Assembly (NCBI RefSeq): GCF_041260155.1
Contig: NC_091944.1
Span: forward strand, 24,776,332 to 24,840,331
Reading direction: 5' to 3'
Length of the DNA stretch: 64,000 bases
Source: Ptychodera flava
Taxonomy: Eukaryota > Hemichordata > Enteropneusta > Ptychoderidae
Shown: in pieces, positions 1 to 64,000 of the stretch
Numbering within the stretch: the stretch's first letter is position 1
Layout of the letters: each line of letters begins with the position of its first letter
Made by a program: the position numbers and the translations under genes
The notes under the pieces: generated by a model
Database searches by the model: none
Seen by the model: the letters and a program-made list of their open reading frames with translations, nothing else
Told to the model about the DNA's origin: nothing

Positions 1-2389
1 CAAATAACTTTGATTGTACGCCCACTGGCGTTATTAATTAAAAATCGAATTTCTGAACATCTGAGTAATCTTCAAAGTTTCTACAAATATTATAAACAGC
101 ATCAAATAAAGTTGTCCGGTAATCATTGTACAAAGAACAATGTAATAAAAAATGCATTTCATCCTCAAGGGCGTTATCGTTACAATAAATACATTTTCTA
201 TCTTGTACAATTTCTCCTCGATATCTGCCAGTTTCCACACGAAGTGGTAATATCCCAAATCTAAACTGAGCATAAAGTGAGCGGGTACTTCTCTCTAAAT
301 TATAGTTTTCCCTTTGATAGGCCCTTTTAAAAATCTTATAGGTACGTAGTTTGGGTTGGTTGTTTACTTTGTCAGACCAGTGAATTACTCTGTCTGCTTC
401 AACTTTTTCTTTAACTTTTACCAGATCACAACAACCTCCATTTTCCGAAACATCAATATCTAAATAGTCAAAAATTTCATGCAATTCATAACTAAAATTA
501 TTAATACATAAAGAGTTGTCCCATAAGAAAATTCGTTTACACAATCGGTTATGATCCATATTCACCAGTCTATTCCAGTATCTGACCATGTTGGTCCAGT
601 GTCTAGTTTTTGATGAAATCCAACAAGTATCACCTTCAATGGCCGAGGTGGGAGCAAATTTATGAACTCCTAGAAAAAATCGAAGAGCTCTATTTTGGAT
701 ATTGTCACACTTTACATGAGATGCAAATCCCCAGATAGCAGAACAATAGTCCATAATAGGTACTACACAGTTGTCATACAATTTTGTAAATGTACAAAAA
801 CCCATATTTTTAACAGTTTTAAACTTTGAACAAATTTTACCAAGAGCTCTGCTTGCAGATTCTTTGCTAAGTATCTCAGACATATATTTGAAATGTAAAG
901 ATTCTTCTAACACAACCCCAAGGTATTTACATTTTGTAACATACTCTAATTCAGCACCTGCTAATCGAAACGTGAAGTTACTTCTCTCTATACCTCTACG
1001 TCTGAAATGAACAACATGTGATTTACTTTTATTTATCAAAAGACGCCATTTTCTACACCATGAAGTAATGTAGTCTAACATCTTTTGCATGTTCTCTTCG
1101 TTGTGCGAAATTACAGCAATATCGTCGGCATACAACAGAGCTGATACATTATCATCGCCTATTTGAATGCCACAATTTAACTCTTTTAAATCTACAACCA
1201 AGTCATTGATAAATATAGAAAATAAAGTTGGTGAAAGATTATCACCCTGCCTTACACCATGCAATGTATTGAACCAGTCAGTATAATTGTCATTAACTTT
1301 GACACAAGCTGACGTATTTGAATATAATGATGCTATTGAATTGTACATTTTCCCATCAATGTTATTAAGTAAAAGTTTATACAAAAGGATATTTCTATCT
1401 ACAAAATCAAATGCTTTCTGTAAATCAATAAAAGTTACAAAAGTAGGAAGACTGTTGTTCATTCTGTTTCTAATAATGGATGTAAGAACAAAAACATGAT
1501 CTTGACAAGACCTGTTTTTACGAAATCCATCCTGCTTGTCAACTAAAATATTATTATTATCTACAAATACAGTAAGTCTTTTATTTAGAATTGAACTATA
1601 TACTTTTGAAATGACAGACAACAAACTTATTCCTCTATAATTAAGTGGAACTCTCACATCATTAGTTCGACACTTAGGAATAGGATAAATAATACTTTTA
1701 CGCCAAATACTGGGTATCTTGCCAGAATCAAAACACATTTGAAAAAGATGAACTAAAACTTCAATAACATTGTCATTTTTAAGCACTTCATATGGAATGT
1801 TATCAATACCACTTGCTTTCCTATTTTTACCCTTTAATACGGCACATTTAACTTCAGCAAAAGTGAAATTTTTATTCAAATGTTGATTTTGTTCATATAA
1901 CGGATCAGATAAATTATTCTCTAACACAGACTTATGATGTTTCACATCACTATAAAATTGCTCATCAAACTGATCCCTAGCGTCACTGGTTTGTGAATAT
2001 AAAGCAGAAAAATCTCTCTTCCAAGAACCTAATACAAAATTCGAGTCAGTAATAACATTATGGTCATCATTATAAACTTCCATGGGTATAGAATTCTTAA
2101 CCTTTTTACTGGGTCCCAAACGCTCAACATACTCCCAAAAACGTGTAGGATTCGCAGTACAAATTTCCTCAATTTCCATTTGAAGACCAAGCTTAAATTT
2201 ACGTTCATGAGATCGCAACCGTTTATCAAATGAATTTCGGGCAATCTTAAATTGTGTTCTAAGGTAAGAATACTGTGCATTCCCAACCTCATGCTTCTTA
2301 CATTTAAGAAAATCCTTTTCTTTGTCTCGCATATTTTTCCACAATACTTTTAACTCTTCATTCCATTAAGGTTTGTGAAACTTACGACG
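1..2389 (-). mobile_element. 5'-truncated non-LTR retrotransposon (LINE)
   Basis: A minus-strand LINE occupies the start of the window. What remains is the end of ORF2: reverse transcriptase plus a C-terminal region with a Cys/His cluster. The apurinic-type endonuclease that should precede the RT is missing. The coding homology stops at about 2366, just before an (AT)n run that starts at 2390, so the element is truncated at its 5' side. The 3' tail was not identified and may lie beyond the window edge. Clade is uncertain: the C-terminal C-x2-C...H...C cluster and the RT motif set suggest an I/Nimb- or RTE-like group. Confidence 0.9.
38..2344 (-). CDS. LINE ORF2 reverse transcriptase, partial
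   Basis: An open frame of about 768 codons encodes the RT of the LINE. RT motifs are in order: GKNRKASGIDNIP near residue 172, YRGISLLSVISKV near 236, GFRKNRSCQDH near 273, FIDLQKAFD with the first catalytic Asp at 307, GVRQGDNLSPTLFSIFIND near 363 and the catalytic YADD at 405-408. Near the C terminus a CIYC...H...C cluster matches the zinc-knuckle-like tail of several LINE clades. The listed start is a TTG, not a real initiation codon. The frame continues upstream through W-N-E-E-L to an in-frame stop at 2366-2368, where LINEs usually have a Lys-Pro-Trp-Trp stretch. The frame is long and intact, so the insertion is fairly young. Confidence 0.9.
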   Translation of the reverse strand: MWKNMRDKEKDFLKCKKHEVGNAQYSYLRTQFKIARNSFDKRLRSHERKFKLGLQMEIEEICTANPTRFWEYVERLGPSKKVKNSIPMEVYNDDHNVITDSNFVLGSWKRDFSALYSQTSDARDQFDEQFYSDVKHHKSVLENNLSDPLYEQNQHLNKNFTFAEVKCAVLKGKNRKASGIDNIPYEVLKNDNVIEVLVHLFQMCFDSGKIPSIWRKSIIYPIPKCRTNDVRVPLNYRGISLLSVISKVYSSILNKRLTVFVDNNNILVDKQDGFRKNRSCQDHVFVLTSIIRNRMNNSLPTFVTFIDLQKAFDFVDRNILLYKLLLNNIDGKMYNSIASLYSNTSACVKVNDNYTDWFNTLHGVRQGDNLSPTLFSIFINDLVVDLKELNCGIQIGDDNVSALLYADDIAVISHNEENMQKMLDYITSWCRKWRLLINKSKSHVVHFRRRGIERSNFTFRLAGAELEYVTKCKYLGVVLEESLHFKYMSEILSKESASRALGKICSKFKTVKNMGFCTFTKLYDNCVVPIMDYCSAIWGFASHVKCDNIQNRALRFFLGVHKFAPTSAIEGDTCWISSKTRHWTNMVRYWNRLVNMDHNRLCKRIFLWDNSLCINNFSYELHEIFDYLDIDVSENGGCCDLVKVKEKVEADRVIHWSDKVNNQPKLRTYKIFKRAYQRENYNLERSTRSLYAQFRFGILPLRVETGRYRGEIVQDRKCIYCNDNALEDEMHFLLHCSLYNDYRTTLFDAVYNICRNFEDYSDVQKFDF

Positions 2390-2399
2390 TATATATATA

Positions 2400-2450
<51 letters not shown>
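2390..2450. repeat. (AT)n microsatellite
   Basis: About 60 bp of almost pure AT dinucleotide directly abuts the truncated 5' side of the LINE. It may mark the insertion junction or have grown from it. Short frames reading Tyr-Ile repeats here are artefacts. Confidence 0.95.
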
Positions 2451-2452
<2 letters not shown>

Positions 2453-2867
2453 CCCTACTTTGAGTTAGGGCTGCACCGTACTACAGTTATGCAATACTGG
2501 CGAATTCCGAACACCCTAACCCCAGCGGAGATGAATGTACATGGTTTGCGCGGAACAGAGATTGCCGAGCCATGACTAGATACCTTTTTGTTTAATATTT
2601 AACCAGAAACTGATCATCATTGTAATCAAAGGCCAAAAATAGGCAAATGGCCTCTGGATTACAGGTTATTTATTTGTGACCAGATTTCAAAATGTTTAAA
2701 ATCTCTTCAGTAATCCGCAACGTACACTCATTATCCGTGGTGATCTTTGGCCTTCAGAATAATCGTACTCATCAAACAGTTAAAAATTAAACCACAGAGA
2801 ATCGAGTTTGTGCACCTGGTGTTATGTTGTTGTTTTTGTCTTTTTTGAAGATTATATTCATTTTTTA
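2451..2867. other. No gene recognised
   Basis: Unique-looking AT-rich sequence between the (AT)n run and an inverted-repeat element. No coding frame with family features, RNA gene or repeat was recognised. Confidence 0.4.
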
Positions 2868-3201
2868 GGATACCAGAAGCTGTAACATTGATGATTTGTC
2901 ATTATTTTGTCTATGGAGTCAACTACAGTTTCTTGTTCTACTCCCCACAGCAAGTTGAAAAACAAACTTATTCATGTGTAGACCGCATTTTTATAGTTGG
3001 CGGGTAAATCCTGATCCCGATTAGAATTCAAATGTAAACAATAACAGTGTTTTTTACACATAAAGACGCTGTGTTAACACGCTCAATAGTCGATGATTCA
3101 ACATGTTTTTGAGTGTAGAACGAGATCTTTGAATCGACATTCAAAGCAAACAAAAAGTGATGAAAAAAATCATTAAAATTTACAATTAAGTTACCTTTAA
3201 C
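2868..3201. mobile_element. MITE family A, copy 1
   Basis: Fold-back element with imperfect terminal inverted repeats. The left end reads about AGCTGTAACATTGATGAT and the right end complements it (ATCATTAAAATTTACAATTAAGTTACC, followed by TTTAA). The inner arms carry the family hallmark CTTGTTCTACTCC...AGCATGTTGA, mirrored as ...GTAGAACGAG. The central block AATTCAAATGTAAACAATAACAG is shared with copies at 32417, 37378 and 38754. No coding capacity. Borders are approximate. Confidence 0.7.
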
Positions 3202-4219
<1,018 letters not shown>

Positions 4220-4598
4220 GGTCCCTTTCCGACGATTGGCATTATTAAATGGCATTGCAGAGTTTGGATCATGCAGTCATATTCATCTATATATTTACAC
4301 AGATGACCAGTCAAATATAAAATATTACCGTTCATTTGGCATACACAGAAGGCTCGTTCAAGATATCTGTACATGTCTGTTATTCTAGGATTTCTATAGT
4401 CATAATATGGTATGCTAAAACGTTCGTTTCTTTTTGTCGATTTCCTTTCGTTCCGAAGGCATGCACACAATTATCTGTCGTGGACCGGTCTACTTATCGT
4501 TCGCCCGTACAAAAAACCTCTTCTCCTTACTACATTACACCGTGCACGGAGACGAACACACCTTAACGATGTTGTGTAAATCTCACAGCATAGATACA

Positions 4599-4626
4599 CC
4601 ACGGTCCCTCTATAGAGGGACCGTGG
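4599..4626. repeat. 28-bp perfect palindrome
   Basis: A perfect self-complementary sequence made of CCACGGTCCCTCTA and its complement, with no spacer. Imperfect relatives with the same GGTCCCTC/GAGGGACC core lie at 21519-21541 and 25216-25238. It may be the collapsed end of a fold-back transposon. Function unknown. Confidence 0.7.
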
Positions 4627-4832
4627 CTACACTAATCCATGGGTACAGCCGGGGAGAACGGAGGGGATTCCTGAGTAGGGCTTACAATGATTTCTGAAGG
4701 TATCGCATTTAAATTCCATCGGGGTGTTGAGTCAAACCGCGGCAACAGTTTTCCCGAGCGCCGACACCCTCTATTATGTACAACCGAATATATTTTCTGC
4801 ATATACAGAATATCGCGTTAAACAGCTTGCAA

Positions 4833-4834
<2 letters not shown>

Positions 4835-4928
<94 letters not shown>
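4835..4928. repeat. Compound (TC)n(TA)n microsatellite
   Basis: About 52 bp of TC repeat passes directly into about 42 bp of TA repeat. It lies in gene-free DNA. Confidence 0.97.
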
Positions 4929-4930
<2 letters not shown>

Positions 4931-5988
4931 CTGCGTGGAAGATCAAGTAAATTCTGACAGGCAAAGGGAAATATCAAACGTCTTCTAAAATATGCAACGT
5001 GTCCTAATAGGTGTTTGGATTGTGTATATAAGAGAAGGTAAATATCGTCGGAAGATTTCGATTTTTTACGAGAATTTAGCCAGAGAACGCTCTATTCTGA
5101 TTTTCCGTGACTCTAGGGTCAACTTTTTGTGACGGGGCAATATAACGGTGTTACAAAAGCCTCTTTATATTAAATCGCAAGCAATACGTGCGCTATCTGC
5201 CGGGCAATTTTACCGATTAAATTGGAGTGAAAGTTGTAAAGGAATGCTGACAAAACTTGAGAGAGTCCTTTATCTTGCCGTATAAATCACCCGTTATTTC
5301 ACAAGCTGGCACGACTATGCAGGATTCTTTATGGATTCTACGCTCGAGATGGTTGTTATTATTTATTAGGAAGCGAAAGACGATTTACTCACCTGAAGTT
5401 GAGTTTAATAGAATCTCACACCCCCAAGGGACCTGGGATCAGATTTCGCACACGAGTTGGGGATATTTCCCACACCGACGATCCCACACTGTCCGGGGCA
5501 AAGAATATGGGAAATGTTTTACCGAAAGGCGTTAATTCGGGCATTGAGGGCGCAGGGCCATAGGAATTCATGCCATCGGTTTCATTTTAAGTGTACGGCA
5601 TACAGCAAAGCCCGAGGGATACAGAATTCTCAAGAGTACTCGAGACTATATGTCACAGCGGCGTTTTATCTTTGTCCACATTCAATGCCCCTAAACATAA
5701 ATCATTTTGATTTGGTACATAAAACACGACACGTTTGCTGCCAAGCAATTGTTGAAGGTGCAAATAGCCAACCAGATGAACAGCTTTTGTCTGTGTAGGA
5801 AACAAAAACAAAATACTTGCTGTGACAATTTAAGGGAAGAGCAGTGGCAAAGAAAGTCAAAACCTACTCAGTATCCCAGTCTCCTTCACAAAGCAATTGA
5901 TGAGATATTCTTTGGGCAACTCTATAAGATATAACGTAGACAATTAACATTTGCCCAGCTGACACTCAAGTGTTTCACATGGCATTAC

Positions 5989-5994
<6 letters not shown>
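4929..5994. other. No gene recognised
   Basis: About 1 kb of mixed-composition DNA between two microsatellites. Short open frames occur on the plus strand, but none shows a domain, start context or splice structure that would support a gene. Confidence 0.4.

Positions 5995-6080
<86 letters not shown>
5995..6080. repeat. (GA)n microsatellite with G run
   Basis: About 77 bp of GA repeat followed by about 9 G, then GGGA-rich purine sequence to about 6200. Confidence 0.97.
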
Positions 6081-6081
<1 letters not shown>

Positions 6082-7579
6082 CAGACACAGGCACACAGCC
6101 ATGCAGCCTGACGGAGACAAACAGTTAGACAGAGAAGGGAGGGAGGGAGGGAGGGAGAGAGAGAGGGGGTCAGAGGGGATAGAAGGGGAGAATATACAAA
6201 TTGAGGGAAGCAGACGGGCCTGGCGGACAGGGAATATATAAAAGGACAGAAAAGGGGTCTACAGACCAAAAGACTCTGGGACAGTGCTGAAAAGAGAGAC
6301 AGAACACTACATCTATATTTTCGTGCCACCGTGCTGTTTCCATGCCAGTAGTTTGTATGATAGGACATTCCATATTGCTTTATTTTGCACTATACTCTGT
6401 AAATAAATGTCGTATGTGTTTTCACCGTTGAATGGACCGTAGGCTCGGATAATGCCAGTGGATTTGAGGCGGACACAACAGAGTTGAAGGAATTACACCT
6501 GTATTCCCAGTAATGGTATAAGGTTGTAAATGGCAGAAACGGGTCGCGCAACACACTCACAAATATGGAAAGATAGATTGTACAAGAAGACTTATGGTAT
6601 ATTAAATATAACGGGATCAATGATCATGGTATACGTGCGTGATTCCCTTAAGTCCAAAGTGCCCACTCAATATCAACAAAGGGCTGAAAGGGGTCTTTGA
6701 GAGATTCTATACGGTATTCAATTGCTGACAAAGAATGGTCTGGTCAACCACGGCACGGTTTAAACACAACCCTGCAATTTTAAAACAGCTTAAATCACTG
6801 GAGCATAGCATTATGCGTTGCACTTTGTCTCCGGAGCCATACACGAGAAACGACATTTAGACAACGTTTGTCTCAAAAATTATGAAAATATTGATTTATT
6901 TTTCTCGATCGAGATGAAGATACGGACAGAAACAATTGCATTTAATGTAATAAATTATGCTTGAAATCATTTTTCGATGATTAAACGGTTCACTGTCAGA
7001 GGATATGAAGTTCGGAATTCATGCTGCTGTCCTCGGTGAATTTTAAGTCTGGATACATGGGTCCAGAAAAGCGTGCCGGCTCATTCTATGTTCCACCGAC
7101 CAAAAGAAGGAGAAGAACAAAGATTGACTCGAAATTAGGACCGGAAAGACCAAACTTCACGGAAATACATTGAAGTCAGAGCCGTTAATAGCAATTGCAT
7201 GCATTTTTTAAATTCTTATAGAAGACGATTAATCTTGCTGATCGATGCGAGCTTGGCGACTAGATGGCGGACATCCTTATTATTGCAATTATCATCCGCA
7301 ATACAATAATAATGACGTCATTTGCTGTGGCAAAAGAATGAAATCGTCTTGTTATAATCGTGTATTAATTCAGCTTCTTTGATACTTTGAAATCTAAGAC
7401 AGTTTTTTTTTCGTTAACAGTCTGACAGCATTTCAGCGAAGTATTATCGTACTGGTAATATGCGTTTGTACATTGTTCATATACCTTTAGTTGCTCAGGG
7501 AAAAGCCGTGTACATATAAGTTTTATCTGATGACATAGTGGAAATCTACTTGAGTAATTACCAACTTAAATGTTGCTTC
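6081..7579. other. No gene recognised
   Basis: Purine-rich at the left, then ordinary AT-rich intergenic sequence. No domain-bearing frame, RNA gene or clear repeat seen. Confidence 0.4.
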
Positions 7580-8133
7580 TTAAAGCCCCACTAGCTGTAA
7601 CTCTTCAAATTTGTTGATCTCAAAATATCTTCCTATTCCTCCCTGGTTTACTCTGAATTCTACCATCTGAAGGGATATTGGCTTTTACTGCATTCGGAAA
7701 CCATTCCATTGTGAAAAGTTTGGCAATTAAATTCAAATTTAAGCGGTCATTTTGATTTCCCACCATTTTCAAAAATTGGTGATGTTACATAGGAAACAGA
7801 ACATACAATGTCACAGTTGAAAACATTCACCCCTATATGCATTACATTGGACTGCTCCGTGCAGTTTATGTGAAGATTTCAGTGCAGATATCGATATGCA
7901 CAGCTTCCACGGTTTTTGCTTTTCCGCATGGTTCTGTAATTTAATGTTTAGGACTGGTAAACATTTAATCGCAGTGTAATCTTTATCTTGCTAAAATTTG
8001 CATATACAGTCCCAGCGGCTATTTAATGATAAGTGTATACACAAACCTAATTAGTACATTCTCACATACTTGTTTTAGCTTTAAAGTAAAATCATAAAAA
8101 TAATGCTAAAAGATATAGCTAGTGGGGCTTTAA
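7580..8133. mobile_element. MITE family C, copy 1 (TTAA-flanked)
   Basis: A 554-bp element with clear terminal inverted repeats. It begins TTAAAGCCCCACTAGCTG and ends CTAGTGGGGCTTTAA, with TTAA at both borders as expected for piggyBac or Kolobok targets. The interior holds TTTCCCACCATTTTC, also found in inverted orientation in the copy at 41923. A further relative lies at 57740. No coding capacity, so it would depend on a transposase supplied elsewhere. Confidence 0.85.
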
Positions 8134-9594
8134 ATGAATCTTCGAATGCTATAAAATATACCAAGTTAACAGAGTGATTAAAGACGGGATGGCATAATGT
8201 TTTGTATATAAATAAAATAATTGTTTCTTAAAAATGGCAATAAAAATTCAAAAGCAAAAAGTTAATCAGGTTTTAGTTGCACTTTTGGCAATTCAGTAGT
8301 ATGCAATTTAACATTTTAGACTGCATATTTGTCAGTTTGTGTTACGGTTACACTACGATATGGAACGTGATTTGGATAATTAGCTGTTGTGGGGAATCTT
8401 TAGAAAAACTGGGGGTAGATTTTTTTCCGATCTATACTCAGACTGCAGTTTAAAAAAAATAAAAAAATAAAAAATAAAATACAAGGTATTTGTTATGTAG
8501 GGAAATGAAAAGGGGAAACGACAGCTGAGCTGGAGAAACCCCTAATCATGGTGTTAACAGTATCTGTTGTGAGATATTCGCCTAACAGAATCCTAGTGTG
8601 CCAGTCTACACAAACTTCGCGTATCTCAGACTTGACAAAATCTACCGTTGGCATCCGGCATGCTGATTTCGTTTTTCTTTAAGTAAACTGTCAGCCTGCA
8701 GGACTACAGGAAGACTTCATACTTGCAGGGGAAGTTTGATTATGAAATCCGAACTAAACTTTTGAATAATACTGCGCTATCATGGTTTACAATTTGTCAA
8801 GTTCATAAGGACGGTAAGGTGATAAAAAAGATGAGGTAAAATCTAAAAATGGCGTGTTGTAAATTGGCTGTCTGCGGGCAACCGCAACCTATTGTTAAGT
8901 AATGACATGTTTCACATGATAGTATCTGTGCACGATTGTTATCATATTATGTATTTACATGTGTTACAGCATGGCTTTCAAAACATGAGTTGATAATCAG
9001 CGTGGCGGCGATAGTGTGTAAGCACCTATCTCTACGTTGAACGCGATGCGATGAGATACAGCTACGTCTAGTTATTACATGTAGTCGATAGCGGAGTGAA
9101 CGGGCAATGTGTAAATGGCTGAACTCTGTTATGTTTAAAATCAGCAAAATAGTTTACATTACAACAAAAAAACTTGAAAGTACTGTTGATGGACGCCAAG
9201 GTTAGGGACATAGCACAAGGCCATTCCTGGCATTGTCTCTTTTACAGTGTTTATAAGATCATTTGCGACTTAAATGTACCCTATTATCACCGTGGGTTCG
9301 GCTCTCAGACAAGCCGCATTCAATGTGTCCTAGGTCGTGCACACAAAAAGCCATTGATACGGATAAATAAATTCTCCCTTCGCTGCGGAGACTCCCGAGC
9401 TGAATAAAATGTCCAGATTGGCCGCAGCTTGTCGATGTACACCCAACCTTTTTAGCAAGCCCATTGCACCGTTCCTGAAGCCGAATGGAGTACATATATT
9501 ATCGTGGTGTCAACACAAAGATACCAAGAGCTGTACAGGGCTCATTAGCGGGCAAATATAAGTCGTTGTGACATCTCACTGTGTAGACATGGGG
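8134..9594. other. No gene recognised; 3' flank of the 9595-10626 gene
   Basis: Intergenic AT-rich DNA. The part nearest 9595 may be the 3' untranslated region of the minus-strand gene. No clear minus-strand AATAAA was found close to its stop. Confidence 0.35.
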
Positions 9595-10626
9595 TTAGAT
9601 GATTGACGTTGTAGACCTCGTCATTGCGGGAAGGGTTTGATTTTTGCCTTTGGTCGCGTGGAGCGGTAGAACAGCCACTGTTTCAACTTCGGTCGAGCTG
9701 GCCGGTCTCGGTACGTGTTGGACGTTTCCTTTGCCTCCCGGCTTGAAGAAAGCCGCCGTTTTGTGGCTCGAGACCACATGCATCCCCCCTGGTCCTCGAG
9801 ATCGGAACGATCCCTTCGCTAGAGCAGTCCGTGGCTTTCCGTCCGCCTCGTTTTCCGAATCGCCGCTGTGGCTGTCCGCCAGCTTCGAGAATTTTTCTTT
9901 ACTGTTTTGATTGTTAAAGATTAACGATGTATTGGTGGCTTGTCGTTTAAGTTGTCCATATTTTGCATATCCGTGTTCCTTTGAATTATTGCTGGCCTGT
10001 CTTTGCTGTTCCTCGGCGTCTTCGGCCATCAAATACATCTTCTTTTTCTCCAACAGGTACTTCGGATTCGCCTTCAGAAGTTTCTTGTTTTTCCGTTTCC
10101 ACTGACGGTACATAAAGCTGGGCTTGATCAGTGGGGGTAACACGGGGGGCTGGGGTCTGCGGAGGGCGTTCATTTCCAGCTTCATCCTCTCGCGGAGCTC
10201 GGGTTCCAAGGTGGGTTTGTTTTTCTTCCCCCGCCTCATCTCCACCCTCTCCTTCCATTCCCAGTATTCCCTAAGCTCCGTCTTGAAGTCACGGAAGTCC
10301 AGAGAGTTGTGGCTGCTCCCGCTGGAAGACGATTCGCTGACCTGCCAGTCGCGCTCGCGCTCGCGCTCGCGCTCCTTCTTTTTCTCGTGGTACCAGTTGA
10401 CCAATTTCAACCTGTCGGTAAGTTGTCGGTGGGTATAAGTCATTTGTATGATCACTTGCGAGTGTTCCTTCTCTATTTTGCTGATTCTCCGGTCGAGGAG
10501 CGCTTCCTCCTTCATGTTCTGGACCATCGCGCGTGTCCAGTAATCGACAGTGTTCGTGTGGTTGTCGCCGTTTTTCTTGCTCTTGTCTCCGGAACGTCCA
10601 CCGTCTCCGTCGCTTAGATCCCCCAT
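9595..10626 (-). CDS. Uncharacterised 343-residue charged protein
   Basis: Single uninterrupted frame from ATG (MGDLSDGDGG) to TAA. I do not recognise the family. Visible parts: an acidic/Gly-rich N terminus; a helical, coiled-coil-like stretch near residues 30-85 (WTRAMVQNMKEEALLDRRIS...); a run of alternating Arg-Glu near 86-93 encoded by a GC-rich hexanucleotide repeat (about 10350-10372); a Ser-rich patch; a basic segment with PPVLPPLIKPSFMYRQWKRK near 160; and a disordered Ser/Gly/Lys C-terminal third. No signal peptide or membrane segment. High GC and consistent codon structure contrast with the AT-rich flanks and support a real gene. It could be a single-exon gene or one long exon. The absence of homologues I can name keeps confidence moderate. 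Confidence 0.6.
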   Translation of the reverse strand: MGDLSDGDGGRSGDKSKKNGDNHTNTVDYWTRAMVQNMKEEALLDRRISKIEKEHSQVIIQMTYTHRQLTDRLKLVNWYHEKKKERERERERDWQVSESSSSGSSHNSLDFRDFKTELREYWEWKERVEMRRGKKNKPTLEPELRERMKLEMNALRRPQPPVLPPLIKPSFMYRQWKRKNKKLLKANPKYLLEKKKMYLMAEDAEEQQRQASNNSKEHGYAKYGQLKRQATNTSLIFNNQNSKEKFSKLADSHSGDSENEADGKPRTALAKGSFRSRGPGGMHVVSSHKTAAFFKPGGKGNVQHVPRPASSTEVETVAVLPLHATKGKNQTLPAMTRSTTSII

Positions 10627-12611
10627 TTTGGTTCACTATATTTTGCCTTCCCCACAGTTTTTATCACATTTATGACGTCTAGCGTCTGTCACGCACGTCG
10701 GCAGCCCATGGCCGGCAAACAACTCCGAAGAAAAAGTTCAACCTTCCTGGTCGGTCATCGGTTTGTGTTTCTCGGCAGTGATTGCCTTGTTCTTATAACT
10801 GTTACATATATGGCTTGACTGAACTGTAACACAATGCGCAGGGCAAGCGTTTATCTACAGAACCACATATATATAGCGCCCATCGTTAATCGGATCTACC
10901 CCCCGGTGACGGGTCATGCGACAATTGGTTGCACTCGAAAAGTCAAGATACGTGTGTCCCCTGAGACCTACAATGTCCCTAACACCGTGAAGGAAGAACT
11001 GTTGTCTCATGTGAAGGACGAATTGAGCAGCATTCCTTAGTTGTAGTAAAAAGTCCAATGACGTCCGAGGGCTCACCTGCGATCTAAACCCTTATTACCT
11101 TGGCAACTGTTTATACGGTGCTGAGAAATCGATTAACAAAGCTTCAATGGTCCTAAAACACTGCTGGCGTTGACAATGGCTTCATTACGTTGGCGACAAT
11201 TCCGAGCAGGGGCCCTGTCATTCCCGGACACATGCATCCTGCTGGGTTATCATCAGAATTCCCGTTAATCTCGACATTGTCTTCCGGGGAACGATGGCTT
11301 TAATTAATATCCTCAGGTCGTCTTCCGGATCCCGAACAACTTCGTCTGGTCTCGACTGTGAAGCATGAGCTGACCGCATTCGGTGTACACCTTCTGCTCT
11401 AGTGGCTATATGTCTCAACGCACCACTGACGCAGTGTTGTCGCACATTACTTTATCCTAGTAACAACAGGGCCACCATGAGTCTCCTGGCGACGGGTCCG
11501 TCGTGTGACCCCGTAATGTCAAGATCTCCCCTATTAAACATTAAGGTTTCGGTCCCATCACGACACAACACAACACAGCGCAGACAAGCAGTGGTCGCCC
11601 AGCGGCGGTTTTGCTCGTTCTGGGCGTTCGCGTTTTGAAGTGCTATCCAACTCGTTGTCCACTGGTCTGAGAGTAGCCCTGTTTTCGTATAGAGGCACAT
11701 GTAGTCCGTGGAGTTGTACAACGCAACGGGGTCTCCGTCAATTAGTTGCACCCGAAATTCAAATGCTCGATGCACAATAGAGCGATCGGCCATCCCCCTT
11801 GGTTCATATAGATCTGAATACAGCCCTTTTTAATACCTCGATACACCTGGCTACAATGGGCTTTCGCGAAAATCTTCTTTCATCCCTTTACAGTTTGACG
11901 GTCCGCGTCCTTGTTCTGTGTGTACAAACGTCTTCTAAGGAGTTGAATGGGCCTAAACAAACGCAAACATTGTTGGTAGTGTTAATCCCACACGCGGCGG
12001 TCTTTTACTTGGGTGATAAATTCTCTGCGAGGCATGTCGACTTCGACGATCAATTCTTTTTGTACCCAAAGTAAATCGGTGAATCGCGACGTCTGCGTGT
12101 CTATTTGTCAATGTCGGGTGATAATGACCGTGAAAAGTGATAGTTAGTTGGCTATAATGAATGCTTGGCGATAAAATTTATTCCTTACTGCCGTTACAGC
12201 TTGAGAATGACTGGCCCATGGATAAATAATTTACCACATATCGTTTTTTTTTGTGATCACCAATAAATGACCAAGTAATGTATACTACCAAAAGTCTACA
12301 TAATATTTCGGTACCGGTGTTCTATACTTATTTGTTTTGGTGTGTTGTTTTTCTTTCCTTCTGACGAACTTTCCGGTGGCATCATAAAATTTAACGTTCA
12401 GTAGTCTTTATTTAGTTTCTGGGCACAAAAGTTACCATCTCCTGGTGACGTCACATTCAACTTCGGGTGACATCGACAAGGGAGAACTGACTACCAAGAG
12501 CTGAACAAATAAACATTTCGACTTTACATCGACGGTGTATCAGCGTCTATCATCGGCACGTCAAGGACACCGTACTAGAGTAAACACCACTTCTATACGT
12601 CACGGCGTTAT
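10627..12611. other. No gene recognised; upstream of the minus-strand gene
   Basis: The first 150-200 bp are the presumed promoter side of the 9595-10626 gene; no core element stands out. The rest has short open frames, the longest being 113 codons on minus at 11452-11793, with no recognisable domain. Confidence 0.35.
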
Positions 12612-12977
12612 TTAAGGTAGTATGCGCCTCGAAAGTGAAGGACGTAAACTTCTGCTCAAACTTTCCTCAATGAAACTTTCAACCACACTCTTACCAAATC
12701 AAGACTGTAAAAATCAGGGTCGCCATGCCAAGTTTTCTACAAGAGATACAAATTTCCGGACTTTTATCAGTATTTGAAATTAAAAATGGCCGCCATCCCT
12801 GTGTATGATTCTACTATTATACGGCGCAAAACAAAATTTTTGATTTTCAAAAAACTAAGTTGATATTTTTTTTCTTTCTACACGAACTTTAAAATGAGCC
12901 CGCACAAGTGGTAGTCAAATAAAGAATTGTTAAAAATATGAAAGTCCGAATCTGTCCCCGAGGCGCGTTCTACCTTA
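12612..12977. mobile_element. MITE family B, copy 1 (TTAA-flanked)
   Basis: A 366-bp element starting TTAAGGTAGTATGCGCCTC and ending GAGGCGCGTTCTACCTTAA, so the inverted repeats include TTAA at each border. The interior contains AAAATGGCCGCCATCCCTG, shared with the nested copy at 38934. Non-coding and non-autonomous. Confidence 0.9.
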
Positions 12978-13234
12978 ACACATGAATGTGTCAAAGATTA
13001 AAGGAATTGGCAAATCCCTGTCGGATTTCAAAATACTTCGCCAAGGCTAAGGTTACCACCAAGGCCGGTAACGTTGGCAAAAATTGAGTGGAATAACAAA
13101 CAGCAAATATTCGTTCAAGTTGTTCTCCCGGGTCTTTTCGTTGCGCGATCAATCATTGCTAATTCAAATTAACCTAGAAGTACACGTTAAAGTTCTCTCA
13201 TCAATATAATGGCCGTCAGAAAATGAGCAAAATT

Positions 13235-13629
13235 CGTGAACGGCGGTGTGCGGTTTGAAATCAAAGAAGGTTGAAACATTTTCTCAAATTTTCCTCCGGC
13301 AAACTTCAAGTCGTTCTCATTCAAAGTCGGGAACTGAAATTGGGTGGGTGGGAAGGTGGGGGGGGGGGGTCAATGTGTAAACGTCGTATAGGGCGAAACA
13401 AATGAACACAAAATTTGCCGATATTTAATCTTCAAAATTCACTGTCTTAAATACATCCTGAAAGATTGAATTTTCGATTTTGCACAGAAAAAAAGTTGTT
13501 AAAAACTGCATTTATTCAGCAAGCTTCAAGGTTGGTCCGAATAAGCAGCATATCATGGATTCTAAAAACATTGTACACTTTTGAAAGTTCAAACATCCCA
13601 GTCTGTACCCGAAGCCGCATTCTACCTTC
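13235..13629. mobile_element. MITE family B, degraded copy 2
   Basis: The right end (GCCGCATTCTACCTTCAAG) and interior match family B, and the left portion resembles the AAACTTC...CTCA part of copy 1. A poly-G tract lies inside near 13360. It is more diverged than copy 1, and the TTAA has been lost on the right. The 150-codon minus-strand frame overlapping here is accidental. Confidence 0.55.
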
Positions 13630-16167
13630 AAGTTGCTGGAAAGTGTCGGTGGTATTGCCAGATAAACGACACAAAAGTGCAAGGAACTGGTGAATATAGG
13701 CATTGATATATGTCTGGTCAGCACAAAACAGCACTGTGAAGATCTGAATGACTGGGCAATAATTCTTCCTTGCATAATAGTATCTATTTACAAACTGTTG
13801 GATCGCCCACAATACAATTAATTTCAGGTGAATACGCAAAATTGCCCCTCTAAGAATGCCAGGCAGGAGGTCGTTTCTGGTCGTGGCGAGTTCAAAGAGT
13901 GGATTGTGGGAAATTAGAAAGTTAATTAGCCTTACGAAAGGGGACAATATTTCGCAGATTCTTGTCAAACCGATCGAACTCCGTATAGAAGTCGGTGAAT
14001 AACAAGGATGGCAGGGATTGCGCGGAGAAATTTATTTCTTTGGCGAAGCTGTTTACATGGTTGTCAGGTTTTACTGGCAATCGGCGTTAAATTACAGCTC
14101 ATAAGGAGGATAATTTGAGTCAAAGGTGCCCCTGAAGAACGATTATTGGGATTTACAGAGTGACACCGTTACCCAGTTGTGAGCAACATTCCAGTCTGTC
14201 TGGCAGATCCCCAGCACCGTGTACGCCACTACGGTAACGGGCGGATTGCCATGGGATTTAGTGGTCACGGTCGGGGGTTTTTATGAAGAATTGCTGGGTG
14301 ATTTATCGCGCAAATTCTACGTGCAAGCCATATTTAGGCCTCGGTGACCGCATTTTCGATATGTTTATCATATCTCGATAATCGCGAGAAGCCCTTGGAA
14401 ACGGTAGTTCTAACAGTTTGAAAGACTGCACTCTGACACGTGACCGTCAGTTACGCGGAATCTCTGAAACTGATATTGTAGTCATCGCGAATGGCTTTGG
14501 TGAAATTTCAAGATATTTGATGCGATAACTGGGAAAATGACGTTATTTTGATAATTGATGGACGGGTTTTATTGGTGTCCAAAACGTGTTTAGCCAATGA
14601 TACGCCGCTTTCTTTGACTCGACATGGCGATAGCGGCCTCAACTCGGAATCGAGAATTTTGACGGCGTCACGCGTGTGTACCGTACTGCGCTAGGGAAGC
14701 GTCGAATAGTTGTTGCGGGGATATAGCTCCCTATGTTGTCATGTTGTCCACTTCAATTGCGTTTAATGACTGGCCGTAAGTAGGTTATTGACAATTGTAT
14801 GAAGAAGGAAAATGACCCAATTGATCAGCGCCAACGGCGGTCACCATGCAGAGAATGAAAAAAAAAACTGCCCGGCTGCGGAACAAAGACGATACCAAGC
14901 TCTGTCTCCAGCTATCTTGGCCTAAAGGGTGTTTTTTTCAAAAAGCCAAATTAACGTCAGTTAAGTAATGTCGTCTGGTATAGGTACCATTTTTTGTAGT
15001 GTAATGATTTGGATGTCCAGAACGAGGCGATAAACTTTCCTCGCTCATAAACTTCAGAGGTGGTGAACCAAAGACTCCCAGGTGTTTTTTTGGCGCTGCA
15101 CAAAAACAACAGGTGGCTTTCTCCTTTGAACAATGTTGTATTTAATTCATTGGGTTGTTTTTGTGACAACATTCGGAAATTACACTGTTTGCAGAGCTTG
15201 TATCCTATCTACGGACGAAGAAATTTGAACGATTATATTAATACGCCGTGATGTTCAACTAGTGATCGTCTTACTGTTGTTGTACTATGCGTAGGGGTTG
15301 AGTTACTGATACCATTTCGTCATCTTGGAGATTGACATTTTGTTTGAGCACTTCACTTCTGAGAGCACTCTTGAAAATCTTCGCGTGCGTGCATGTGTGT
15401 GTACATTTAGAAAGAAAGGGGTAAATTGACAGATAAACAGACTGACATATAGATAAATAGTTACGGAGACAGACAGACAGATAGATAGGTAGAACATGGA
15501 GGTAATAACAAGACTCCATGGCTAGAAAGACATTGATTACGAGTTGTGCATTGATATGACACGTGCGATCTAGGGTCTAACGTAAAATGGCACGGCAAAA
15601 CGGCACTTACGGTTACGCCACCCAGACGTTAATAGCCCTCTCCGAGCGTCATCTGTATCTACAGGTCCCGAAACTCTGCTCTAGTGCATCCTCGATGAAA
15701 ATAAAAAACGGACCAGCTTGCTACACTATTATATTTCAATGTATTCATCATATTCATTTACTTTCCATTAAAATTTTCTCATTTTTTTCCAGAGCACGAT
15801 TATATTGAGGTGCATGTGCTGTGCTATTTTTATTACAGTCGTCTTTAATTTCTGTGAACTCCTATGAATAGTTTACTTTTGTTCTAACTGACACGAATAC
15901 ATCAACTTAATTATCGTATTTTAGTCCCTCACGAATCAGTACTTACATCTATAGTCCTGCTCTGCCTCCATAGCAACCCCTCGTAATATTTACCTCCTCG
16001 TTAAGAAAGTAACCGGAACTATTAAGTCTACCAAACTATACAATAAAGAACGATACTTGGTCATTGCAATTAAACTTACACAATTAGCAAACTTTAACAA
16101 ATTTAAGTTTTTGATAATCCCACACACAAGCTTATAAAATTTATGTATTGGTATCTGCAGGTCCCCA
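13630..16167. other. No gene recognised
   Basis: About 2.5 kb without a recognisable gene. A degenerate GATA/GACA patch occurs at about 15420-15490. Other short frames have no supporting features. Confidence 0.4.
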
Positions 16168-16256
16168 AACATACATGCATGCATGCATACACATAGATAC
16201 ATAGATACATACATACATACATACATACATACATACATAGATACATACATAGATAC

Positions 16257-16323
<67 letters not shown>

Positions 16324-16582
16324 CATACATAGATACATACATACATACATACATACATACATACATACATACATACATACATACATACATACAAATACAT
16401 ACATACATACATACATACATACATACATACATACATACATACATACATACATACATACATACATACATACATACATACATACATACATACATACATACAT
16501 ACATACATACATACATACATACATACATACATACATACATACATACATACATACATACATACATACATACATACATACATAA
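16168..16582. repeat. Tetranucleotide array (ATAC)n with inner (GATA)n
   Basis: About 400 bp of ATAC units with a block of about 16 GATA units near 16256-16321. It reads as Met-Tyr-Val-Cys on the minus strand in all three frames; those frames are not genes. Confidence 0.97.
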
Positions 16583-19500
16583 GTCGTCTTGACAGCAATG
16601 CATTTTATCTTCGATACCGAAAACAGAGGCCAACCAAAAAAACTCTTAGGTTATTTTCAAGAGGTGGAAATTTCACAATGAAAAGTATGGGTATGTGAAA
16701 ATTATGATCAGAACTGCACATCGGATAAAACGCCGACAGAACCTTCAGAAAAGAGTGAAATGATATTTATCAATACTGAAATACTAAATTACCATAAAAA
16801 TTCTACATTCAAAGGTTACAGTACAGTGACATAGTCAATCTGGTCGATGATATCTATTTTGCCATACCACTTTCCATTTTTACGTGAATTGCAGACTTAT
16901 GCCTTAACATACACAGTGTGATCCTCTCATAAGTTTCTAGTATGAAATCAAAGAAAGATTAATGCAGTACCTTGACCACGTAATGAAACTGTGGACATGC
17001 ACGGCATATTCAATGTCTATCGCAAGATATTGAATTAGAATATGTCAATATGGCCCCTGCGGAGATAACTGGTTCAGATCTACACAAGTTTTTGAGTTCG
17101 CAGCGAAATCTTCCTGTGTGCATAGGGGCTAGCGTAAATGTCCGCCCCCAGGGGTATTATACAATTAAGCAAGGGTATGATACCCTGCTGGTGCGTTCGG
17201 TGTTGACTTTGTCAAAGTTAATCCATTGATGATCTGGTTACAGCGTCGACAGTTTAGTAACTTACCCCTGCTTGCTTTGGCGCATTCAGCAATCATACGC
17301 ATCTAATAATAGATGCGGCATACACGGCAAACTTAGTGTATGATTATCTAAGGACAAATACATGGCACAGTGAAGGAGAAAAAGAAATCGTTACAAAACC
17401 AGCGCTAACGTAAGACAAAGACACCCAAGGTTGGTAGTATAAATCTTTATTGGCAATATCATAGTTCAACGTATTCAAATAAAGTAAACAACAGTAACAA
17501 AGAACCTGTGCTGAGACTGAGACACTCCTACCCCCGCCCCTATCCTTGGGGACGGACATTTACTCTAGCCGCTATGATTAAATACAAAATCAACACATTC
17601 CGAATGTGTCATTGCCCTTCGATATAACGGCAGAGAGGCAGTAATAAAAAAGAAAAGAAGACAAATACCTTGGCGGTGAGGGCGCAATTTATTCCAGCCA
17701 GCCCCTAATGCGAGATTCTGATAAGGATTCGGTCTATAACTAAGCGTTAATTTTACTTTTCTAATATTCTGAGATTCCTATATAAAATCCATACTACTGA
17801 ACTTGACCATTGTAAGATGACCCAATTTCGGAAAATATTCCGGCTAAGTTTTAGTATCTCATTTGGGTTTACATCAATCAGTGAATAGAATGATGATCAT
17901 AGAAAAAAGCATGGTTAGAGAAGGAATACGAGCCATTTAGCCAATGGCATCGATGTCTTTACAAAAAAAGGTGGGAATACGGAGAAAAGGGCTGATATCG
18001 GACAACTATCGACCGAGCTGAAACTGACAGTTTACAGAAATGTAGCAGTCGAAATGGCGATAATTTTTCACGCAAAAAATTATATATTAAAAAAAAAGAT
18101 GATCCAAAATCAAGCGATTCATATATTTAAATAATAACACATGATAGCGAGGGCAATATCAAAATTTGTTTCCTGCCCAAGGGATGGTGCTCATGACCGG
18201 AATATTGATGGTGCCGAATCTTTAAAAGCGTATTTCCGAAGTGTAATATGTAATTTGACCATTTTATATCCCAAAGTTGTTACGCTGAAAATAGTTGCAG
18301 GTGAGTATAACGATGACTATGCGGCCTGCTACGTCTTGGCAAGTTACCATCGAATCGTGTGGAGCGCGCGAAGTTCGATATGAGTTATGTCATAAATGGC
18401 ACCGTATAACGATAAAGTTCTTCTCAGTGGTTCAACATTGTGTCACTGTATAACTCATTGCAGATAGGACGGGACAATCAAAGCTTCCCATCAAGTAAAA
18501 CTGCATCAAACGAAGTTTAGTTTCTACGTTTTCACTGTTTGAAAACTTAAGTTTAAAAAATGACTTGACCAGGGGTGGCGCTATTCCGTTAAACGTCATA
18601 ACGATTGCTTACAAACAGAAAGTAGCTCGCTCGCTTTTTTGGACGAGCGCCACCGTGACAGGGTTAGCGCCCTTGCGCTCCCACAATCCAGGTAACCTTA
18701 GGTGAGAGATTGGGAAAAGCAGACAATGAATTTGCCACTTTTAACAAACAAATCCACGTTCAAGGGCCAACAGCTCTAACTACCGATCATTTTAACTAGA
18801 TTTGTTGTTTTTGTTTACTATACATTCAGCCATAAAAACATAAACGCGATGCTAATATTTACATTTGAATTTAAGTGCTGATAAGAAGACACTTGTCAGA
18901 ATAATGCACATTAATGACGTAAACGTTGAGCTGACAAGCTGAATGCTGTGTATCTCAACATGCTTTGTTGTTTCAACATACTGTAGCTGACTTTAAAAAA
19001 GAACAAACTAAAAGAAACCAGAAGTATCTACAAAGTTTCACTACAAGCCCTGTTAAGGCAAGTCTAAAATCTATGATATTAGTTATTTGCCAGAAAAAGT
19101 CTATTTGTTGTTCTCAGATAAATTATTTTTTGCATCTTTGCTCATAAACTTCCAAAATATTCATGTTAACCAGATGACTATTTCGACTTTGTCAAGTCTA
19201 AGTTGAAGGATTTGGAGTACAATTTTGAGAATTTTAGAGAAGGGAAGAAGATTTATTATTCAATATGTGAAGTCCAATATATACATGATGTGTAAAATTT
19301 ATACACAGAATAAGATTAAAATATCAGAAGAATTATTTAAATAAATTATTGATTTTTTTTCTGACAAGAAGAATCGCCCGACCTTTTCAGAACCCTTAAC
19401 ATTACAACTGATGGCACGGCGAGATGTAAAGATTTACATGCAGCTTGGAACGGTACGCCGTATTTGTGCGTATATATACTTATTTAAACAGCGTGTTTGA

Positions 19501-19770
19501 ACTGTGTATGGCGTTGCATCCCTGCCAAAATTAAGCTATGCCGTTGTAATTACGACATGATGATGAGATGCAAAATGCGATCATGTTGACATACAGACTT
19601 GACATTCTTTGAATCTTACATGAAGAATGCGAGAATTTGGCTGTGAAAAGTGTGTTTCAAAAAGTGAAGTCATCAAGGGGGTGGGCTGTGATCAGGTACA
19701 GCCCGTGTGAACACGTCCGAATACTTTCCTGTCGATGATGTCGTATGAGTCAGCAAAGGAAGTATAAGGA
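16583..19770. other. No gene recognised
   Basis: About 3.2 kb of AT-rich intergenic DNA. Small inverted repeats are visible, for example GGTGGCGCT near 18573 with AGCGCCACC near 18646, but no full element or gene was defined. Confidence 0.35.
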
Positions 19771-19775
19771 GGTTT

Positions 19776-20188
19776 AAAGGGCGCCCTCAACGAAGAATTC
19801 ATCCTAGTGCACGTGTAGGGCATGACAATGATAACGATAGGAAAAGCGAGAGTTGCTCTGAGAAAGTGACGTATTTTATTATTTTTAGCTCGAGAGCTCA
19901 AGATACGGGACTTTCCATTCGACTGTTTATGAACGGTACATCCGTTTCAAAATCCTAAAAAGGGGAATTAACAGAGAAGCTGAGGTCAACCAGGTCCGGC
20001 AACTGCTCAGCGAGGCCCGTTGACGCTGAGTAATTTCATTTCGAATCGTTCACCCGTGAGAGAGAAGGTCTCCTGTACTTCTCTAGGTGCCGGCAGTGAT
20101 TTGAGCAAATCGAGCTCAATTATTCGTGAATCCTGTTCCAGATCATAAACGATTGACGATAAGTGGCATCATAAAACATCTCTCTACG
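19776..20188 (+). promoter_or_regulatory. Probable promoter and 5' untranslated exon of RING gene 1
   Basis: This stretch shares blocks with the region before RING gene 2: GGGCGCCCTCAACG (19779 and 25267), then TTTTTAGCTC (about 19885 and 25362), then AACTGCTCA. It ends in a strong splice donor, CTACG|GTAAGTAA, with the intron starting at 20189. The transcription start is not determined. The shared blocks show that regulatory DNA was duplicated along with the gene. Confidence 0.45.
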
Positions 20189-20335
20189 GTAAGTAATAAA
20201 TGTCAACATGGCAACGTAGCTACCATGTATGTATGAAGTTCAGTGATGTTATAATTACTGTACATAAGGGTTACCAGATTTGGTATCGTGACGAGAAGAA
20301 CGAAACAAAACAAATCATAAGGATTTGAGTTCAGT

Positions 20336-20419
<84 letters not shown>

Positions 20420-20549
20420 ATCCGCATAGTTACGTCTATCGCTGTGTAGCAGCAATGTTTTTTGTCATGCATGAGCAGTCAAAACAATCATTATCACGTG
20501 ATTTCAAGGAAGGTTTCAGGCTACTGTGTGATAATTCATGTCCTTACAG
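20189..20549 (+). other. Predicted 5'UTR intron of RING gene 1, with (GA)n
   Basis: It starts at GTAAGT and ends at the acceptor TCCTTACAG, 25 bp before the ATG. Inside is a (GA)n run at 20340-20414. The paralogue at 26092 has the same layout, an intron with a (GA)n run and a closely similar acceptor TCCCTACAG. Confidence 0.5.
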
Positions 20550-20574
20550 GTCCTCATTGTTCGTCGCGTGAATC

Positions 20575-21423
20575 ATGTCAGCAGCGAAAGAAAATAACCC
20601 AGGACAAAAAGCTAACATTGACAAAACTGTTGAACAATTGCAAGAACCGGCTAAAACGAAAAGTAGACGTACAGGACAGACGGGAAAAAACGAAGCACCA
20701 CATTCGTCCGGTCTAGACGCTGTCTCCGAACTCTCTCAGCAATTACGAACTTTGAGAAAGAAAAACCGAAAATTGGAACGCGAGAAAAAGTCTCTCGAGG
20801 ACCAGGTATGCGTCCTGCAGGAGCAATGCCTAGTGTCTGACGAGGAGAGAAGGCATGCAGCCGAAGCTGAACTCGTCCGACAACAACTGCAACTGAAAGA
20901 GGACGAAAATGTCGTGTCCGAGGAAATGCGACGCGGCCTCGAAATAGAAAGGAAGAAACTCAGAAGACGGGTACACAAACTGCAAGGCGAGCTGAATCGT
21001 ACAAGGCACGAAAACCTGCAACTCATGCAGCATTCCGAGATACTAGAACGCATTCAAGAGAGTATGGAGTCGAAGTTGAACGAGGCGCTGAGTCAAGTGA
21101 CTATTTTGAGCATGATTGAACATATGGCTCCGGCCGCTCAAGAACAGATTCAAATCCTCCGTGCCTGTCTCATATCTGTTCATGAAAGTAGGGCACAGTC
21201 GCCTGGCCGCAGACGAGCGGCAACGCCAAATGCAACGCAGGGTTCTGCTATAGATATGAGTTGCATCATATGTTACGAACACGAAAGAACGATTGAAACA
21301 CGGCCCTGCGGGCACATCGTGATGTGCGCCGTGTGCGCCCAGCAGCAATCCGACGAAAACGGAACTTGCCCCGTGGACAGGCAGGTCATTGAATCAATGA
21401 GGAATATAGCAGAAGATCAGTAA
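20575..21423 (+). CDS. Coiled-coil RING-finger protein 1 (likely E3 ubiquitin ligase)
   Basis: A 282-residue protein encoded in one exon. Residues 1-50 are polar and disordered. Residues about 50-190 form a long heptad-rich coiled coil, probably for dimerisation. Residues 230-268 are a C-terminal RING: Cys230, Cys233, Cys245 (PCGH), His247, Cys251, Cys254, Cys265, and Asp268 where a canonical C3HC4 RING has its eighth Cys (CPVD). Asp in that place is known to bind zinc in RBX1. RING proteins of this kind recruit E2 enzymes to transfer ubiquitin; the target is unknown. The start is the first ATG after the predicted acceptor at 20549. It is closely similar to the 26092 gene and more distantly to the 56710 gene. 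Confidence 0.85.
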   Translation: MSAAKENNPGQKANIDKTVEQLQEPAKTKSRRTGQTGKNEAPHSSGLDAVSELSQQLRTLRKKNRKLEREKKSLEDQVCVLQEQCLVSDEERRHAAEAELVRQQLQLKEDENVVSEEMRRGLEIERKKLRRRVHKLQGELNRTRHENLQLMQHSEILERIQESMESKLNEALSQVTILSMIEHMAPAAQEQIQILRACLISVHESRAQSPGRRRAATPNATQGSAIDMSCIICYEHERTIETRPCGHIVMCAVCAQQQSDENGTCPVDRQVIESMRNIAEDQ

Positions 21424-21487
21424 TTATAAGAAAAGAGGGCTCATTGAATGCGCATGCGCCCTGCTTCAATTCATCGATGAACCTGAT

Positions 21488-21700
21488 TTGGTAAATTATC
21501 ACCGCATAAGTTGTCACAACCGTCCCTTAGAGGGACCGTTTCAAGGCCATGTACAGCGTGTCTGTAGACACGGAACCCCGATAAAGTGTTGGAGCTGTGG
21601 TCGCTCTGGTCATAAGCAAAAGTGTGTTCACGTTGTATCGGAATGGCTAGGAGATTGGCAAAGAAGGTTTTGCCGACCCACCACGTCGCATCAAAAATAA
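21488..21700 (+). pseudogene. LINE ORF1 C-terminal fragment with CCHC knuckle
   Basis: A 70-codon frame with C-x2-C-x4-H-x3-C (CWSCGRSGHKQKC), the nucleic-acid-binding knuckle found at the end of many LINE ORF1 proteins. It lies just 5' of the endonuclease in the same orientation. The upstream part of ORF1 is missing. Confidence 0.6.
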
Positions 21701-21712
21701 AACCCATAACTC

Positions 21713-22830
21713 TATAACTATCTGTGCATGGAATATACAGCACCTTACTAACAAAATAGAGCAGTTAAGACATTTTTTTGAATTTTAGTTTCCAAAGTTC
21801 ATTCATTTCTGTTGACATTTTATGCATTGTTGAGAGTTTTTTGTCGAAAGACCATTCTGATTCTGAATTTTTGATTGATGACTACAATCTTGAACGTAAA
21901 GATAGATTACTCAGAATAGGCGGTGGTATTGTTACATATCTAAAGTCTCATATTTTGTACAAACGGCGTGTTGATCTTGAATGTGACGACCTTGAAATTA
22001 TGTGGATTGAAATAACACCTAACAGAAGTCGACATTTCATGGTTGCTATTATTTATCGCCCTCCCAATACAACTCGTGACACTGATATTGCGATTGTGCA
22101 GAATATTGAACAGGGTTGTTGTGAGGGTAAAGAAATGATTCTCTGTGGTGATTTCAATATTGATCTTTTAACAGAGTTGTCTTTGAATCATTACGTTTAC
22201 CAGTCTTTGTTATCTTTGAACATGGTACAATTAGTCAATAGTATTACTCGTCCTGTTTCTCACTCTTGCCTTGACCACATATATGTGACAAATGATGAAA
22301 ACTTTACTGATACCAGCGTTATTGAACTTGGCCTGTCCGATCATTTGCCTGTTATTACACACCGTAAATTGAATGTACAAGGTAAAAATCGAGGTGGTCG
22401 AATAAATATCAAATACAGGTCTTTTAAACGTTTTAATGAAATGAAGTTCATTGACGATTTGAAGTGCGCTCCATGGCATCTACTTAATGGTATTGAAAAT
22501 GTGAATGTCTTATTTGATACTTGGATTTCGATTTTCAATAGACTTTGTGACTTGCATTGCCCAATTATTGAGCGTCGTGTTAAACGTTTCAGGCAGCCGG
22601 AATGGCTGACTGCTGACATATTAAATGCTATGAAAGAGCGGGATGTAGCTCTGAAAAATGCCAGATCTTGTTCATCTATTACTCTATGGAATCATTTTAA
22701 ACTTCTTCGTAACAGAGTTGTTCATCTTATTACAATGGCAAAAAAGCAGTATTTTAGAAATTCCATAGCAGGCAGTAGCAATAATGCCACGGCTATCTGG
22801 TGTTTACAACAATTTGATCAATGTAAATAA
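21713..22830 (+). pseudogene. LINE ORF2, endonuclease part
   Basis: The conserved start (CAWNIQHLTNKIEQLR) is visible from about 21717 in a different frame from the rest, so a frameshift lies near 21775. The main frame runs from 21778 and has the APE endonuclease motifs LCIVESFLS (catalytic Glu), CGDFNID and SDHLPV, with a GGGIVTYLK segment between. It loses frame near 22800, just before the RT. Confidence 0.85.
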
Positions 22831-24307
22831 CTTTAAGGATCCTACATTTATATCGAATGGGGTTTGCTTTGAAAACCACTCTGAGATTGCTGACGCTTTC
22901 AATAAGCATTTTGTAGGTATCAGTCACTGTACCGATGATTCCAATGAACCTGTTAATCTGGAGTCATTACGTAAGTTTATAAATACGGTATTATGTGATG
23001 TTCCGTCTTTCAGTTTTCCTTTACTGAAGAATGATTTTGTTTGTAAATCTTTACAAGAAGCCAAATGCACGGGTATTGATAATGTTAACTGTAAGCTCTT
23101 AAGAATTGCTGCACCTGTAATTTCAGCTACTCTTACTTACCTTTTCAATAAGAGCTTGGATCATGCTATTTTCCCCAGAGTCTTTAAATGTGCTAGAGTT
23201 GTTCCCATTTACAAAGGGTCTGGTAACATCAGTGATATGTCTAACTATCGTCCTATTTCAATTTTACCAGCTCTTTCGAAAATCATTGAAAGACATGTGT
23301 ACAACTCTTTTTTTGAATATTTATCTATGTTTAATCTTCTTTTCGATACTCAGTCTGGTTTTAGAAAGAACTACTCATGCCAAACAGCCCTAATCCGTTT
23401 AACAGATGAAATTTTGTGTAATGTTGACAGTGGTTATTTGAATAGTGTACTCCTGCTTGATCTATCAAAGGCATTTGATCTTATAGATCATGACATTTTG
23501 CTTGCTAAACTACATGTTTATGGGCTATCTGATGGAGTGATTAACTGGTTTAGATGTTATCTCTCAAATCGTCAACAGATTGTAGATTACATGGGTAGTA
23601 GATCGACTATTTGTCGTGTTACCACAGGTGTGCCGCAAGGGTCTATTTTAGGACCTTTACTTTTCATGATATTTATTAATGATATGTCATTGTCTGTTGA
23701 TTCCTCCACCCTCCACATGTATGCTGATGATCAGACACTACTTACGAAGGGAAAGTGTATTAGTGAAGTCAATGATGCTGTAAATCGTGATATTTTACCA
23801 ATTTCTAATTGGATAACCAATAATCATATGCGTATAAACGCAAGGAAAACAAAGTGCATTTTGATAACTTCACCTTTTATGTTGGGTCATTTAAATAATT
23901 CCGATGTTTCATTGTCTATAGAGATAGCTGATACCAAGATCCCCAAAGTTATTTCAGGGGAGATTTTAGGTATATCTTTAGATGAAACCTTATCCTGGGA
24001 TGTTCATATTGATAATTTATGCAAGAAATTGAGTATGCGCATTGGATTTTTACGTAAACTTCGTACTTATATTCCTTTTGATCAGCGGTTAGTACTGTAC
24101 TATGGTCTATTCCAGAGTATTCTTGATTATTGCTGTGTAGTTTGGGGAAACACAACAGTTAAGAATATTGATAAAGTGTTTATACTTCAGAAACGAGCTC
24201 TACGCACGCTTTTTGAACTTCCGTTTGATTTCCCTTCAGTGGATTTATCATGTCTGTCAGACAAAGAATATTTTACTTCACCGCAATTGAAACATTTAAA
24301 TGTTTGA
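22784..24307 (+). pseudogene. LINE ORF2, reverse transcriptase part
   Basis: A 507-codon frame with all core RT motifs: NYRPISILPALSKIIER near residue 154, SGFRKNYSC near 191, LLDLSKAFD near 224, GVPQGSILGPLLFMIFIND near 282 and YADD at 313-316. The SKAFD and GVPQGSILGP forms are typical of the CR1/L2/Jockey side of LINEs. A frameshift near 24280 separates it from the C-terminal piece. Confidence 0.9.
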
Positions 24308-24558
24308 AAGGGTATGGTCCACAGTATTTATCTGATTTGTTTACCGCTCAGAGTGATGTACATAGTCATCATACACGGTCTACTTCTCGCCAGGATTCTT
24401 ATGTACCTAGATGCTTCTCTAAATATGGTCAACGTAGCTTTCAATACCGTGCTGCCAAACTGTGGAATGCTTTACCAATTGAAATCAAACAAACTACTGT
24501 TCTGTACACCTTTAAATCTGACTTGAAAGATTATGTGAAAATGAATGTTCCTTTGTAG
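24250..24558 (+). pseudogene. LINE ORF2, C-terminal piece
   Basis: Continues ORF2 after the frameshift near 24280. It carries the usual end of CR1/L2-type ORF2 (FKCLKGYGPQYLSDLF..., then NALPIEIK), followed by TAG and the 3' tail. Confidence 0.75.
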
Positions 24559-24655
24559 ATGTAATTATTGTTAATTTTGCTTGAGCCCCGATGAAAATTA
24601 CTGTACAAGTAACTCGGCCGCTCAATAAAAGTGTAAATAAATAAATAAATAAATA

Positions 24656-25261
24656 AAACATAAACTGCGTCCGTGAAATGCAGGAAAAATTGTATAAAAT
24701 ATAACTAAGGATGCATCCTCAATAAGACGATATGTCCGATTCAAAAAACACTATGAAATTACATTCAGGACACTTTGTATTTCATCAAAGAGTACGTCAC
24801 CCTGTCGAATTCGAAGTGTCATAGTTTTACCACAGGGAGAAGTACATTTTTCACATAAGGCGCCTTAACTAAACTTTTTTGTTTGCCGTCTGCGTGCTGG
24901 TAGGTTTTCAGAGAAAGTTAAGAAAACAAACACAATGTTAATAGTATTACAAATATAAAATATTACTTTCGATTGTACCAATCTTGTCAGTCATTCTCTC
25001 TGCAAAAATTGAAACTTTGCCGGCCTATTTTTTGGAATTTTCAAGGCCCCCTTGAACATCCTGTTTTATCATGTCCCTCCCCGACCACTTTCTTTTCCGA
25101 TTCCTTTTCGTTAATAATGCTAGCTCCCTAAGACGGACTGCAATCACCATCTAGCACAGAATGTGTCAAACACGTTCGCATGCACTCTCAGTTTAAGCAT
25201 ATCATGATGTATCGGCACGGTCCGTGGAGGGACCGTGGTATCGGCTATGCGGACGTGTCAC
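24656..25261. other. No gene recognised; imperfect palindrome near 25216
   Basis: Intergenic DNA between the LINE and the upstream region of RING gene 2. A short palindrome (CACGGTCC...GGACCGTG) at 25216-25238 relates to the perfect one at 4599. Confidence 0.4.
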
Positions 25262-25623
25262 CTGTCGAGGGCGCCCTCAACGGGGAATTCTGGGCACGTC
25301 AAACGTGGAAGTGAAAGTCACTGTAACAACATGATGACGTCTTTACATATTTTTAGCTCAGGGGATTTTCCAGGATAATGTGATTGAATTCGGGGATACC
25401 TGCTTCAAATTCAAGTACGGAGAACTCATAAGATAGGCAAACCAGCAGAATGAACTGCTCAAGGATCCGTACACCAGGGTCCGTCTGATGTTGAGCACTC
25501 CGACGGTAAGCTTAGCTTTTATGAGGACGCCATTTCGTAACTATGTGTCAATAGAATGAGAGACAATACCAATCGCCAGTGTTCTGAATACATCCAGACA
25601 TTAACCTGGTTGGTAGATTCAAG
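25262..25623 (+). promoter_or_regulatory. Probable promoter and 5' untranslated exon of RING gene 2
   Basis: Shares GAGGGCGCCCTCAACG, TTTTTAGCTC and AACTGCTCA blocks with the region upstream of RING gene 1. Two donors are possible: GACG|GTAAGC at 25506, which best matches gene 1's donor, or CAAG|GTGAGT at 25624. Transcript data would decide between them. Confidence 0.4.
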
Positions 25624-25761
25624 GTGAGTCGTTTTGTTTCACAAACTGATCACTGCGAAAGATATTTTCCGCTTCAGTTTCGACTAGAAACTGGTACACA
25701 CTATGTACACACCATGGCAGGTGAGAATCGGGCCTGGATAATAAATTCATAACGTGATACG

Positions 25762-25850
<89 letters not shown>

Positions 25851-26063
25851 GGCAGAGATAAAAGATAGACAAAACAAAGCTAAGACAAATATAAAGAAAC
25901 GTTGATATTGAAGGAGAGCATAACATATTTTTGGAATAGAAAAAGACGATTATGTTATCGTAGCAGCAAAATATATGAGATTCAGATAAAATATAAAAGT
26001 GAAGAGAATTTTACCACGGCTTCGTTAGTTTACAGTCACTGTTTACATATTATGTCCCTACAG
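25624..26063 (+). other. Predicted 5'UTR intron of RING gene 2, with (GA)n
   Basis: Ends with the acceptor TCCCTACAG at 26063. It contains a (GA)n run at about 25765-25848, as does the equivalent intron of gene 1. The true intron start is 25506 or 25624. Confidence 0.45.
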
Positions 26064-26091
26064 GTCTTTATTGTTGGTTGCATGAGTAACG

Positions 26092-26952
26092 ATGTCAGCA
26101 ATGAAAAAGGAAAACACAACACAAAGGGCCAATATCGATCAGTCTGTCCAACAATCGCAAAAACATGTCACAACTGGACTGCAAGAGCAAACAAGAGATG
26201 AGAAGACATTACCGTTGTCCGGTCGCACCGATGGAAACGCTGTCTCGGGACTCTGCGAGCAAGTGCGAACTCTTAAAAGTGAAAATGCAAAGTTAGAGCG
26301 CGAGAAAAAGACACTCGAGGACGAGGTGTGCGTGCTGCAGGAACAGTGCCTAGTGTCTGACCAGGTGCGAAGGCAGGCGGCCGAAGCCGAGCGCGTCCGA
26401 CAACAACTGCAACAGAAAGAGGACGAAAATATCGTGTCGGAGGAAATGCGGCGCGACCTCGAAGCAGAAAGGGAGAATCTCCGAAGACGGGTACACGAAC
26501 TGCAAGGCGAGCTGGATCGTACCAGGCACGAAAACCTACAACTGATGCAGCACTCGGAAATACTAGAATGCATTCAAGAGAGCACGGAGTCGAAGTTGAA
26601 CGAGGCTCTGAGTCATGTGACCATTTTGAGCACGAGTGAAAATCTGGCCCCGGCCGCCCAACAACAGATTCAGTTCCTTCGTTCCTGCCTAGCTTCAGTG
26701 CAACCTCAAGACAGCAGGCCACAGACTCCCGCCCGTAGCACAACCGCAGCAACACCTGATACAAGACAGGCCTCTGCCGTTGACATGAGGTGCATCATAT
26801 GCTACGAGCATGAAAGGACCATAGAAACACAACCATGCGGACATATCGTAATGTGTGTGGTATGCGCTCAGCGACAGCGAGATGAAAACGGAAATTGTCC
26901 AATAGACTGGCAAGCTATTGAATCAATGAGGAATATTGCAGAAGATAACTGA
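26092..26952 (+). CDS. Coiled-coil RING-finger protein 2 (likely E3 ubiquitin ligase)
   Basis: A 286-residue single-exon paralogue of the 20575 gene. The coiled coil spans about residues 50-195 and is nearly colinear with gene 1 (for example LEDEVCVLQEQCLVSD and QQKEDENIVSEEMRR). RING ligands are Cys234, Cys237, Cys249, His251, Cys255, Cys258, Cys269 and Asp272 (CPID), followed by the shared tail IESMRNIAED. The strongest differences are in the N terminus and in the Ser/Thr/Pro-rich linker before the RING (about 203-228). The start follows the acceptor at 26063; an upstream ATG in the leader (26080) is out of frame. A possible polyadenylation signal, AATAAATAAA, is near 27347. Confidence 0.85.
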   Translation: MSAMKKENTTQRANIDQSVQQSQKHVTTGLQEQTRDEKTLPLSGRTDGNAVSGLCEQVRTLKSENAKLEREKKTLEDEVCVLQEQCLVSDQVRRQAAEAERVRQQLQQKEDENIVSEEMRRDLEAERENLRRRVHELQGELDRTRHENLQLMQHSEILECIQESTESKLNEALSHVTILSTSENLAPAAQQQIQFLRSCLASVQPQDSRPQTPARSTTAATPDTRQASAVDMRCIICYEHERTIETQPCGHIVMCVVCAQRQRDENGNCPIDWQAIESMRNIAEDN

Positions 26953-27145
26953 AAGAGTAGAGCGGAAAAAAACTTTAAATTCAATACTGCGTACTGCCAG
27001 TGCATGCCAGGATTGGAAGTGGGCAGAGTGTTACACATACATACTTTTAAATTCTGGACATGTCATTGTTATATGTGTGAATTGTTGAGCATTTTCACCG
27101 AACTATGCAACAGATCTTGTACCAGTAAGTGTACGTATGTTTACG

Positions 27146-27176
27146 CATAGACCCTCGAGAAACTTGAGGGTCTATG
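27146..27176. repeat. Short hairpin
   Basis: 11-bp perfect arms CATAGACCCTC and GAGGGTCTATG around a 9-bp loop, about 200 bp 3' of RING gene 2 and probably in its 3' untranslated region. Function unknown. Confidence 0.6.
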
Positions 27177-27447
27177 GTTTACGGAACCTACCGCAAGTAA
27201 AAAGTTATAGCAAAGACGGCTGTTCACAACAGTCACTTCGCCATTAGATGTCAAAGTTCTTGTCTTTGCTTCTCGAGTTCTGTAAACACATGTTTTCAAC
27301 GATTGGTGTACGCTCTAGATTTGAAACCATTCATGGCTATTTATTAATAAATAAATTATATGCATTATGCGCAGTGTACTTCTTGTGTATACTTTCACGC
27401 CTCTCTCCGTCTCTCTGACATTCTCTCCTCGCTCCCTGAATTTCTGT

Positions 27448-27696
27448 TTAAAGGGAGGCGGTCATTGGCAGTCTGCTCAAAGGTCGTTAGGGACCCATAC
27501 GACAAATGTCAACATTGTGTCCAAGGTACCGGTATATGATTATTGATGAACGTTAAAACATGTTTGTCATAATGTAAATGGTAAAATTTAAATGTCGCGC
27601 TATGTCGATATGGTGCATCTGTACATAGTGCATGAAATACATTGTTTGTAAACTATAAAGTTGCACATGCGCAGTTCCGACGACGCTTCCCTTTAA
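27448..27696. mobile_element. MITE family D, copy 1 (TTAA-flanked)
   Basis: A 249-bp element bounded by TTTAAAGGGA and TCCCTTTAA. The interior blocks GGGACCCATACGAC, AATGTCAACA and GTTAAAACATG recur in inverted orientation at 62830-63088. Non-coding. Confidence 0.85.
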
Positions 27697-27698
27697 GT

Positions 27699-27702
<4 letters not shown>

Positions 27703-27751
<49 letters not shown>
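27703..27751. repeat. (TC)n microsatellite
   Basis: About 48 bp of TC repeat starting 6 bp after the right end of the family D element. Confidence 0.95.
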
Positions 27752-27753
<2 letters not shown>

Positions 27754-29048
27754 CACACATATAGAGGGGGTCATCATGATATCACTGCCCTTGACGATAA
27801 TGTCAAGTTTGCCTGACGTTTTAACCATAGAATGTGAAATCAGTTACTACTAGCTGTTAAATATTCATATTTCAAAATTCTTAATATTTTATATCATGAT
27901 TATTGATATACATTAGCTTAAACTATAATCGTCTTATCTGCCTGTGGTCTAACGAGCGAGATTATACAGGAAGCAGCGACGTGAAAAGAACATATTTACT
28001 AGATAAAATATTCTTTTTGTATTGTACACTGTATCTGTGGACATCCTGTTAAGTTATAGTCATATGGATGCGAGACTTTTTGCTGACCAGTACTACTAGT
28101 ATTTTATTCAGTTGTCAGTTCCGCATCGATATTAAGCTTACTTTTTCTTTGTACAGAAAGAATGCAATTTCTACGTAGCGTCCACTTCGTAGCTATGCAG
28201 TCACTGTGTTCTGTGTTAGTAGCATATGCAACGATCACTTCCACACGGATCCATGTTTCTGTTCTCTAAATTCTACATACAAGAGATAACTGGAAAAATT
28301 CCACGAGGAACAGACTGGTTTGGGGAGTGCTGCACTCCTTTGCTGTTTTCTTTCAAACTGTCAAAATAGAACCAGAAACCGGAAGAAAATATTTTGCAGG
28401 TGTCGTGTGACATATTCCAATATGTTACGACATTGTAAAGACAAGTATCAATTTTCACAGAGGAAGATACACAATAAGCTCCTTATCAACGTTATTATAT
28501 TTAATGCGACATTAATCCTGAAATATGTTTTGTGCAATGAGGCATAACACTTTCAGAGTGCTATAAATTGTTATCCATGTATTCCTACTCGTAGTTTTCT
28601 ATGAAATTATACCCAATGATTGTTTTAAATGCATGAGCTATATCCCTCTTATTGTACGAGTATTCAGGACATTGTTTTCAAGGAGTATTACAATGTCACT
28701 GTGACGGTAAAGGTGTATCGTGCAAAGCATACCAAAGGTCACGTGACCCAACCGGAAGTTAAGTATTTATCAATATAACTCTACACAGAAAGGCTGAATT
28801 CAATATTTTCACAAGAGTTCTGAAACTCAAAGATACACACGTCACCATGACGTCACCTTAATGTACGGGTAATCTACCACTTTAACCCCGCTGCCTGTTG
28901 GCGCAGATTGCGCCCTCAACGGTTTAACCTGAATTTGCTGTGTGCGTATATCACAAACAAAATAATACATTGTTCTAAAAAGAGTCAGTCCAACTACAAC
29001 CATAGAAGCAACACGTAGAGTGCGGGAACACACCAGGATCATGGCATA
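27752..29048. other. No gene recognised
   Basis: AT-rich intergenic DNA. GCGCCCTCAACGG at about 28911 echoes the block upstream of RING genes 1 and 2, but no coding remnant follows it. Confidence 0.35.
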
Positions 29049-30171
29049 GATAAATAATAAAGAAGGCAGTTCAACCAGTACTCCTTGTCTTCTAATGATC
29101 TTTATTTAAAAATACCGACGTTTCGGCAACACACAAGTTGCCTTCTTCAGGGCAAAAGCTGACAAATAAAAATGAGCACAAACAGAAGTAAAAATCGGGC
29201 TGGTAAAAGTAAACTGACAGTAAAAACGAAATAAATGAGAATTACAATACTTGTGAAAACTGGAATTACAGTGAGTGAAAACAGCACAACTACAGTTGTA
29301 AGGAACGAAATTAAAAACCAGTAATGATAAAAAACAGCAACACCGTAACCTCATTTACATTATCACCTGCCAAAAATGTTCAAAACAATACATTGGGGAG
29401 ACGAAAAGGGAACTCAAAAGACGTATATACGAACACATATACACAATCCGCAGTCGTAAACCCACCCCAGTCTCAGAACATTTCAATCAACTCGACCACA
29501 GTCCATCACACTTCCAAGCTACTGGTTTACACAAAGTTCACACCACAAATACCCGAAAAAGAAGACTATGTGAACAAAATACATTGCAGATATTGACACA
29601 CTCACACCCAAGGGCATTAACCAAAGAGAAGGATAAAGCTACTTTCCCGCGTTTCAACTCTTCCCCTTTTCCAACCACTTAGGGGACCCCTTAGTTCAGA
29701 CTATTTTTTCCGTCTTAGGAGTCCCTTCACCATGAACTTGCTCATTCCGACCCTCCACTTCAGCTGGTACAGTTCCACTCTCCGCACCCAGGTCAGTTTC
29801 AGTCCATTGTACCTTTGTTTCAACTACCCTTCTTGTTTCAAAAGGCTTATTGATCTTTAATTTTAGTCATAGCGCCTTTCACTGTTTTTTATCATTACTG
29901 GTTTTTAATTTCGTTCCTTACAACTGTAGTTGTGGTTTTTTCACTCACTGTAATTCCAGTTTTCACAAGTATTGTAATTCTCATTTTATTTCGTTTTTAC
30001 TCTCAGTTTACTTTTTACCAGCCCGATTTTTACTTCTGTTTGTGCTCATTTTATTTGTCAGCTTTTGCCCTGAAGAAGGCAACTGTGTGTTGCCGAAACG
30101 TCGGTATTTTTAAATAAAGATCATTAGAAGACAAGGAGTACTGGTTGAACTGCCTTCTTTATTAATTTATC
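29049..30171 (+). mobile_element. Penelope-like element fragment within long inverted repeats
   Basis: Two arms of about 280 bp (29049-29330 and 29883-30171) are near-perfect inverted copies of each other. Each carries the CTGAAGAAGGCAAC...GCCGAAACGTCGG motif common in Penelope-type terminal regions. The middle holds a fragment with a GIY-YIG-type endonuclease (ITCQKCSKQYIGET, then LKRRIYEH and PVSEHFNQLDHS) at about 29345-29500 on plus. The reverse transcriptase is absent. Inverted terminal copies are known for this family. The element is a remnant; the high identity of the arms suggests a moderate age. Confidence 0.75.
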
Positions 30172-30640
30172 AAAATAATACATCATTTTTGACGTAGGCG
30201 GCGTTCCTCCAGAGTATTTCAGAGAATCAAATATCTATACTGAACTTCAAGAATTGATAATTCAATGATACACAACAGCGATAATATGCGGTATGCGGTG
30301 GTCGTCACACCGCATGAGCGTACTGTGTACCCTGGAAGAACTAACCACTTTATTTACACAATCCCCCCTTACAACGTATTGTCAAAAGACAACGGACTTA
30401 CAGGATCTGTAAAACTGCATCACAAGATTTAGAGAATACACGCATAATTAAGTCATTGACAATGACATAGTCCCCACTTGTATTAGGGGAGTATTAGTCT
30501 TGATGGGGCAGGGAAATGTGGTCATTAAGAAGTATCACTGGAGTGTATATGTTGAGATCTATGGGCCATAGGTCTATGTCATTGTTCCCAATTTGAAACA
30601 CATGAGGCATGTCTAAGTTATGGTTCTAAATCGGGAAAAA
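30172..30640. other. No gene recognised
   Basis: Non-coding flank between the Penelope-like fragment and the 225-bp tandem repeat. Confidence 0.4.
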
Positions 30641-31290
30641 AGATCAGACCTCTAGCTGTATTGGCCAGCCAAGAAATACATGTGTGCATAATAAATGAGG
30701 TACAAGATGTGACATTTAAGGTCTAATATCCTATCAAAATTGGAGGGTATAGAACTTGTGGTTACTGAGTTATGCATATATATTTATAATCAAGGTCAAA
30801 GGTCATCGAGGTCACGTGACATTTGAAAAAAAATATTGTATTGCTAATTAATCCCTATATGCCAAAAATCAGACCTCTAGCTCTTTTGGCTCGCTCAAAT
30901 TAGATATGTGCATAATTAATGAGGTACAATATGTGACGTATAAGGTGTCCCATCATACCATATATGAAGGGTGTAGCACTTGTGGTTACTGAGTTATGGA
31001 CAAATATGTATATTTGAGGTAAAAGGTCACCGAGGTCACGTGACATTTTGTCAAAAAAATTGTATTGCTAAGTTATCCCTATATACCAAAAATCAGACCT
31101 CTAGCTCTATTGGGTTCGCTCAAAATTAGATATGTGCATAATTAATGAGGTACAATATGTGGTGTCATAAGCTGTCCCATCATACCATATATGACAGGTG
31201 TAGCACTTTAGGTTACTGAGTAATGGACAAATATGTATATTTGAGGTCAAAGGTCACTGAGGTCACGTGACATTTTGTCAAAATATCTGA
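30640..31290. repeat. Tandem repeat, about 225-bp unit, three copies
   Basis: The phrase CAGACCTCTAGCT recurs near 30643, 30870 and 31093. Other blocks repeat in step: GTGCATAATTAATGAGGTACAA, ACTTGTGGTTACTGAGTTATG and AGGTCACGTGACATTT. Copies two and three are the closest. The array is followed by TCTGCGTGAACAGAGGGACATG..., which recurs in longer form near 31635, so this is probably the inner part of a larger dispersed repeat. Confidence 0.85.
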
Positions 31291-32416
31291 GATATCTGCG
31301 TGAACAGAGGGACATGACCCAATCTATAAGCCCCCTGGACTTTATCCGTGGGGCTAAAAACTGTGTCACTGCATCCTTTTGCAATATGAATACGATGATA
31401 AACTAAATTTTTATTTTACTTGGCCTTATACATGGGATTCTGTGCATAATGACTTATACATGGGAGTCTATGGAGAAATGCCTTATACATGAGAGTCTAT
31501 TGAGGTGTAAACTACAAAGTCCTCTAACACGGCCAAATTTGATCGCATTGTGAAACAAATCGACATGCATCTGTATGGGGTAGGGTACTATCCTTGTGCA
31601 CAGTTTGAAAGAATTGACCAGGGCATGTCTGAGATATCTGCGTGAACGGACGGACGGACGGACATGACCCAATCTATAGACTAAAAAAATACTTGTGTGG
31701 ACATCGTGGAGTTTCGACCGAGACTGAAGACAAGAGACCTTTACACCAATAGGCCTATAAAGGCATTCAACACCTAGTGACACAAGCGTCAATCAAAGGA
31801 ATTCTCTTATGTAACGAATAGATAGTAATTATATGCTAATCTTCGAAACGCATATAATTGTAATTGTTCATTCCCTGAGTATGCTGCGGCCGGGTATGCA
31901 GATCAGGGCGTCTGTTGGAACAATTTCTTTTCTCCTTAACCTGCAGATGATACCCCTCCACAACAAACTCCACCCCTAGAAGTGAATTAAAAATTACCAA
32001 AACTTCTCTTTGCTTTGTACCATTGAATGTTACCTGTCTGATATTTTTTTCTGGTATGCAATTTATCAACTTATCATCAGACCTTACTTTCAACAGTAAG
32101 CTTAACCTCTCCATGACCTCTCAGGGTACAAATCAGAATTGAAATATCTGAATTATCTACAGTACCGTAGAATGCTTCTCAAGAGAGTCTTCACATGTAA
32201 AAATAGGTATTATTCTGCCTAGGAGAATTTACAATGTAATCTTGAGTTTTTTCTCTTTGTCACTGTTTTTTCGCAGGGGTGATAACATATTCATCAGCTC
32301 TCTCAGGTTTTTGGCTAGGTTGGGCATGCACCATGGAAAAAAGTTTATGCAGTTGCATTAAATAAATAATGTCCAACATCACACAGCTTTGAGGTCTTCA
32401 CCTCCATGGAATGCCA
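31291..32416. other. No gene recognised; repeat-derived flank
   Basis: Contains a second copy of the GATATCTGCGTGAACGGACGG/GACATGACCCAATCTATA block near 31633-31680. It includes four GGAC units. No coding support. Confidence 0.4.
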
Positions 32417-32770
32417 TTAAAATGGCCAGTAACTGTAACTTTTGATTTTTTTAGCTTTTTAATTTTTTTAAGCTCCGTAACATCTCCTTGTTCTACTCCA
32501 CAAAGCATGTTGATATACACGGTATTCAGCTTGTCAACTCAGCCTGTACATGTGTATACTGCATTGCTATTGACAAAGTGAATTCTGGTCCGGACTAGAA
32601 TTCAAATGTAAACAATAACAGTACCAATGCATTCAATAACAATGCATGAACAGATGCTATGTCGACAGACTATATTGTTTGTGTTTTAACATGCTGTAGG
32701 TAGAACATGAACTTGCAATTGACATGCAAAAAACATGTTGAAAAAAATCAAAAGTTACAGTTGCTGTTTC
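32417..32770. mobile_element. MITE family A, copy 2
   Basis: About 354 bp. The left arm GTAACTGTAACTTTTGAT mirrors the right arm ATCAAAAGTTACAG. TTAA at 32417-32420 marks the left border. Inner arms show CTTGTTCTACTCC...AGCATGTTGA and AACATGCTGTAGGTAGAACATG. The core AATTCAAATGTAAACAATAACAG is shared with copy 1. Confidence 0.8.
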
Positions 32771-35700
32771 ACATGAAATTGAAAATATAGTTGACACACA
32801 GAGAGACTGATTTACAATGGAAAAACCCTACAATGTCTATGTCTGATACGAATGGAGTCGCCAGATCCATAGCAACTTGACCCTGACCTCAGTATGGAAG
32901 TTTGGGCATATCCCAGATGTCAATGTTCATGACCCATGACAAGTGAAAACGTGACTAAGACCTAAAAAAGCAAGACACTGCCAGATTTAATAAATTTGAT
33001 TCACATTTTTTTATTTCTCCAAGTATATATCATGATTATCATCAGATCAACAATCATATTTTTTTTTGAAAAATCAAAAGAACGACATAAACAAAGCGAT
33101 ATCCATATGAATCAAAAACAAGAGTTTTACTCCGTCAAATTCTACCCTACTTATCGATTGCCTCAGACTAGACTGTCTTTGAAAGAATTTTAACATCCAT
33201 CTTCATTTTCAATGAACGGAAAAGTGATTAAATTTTATATACCTGCATATGTGTCTAAAATGTGAAAACAGTAGTGAGATAAAGATTAAAATAGTGAATG
33301 TTTTGACTGTAAAAAAATTATATCTATGATCACGGTTTTTTCTGAATGTCAAGTAATGTGAACAGAGCTAATATCCTGACTACATACGTAATAAAAGACA
33401 GAAAAATATCAAACGCTGGATTACACTTGATGAATTATCAACCACACTCACAGTCATTATCATGGTAGAAGAGTTCAAGAGCAGCATTTAAAAGTTCTCA
33501 CAGGTCTGACCTGTAAAAAAAAAATCTTTGAGGAAAATCTAAAAAAATAATAATGATTACATTTCTCATGAGTTAAGAGTTCAAAGCAATTTGTAAAGTT
33601 TTCTACAGATTCGTTCAAGTCATTTTTCAGTCACTTGCATACAAAGGAGATGTATAGACGATACAGTATTTATCGGTGCAATCAGGGCTAGAATGATCAA
33701 AATCTGAAGTATAGATACATACAGCTGTGATAATTGACATGACACCACATTCTGATTGGATGACGTATAGTACTAGAAACTGAAATTATCTATAGCAAAA
33801 GAAATCTCTGTTTTCTCATTTTCTCACCAAGACGTCCAACATTTTACACTTCTCACGGTAGACTCAACCCTACACAATTTAGATCTGCACACGTTACACT
33901 GTCTGGTCTGACCTAAATGGACACTCTAAAATGACCTGTAAATTATTAATTTTAGATATTTTACACCCTACATGCTATAGGTCTGCCCGTCACACTTTCA
34001 GGTCCGTATGTTTGACATTTTAGTTTCAACTTTGATAGAAAATCTCAAAATAAGCTGTAAAGCTGTATGTTAGATATTTTAAAAACAGTAGCTCCTCCCT
34101 AATGTAGATATGAAATTACACTTTGGGTCCATGTGTTGGACATCATTTTAGGTCCATATGTTTGACATTTTGAAGTCCCAATTTGATAGGACAACTTAAA
34201 TGAACTGTATAGGATTAAAAATATGTAGGATCCAAAGATTTGGCGTTCATAGAGCAATGGTCTTGCCAGTGAAAAATCATTTCATTGGCATGGTTTTTGG
34301 TTGTCATGATTTTTCACCTTTATATATTTGAAACTCACTGACATTAAGATTTTAAAATCACTCTGTAAACATCAGCTCTTTGAAGAAATTGCTCACCCAA
34401 ATGATTATAACGGATATCGAAATAACATACCACTCATGCACTAATAAATGATTTTATGAAACATCAAAAATTTCGACCATATTTTTGTGCTCAAAAATGT
34501 AGCCTACGAGAGAAAAAGTTTCTAAAATCTCTATCAAAAATATGTTGTCATTTAACAGCGTGCCTAAAATCATTCAAAGCAGCTTAGTTTTATAGCTGAC
34601 AAATTTCACAAATTGTGCCCCTTTTCCATCCCAAGTCCTTATTTTTTGTTTTGCTTTCTATTTTGCCAAAACCCATCAAATGCTTCTTTCATCTTTACAC
34701 TGATGACTTTGCATCCGTTAAAAGTTTAGCCAAATATCATTAAAAAAAATTAAGGATAATTTATGCATACAGCTTTTCAGCAGATATTGTAAGCAACATA
34801 TGATAGTTAAAATATGAGAAGACAGGCCAGGCATTTAAATTTTTAAAACAGAATGTCATAAATAATCCATGGGGATCTGGAAACATGCTTTGAAAACATG
34901 TGTACATTCCAACATTCTTTCTCGCTATGGTCAAGAAATAGATTGGATACAAATGTGAATTGTCTCACTAATCCACAGTACACAATATTTTTTAAAGAGA
35001 GAAGAAATAACAACAAATAGGCAAGGAAAATGGACAGGTTGATATTTTTACACATCAATTTCAAATAAAATCTGGAGAATTAATTTGTGTAAAATATTAC
35101 AGGCGAGATTCACAGGAGAAAAATTTAGTTTTAAAACAATTGGCGGGCACTTGGGCCCTGTTGCAGCAGAAAAAGTTTCTCTTGATAAACAAACAGCACT
35201 TGAACTACTCTAACTTTTGGAAAAAGTTACAACATTGAAATGTTCGATTTTATACAGACAATCAACTGATAAAATATGTGTTGTTTAAAGTGGAAAACAA
35301 AATGAAAATGTGGCAACACAAAACACTGCAGTAAGGCTTTTAAATGTTTACAATGTTTATGAAGCAAGAATATAGTAACTCCATCCCATGATTGGTGCAT
35401 TGTGGGACTGAAGCTCACAAACGCTGAATGAGTGAACAAATCCCAGGGCTCTTTGCTGCCTAAACTTTGAAGTACAGTATTTTAGATTGCTAGTTGTCCA
35501 TCCTTTTGCTACCGAAACAATTCTATCGGTGCTAATAAGTCATATGTGGGCTCCAAGTCTACGCGACCTTACACATAGCCAGCACATGTGTCCCTGTGCA
35601 TATACAACACCATGTATTAGTAAAAGAACTGAAAGTTATGAAACCACTCTTGGCTTTTGCCTTTGGCAACAAATTAACTTCATTGCAGAATAGTTGTGCA

Positions 35701-36969
35701 ATCTGATTTTCACCAGAAATTGTTTTGCATCTCTTAAAAGCACAAAAACATGATCAAACAAGTAACTCTGACCATGGACAGCACTATACTTAGACATAGC
35801 TGAAGTGGCAAATGCAGGAAAAAGCCAACAATGGCTCGAGGATGGATTATATTTCTCTGCTCTGCTGACAGCGAATGACACGCAGGATGGCTGTGCCTGA
35901 TCAAAGAATGATATTTTAACCTGTTCACCCCAAGTCTCTGTAAACAGGTCCACAATTGCCATGGGTAACAATTGGTTTGGACCAAACCATTATGGTGAAA
36001 GGGTTATTGACTTGCCCATGCAGATGATATACGGTATGTATGCTGGTGGATGGCTGGTGAGTCTGCTTATGTGTGCTTAGACTTGGAGCTTACAAGAGAC
36101 TATGGTGCTGCGACAGAGGAAGTCGCAGGTGAACGGTTTGGGACAAAGGAGTTCAGTGATTCTGCATCTTGGCCCACAGATCTTGTCAACGCTCATTCAG
36201 AAGCTAAAATAATCAAATTCCACACAAATGTGACAGTCATAGAGACAAACTGCTATACTAATACCGGACTTTGACTAAATACGAGGAAGAAATACTAGTA
36301 CTAAACAACAGACAACTTCTCTGAGTACATGAACTCCAAATTAGATAACATGGATTTCAAAAAAAAAAGATGCCGCTTATATTCAGCTGAAAAAAGTCAC
36401 ACACAAGCATGATGCTTAAAAAGAAAAAGTTGACAATAATAATGAAAATCTTCTAATTTTGATGAACTTGCAATTGGTTTTCTCATGACCGCTACATGGC
36501 CATACATCCTCAAAATTTTGCTGGTATGAATCAACCATCTGAATGTTGAATTTTGAATACCACACACCGGTGTTAAAATTACCAGGATGTAAGGTCACGT
36601 TAGGGTCATGAAATGTCTATTTCAATAACGCACAGTTTTACCTACTCAACTAAGCTGTCTTTAACAATTCACAAAAATTTCTCTATTTCTCTAGTAAATA
36701 CTGAGCAGCATACAAATAGTAAAATACGAAAAATAATAATACGATATTTCATCTCCACGATAAGAAAGATCTCTCACACACTGGATTTCTTAAGTCTGAG
36801 AGAAAATCAAGGATTTCTGAAATTTTCTTTGCACAATTCTTTCATCTATACATGCAATACAAAAACACTTTGCTCACCCCTTTCACCACCGTGGTTTAGC
36901 CCAATCCCATTGTCTTCTATGGTAGAGTTGGACCTCTACACGGGGATCTGGGGTGGCAAAAGAGCTACA
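32771..36969. other. No gene recognised; degenerate tandem repeat near 33850-34210
   Basis: About 4 kb, AT-rich. Near 33850-34210 the phrases TTAGATATTTTA and GGTCCATATGTTTGACATTTT recur at 120-150 bp steps, a weak two-to-three-copy tandem repeat. At 35919-36005 there is a block matching 45325-45425 in inverted orientation (TTTGGACCAAACCA, GGACCTGTTT, ACAGGTTAAA), another dispersed repeat. Open frames here show no recognisable domain. Confidence 0.35.
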
Positions 36970-37215
36970 GGGCAAGCAGCTGTAACTTTCAATGATTTGT
37001 TCACAAATTTTTGTTGAATATGTCACTTGTAAGTTCTTGTTCTACCCCACCCCCACCGCCACCCCCCATCCCCCCAACACAGCATCTCACAGTGTAGAAT
37101 GTACTGTTGTTGAATACTGTGTATCTAAACATGCTTTGGGCAGTAGAACATGAATTTGTCGATGACATTTAAAACAAAAATACCGAAAAAAATTATCAAA
37201 AGTTAAATCTACTGA
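36970..37215. mobile_element. MITE family A, copy 3 (internally deleted)
   Basis: Left end GGGCAAGCAGCTGTAACTTT, hallmark TTCTTGTTCTACCCC, right inner arm AACATGCTTTGGGCAGTAGAACATG and right end ATTATCAAAAGTTAAA. The centre is missing compared with copies 2 and 4. Confidence 0.75.
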
Positions 37216-37377
37216 CCCTATGATACTGTATGAAAATATTGTAAGTACCACCAAACAAGCACCACTGACTTGCAATGTCTTGGGTGCCCATTCCATTCCC
37301 CATCAACAATGAAATATTACATATTCATGTATTGATAAACCACACAATTGTCAGCTATGAATACCTAAAGTGCCGGT

Positions 37378-37740
37378 ACATTTAGCTGTAATTTTTTTAA
37401 TGTTTCTTCATTATTTTTGTTGTTTTCAAAACATCAACAGCTCTTTCTTTGACCAGCACCCCAAAGCATGTTGAGTTACACAGTATTCAGCTTGTCAACT
37501 CAAGCCTGTACATATGGGAAGACTGCATCGTTATTTTAGACAAGTGAGTTCAGGGACCGCAATAACAATAGCAAACTGAAAACAATAACAGTGGTTTCCA
37601 TATGTGAAGACGCTGTGTTGACAAGCTAAATATTTAGTGTATGGACATGATTTGGGGAGCACAGCAAGAAATTTTAGTTGACATTAGAAACATGAATACT
37701 GTAGAAAAAGAAAGAAAAGGTTACACCACAGGCCATTACA
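37378..37740. mobile_element. MITE family A, copy 4
   Basis: Left end TTTAGCTGTAATTTTTTTAA, hallmark CAAAGCATGTTGAGTTACACAG and central AAACAATAACAGTGG. The right arm is mirrored, with ...GGTTACACCACAGGCCATTACAGCT. Diverged but complete in outline. Confidence 0.75.
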
Positions 37741-38753
37741 GCTACATACATGTACCTATATTTATATCACATACAAGGTACTTGATTCCTGATAAATATA
37801 CTTCACACATTTCACAATAATTTCTTAGGTATTATTGTTTTTACAACCTCTACCCTAATAAAGAAAAATTTATCTCTGGGAGCTGACTTTTTGTAACCCT
37901 AAAACAGACACAACATTGATAAGATTACCCATCCCAAAATAAACATATCACAAGGTCAAGTTCATGCTGATGTACAGCTGCTTGGGAGGTCAGAGCTGAC
38001 CGGTAGATTTTAATTATTTACAGCAACTTAGGGAGTCTGATAGTAAGGCTACTCAGGAGCTGATTGGCTGTTTGGAAACGATTCAATAAGGACAATGATA
38101 TTCAGCCAACCATATTGGCCAAAATCTTCCAAGACGTGGCAAGACGTCCTGCTGATTAAACACACTTCTTCAACATTGACAGTTTGTTGACCTTTCAACT
38201 GAGATGACAGCCAAGTTCAAAACGATAAGGAGCAGAAGCTTTTCCAAACATTAGTGAAGACTGGATTTGTAGGTCATTTCAGGAAGCCTCTATGTCTCAT
38301 GAATAAACTCACGTTTTAATTACTGGATATACTTTCTCCTTTTAGAGGACACCATGACAGGCCGCGGCTAAAACATGGCTACTACATGGTCTAGGATTTT
38401 TTCGTGGTCTATTCATTATTTGCGAGATCAATTTTTCACTGGCTGGATGAGATTCTCAGAATATTTTATTTACACTCCTTGCCTGTATTTTCGGCAGTTA
38501 TATGTATTTTTGGGAAAAACAACCATCACAAGGACAAAAGAGGCATAGATTTTGAGTAAATGTCACTTTAGCTTCCTTTCAAGAGAATACTCGATGAACA
38601 CTGATTAGAGCATGTACTTTTGGAATTTTTTTTCTTTGTTGTTTGTTGTAAAACATTTTTTCACATAGGGGATGTTGGGGCCAGTCCTTGACACTAATCA
38701 CTGATTTTACAAATACATGAACAGACAAAAACATTTGTGTGCTATTAATTATT
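37741..38753. other. No gene recognised
   Basis: AT-rich DNA on the 3' side of the minus-strand five-exon gene. A minus-strand AATAAA near 38463 is a possible distal polyadenylation signal. No coding features. Confidence 0.35.
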
Positions 38754-39474
38754 TTAAGGCAGGTATCAGTAACTTTCAATGATTTTCTGTACTCTTTTTG
38801 TTTTTAACGTCAACGGCAGTTGCTTGTTCTACTCCCAAAGGCATGTTGACATACAGTGATGAGCTTGTCAACTCAGCCTCTGTAGGTGTAGACTGCATTG
38901 TTGTTGACCAGTGAATTCTGTTCCAGATTAGTATTAAGGTAGAACGAACCTCGTGAACAGATAGTCAGACTCTAAAAATTCCACAACTCTTCTCTGATCT
39001 ACCACTTGTGGCAGTTCATTTAAAAGCTCTTGGAGAAAGAAGAACTTTCACCGTCTTAGTTTTTCAAAAATCCAAAATTTAATTTTCTCCCATAGAGTTA
39101 ACACAGGAATGGCGGCCATTTTGAATTTCAAATATTGCAAAATGTTGGGCAAGTTGTTTCGCTAGTTCCAAACTTTGCAAGGTGACCCCTGATTTTTATT
39201 GTTGATTTGGTAAGAAAATGGCTGGAAGTTTCACTCAGAAAAGTTTGAGCAAAGTTTAAGTGTTTCACTTTTGAGGCGCATACTACCTTAAAATGTAAAC
39301 AGTAATAAATTTGCATTCTTGATGTATAGACACTGTTGAATAGAGCCTGTCTGAAAATAAGCTAAATAGTAGGCATTTCAGTATGATTTGTGGAGTTGAA
39401 TGAGAACTACCATCAACATGCAAAATAAGAAAATAGTGAAAAAATCACCAAAAATACAGGTACCTGCCCTTTAA
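38754..39474. mobile_element. MITE family A, copy 5, split by a nested family B element
   Basis: Left border TTAAGGCAGGTATCAGTAAC and right border TACCTGCCCTTTAA give the clearest family A ends, with TTAA on both sides. The middle is interrupted at 38934-39291 by a complete family B element. Removing that element leaves the core of other A copies (GATTAG...AATGTAAACAGTAATAA). Confidence 0.9.
38934..39291. mobile_element. MITE family B, copy 3, nested in family A
   Basis: 358 bp, from TTAAGGTAGAACGAACCTCG to GAGGCGCATACTACCTTAA. It is oriented opposite to the copy at 12612 and shares GGAATGGCGGCCATTTTG with it. It sits at a TTAA inside the family A core, which demonstrates the target site and the relative age of the two insertions. 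Confidence 0.92.
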
Positions 39475-39728
39475 GCATGACCCCATCCTATATTTCATAA
39501 TCTAAATTCTACCATTTTTCACTGCCGTGAACTTACATATATCATTCTTTCCCAAACTCCTGTGTAATTGCTCAACCTACAATGGGTATAGTAGTTGTCG
39601 CTTGATGAGAAGGGGAGGGTCAGAAATGTTGGCTACGTGCATGGTGATGCTTCAATTTGCTCAGGGGTCTGTATCAAATACACCACTTTGAACTTGGCTC
39701 TCATCTCAGTCATACCATACCTCTGGGC

Positions 39729-40564
39729 TTACAGGAGGAAGACTTTGTAATTGTTGCGTTCAAACTCTGAGACGATCATGGTGGGCATTTCTGGATTCGA
39801 AATCTCATGACTGAGTGCCACGAACGACGGCTTGATCAGCTGATACCAACCGAGGTTCTCGATGAACGTGCCGTCGCGCTCGTAGAGCTTGACGATGTTG
39901 TTTGCATAATCAACCGCGTAGATTTTGTCATCTTGATCCACCGCCACGCCGTAGGGATCCATTCTCTCTTTGCTGCTTTGTGACGACCCGGCTTCGTTGT
40001 TACCATTCGCCTTATACAAGAACAGGCCATCTTCCGTCAGGATTTGGATGCGTCTATTCTTCACATCAGACACGATGATGTGATTGGAGCTGTTGACGGC
40101 GACCGACTTGGGCGACTCGAACTCGCCTTCCCCACTTCCCTGTTTTCCGATGTCTCTAACATGCTGCCCATCGAGCGTGTACTTCCTGATACAGTGTTTG
40201 GTTGGATCGGCGACAAGGAGGTGGTCGTCCCTAGTCAGGGCTATACCGTGGGGATCTAGGTTCTCGCTTTGGCCAAAGGTAGTGAGAACTGTGTTGTCTT
40301 CCTGGCATACCACTATCTGCTTGTTGGTGTCGTCGCTGATGAAGTAACGCCCGTCCTCTGTCACCACAACATCGCGGGGCGTCATTGGCTGCGGCAAATC
40401 TGGCTGAATGACGTGTCTGCATTCATATCCCCTCCCAGCGATGATCTGTAATCTGTTGTTGTGATAGTCAGCTATCACCACCTCTTGGTTGTAGTTGATG
40501 GCGACGCCACTGGGACCCCTGAATTGGTCTTGCTCGGAGCCTTCGTCTCCAAACTTTCTCACTC
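39729..40564 (-). CDS. Exon 5: NHL propeller of the five-exon gene
   Basis: Starts after the acceptor CCACCAATGCAG and encodes residues 781-1058. Six NHL repeats are visible, each with a Gly/Val-Ala-Val strand and a D/S-D-x-x-N-N/R-R-I/V-type turn: GPSGVAIN...IADYHNNRLQII; TPRDVVVTEDGRYFISDD; DPHGIALTRDDHLLVADP; SPKSVAVNSSNHIIVSDV; DPYGVAVDQDDKIYAVDY; KPSFVALS...IVSEFERNNYKVF. Opening with RKFGDEGSEQDQF before blade one is usual in TRIM-NHL proteins, and six blades is the usual number. The protein ends four residues after the last blade. Confidence 0.93.
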
Positions 40565-43500
40565 CTGCATTGGTGGTTCATCTGGTCGTGTAAGAAAGGG
40601 GACAGAAAATTGAAAATTTGAACATCAAAAACACGCAACAAGGAAAAATACATGTCCATTCACACTGCTGTAGTAATTTTTCTTCTGTATCCATCAAAAC
40701 CCTTGTTTCCGTGACTGACAACCTCAACAAGTTTACTAGTAGGGTAATGCAGTGTGCTACCAGTTGACACATATAGATCTTACTGCAACTATAGATCTTG
40801 ATTTATGCATGTATAGTAAAATAGAACGCGCCTTGGGGACAAAAATCTGGCCCCTATCAAATGTTTACTATGCAGTTTATGCACCTACATGTACTGGGTG
40901 ATCTTGGTAAATGCTCATATTTTAAAACCGATGAAAAAACAGGAAAACCCATGGACAACACCATACTTAACACGGACAGTAATAATGAAAGCAGAATGAA
41001 TCTTCTTGATTTCACATCTCAGGGAAGACTATATCCAAAAGTGTTGTTGGCCTGAATTGCATGTAATTGTGTGGCACCTTGCCCTAATATCATCTCGATT
41101 TGAGATTTCATCAAAATTTGGGGATAGGTGCTGGCCGGAGTTCTGGTGCTAATGTAGATAAATACAGAATTGTAATTTAAAATGCTAGTGACAGGACTCG
41201 TGTACATACATACTGTTAGACAGCAAAGAAAGAATTTCCAACCGTTACTTTACATTAACGTACATGTTTTCTTAGAGAAGTTTCACGACACAAAAAAAAA
41301 GTTGAGGGAAAGTGGGGAAGGACTCTAGTTTAAGGGAAGTAATGGTCATACAAATTATTGGTATGTTTAATATTCACTGCAGAGAAAGATGTTGATGTTT
41401 ATTTTTGTTGGGAATATTCAGCTATTCAGTGTAACAAAATGTTAAACTGTAACTCCCTGTAAATTTTGGCATCAAATGAAGTCAATATCTGTGAATGCTA
41501 TTTGCAACTTTATGTCCTCATATCATCTAAAGTATAAATTGTTTATGCTGTCAAACAGAAACGTGGAAAGCTATTAAATATGCTATTTTTGGTTGAATGC
41601 CCCCCACCCCCCACCTTGAGGGCCACTATTCAGACTCAAATATTTACAATGTTTTACTGGTCTGCTGATTGTTTGACTTCATTTTGAAACTTGTTGGAGT
41701 CACTGGTGTTTCCACTGTCATCCAAAATTTTATGTTTCCCCCATAGAATTGATATACTGTAGGCCACATTTTGATTCTAACACTCAGTATACTGGGGTAC
41801 ATTTGTTTTATAAGAGCCAAAAGTTATGTGGTGACCCCTGATAATTATGCGGTGACTCCGATAGTTATTCTTCTTTATGAAAGAGGAAGTTAAAAACTTT
41901 CAGTTTTGAGTTACGTATTACCTTAAAGGCCCAATAGCTGTATCTTTTAGCATTATTTTTGTGATTTTACTTCCAAACTAAAACAAGTTCGTGGGAATGT
42001 ACTCATTGAGGGGTGTTTATACAAGTAGAATAAACCGTCAACTGGGACTGCATGTGCAATTTTGGGCAAGATAAATAATAGACGTTTGCCCAAACATAAA
42101 ATGGCGCCCTCATGCAAATAAAGCAAAAACACTGTACGTCGTGCATATATGCATTGGAATCTTCACAGAAACAACAGAGTAGTCCAATATAATGCATAGT
42201 GCTGACTGTTTTCCACTTGGACATCATATGCATTGTTTTCTTTGTAATATTACCAGTTTTTAAAAATGGTGGGAAATCAAAATAATGGTTAAAATTTAAA
42301 TTTATTCGTCCAATTTTTCAGGAGTAGAAGCTATATACATGTCATTCAGGCGATGGTTTTTATTATTTTTTGCATATTTCCCTTTCTTTCCTTGGTAAGA
42401 AATATACCACAACAGCATCAGAGTTGATGCGACCATCATTAACAAATCAGTTCCTAGTCTACATATATTAAGCTTAAAGTTTAAATGGCATTGTGCATTT
42501 GGTTTGGATGTTTTTTTTATAGGAAATCATACTCTTCAAAGAGCATTTACTGAGTGGCAACATTATATATTATTGCCTGAATACATGGGTTTACGTGCCC
42601 GAGAGCAGGTAACAATTTGCCCAACGCCAGGAGGGCAAATTGTCTCCTGCTGCGAGGTCACATAAACCCATGTATTCAGGCAATAATATTTTTATTACAT
42701 GCCTCTTCACAGTTAATGCTATATGACATTTAGTTACATGCAGGGCATTTTCAAACAATGTCACCATTATCGACAGCATCAAACAGATTTTAACGAAAGT
42801 CAAAATAGCAGTGGGCGCATGGATATTTTACATTTTGCGTTAAGCGTCTACTTTGACGACAAAAATATCGAAAGACTTCACTGGCCCGGGTAACCATGGA
42901 AACCGGTCAGTACATCGTTCACCGGCCCGCTAACATCCAAGATGTTCCTATTCAAATCAATGCACTGATTTGCATTCACCTCGAGGCATGTACATGTAAT
43001 AAAGAACTAACATTTTACGGCAATCAAGAATGATACTCACGTTGCTGCGATGCCCTCTCCTGGAACTCCCGTTCAAGTTCTTCAGACTTCTGCTTCAGTC
43101 TGGCCCTCAGGTCATCAATCTGCTTCTGCCTGTCTTCATTGCTCTCCTCCATCTCCTTGATCTCCCGCGTCCGAATCTCCACTTCCTCCTGGAGACGGGC
43201 GTTCTCCTGCTCCAGCCGCTCGTACTCTTCTTTCTCCTTCTTCAGCTCGGCGATCTCCTTCCGGAGTTTGGTTTCCTTCTTCTTGTGCTCCGCGCGCTGT
43301 TTGTCGATGTTCTTCTTGATCTCCTCGATCTCTATGTCGATTTCGCGCCCTTTCTCTTCCAGCTCCTTCTCGGTCTGCCGCAACTCTCGCAGCTCTCGGT
43401 GCAGGCGTTGGTTGTCCTCGATCAGCTTCTGCCGGATCATGTTGTAGACGTTGTGCTCCTTGTCGGGGATCGGGTGCTTCATCATCTCCAGCTCCTCTTC

Positions 43501-46500
43501 AAACGTGAGCTGCGCCAGCCTCGCGTTCCTCTTGGCCGACATTAGATACACATCGGTCAGAGACCTGGACGACTGCAACTTCTTCTTCTCGTCCTCGCGG
43601 TAGTACCATCGGTATCGGTCGTCCCGTGGAATGACGACTTTGTCCATGTCTGACGTGCTGCGGCGGCGTTCAAACTTCCACCGTGACACTGAAGGGTAAT
43701 GATGAAACAGATAGAAATATCAGGAATTGAAATATTTCATCAAGCATGTATAATGACAAGTGATTATACCATAGGGATTGCCTGAAGTCAATATATCAGT
43801 TTCCAAAATCTGTTTTTGAGAAGGACCCTTACCTTTTCCCCTAGATGAGTATATTATGTAAGATCTGAAATGCATCAATATTTTCCACTGATAATGATTT
43901 AATATCACCAGCTATGTATACTCAGACAACGGTCATTAATACACTGGTTAATTTCCATACATAACTGCAATGGTCCATGGGCCTGGATGAGTGACAACCC
44001 CCTTTGGGAATTCAGATATAATGTCTTTTGAAGGCCCATCATATGCAGAATAAAACATGCATTGTTTGCCATATGGATGCTGAAGTGTTCAGAAGTTAGC
44101 TGTTGTTGAAGTAAATGCATGAGTTATATGTGGGAAAACAATCTCAATGGACCAAGGGGTGACACAGCCTTTAGCCAAAACCCTTTATGTACAAGTATGA
44201 TGATTTGCAATAATGATGTATCCAGAATGACTGAAAAACTCATCAAATAGATTGTCCAATTATTTCAGGGGAAGGGGTAGTGTTTTACACTGTGTATGCT
44301 GCAATGAAAGATTGCATTTTGAGGAGTGCAATCTCCCATAAAAACACATGGGAATTTTCTTTCTGATATCTCTGGCTTCTATAATAGCTTGCACAATTCC
44401 TTAACTGATCCAGTATTCTCAAGACAAAAGAAAAGGAGCATTTAGATTTCAAACAAGAGTGCTGGCAAAATTTGGGCCGGTGTCAGCAATTGTCCATCAA
44501 ATGTGCACACACAAGTAGATATATTGTCAAGGCACTGAGAATATTGTACCCTGTACTTGAATTTGGTGGCATATGTACATGTACATATTATATGTATTTG
44601 ACACGGGAGAAATTTCATCTGATTTCAGATGGGTAGGCTTGTACTTCAAGGAGACATATTTTTATCTTGATGTGAGTTAAATTTATGAATTAGTAGTACA
44701 TGTGTGAGTAATGGCTGGTCAACTTGAAAAATTCTTCAATATTTGAACAACAAATGCATTTTTTTATGATATTTCTGTCATCAAAATCAGAGTAAACAAT
44801 TTTTACGCACCTTTTTCGAACATCAGCTCTTTACGACATTGTTCATACTCTTGCATATCCAGCGACACTTCCAGCTTCAGGTACATGGCTCCAATCTCCT
44901 CCATGATGTCATAGGTCAGCAGAATCTCATCCATGATCTCGCACAGCTTTTTCTCCTCGTAAGCTTTCCACAGCGCGTCCAGCGCCTCGATGGTGGTTGC
45001 CTCCATGATGAAGCGAGTGGTCAGGCGGTCAAAGTACTTGGCTTTCATCTTCCCGTGGACGCCGGCCAATCTCTCCAGGCACTTCTGAAACTCGGGCCGA
45101 TCCTGGCCGAAGAGGTCGTCGTCCACTTTGTCCATTCCTTTGCGAGGCGCCGGGATGCCGCTCTTGATGCTGAGGTGAACGGTGGTTTCATCTGTGCGAG
45201 GTTCAGATGAGATGGAGAAAAAACGTGGATTTGGAGATGAGATACAAAGACACAAACTAATGCATAGGATAACATGGCAATCGAGTAGTGTGACATAATG
45301 TTTGTGAGTTGTGATGCGCCGTTATTTCACCATGGTCTAGTCCAAACCAATGGCTATCAATGGTGAATATGGACCTGTTTGCAGGAAAATAGGGGTGGAC
45401 AGGTTAAATAGTTTCACCCTCCAAAGTCTCAACTTCTGCTCAAAGCTGAGAAATTTCACTCTTAAAAATTACTATTCATTCATAGAAGTACAGCATACCT
45501 TAGACTGGAAGATCCATTGTTTGAGGGTGCTCTCTACGCTCAGAGGATGTAGGGAGCGTCTTTGAGTCACAGATCTTTCAGTATAAGCACACACCCTTGC
45601 CCTTGGAATATTCGCTGAGTTCTGAGGGGCATACTATTATTGTTATACGTGTACTATGGAGACTTTGTTTATTGATGCCTTGTTTACATTATTCATGTAC
45701 TTACAGGGTTTCCTGATGGCCTTGAGTTTGTACCTGAAGAATCTGTTGCTGAAGGGATCTTTCAGTTTGATAGACAGGCTGGCAGCCTCCGTGCGCGTCA
45801 GACGAATTCCTGTTGGAACGGATGAAAGTGGAAACGTCAACACAGATGAAAGAATGTGTTGATACCCTTAATTCTAAAATACAGATTTGTCGCACTACAT
45901 TTGTATTCCAATGGTTTGTGTGGAAAAAGCTACGTTAAAATGTAATTCATATAGGAGCACAAAACAATGTACATACACATGAATTAAGTTCTGATTTGCA
46001 TAAATATGACAATGACAGGGGTATCACGCATCATGTAGTTCAGTCATGGCCACATTTAGCAGTGTACAAAGTTTGCAATTTTTCTGAGATATTTCCACAG
46101 CTGTTTGCCTGTAAGCATTCACTACCATTTTGGAAATGAGACAAGATGTTTAGGTTGTGTACTGTTGTACATGTACCGACGTTCAATACAGAACAGTGAA
46201 TGAGACACACCGATTCTGCAGAAGGGCTGTCAGTAACTAATAAACAAAAGCACACAGAATGAATTCACCGTGCCCGCCCTAAACGTTATACATCTATGCC
46301 ACTGCAGATACATGTACCTGTAGGAGGATGGATACAGTATATGTTTGCATGGCTGCAAGCAGTATGTAATGCCGATATTAAAATTTCACTATTGAAACAA
46401 ATATGTTGTCACCAGACAATTGTCGTAACGAATATGAAAATAAACATGTTGCACAATGATTTTTGCTAGGCACAACCAATCTTCACAGGGTGCCCAACCA

Positions 46501-47953
46501 CCTTCAAATCTGCAGGTAATTCTAAATATCATGTTACAATTATTTGTTTGTGACATAAATACTTAAATGTGGAACGTCATGTGAGGCATTAAGAAAGCAC
46601 ACTTACATCTTAGAAAATGTATTAGATCCCATATGAAGAGCAGTGCTGATATTGTTAAAATTATGAATATGAATAATTTTCAGGTGCCCCTCCACCTTCC
46701 CTAATGACTACATAATTTATTCATATGACAGCGTTTACTACTTTACCTAAAAGACGATCTGGTCGAATAAGTCTCTGGAACCCCTTCTTCATGTCCTGTT
46801 TGGTTTGGTGGGCCGAATTATGCAGGAATCGTCTGACCTCTGAGGCTCTGTACCGTGGATTGTACGATCTCTGGATATAGTCCCGAATTTTGTTCCTCAC
46901 GGAAGCGAGGTCCGTCATTTCGTCAACCATGAACTTCTCAATGTTTCGCATGTGTTGGTTGAGAATCACGTGAATGTCTGACTCCGCGGGTACCATGCAC
47001 GGCACGCCGTACGCCATGCTGTTGAGCGCCAGGCTGCGAGAGTTGACGGCCGCTTTTGGCACAAATATTAGGTTTGCGTTCTTCATTTCTTCATCGAGGG
47101 CTTCCATGGGCAGGGGTGGTGTAGTCTCAAAGACTTCCTGCTGCTCGGGGGTCAGGTACTCCTTGAGTTGTTTCTCCAGCCCACTGGGTACCCCGACCAT
47201 CCTCCATGTCATGGGGGTGTTCGTTTGTGACTTGAGGGCGAAAACGACGTCGGCGAAACTGGTGACAACTTGTGTCTCCCTGATGTAGTGGTCTTCAAAC
47301 AGCGACAGGACTTGGTACGACTCTATTTCAGGCTCAAAGTCTGGACGCGACAGTGAAAAGTACCGATCATCGGGCAATGGCGGAACTTGAAAATGCTTTG
47401 AGACGATCTCATCGCTTCCTTGGTACTGCCTACAGTGGTACATGTACGTGTTGAAACCGATTGATATGACGGCGTTAGCTTCGAAGCAGTCTCGAAAGGT
47501 GTGCTCTGCACGGCTGATGAACTCCTCGCGGCCACATCTGAGGTAGCTGGGCTTCAAAGAGTCAGTGGGCCAGAGATTAACTATGTACAACTTCGCCTGA
47601 GGGTAGAGATCTTTGCGAATTTTCACCGCGGCATCGCACGTTGTCATGCCGAATCCGAAGATGACCTTGATGTTCTCCTGGCCACCGAGATTCGGAAAGT
47701 ACAAGTTGTGCATGAGAAGCCAGTCTGGGTGGGGCTCGCGAAGTCGCAGCCGACCGACGGGGTTCGGCAGATGCAGCGTCACGCCCAGCTGATTGGCTTC
47801 TTCTTGCTCCATGCTGTTGACTTTGATCGCGGTGCAGTGAGCCTCGAGGCCAATTATGCGCATTTGATGCGTCAGAAGTCGCACTGCAGACGTGACATCG
47901 CCATCTGTCAATGGCCCCCACTTCTCACTCACTATCAGAGCTCCAGACACCAT
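39729..47953 (-). CDS. Five-exon gene: GT-B-like / TRADD-N-like / coiled coil / NHL protein
   Basis: Coding exons in transcript order are 47953-46747, 45809-45705, 45191-44811, 43688-43041 and 40564-39729. Their lengths (1207, 105, 381, 648, 836) total 3177 nt, which is 1058 codons plus stop. Each junction has GT-AG sites and every intron is phase 1. Predicted domains: residues 1-402 GT-B glycosyltransferase-like, 403-437 linker, 438-564 small alpha/beta domain resembling TRADD-N, 565-780 basic segment and coiled coil, 781-1058 six NHL repeats. No signal peptide or membrane segment, so probably cytoplasmic. NHL propellers in TRIM proteins bind RNA or protein, and TRADD-N-like domains occur in death and immune signalling. 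A sensor or scaffold role is inference. Acceptors TTTTGCAG and TACTACAG just 5' of the ATG suggest an upstream untranslated exon. Confidence 0.8.
41595..41926. mobile_element. MITE family B, degraded copy 4
   Basis: Right end GTTACGTATTACCTTAA and interior GTGACCCCTGAT/CCCCATAGAATT match the nested copy at 38934. The left end is eroded near a C-rich stretch. Confidence 0.65.
41923..42480. mobile_element. MITE family C, copy 2
   Basis: Begins TTAAAGGCCCAATAGCTG and shares its TTAA with the adjoining family B copy. The interior AAAATGGTGGGAAATCAAAA is the complement of the block in the copy at 7580, so it is inverted relative to that copy. The right end is eroded, so that border is approximate. 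Confidence 0.75.
42568..42690. repeat. Long fold-back hairpin in intron 4
   Basis: The arms pair over about 55 bp with few mismatches. The outer part TATTGCCTGAATACATGGGT pairs with its complement at 42665-42685; the inner part has GAGAGCAGG and CAATTTGCCC against GGGCAAATTG and CCTGCTG. The loop is under 12 nt. It could be a tiny fold-back transposon or a source of small RNA. It lies inside the intron of a transcribed gene. Confidence 0.8.
43041..43688 (-). CDS. Exon 4: basic segment and coiled coil of the five-exon gene
   Basis: 648 nt, acceptor TTACCCTTCAG and donor CAAC|GTGAGT, phase 1 at both ends. It encodes residues 565-780. It starts with a basic/aromatic stretch (RWKFERRRSTSDMDK, then DDRYRWYYREDEKKK). 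From about residue 640 an uninterrupted Glu/Lys/Leu-rich coiled coil runs to the end (LRELRQTEKELEEKGREID... to ELEREFQERASQQ). By analogy with TRIM proteins it probably drives dimerisation and spaces the NHL propeller from the N-terminal modules. Confidence 0.9.
43689..44810 (-). other. Intron 3 of the five-exon gene
   Basis: About 1.1 kb from donor GTGCGT (44810) to acceptor CCCTTCAG (43689). Ordinary AT-rich sequence; no embedded element or exon recognised. Confidence 0.75.
44811..45191 (-). CDS. Exon 3: TRADD-N-like module of the five-exon gene
   Basis: 381 nt, acceptor CCTCGCACAG and donor AAAAAG|GTGCGT, phase 1 at both ends. It encodes residues 438-564, including EATTIEALDALWKAYEEKKL, then a helix, then YLKLEVSLDMQEYEQCRKEL. 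The order (strand TVHLSI, helix with LWxxYxxGxL-like motif, amphipathic helix, strand LxLxV, then a terminal EY-containing helix) resembles the TRADD N-terminal domain, which has a ferredoxin-like fold. The match is by pattern only. Other small alpha/beta adaptor domains of animal immune proteins are possible. Confidence 0.6.
45192..45704 (-). other. Intron 2 of the five-exon gene
   Basis: About 0.5 kb. It includes, at about 45325-45425, a block that recurs inverted at 35919-36005 (GTCCAAACCA, GGACCTGTTT, ACAGGTTAAA), so part of it is a dispersed repeat. Confidence 0.75.
45705..45809 (-). CDS. Exon 2: linker of the five-exon gene
   Basis: 105 nt, acceptor CGTTCCAACAG and donor AACCCT|GTAAGT, phase 1 at both ends. 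It encodes residues 403-437 (GIRLTRTEAASLSIKLKDPF... to KAIRKP). It is basic and has no separate domain that I recognise; it probably forms the last helix of the GT-B-like part or a spacer. Its role as an exon rests on exact frame continuity with exons 1 and 3. Confidence 0.75.
45810..46746 (-). other. Intron 1 of the five-exon gene
   Basis: About 0.9 kb from donor GTAAAG at 46746 to acceptor TTCCAACAG. No element or exon recognised. Confidence 0.75.
46747..47953 (-). CDS. Exon 1: GT-B glycosyltransferase-like domain of the five-exon gene
   Basis: 1207 nt, ATG to donor TTTTAG|GTAAAG, residues 1-402. The start GALIVSEKWGPLTDGDVTSA is the opening strand and loop of GT4-type GT-B proteins (usually VSxxWGPxxGG). 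IKVIFGFGMTTCDAAVKIRKDLYPQAKLYIVNLW matches the following Rossmann part and its 'viGH...pAA...Pkak' pattern. The second half has LIFVP, then LALNSMAYGVPCMVPAES, the GT4 donor-side motif. The EX7E pair is absent: Val303 and Asn311 stand where two Glu would be, and the N-terminal Gly pair is Asp-Gly-Asp. It may be a non-catalytic binding domain. An in-frame TGA 27 nt upstream supports this ATG. Confidence 0.75.
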
Positions 47954-48999
47954 TTTTACTCTGTAGTACGTAAAAGCTCACTGCAAAAGAACAAAATTCA
48001 CAATCAGATTTGCTGGTATGCTTTCTCTTTTGCACTTTTTTCATATTCCGACTGTATGTATGTTATCTATGACTTTAATATTTACATTTATTTCCATATG
48101 CATTTTGGCATGATTTTGGAATACAGCAGGAGACTTAGTTTTAGAAACAAAGATATACATAGTAGATGATACCTCCTAACTTCACTGAATGGAGATTTGG
48201 TTCCAAAAGCAAAGCTACTGAAAGCATACTCACGAAGGCAAGAAATGTAATTGCAAAAAATCCATTTCTGATAATATCTTAAGCATTTCTGAATACTAAA
48301 TTGTATTGACAGTTTCACCCAGGTAAAAGGGTGGCACATGGCAGCGACTCAAATTTTGAAAGAAAAATATCTTTAAAAATGCCTTAATGTTTGTCTGCAC
48401 CTTAAATTGCACATGCATGTACATGGCATTTGTATTTCTCCTAATGATATAAATTTTCACCCAAGAATAAAGTGAACGCTGTTCGGCAATTTTAACATTT
48501 GACACTGACGAAATGCAAATATCAATCCTGGTAAGATAAAAAGTGATCAAAATTAAATTCACAAAAAATTCTGTTTGTACTTGAACTTATAAACTGGACG
48601 ACAAATTCCACAAGCTTGGCATATTTCCTTTTTTTTCCTTTGTACTAATTTGAAGATTTTTTTAGAAGTATTCTCGACCATGGGCCATCCGAGTACTTGC
48701 GGGTTCTTACATCATTTTTGCGTCACAGCGCCGTGAAAACAAATAATTGAAGTTCAGATTTTTCAACCATCAAACAAATATTCAAAGTTTCAATATACAT
48801 AAATGACATAACTTTTAGTTCTGCTTTTTTCAACACAATTTCTGTATCATTCGCTTTTCTGTATCGTCTGATCTCTAATTCACCTCGCTCGTACGCGTTT
48901 CACCTACTGACGTCACTCTACGGTCAAGAATATACTGCTCTGCTTTTCTTGCATTCAACAGTGCAATTTTATCGTTCATAATTTCATCACATTGTTTTA
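47954..48999 (-). promoter_or_regulatory. 5' side of the five-exon gene
   Basis: Just upstream of the ATG are two plausible acceptors on the minus strand (TTGTTCTTTTGCAG and GTACGTACTACAG), which suggests a 5' untranslated exon further right. No promoter motif could be assigned from sequence alone. Confidence 0.3.
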
Positions 49000-49120
49000 T
49001 CTCTGTGTGTCTGTCTGTGTCTGTCTTTGTCTGACTATTTGTGTAAATGTTTGCCACTGTCTGTCTGTCTGTCTCTATGTCTGTCTGTCTGTCTATCTGT
49101 CTCTCTCTCTCTCTCTCTTG
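49000..49120. repeat. CTGT/CT-rich simple repeat
   Basis: Degenerate (CTGT)n grading into (CT)n. Confidence 0.9.
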
Positions 49121-50953
49121 AACGTAGCACACACACGTATGTGCTACCCCCATGATTGAGAATGAGAGAACGCCTGCCCACTTGTGTGTGCATGATGATG
49201 ATTATGATGATGGTTCGGAAGTTCAACAGGTGAAATATGTTCGCTTGTCAGCATTTGCAAAGATTGTTCAGTGAGAACACAGACGTACTGTGGTACCTCA
49301 ATGGTGAGAGCAATGCAATGTCAGGAGTGGAGTGACCGTGCCTGGCAGGATGATTATTCATCGTGCAATTACGAGTAACTTCTGTCATCCGTTTCTAGCT
49401 CCATGCTTCTATATTTTAACAAGTATTACATTCATCGCTTGAGTGCTGGAGTGTCGCTCGCGTGGCCTGAGGGCTAATACACTGGCTGTATGCATGCCAC
49501 CCTACCAACAATGACTGTATAGCCTATGTAAAAAATATGTTGTTCACGGTTAAATATTAACCACGCTCGTATCGGACGAAGCCAAAAGGAACCTTGCCAC
49601 GGTTGGTAGAGCTAAGCCAGAAACGCTGAATTTTGAAAACTTATCACCATGCTCTTTAAAATGGATTCGTATAACAGCATCATGATATAAACTCCGATTT
49701 AATTCGCCACCTGAGGCAATTTTATGGAAGTCCTCTTGCACTGCACTCGCCGCGTCACTCTGGACCGAAACGGTCTCATTACTTCCGGGAACTTGAGAAC
49801 CACACACCTGCGCATTACTCGTTGAATTGAATCAAGCGAGGTGTCATTACGTTGCATAATCTGTGTTCATTACAATACATACCTTAAAATTAAACAACCA
49901 AGCTCATGGACCCGGTAACTTTCCCTTTGGTGGAGCGTCATGCAATCCGTCACCACCCTCGACGAGGCGCCATTTCTCAACTGAGGTTGAATTCCACGAA
50001 CTCGACTGAACTTTGATCTGAGCAGCTCTGACAGGCGCTAGGTGGCGCAATTGCAATGCGAAGGATGATGGTAGGATATGACTGGAAGGAGAAGAATGCA
50101 TCCTGAATGCATTCATATGATGATCTTTGTAATCAAACAGCTAATTATTTGTTTTTTCACACAAGACGCATTGTAATTTTAGAGCATTCACAGTTATGTA
50201 GATTTGTTTTATTTGTGACTATGTTGAAATAAATTTATCTTTTTCAAAAAAAAACAAAAAAAACAAGGTAGGATATTGTCATCTCCGAGTCGCTGAGTTC
50301 TGACGTCCGATGTGTTGCGGCTGGAAGATCATAGCTGAATGGCAGATTTTAACCATATTCAGCCAATTAAGTACTCTATATATGGGCTATTATGTCGATG
50401 ATTGGCTGTCTGGAGATGATTAAATAATGAAAATGATATGAAGACGAAAAATAATAATTATAAGTTAAATCTTCCGAGATGCTGTTCAGTTGTCCCCTCA
50501 TCGTTTTCAATAAAATGAGTGATAAGGTTGCGTATAATTTTTTGAACATGTAAAAACAAACAACAGGCCAAGAAACACGTCATGACACATATATATCTTG
50601 CACACTCATTAATTCGGACTAATTGAAATCCTCAGGTAAATATAACTTATATACTTTTGGTCAATCATATTACAAAGACCGAGTAAATTATTGCGAGTTT
50701 TTGTAAGGTGAAGCCTTACACAAAAATAGGCAAATTCAGTCACTGTCATTTATAGCAAAAAAAACTAACAGTTCAAAACTACCACAAGAAATAGATGAAA
50801 TCACACTGTACGCGACTGAGGATGCCAGTAAGGATTTAGGATGACGAAGACTGCATCTACTCTCACATGGAATTCTGTTGGGTAACTTGGCAGTCTATCA
50901 GAACGTTTCAAGTCCTTTCAACCGAATTAGAATTGTAAGGATGGATAAGAGAT
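49121..50953. other. No gene recognised
   Basis: Mixed DNA; the first upstream exon of the five-exon gene may lie here. An 85-codon minus-strand frame at 49550-49807 has no recognised domain. An A-rich tract lies near 50245. Confidence 0.35.
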
Positions 50954-51540
50954 TTAAAGGGACAGCAGCTGCACTTTTGATGACATTTTCACTATGTGAT
51001 TTTCACAACGCGAAAAAAGCGACCCTTCAACAGTGTTTGCAAGAAACAAGGCGACCCTCCCCATTTTCATGTGCAAAAAAGGGTACCTCAACCCCTGGGT
51101 GTCATATGATTTCTCATTTGACCTTTGAACTTTGAGCTAATACTTTTTAACCCTTACAAATAATCCCTTTTATGCAATTGCCAGGTTTTAAGTAATGTAC
51201 AAAAGATCACATTTCACGATAAATAATTCTATCGAACTTTCAGTACAATTGGCTACCCCTCAAAATTAAAAGGTACAGTAGTTGTGTATCATAGTTTGGC
51301 TTATAAATTGTACAGAAAGCGCTATTGTTTGTCAAGAAACTTATTACAACATATAAATCATTATTGAACAACATTCACCCATAAATGCACAGATGTAGCT
51401 AGTATGAAATCTATGAAATCTAAAAATTAAAATTTTTTGTACACACATGCGCTTTTAACCTCTCACTTTAAGCAAAGTGTAAGTACACAAGTCACCAAAA
51501 TTATATAAAAATACAGATATAGCTTGTTTTGCTCAACAGA
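50954..51540. mobile_element. Mixed remnant: family C-like end plus satellite units
   Basis: TTAAAGGGACAGCAGCTGCAC at the left resembles a family C end. Near 51380 and 51500 are units of the satellite found at 52845-53690 (CACAGATGTAGCTAGT; ACAGATATAGCTTGTTTTG; TTTTTTGTACACACA). The borders and the event that joined them are unclear. Confidence 0.45.
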
Positions 51541-52466
51541 CTCCACCCATCCAGAGACTGCCACCACCGGGCCTTTGTTATGATTTGATATTATGGACGA
51601 ATCACTATATCGGACATGTCTTGGCTTCTAATTGTTGCGCAAAAAATGGCTACCCTCCCCAAAGGAATGCGTAAAATTTCATGACCCTTTAAAAGTACTT
51701 GCGCGAAAAATAGTGACCCTCCCCGTAATTTCTGTAAAGTCCATGATAATCAGGCAAAACGCTCGAAATTCCTTGTCGGTCGGTGGAGGCGCTCTCTTCC
51801 GCCAATTATTATAATTTTCGGGGATTCCCCGAATACTCGTATACAGACGTACTCACTTCCTAAACGAACAGTAGCAAAACTCCAATGTGATCAAAGAATT
51901 GCCTGACTCCTAAGTAAGTATAAATACATTGTATATTGGTCCTCTAGGACGAACTCAAGTTACTAGCGTCAATCATCATATCGGAAGCCCTTAAAAGAGG
52001 TTTATGGTGGCGGACGAGGCTAACACGTTTGTCGCTTCCGTTACAGATTTGCCCTCTTGCTACCAACATGTGCAAAACACTTCAGTAAGCATCCGCAGTT
52101 TCTGTTTTGATGGGATCTGCAAAATACTGTAGACAGGTTGGTACACAAAGGCGATGCGCAGCTTGGCATTCATGTTTGTTAGCCCTGTAATAAAGCGACC
52201 TGACGTTTGTTTACCTCGAACTCCATGACGTAGACTTGATCTGGTCGTACTTCGGCTGAACCATTCGATTTTGGGAGCCGAAAGGTGGTTAGGATGCGTG
52301 AAATTACTAGTGAGTATGTGACAGGAAAGAAGCCGGGGAAAGGTCTTTAGAAGTCGGCCCTCGGGGAACGTTGAGTTCACAAAACTGTTGTCGATAGGGG
52401 TTAAATTTTACAAAATTTCAAGCAGTCCAGTGGTGTCCGTTGTCGCGCGCGTGCAGCAATATATTT
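51541..52466. other. No gene recognised; repeat-like phrases
   Basis: GCAAAAAATGGCTACCCTCCCC near 51640 and GTGACCCTCCCC near 51715 echo GGCGACCCTCCCCATTTTC near 51050, so part of this is repeat-derived. No gene support. Confidence 0.35.
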
Positions 52467-54049
52467 GGGGAGCGTTCAGTTATTACGGCCGGGGGGGGGC
52501 CGCAAAATCCAGGGGGAGGGGGTTCACCTTTAATTTGAAAACTGCAAAAGGCGGGGGGGGGGGGGGGGGTGTCATGTATTTTTCATACACTCAGAGAGGG
52601 GGGGGGGTCTTTTAATTTATGAGTATCCCTTCCATCAAAAAGCAGTTTCAGTGTTTAAAAATATTCTCTGAGATAAAAATGATTCGCTGCATGATTTCAT
52701 TCTCTGAAGTCATTTAACTGTAAATCTGAACAAAAGTATAATTATCTGTCACATTAACATCTTGCCTCGGCAACTCTGAGGCTTGTCTTATTGTAGATCA
52801 AGTTCACTGAGGGCAATGAACAATTCCTATTACTTACATATTAGAGATATAGCAAGTTTTGTCAGGAAAAATATTTAACAGTTACCTGTAGACTACTAGT
52901 ACCATGAAAAATGAAATTATACTTTTAGGTGAAATTCCAATATCGTAATTGTTGTCCACATCTGAACTTTCAAATACCCTATCTTTGAATCAAGTACATT
53001 TATATCATGTCAAACACCTATAAAAGCAAAGATCAAGTTAGTTGAGCATTGTAAAAAAATATTCATGAGTTCTTACTCATAGTGAATCAACATTTCGATG
53101 AAATTCCAAAATCCAATTTCTTGCACACATATCAAATTTTAACCATCCTAGTCTAACTAAGTACTTTAAAATGAATTATCAAATGTCTATAAAATACACA
53201 GATTTAGCTAGTTTTGTATTGGAAAAAAATTATTCATAGTTTCCTCATAGACTACCATGTATAGTGGATGAACATTTTCAGTGAAATTCCACAGTCTGAT
53301 TTCTTGTACACATAATATGCACCCTTAACCATCATATTGTAATCAAGTACAATTATGTTAATTATCCAACGTCTGTATATGCACAAATATAGCCAGCTTT
53401 TTTTTGGAAAAAAATATTCACAATTTTATCATAGACTCCATGTATAGTGGATGAACATTTTTGGTGAAATTCAGAAGTGAATTTTTTTATACATGTATAA
53501 GTTGTAACAACACTATTCAAATTACATTTACCTCAATTATTAATGTCTAGAAATGCATAGATATTGCTAGTTTTGTATCGAAAACTATTACATAGTTTTC
53601 ACACAGACTACCATGTATAGTGAATCAACATTATCAACAGCTGATTATCAATTAAATCCAAATGTCAAAATTTTGTACACACACGCTAGCAGCAAAAATA
53701 TTGTAATCCACCTATAATTTCTGTCCATATCCCTTTGAGGGGTAATTTCAAAATTATAGCAAGCCAGAAGGGGAAATTTGAACATTAACACCTTTTGTGA
53801 GTCTGTAAGGAGGGTCATTTGAAAAAATCTGAGAATCTTATTTTGGATTCTATCGCCCCCAGAGGTGTTGTGTGTGCAGCTTTACTCAAGCAGATGGGGG
53901 GGGGGGGGGGGGGTTATGAAATTTTTGTCATCTTAAAAGGGGGCATCATCAATTTTTAAGTGCAATGGGTAGTGGGGTTCACTTATTTTGAGCGATGCAC
54001 AGGAAGAATTTGCCGGCCCACCCCCGGCCATAATAACTGAAAGCTCCCT
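52467..54049. mobile_element. 1.6-kb inverted-repeat element with internal satellite
   Basis: Terminal inverted repeats: left GGGAGCGTTCAGTTATTA then CGGCCGGGGG; right end complement GGGAGCTTTCAGTTATTA then TGGCCGGGGG. They match at about 32 of 36 positions. Between them lie poly-G tracts and four to five satellite units. There is no coding capacity, so it is non-autonomous. The superfamily is not identifiable from ends alone and no clear target duplication was seen. Confidence 0.8.
52845..53690. repeat. Degenerate satellite, about 180-bp unit, four to five copies
   Basis: The unit hallmark AGATATAGCTAGTTTTGTAT recurs near 52845, 53028, 53201, 53386 and 53561. It is followed each time by TATTCATAGTTT...GACTACCATGTATAGTG, then GAACATTTTCAGTGAAATTCC and a TTCTTGTACACA phrase. 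Units differ by indels (173-185 bp). The array lies wholly inside the inverted-repeat element. Confidence 0.85.
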
Positions 54050-54112
54050 CAGTAACTAACCTAAAATCGCGATCAACGCTATATTAAAATAACATTTATC
54101 GAAACGTGTGCG

Positions 54113-54591
54113 GCAGCTCTCAGTAATTATGAGTTGGGCGGGTCGGAGGAACGGGCGATTTTTTTCTTCTTTTCGCAGACATGCCCTTGGAGGAGGGTCG
54201 GTCACAGTTACTCATTTAGGTCTAGTCTACATTGCCAACATGAATACAAGGTTTCGGTATTGTTTGTAGAATAGACTTTCCACAAACAATAACATGAAAG
54301 TAGGCCTATTACCATGACAGCAGTATATTTTGGCAATAACAAGACCTAATATGTTGTAAAAAGGTCAAATTCCACTGGAATACCAGAGGAGAGAAACGCT
54401 TCTGGTAAGTTCATACAGTCGTTTCAAGCTTTCAAATTTGGAACAGAGAAGGGTCGTGGATAACAAATCGAAAACACGGGAAGGGTGAAGGGTCACATTT
54501 TAGTGAGAGTTACTGGATAGGAGGGTGACATTTTACATTACAGGCCACCCCAGATTTCCTACGGCACCCTTAGTATAACTGAAATCTCCCT
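54113..54591. mobile_element. Short relative of the 1.6-kb inverted-repeat element
   Basis: The left end CTCTCAGTAATTATGAG and the complement of the right end, GGAGATTTCAGTTATAC, resemble the terminal repeats of the element just to the left. About 480 bp, degraded, with inner AGGGTCACATTTTAG and GAGGGTGACATTTTA. Confidence 0.5.
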
Positions 54592-54939
54592 AAACATACC
54601 TTCTAGAACTATGTCACAATAAAATACAGACATGTTTTTTCTGCAAAAAGGATTCTACCCACAACAGTGATGGTTGTAATGATAAACAAGCAGCAAACCA
54701 TGCTAATGGCGGCTTTATTACATAGTTGATCGATCAGGATAGTAAAGAATAACTGCAGGCAGTCTACATTCACTTCACTATCCAATTATCCCAAATTAGT
54801 TCCAGTCGTGTTGTATGTATGTATGATGTCGATTTAATCTGAAAATGTAGCCTCATCAGTTTTTCCTTTTACGTTACACACTAACACTCTTGAGAAATTT
54901 GAAAAATATGAAGATCCCAAGTTAGTTCCAATCGTGTTA

Positions 54940-56572
54940 GGCTGCGTTCAAAAAAATGGTGAGGGGGGGGGGCTGGAGGAATCGCAATTGAAATCTTACT
55001 TTTTTTTCAGATCCCCCCTCAATACCCTGAAAAAATTTCAAGTCCCCCCTCAATACCCTCAAAAATTTTGAAGTCCCCCCAATTACCATATAGCCGCATA
55101 TTTATTAGGAATGCACGCAGAGTAAAAAAAACATGTAATGTGTCGTTCTGCACGCAAATGTTCAACACTACCTCTTATCAGCAGGTTGTAGAGCCATATA
55201 CCTAGGGCAAGTTCTTAAATTGATTCATTTTTAAATGCATCAGTGAACTTTTTGGATTTCTCAGTCTAAGCCAACTTGAGTTTATCCAACTCTGGCCAGT
55301 TCAATGGCACCAGCTGAAAAGCACACAAAATGACAATCATGAGAGAGTATGAAAATTGTGTATTCCTAGCTACGTTTAACCAAATTGTGAAAAAATGAGC
55401 ACAGTGACCTACCGAAATTTTTTTTCAAAAGTACAAGACATATACAACTTAGATGCCACTTATAAATGTTTTACAAAATTGACAATACTGGAAGGTTAAA
55501 ATATTCTATGAAATTAATGTTTTAATCTCAGAAATTTTGGGTGTAATAATGGCAAATTTGATAAAAAAAATGATTCCATTCAGTCATACATATTTCCATT
55601 TAAATTAAAGTTTTTACTGTTCAAAGTTTTACTTTTGTGTTATTGTACAATGAGATGTGAAAACTTCATTCACTGCATGAACTTGAAATGAATGGTTTTA
55701 TATATTGATTTTAAGTGATTTTAGAAAAACTGACTTTAAATCATACATTTAGTAAGATCAAGTATGGTGACCCCATCTTTTTTCTCTAACATTTCATTGT
55801 TCTCATATGCCAGAATTCAAAAATCCATAGTAACTGTTAGTCCCCCAGTCTTCTATGTGTTGCTCTCTGGCTGGATCTTGTGTACAAGTAGATGTATGTT
55901 TCACTGTCAATTGAGTGTCCTATGACCGAAACTCTTCTTAAACTACATCAGAGTCAGAGCTACATGTATCACTGTCACTGCCAGTATGTAGTAGCAGGGC
56001 AGTAGTTGTATTAACTTTTTATTTTGACAATATTTTTGTTCAGTTTATACAATTGCGTTCTTGTTCTACTCCCTACAGCATGTTGAGCTGTCTAGTATTC
56101 AGCTTGCCAACACAGCCTACGTGTACCGTGCATTTGCATCATTCAATTATCACCAATATTTAGACAAACGGGCTTGTTGACAAACTGAATATTTTGTTTT
56201 CCAGCATGCTTTGGAGAGACACCAAGAAACTGTGTTTGATACATTGCATAGAAATATTGAAAAATTATCAACAGTTGTAACTCCTGCCCCATTACAAGGC
56301 CAACTTGTTTTACGAAAATTTAATGGCATTCATACATTTTTAGATTTTTTCGAGATTAAAGACATAAAATGCGACAAAACGGTTCTAGATTTTGTTTAAT
56401 TATTACTAACATTAGAACCATTGGACGACATCAAAATGTTGGGAGTCAAAATATTTCAGGTCCCCCCTATAGGCAGAGCAAAACTTTCAAGTCCCCCCTC
56501 GACTACCCCAAAAATTTTCGAATCCCCCCTGAATTCCTCCAGCCCCCCTCACCATTTTTTTTGAATGCGGCC
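54940..56572. mobile_element. 1.63-kb G-rich inverted-repeat element
   Basis: Left end GGCTGCGTTCAAAAAAATGG then TGAGGGGG and GCTGGAGGAAT. The right end's complement is GGCCGCATTCAAAAAAAATG then GTGAGGGGG and GCTGGAGGAAT. TTA stands directly outside both ends (54937-54939 and 56573-56575), a probable 3-bp target duplication. Sub-terminal repeats of the phrase AAGTCCCCCCTCAATACCC occur on both sides. Non-coding. A family A MITE is inserted at about 55997-56290. Its right end lies about 130 bp from the RING gene 3 exon. Confidence 0.85.
55997..56290. mobile_element. MITE family A, copy 6, nested
   Basis: Left end GGGCAGTAGTTGTATTAAC and right end GTTGTAACTCCTGCCCC form the inverted repeats. 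Hallmarks TTCTTGTTCTACTCC, ACAGCATGTTGAG and AGCATGCTTTGGAGAGAC are present. It lies inside the 1.63-kb element, so it came later. Confidence 0.8.
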
Positions 56573-56576
56573 TTAT

Positions 56577-56612
56577 ACATACATACATACCAATCATACA
56601 TACATACATACA

Positions 56613-56642
<30 letters not shown>
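56577..56642. repeat. (CATA)n microsatellite
   Basis: About 65 bp of CATA units, beginning as soon as the 1.63-kb element and its TTA end. It lies 64 bp before the RING gene 3 exon. Confidence 0.95.
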
Positions 56643-56643
<1 letters not shown>

Positions 56644-56709
56644 GTGGAGTTTTTTAAACAAAATAATTATAGAAGTAGTAAGAATAAAACGTGTTTGTTT
56701 TGCAGGACA

Positions 56710-57618
56710 ATGGCGAGTGGAGACGGAGCAAGTACGGTTGAGCATAATGCAGAGCACAACGTCGCCGACCTCTTGCAGACGATTGAAGGCTTAAAAGCGG
56801 AAAAAGCCGAGTGGACGAGACAGAGGAAGGAACTGGAAGATGAGATAGTTCGGCTGCAGGAGGAGAGTCAAGTCGCCGACGAGGTTAGGAAATTGGCTGA
56901 GCAGGCGAGGCAACAACAAATCGGTGAGAACAGCAGTGTCGTCAAACTGTCCGGCAAAATTCGCAAGCTCAATGGGGAGAAAGAGGGGCTCATACGGCAA
57001 ATCACGGAGTTGGAGAATGAGATTGTTAGGCTGCATGAAGAGAGGGAGGTGGCAAACGACCTGTGCATGGACGCTGTCGATGTGTCGTTTCACGAAAACA
57101 GTGCCGACACCGTCCACTCTGACTGCCATGAGCAACTGACCAGTCTTCAGGCCGATTTGGCCAGCCACCAAGAGGAGAACGAGAATCTTATGGGACAGAT
57201 TGGCAGACTTGAGAGCGAGCAAATAACAATCCAGGCCAATCTTGGCGAAGCTCTGAGTCACATCTTGATATTCCGAGAGCAGTCGACGCCTTCCTCGATG
57301 AACCGAGACCAGCTCGAGAGACTGGAAATGATATCCGCATGCCTGTCTTCGCTGCATGACGCACAAGATCGATCGCCCGGGCCGGGCCGTCGGAGCGACT
57401 CCCCGGGGGCAGTCCCGCCGGTGAGATCGGAGCCACCTGGGGAGAACGCCGACATGAAATGCGTTATCTGCTATGTGAAGGACTGTTCAGTCGAGATTAA
57501 ACCGTGCAATCACATCGTTATGTGCGACACCTGTGCCGAACTGCAGATGAGCGAGAACGGCACATGCCCAGTTGACCGACAAGCCATAGAATCAATGACT
57601 AATATCATGGAAAATTAG
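56710..57618 (+). CDS. Coiled-coil RING-finger protein 3 (likely E3 ubiquitin ligase)
   Basis: 302 residues, single coding exon. The start is placed at 56710 because a strong acceptor (TTTGTTTTGCAG) ends at 56705, so the ATG at 56644 lies in an intron. Two coiled-coil blocks (about residues 20-105 and 130-190) repeat the phrase ELEDEIVRLQEE / ELENEIVRLHEE, an internal duplication. A Pro/Ser-rich linker precedes the RING: Cys251, Cys254, Cys266 (PCNH), His268, Cys272, Cys275, Cys286 and Asp289 (CPVD). The tail IESMTNIMEN matches genes 1 and 2. It is much more diverged from them than they are from each other, so it split earlier. The 5' exon is not identified; the 5' side is occupied by the microsatellite and the 1.63-kb element. 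Confidence 0.85.
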   Translation: MASGDGASTVEHNAEHNVADLLQTIEGLKAEKAEWTRQRKELEDEIVRLQEESQVADEVRKLAEQARQQQIGENSSVVKLSGKIRKLNGEKEGLIRQITELENEIVRLHEEREVANDLCMDAVDVSFHENSADTVHSDCHEQLTSLQADLASHQEENENLMGQIGRLESEQITIQANLGEALSHILIFREQSTPSSMNRDQLERLEMISACLSSLHDAQDRSPGPGRRSDSPGAVPPVRSEPPGENADMKCVICYVKDCSVEIKPCNHIVMCDTCAELQMSENGTCPVDRQAIESMTNIMEN

Positions 57619-57739
57619 AAATTTTAACTTCATAAGATCACTCGTTATATTGCTATTACACATAAAGTGTTGTCATTTACTCTGAGACTCAATCATTGGT
57701 AACCCTATAATTTTGTTCATGTTTTTTTATTGGAACATA

Positions 57740-58252
57740 TTAAAGGCAGATGAGCTGCAACTTTTGGCATTATTTTCATGATTTTATATTTAGATTAAAA
57801 TAAGTTCATAGAAATGATCTTACTCAGAGATGTTTACCCAAGTATAATTATCCATTAAGTGGGACTACATGGGGAGGTTTCAGTGAGAAAGACAGATGAG
57901 AGACGGTTGCCGCACCCAAATATGGCCACCTCCCTGCAACTACTAAACAGCATAAATGGTGCATGTACACATTTGAATCTTTACAAATACAACTTGGTGC
58001 AACCCACTGCAAGGACGGGAAAGGATTCACACCACCTTAACAGAAACTCATCCGTTTTTCTCATAAAGTCTCAAGATTTTGAAATTACGAGAACAAATAT
58101 CTTCTTGTCTATTCTGCCACAAGCAAACGTTGCTGAGGTATAGTTAATAACCATGTCGTTCAATTTATAGATAGATTGCAATGAATACCTGACGAAATCG
58201 GATGTACCTTGAGTTGGACAAATTTCGCCGAGTTGCAGCTCACGGGTCTTTA
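57740..58252. mobile_element. MITE family C, copy 3 (TTAA-flanked)
   Basis: 513 bp, from TTAAAGGCAGATGAGCTGCAAC to GTTGCAGCTCACGGGTCTTTAA. The interior AAGTTCATAGAAATGATCTTACTCA resembles AAGTTCGTGGGAATGTACTCA in the copy at 41923. It starts 121 bp after the RING gene 3 stop, so it may lie in that gene's 3' untranslated region. Confidence 0.85.
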
Positions 58253-58298
58253 AACAGCAGTCGTGAATGGTTTTGTAAAACCTACAACTCAGAGCGTA

Positions 58299-58380
58299 AT
58301 TGTCCCGGTTACCCAGACTGCACTTGGGGGCTCTCATCCGACCGTCCCAGCCCGAAATGCAGTCTGGGTAAACGAGACTG
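58299..58380. repeat. Short inverted repeat
   Basis: GGTTACCCAGACTGCA and TGCAGTCTGGGTAAAC pair at 15 of 16 positions around a spacer of about 45 bp. Possibly the ends of a very short fold-back element. Confidence 0.5.
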
Positions 58381-59830
58381 AGAGCGTAGTAGTCACCTCA
58401 GCCTGTAAGCAAACGACTATCCTGCTCCGAGTGGGCCGCCTTGTGAGATGTCGCTACTCGTAGATAATCAATGTACTCAGTCAGTATGTAGTCATGCAAA
58501 CACAATCAATCTTCGACAAACAGTATCGTATCTATAAAACCTGAAATTACGTTTGATGATTTTTGCAATCATCCGTTGTGCATGGTGTAATGACAATCTC
58601 TGACAACATGTCAATGAAGCGCGATCTCAAGTCTCAGATAGGCATTGCGGTGGGTAGACTGGAAAAGCAGACGGTCAAGAAGGGTTGTGTCCTTATTACA
58701 GCGAAGAGTCCTCTTCCTCGCCAGACGGAATTTCCAGTCAATACGGGGATAGTCTACTGACTATCTCAAACAATTGAATTAGATTTAATCAGAATGTGTA
58801 GCGTATACTATACAACTCTGTCAAAATTCCAATGAACCAAGCTACCAGGTGTCTCTACTATCCGGGACCGAAGTACCAGAAGTCTGCCCAAATCAAATTG
58901 AATTCGACAGTCACATGCGAATTTTAGAATTTTACCATTCTGGAGATGAATGAGTGATCTCGAACTATTTTGTTACCTCATTGTAGATTTCTGAATGTCA
59001 AGCTCATCAACCCGCGTTCATATATCATAGTGCGTCTCCGCCGGCCGACGATCACAGGAGTACATGAATGTACCTACCTTTCACTGTGACACCAGAAAAT
59101 AAAAATAATGCTGCCATTAAAAACAGAATTTCTTACTGTATATAAAACTAAGTCTCGTCATGCTACAAATAGAGTATCTGTGAGTCTGCATGGAGCAGTG
59201 ATGTGTACATACTGAAACACCGTAGCGATGTTTTCAAGTTTAGATAATATATTATACCAAAGACAAAATACAAACCGAAGATTCTTGGGCTGACTTCCAT
59301 CTTCGTGGCAATTTTATTGTCGTCATGTCCTTGTCACTGATAACGTTTGACTTTCTATTGTAGTTTTGATATTTGCGAAATAAATGCAAATCAGAGCATC
59401 ACCTTAGAGTCGCTGTTAGTTTTCAATTTTGCTAAAAAAAATTCATGTCAAATTCGACGATGGCCGATCACTCACTGGTCCTAATTCTTCGGGAGATTTT
59501 CATACTGAAGACGAAGAGGCTTTGTAAATTACTATTAATAGTTGGCTATGATAAAAAATGTGATATAATAAGAATAATAATAGCCTTTATTTCGAGAACA
59601 TGCGCATAATACATAACAGTGCTCTGTTGTCACTGACAGCTAGCAAATACTAGCTGTAAATTTCCCGCAAAATTCTTTCGATAATGTCTCGGCGAGCAAT
59701 CATGTGTATATATCACTATTGATGGTAAAAGGGACTCGTTTCTGTAACCACAAAAAGGACAATCGCATCCTTTTTAAATGTGTTTCGCTCATTTGTCGAC
59801 ACAGCAGTTATGCTAATGCATTGCTTCTGA
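58381..59830. other. No gene recognised
   Basis: Intergenic AT-rich DNA without a recognised gene or repeat border. Confidence 0.35.
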
Positions 59831-60010
59831 GATAGAATACGCCCCGAGAATACGCCTTGGGGGACAGACATTCGGACCAATCTTGTTCAGTTATTTTCTG
59901 CGGATCTACCGCTTGCGTGGACCCATAAGCTTAGAAGCTCTTTGCGTAAATGAATGTTTAACTGTCTTCGTTTTATGAAAACCGATTATTCATTTTTTCG
60001 CCTAGGTATA
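59831..60010. mobile_element. MITE family B, end fragment
   Basis: AATACGCCTTGGGGGACAGA, then TTCGGAC, ATCTACCGCTTGCG and further blocks match the complement of the right half of the copy at 12612. The left border is duplicated (GAATACGCC twice). Confidence 0.6.
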
Positions 60011-60554
60011 TGCCTTACAATCTTCATACCAAGTGTTACCTGCAATCAGAAGTGAACATTTAGCCACAAAATCACATTGTGCATTTGACTTATCGAGTGT
60101 CACAGTGGTAATTGTATCTGATGTCTCAGCCACTGTAGAGACGAACGTTCGGAAGTGCGACCTCTATAGTTTATCAGCAAAGGGACTTTCGTCTATATTA
60201 ACGCCCTGCTCTCGACGCAAGATACACATTCTGTAAGTTACGTGTTCAAATCATCCCATTTCTGTGTCTAGATCAGCTAACACCAAATGTACATAAAAGA
60301 TATACAGCTATACGTCGAAAAGACAACAAATTTGGGGCAATTTTCTCAGACACGAATATCGAAAGATGATTTCAAATAATAAAAGCTAAAATAGCTAAGA
60401 TATGAAATTCTGATGTGGTAAACAATAAATAAACAAACCTAGCTTCGAATTATTGACACTTTTAAGGAAAAAGAGAATCGGCGATTCATTAAATCGAATC
60501 ATCAAACTGAAAGGCTTTTCCAAATCATATCCTTCCGAAATATGAAATGAAATT

Positions 60555-60780
60555 AGCGTTCACTGTGTGAAACCATAGAAACAGATTATCCGATATTTGC
60601 CGACTCGTGAAATTCAACAAGACCCGCCATTCCTGTGTTAATTCTATGGGTCAAAAAAGTCAAATTTTCGATTTTCAAGAAAACAGGCAGGACGGTGAAA
60701 AATTTAGTTACTTCAAAATGAACCCCCATATGTGACACACCAATGTATTGTAAAAGTTTGAGAGTCCGCATATCTGCTTG
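60555..60780. mobile_element. MITE family B, internal fragment
   Basis: CGCCATTCCTGTGTTAATTC, CAAATTTTCGATTTTCAA and AGAGTCCGCATATC match, on the opposite strand, the interior of the copy at 38934. The outer end is eroded. Confidence 0.6.
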
Positions 60781-62829
60781 CCACTTATGCTCATATGCTC
60801 ATTCATAGTGTCTCACAACTATACATTCAACAGCTTCTCAGCCGGAGGTGGTCTATCTGAAATCCCGTCAGAACTCAGTAATATCTCGTGCGGATTTGAA
60901 ACCACAACCTATATGGTGCCTACTCAAGACGTCATGGTGACTAGCAAAGAAGTTAGCGGTCAAAACTACCCATCTCATACGTATCAGCTTTTTCGTTATT
61001 ATTGCATAAACTGGTGTTCCCAGTCAACTTTTCGAAGTCCATCACGTGGAAAATACATCTTACCATGTGTTCTTATGCAGTTTACATTACTTTATGACAA
61101 ATGTTCAGCCTACATAATGAGAGAATCAATTTTTGGTCAAGCTTGCAAGGAGAGAACGCTTCTATGGGTTTGACCCTAATATCAATGTTTTATTCCCATT
61201 GTTTAATCTCTTGCCAAGTCTTGTGGGAATGTGTGAAGAAGGTGACGAAAGTGCGGCTGACTCGCAGCGTGTTTGCAAGGTTATATCTGATTGGTCGATT
61301 GTCATTATTAACAACCACTTAGGGAGTTATTTGTATTGTTTCATTATATTGGTAAGATTCAGCCACCCAATGGATAACAGCTTCGAAATCGCTGCGAGTC
61401 GGCCCCGAAATTGCGACAACCTTCTCGCGTTTTATAATTCACAACCGTGGAAGGGGTTGACGCTGCACTCGGAGCACTTCCGACAGTAATCAAGAACATA
61501 TATGCGCATGCGTGATCTCAGTGAACCACGATACATATATATATGGTAGGCCGCATACATCTTGATATGATTTCAGCAAATTGAGCAGTGGGGAGTAATA
61601 AAGGCAAGCGATGATACTGGCTTATTACTGCTTAAGGATCCTGTCATGCGTTCAGTTTGGTGCGATGACCGTGTGCTGTGAATCATCAAGCAGTTTAATC
61701 GACATCCGTTCCATCGATCTTGTGTGCCTTTAATGGTCGAATTAATCCAAATGATTGTTTAATAAGACGATACGTCAGAGCTACGGTTTCAGAGAATGTG
61801 TTTAAATAGTCTACGTTTCTCCCTCTGAAGAAAGCCGCGCAGAAGATGCTGAACTTGGCATCCTTGACTTTCCCCTTAACATATTAAAAACCGTTCTTCT
61901 GTTCTGAACACTCACTATAGTAGACTAGGCTAGGGGCAGTCACAATCTCAGAGAAACGCTCTCACATATGCACATACATACACGCAGTCACATGAACAAA
62001 TATATACTACAAAACCTCTTGAGCATGAAACATTTCTACGGTACATGCGCAGTGGCGGTTTCATGGCAGCCTTTTTATTGAAATGGCGAATGCACTTCCA
62101 GTGGCTAGACAGACATGAACGTGTGATCATTTACGTCAGTACCTTTGAATCCGCGTATCGACATTAACATTGTCTTGTTCAGCCCCGGCAAGCAAAAATG
62201 AAAATACCCTCAGTCCGACCCTCTAGGGATCACTTACTGCTTAATGTTAACATGTCCATTGCGAACGAGTGAACCTCTGCAAATCTGGGCCGTAACTCAT
62301 GTCAGCATCATAATCCAAACATATTGCACATTTAAGAAAGCCTTGTATGTCTTTTAAGGCGGACCGATCCATCATGCTTGGGCCGTGAGTACCGCAGGTC
62401 CGCAGGCTGCTTCATGTCATAAAAAGGTTGAAAAATTGCCATCATAAATGTCACCAGAATCTAGCAAACGGCAGGAATTAAATCTCAGCTTTGAACAAAA
62501 AGCACTCGTTTGCGATTAAAGAGCACAGTAGCCTTTAAAACTAAACGCCCATATTCAGTTTTTATTTTTCCTTTGACACAGATAATGGCGAATCTCAAAA
62601 ATACAAGCCGTTTGATCTGGTCCGAAAATATGGTCTGAAGGTCTCAGATTTTTATATTTGCGTTATCTCGAGTAATTATCTCCACATTATGGTGAAATAG
62701 GCGTTTACTTCGATCCAGACGCCAGATATCATATTTAGATAGACACTGCTAATTGAGTTTTATCGATTTGTCTTGTCTTCAGCTTGTCCAAAAATCCTGT
62801 ATTATGTGCAACGCCTCATTTCATTGTAG
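60781..62829. other. No gene recognised
   Basis: About 2 kb. Overlapping plus-strand frames at 60778-61489 have no recognised domain and no splice or start support. A short (AT)n patch lies near 61531. Confidence 0.35.
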
Positions 62830-63088
62830 TTAAAGGGAAACAGTCGTCGGAACTGCGCCTGTGCGACTTTCTTGTTTACAAACAATGTATTTCGTGCACG
62901 ATATCTGGATGCACCTCATCATCATAGCAGCAACTTATATTATACGATGTAGATATGATGACAGACATGTTTTAACTTTCATCAAATAATCACCATCGTA
63001 CCTTGGATACGGTGTTGACATTGGTCGTATTGGTCGTATGGGTCCCATACGACCTTTGAGCGCAGTTCTGACGATTGTCTCCCTTTAA
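62830..63088. mobile_element. MITE family D, copy 2 (TTAA-flanked)
   Basis: 259 bp from TTAAAGGGAAAC to TCTCCCTTTAA, inverted relative to the copy at 27448. Shared blocks: GTTTACAAACAATGTAT, GACATGTTTTAAC, GTGTTGACATTGG and GTATGGGTCCCATACGACC, the last itself near-palindromic. Confidence 0.88.
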
Positions 63089-63140
63089 GAGATATCCTGA
63101 ACATGTCCAAACTAGACTACTTTGTTGCCTAACAATGTGC

Positions 63141-63333
63141 TTAAAGGTATACAGTCACTTGTAATGTAAATATGCCCATATATGGTCAATGGGACGTTCC
63201 TTGGTATTGGAAATACCCAAGTGAGGGCGCTGTTTTTAAAAAGCGGCCACCCGCTTAAAATCTGTGATTGGTTAGATTTTCTCTTTCCATGGTAACTGTG
63301 GCAAAATTGAAACAGGTGACAGTATACCTTTAA
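63141..63333. mobile_element. MITE family E (TTAA-flanked)
   Basis: 193 bp with 18-bp inverted repeats differing at one position: TTAAAGGTATACAGTCAC at the left, GTGACAGTATACCTTTAA at the right. TTAA stands at both borders. Non-coding. The only copy in this window. Confidence 0.9.
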
Positions 63334-64000
63334 CTGTACACACTTTTTGTTCACAGTAAGGCTAAAATTTGTTTTTCAATGTAATGTATAGCGAAGTAGA
63401 AATATCTATTTCATCGAGCAAAAATAGTGGAAATATGATAAAAAATACAACTGTTGTCCAAGAAACGTAAGCAACTCCTCTCAATTGAAATCATCTGCCT
63501 TCGTAACTCCTTCCATCTCTTGCGTCACGTTCACTTTGAGCTCAAATCAAAACGTCTACATCAATAATGATACTAAAATGAAATCAAGTAAATTTGTCTC
63601 GAAACCCGGTGAAATGACGCTACAGGAGATGGCAAGAAATGCATCGTGCTATACAGTTAATCTTTCTGATTGTATTGGAGCCCACGGGGACATCATAAGC
63701 TTGTCAAACCTAATGAGATCCTTTTCACCAGAAACGGAATGGATGTATTCCGTGATTAAAGTATTGCCCAGTCACAGCGTTTTTAAAGATGGACGGGGAA
63801 TTAAACGCAACGAATCTGTAATCTGTTTTTCTAAACTTAAGAAGATTGTGCACGTTGGAGTACAATGACGGTAGTCAACACCGCGAGCTGTATCCTACTA
63901 TTGGGTTTCACTTGCTCAGAGTTGAGCGAGTTGCGCTTTTAACTGATGAGAATTTAAAAACATGGGCAGCAGTGAAATGTACATTTCATATCTGCGGTTC
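63334..64000. other. No gene recognised
   Basis: A plus-strand frame of 127 codons (63485-63868) has no recognised domain or convincing start context. Confidence 0.35.

Follow-up and report, generated by a model that had tools for sequence, protein, structure and literature searches.

The 64-kb window analyzed here, the whole stretch of Ptychodera flava DNA under study, contains on its minus strand a gene whose five exons join in frame across GT-AG introns to give 1058 residues. From the N-terminus, the modules of the protein are a GT4 (GT-B type) domain, a predicted TRADD-N-like domain, a predicted coiled coil and, last, NHL repeats. The features of the gene are the following:

46747..47953, minus strand: exon 1, residues 1-403, ending in phase 1; start codon at 47953
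46817..47938, minus strand: GT4 (GT-B type) domain, residues 6-379, from Pfam PF20706 and hhalign
47021..47047, minus strand: site of the GT4 EX7E motif, with V303 and N311 in place of the two glutamates
45705..45809, minus strand: exon 2, basic linker, residues 403-438
44811..45191, minus strand: exon 3, TRADD-N-like domain, residues 438-565, predicted beta-alpha-beta-beta-alpha-beta
43041..43688, minus strand: exon 4, linker and coiled coil, residues 565-781
43051..43449, minus strand: predicted long coiled coil, residues 645-777, from the model helix and a heptad test
39729..40564, minus strand: exon 5 (acceptor 40564), NHL repeats (PF01436), residues 781-1058
40559..40581, minus strand: alternative start of exon 5 (acceptor 40581), giving HEPPMQE and then TGA at 40561-40559, with loss of NHL

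The 1058-residue model is one of the four GT/AG combinations, among 96, that give one open frame down to the stop at 39729; the boundary windows of this splice test were taken from an earlier sequence-only reading of the same DNA, so that it is not an independent gene prediction. The NCBI P. flava protein P0001 is identical to the model over residues 1-780, hence exons 1-4 and three junctions agree. The five-exon in-frame gene described in the sequence-only reading is thus confirmed by the open frame, by P0001 and by the alignment of a protein of Glandiceps talaboti, P0006, with residues 36-1058 of the model. The start codon and first residues (MVSxALIVSExWGP) are common to this gene and to a P. 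flava paralogue, P0007. The GC content is 0.50-0.56 in the exons against 0.35-0.41 in the introns. Each of the four introns is in phase 1. The lengths of exons 2, 3 and 4 (105, 381 and 648 bases) are divisible by three. The modules lie near the exon limits, with GT4 in exon 1, a linker in exon 2, the TRADD-N-like domain in exon 3, a linker and the coiled coil in exon 4, and NHL in exon 5. Such a layout, together with introns all in phase 1, is the pattern expected from exon shuffling, by which the gene may have been assembled.

Intron 4 contains, at 42567-42689, two nested inverted repeats whose arms measure 34 nt and 19 nt, with 94% and 89% complementarity, respectively. Little sequence separates the arms, which makes this a long hairpin and possibly a MITE-like element. 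There was no Rfam match at gathering scores in the window. Three single-ORF paralogues lie on the plus strand (20572-21423, 26086-26952 and 56533-57618). In each, a C3HC4 RING finger comes after a region that is helical or resembles a leucine zipper. Identity is 69% between the first two and 31-42%, over parts, for the third. They form a small family, probably of RING E3 ligases, in the neighborhood of the GT4-NHL gene. Two retrotransposon coding regions with reverse transcriptase were found at 38-2365 (minus) and 21769-24307 (plus). The latter also has an endonuclease ORF, a short distance past the first RING ORF. In the study of Kaur et al., retrotransposons are reported close to TRADD-N genes (PMC8195603). 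The minus strand also has a 345-residue open frame at 9595-10632, with no Pfam match at E<=0.01, and a long simple tandem repeat at 15990-16650, open in each of the three minus frames (MYVC repeats), which is likely no gene.

Residues 6-379 match the Pfam GT4-conflict model (PF20706, E 1.4e-12, 45-47.8 bits against a cut-off of 26), as do P0006 (38.6 bits) and P0007 (91.2 bits). Since this model exceeds its cut-off in all 14 control genomes, the match shows GT4 kinship and nothing more. In line with it, an hhalign comparison of the three hemichordate proteins with 39 cyanobacterial GT4 proteins gave a probability of 86.6% (E 4.5e-6). A PDB sequence search with the GT4 domain returned nothing at E<=10, and the single chain returned with the GT4-to-linker alignment (E 0.24) was unrelated and was set aside. 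The model of the 787-residue form, built from three sequences, has a mean pLDDT of 45.8 and was judged too poor for a claim on the GT4 fold. Its best Foldseek matches include GT-B enzymes, but also universal stress proteins and receptor chimeras, none of them below E 0.001. At rank 11 of this low-confidence comparison (4f96, E 4.7e-3) is VldE, a GT-B pseudo-glycosyltransferase, which no sequence evidence ties to the hemichordate protein. VldE forms a non-glycosidic C-N bond.

The EX7E motif is named as conserved in GT4 PIG-A proteins (PMC2446393). Its state in the hemichordate proteins was compared with 40 proteins found with the GT4-conflict model, from 10 loci in 6 cyanobacterial genomes and 30 loci in 194 genomes of the same phylum (33 genomes matched at E<=1e-20). 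These comparators, most of them presumably sucrose-synthesis-like enzymes, were picked by best score, most have nearly one motif, and they are not independent. E-x7-E is present in 39 of the 40, and D-x7-E in one (L101), which was left out of the profile comparison. At the same positions of an ungapped alignment, which prints 7 of the first 10 comparators, we find V303/N311 in P. flava, I/T in Glandiceps and T/A in P0007, i.e., none of the three hemichordate proteins found has the motif. The profile comparison with 39 comparators confirms the register. The comparators' G-R...K stretch, which we take to have a phosphate-binding role, is likewise missing in all three. Because the glutamates and this stretch are both missing, the GT4 domain is probably a pseudo-enzyme that has lost catalysis. 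The motif loss is seen in hemichordate relative to cyanobacterial proteins. The GT-B-like module given in the sequence-only reading is supported by sequence, as GT4, in the profile search. Its wording "glycosyltransferase-like" suits the kinship of the domain more than its likely activity.

The domain of exon 3 is best called TRADD-N-like, since Pfam profiles fail to match it and a hallmark turn is absent. Its AlphaFold2 model (mean pLDDT 57.7, pTM 0.53) has a predicted beta-alpha-beta-beta-alpha-beta, RRM-like fold, as in TRADD-N, and its first PDB match is TRADD-N itself (1f3v_A, E 4.6e-3). Two structure comparisons put TRADD-N at the top, and the Foldseek top five include both TRADD structures, with many ferredoxin-like folds scoring near them. 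By hmmscan, neither TRADD_N (PF09034) nor TRADD-like_N (PF20694) was listed at E<=10 in P. flava or Glandiceps, under HMMER filters that remove most hits with E beyond roughly 0.1. Both profiles do recognize human TRADD. An hhalign comparison of exon 3 with human TRADD, with 200 shuffles, gave nothing, and we kept fold-level evidence only. The turn between beta2 and beta3 lacks the published hallmark of TRADD-N, a tiny residue followed by serine or Cys (PMC8195603), and reads R-L-T-T in P. flava and R-R-N-N in Glandiceps. The domain could hence be another ferredoxin-like or RRM-like domain that is no TRADD-N homologue, which would leave the protein without a link to death or immune adaptors. 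The missing profile match and serine turn, the moderate-to-low confidence of the model and the closeness of other ferredoxin-like folds all speak for this. We nonetheless find it rather doubtful, given the ranking of the TRADD structures and the position of the domain after GT4, an order published for hemichordates (PMC8195603). The TRADD-N-like domain of the sequence-only reading thus survives at the level of fold, and not by sequence profile or serine turn.

The two C-terminal modules announced in that reading are both borne out. Residues 645-777 are a single helix in the predicted model, and the hydrophobicity of heptad positions a and d over residues 641-781 of P0001 reaches 0.50, a value that none of 2000 shuffles (mean 0.27) attained. 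The coiled coil before NHL is short or missing in the Glandiceps model. PADLOC matches (best E 5.8e-4) were discarded because they were weak or fell within the coiled coil. The NHL domain (PF01436, E 1.9e-24) is covered by five Pfam stretches and, by our reading of the residues, appears to have six propeller blades. The closest solved NHL structures are those of TRIM71 (E 3e-45), then Thin and TRIM2. There was no Pfam match to RING, B-box, LRR or DED in the 1058 residues (RING and B-box listed to E<=10).

Is NHL spliced to the rest of the protein in P. flava? P0001 ends in ...ASQQHEPPMQE, which exactly equals the translation through acceptor 40581, 17 bases upstream of 40564. This acceptor shifts the frame to the TGA at 40561-40559, and P0001 stops 23 bases into exon 5, without NHL. 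The normal mRNA could take this path and yield a 787-residue protein with GT4, TRADD-N-like domain and coiled coil only. In favor of this, 40581 is, from the letters, the first AG 3' of a clear pyrimidine tract, a position that favors its use, and the NCBI protein equals its product. However, the NHL frame is intact across 277 residues and is 59% identical to Glandiceps, above the identity of the GT4 domain. Glandiceps P0006 carries NHL in frame, and its NHL part matches positions 40565-39732 of the window by tblastn (57.7% identity over 279 columns), so that the similarity begins at 40565, adjoining acceptor 40564. A P. flava protein that never includes the NHL exon is thus, in our view, unlikely. 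A TGA at 40580-40578 in the NHL frame blocks entry from further upstream, and NHL fusion therefore requires an acceptor further in, e.g., 40564 or 40561. We conclude from these comparisons that the fusion to NHL is real in the hemichordate lineage. In all likelihood P. flava also makes the NHL form, perhaps alongside the shorter one. The two competing acceptors could give 1058 residues with NHL and 787 without; NCBI lists the latter. The sequence-only reading would have counted transcripts that end between exons 1 and 5 against the gene; the NCBI model comes close to this, whereas P0006 argues for a real fusion.

The sequence-only reading proposed a search for the same domain order in other animals, and we found it in a second hemichordate genus. 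P0006 of Glandiceps talaboti (927 aa) has GT4, the exon-3 domain and NHL in one frame and in the same order; residues 1-35 and almost the whole of 683-781 (the coil) have no counterpart in this model. Identity between P. flava and Glandiceps is 160/271 in NHL, 166/367 in GT4 and 67/127 in the exon-3 domain. NHL being the best conserved part, this suggests that it may bind a conserved ligand, not a fast-changing invader molecule. The paralogue P0007 (498 aa), on another contig of P. flava, has GT4-conflict, also without EX7E, and an acidic low-complexity tail. No further Pfam domain in it exceeds its own cut-off. One search for relatives gave 5 matches among 7996 candidates scored, with P0001 the sole full relative among the matches listed. 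Further searches gave 2 matches at E<=1e-3 among 5621 scored and at least 2 at E<=10 among 7995 scored. The search over 7995 candidates missed P0006 although its query held a piece of it, and these counts are lower bounds; as the searches are known to miss relatives, absence from lancelets, cnidarians or Saccoglossus cannot be claimed. A search for DNA of relatives with P0007 matched a pattern in 279 contig stretches, of which 0 were confirmed, and a plasmid tblastn also gave none.

The sequence-only reading knew of no described family with this order; that nothing related had been described is not supported. In cephalochordates, hemichordates and cnidarians, Kaur et al. 2021 describe proteins in which GT4 comes first, TRADD-N second and LRRs next (PMC8195603). 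Those proteins resemble ours in having GT4, then TRADD-N or a similar domain, then a repeat domain, in marine invertebrates including hemichordates. They differ in that coiled coil and NHL stand here in place of the LRRs and that the serine turn is absent here. The missing EX7E would be a further difference if the published proteins keep this motif. The DED-TRADD-N-WD40 proteins of Branchiostoma and Crassostrea in the same paper also have TRADD-N followed by a beta-propeller, whereas we find no Pfam DED, the propeller is NHL instead of WD40, and the text of the paper describes no GT4 for them. The invertebrate TRADD relatives in that study rest on computed domain architectures (PMC8195603). 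TRIM-NHL proteins (TRIM71, TRIM2, TRIM3, Thin and Brat) share the coiled coil followed by an NHL propeller, but ours has no Pfam RING or B-box and has GT4 and TRADD-N-like domains instead. NHL goes unmentioned in the main text of PMC8195603 (supplementary tables aside), and TRADD, TRAF, NHL and glycosyltransferase go unmentioned in the main text of a paper on immune challenge of S. kowalevskii (PMC10210618). Our literature search found no paper linking NHL, hemichordate and glycosyltransferase, and none for "GT4-conflict". Hence, what looks new is the NHL partner together with the eroded GT4 site, while the GT4-TRADD-N fusion itself was already known (PMC8195603). We regard the gene as a likely variant of this published marine-invertebrate group, proposed for immunity, with the propeller exchanged and the enzyme eroded.

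In vertebrates, adaptors of the TRADD type play a central part in cell death. The explanation that best accounts for the observations together, to which we give an even chance, is that a protein with GT4 lacking its active-site glutamates, a TRADD-N-like domain, a coiled coil and NHL acts as an oligomeric intracellular immune adaptor. The coiled coil would gather copies into an oligomer, ligand binding would fall to NHL and the presumably inactive GT4-type domain, and the recruitment of signaling partners to the TRADD-N-like domain; the immune role is suggested by the published context of GT4 and TRADD-N. In a more specific and somewhat unlikely scheme, a relative of bacterial GT4 enzymes would have turned, in acorn worms, into an immune receptor with a dead enzyme domain. 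The pseudo-GT4 would sense a nucleotide sugar or glycan and NHL would read a second ligand. The choice between acceptors 17 bases apart would then set the presence of the propeller, giving a two-input sensor and a one-input regulator with a shared TRADD-N-like hub.

The GT4 domain could also still be active by other chemistry and serve as an effector, with ligand binding by NHL leading to glycosylation of an invader or host target. Kaur et al. propose an immune effector role for the GT4 domains of such systems generally (PMC8195603). The reading frame of the domain here is open, with 45% identity between the two genera, so that selection has likely maintained the domain, and the rhamnosyltransferase WsaF is described as tolerating a change of the glutamate matching the second of EX7E. 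Here, however, both glutamates and the G-R...K stretch are gone from all three proteins, and we regard retained activity as improbable. The protein could, on the other hand, be a scaffold outside immunity, a TRIM-NHL-like regulator of RNA or development with GT4 where RING and B-boxes would be, as its nearest solved relatives and the strong conservation of NHL would allow. RNA-binding NHL domains have a positive binding face, unlike this acidic one (pI 4.98, 28 Lys+Arg and 42 Asp+Glu), and a non-immune scaffold is also an unlikely outcome. The immune adaptor remains our preferred reading. In this one gene, kept in two hemichordate genera, a predicted effector enzyme appears without its active site and with a TRIM-type propeller attached. 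If its GT4 domain is inactive, a binding role would be directly testable with one purified domain, and the published idea of GT4 as an effector would fail for some members of the group.
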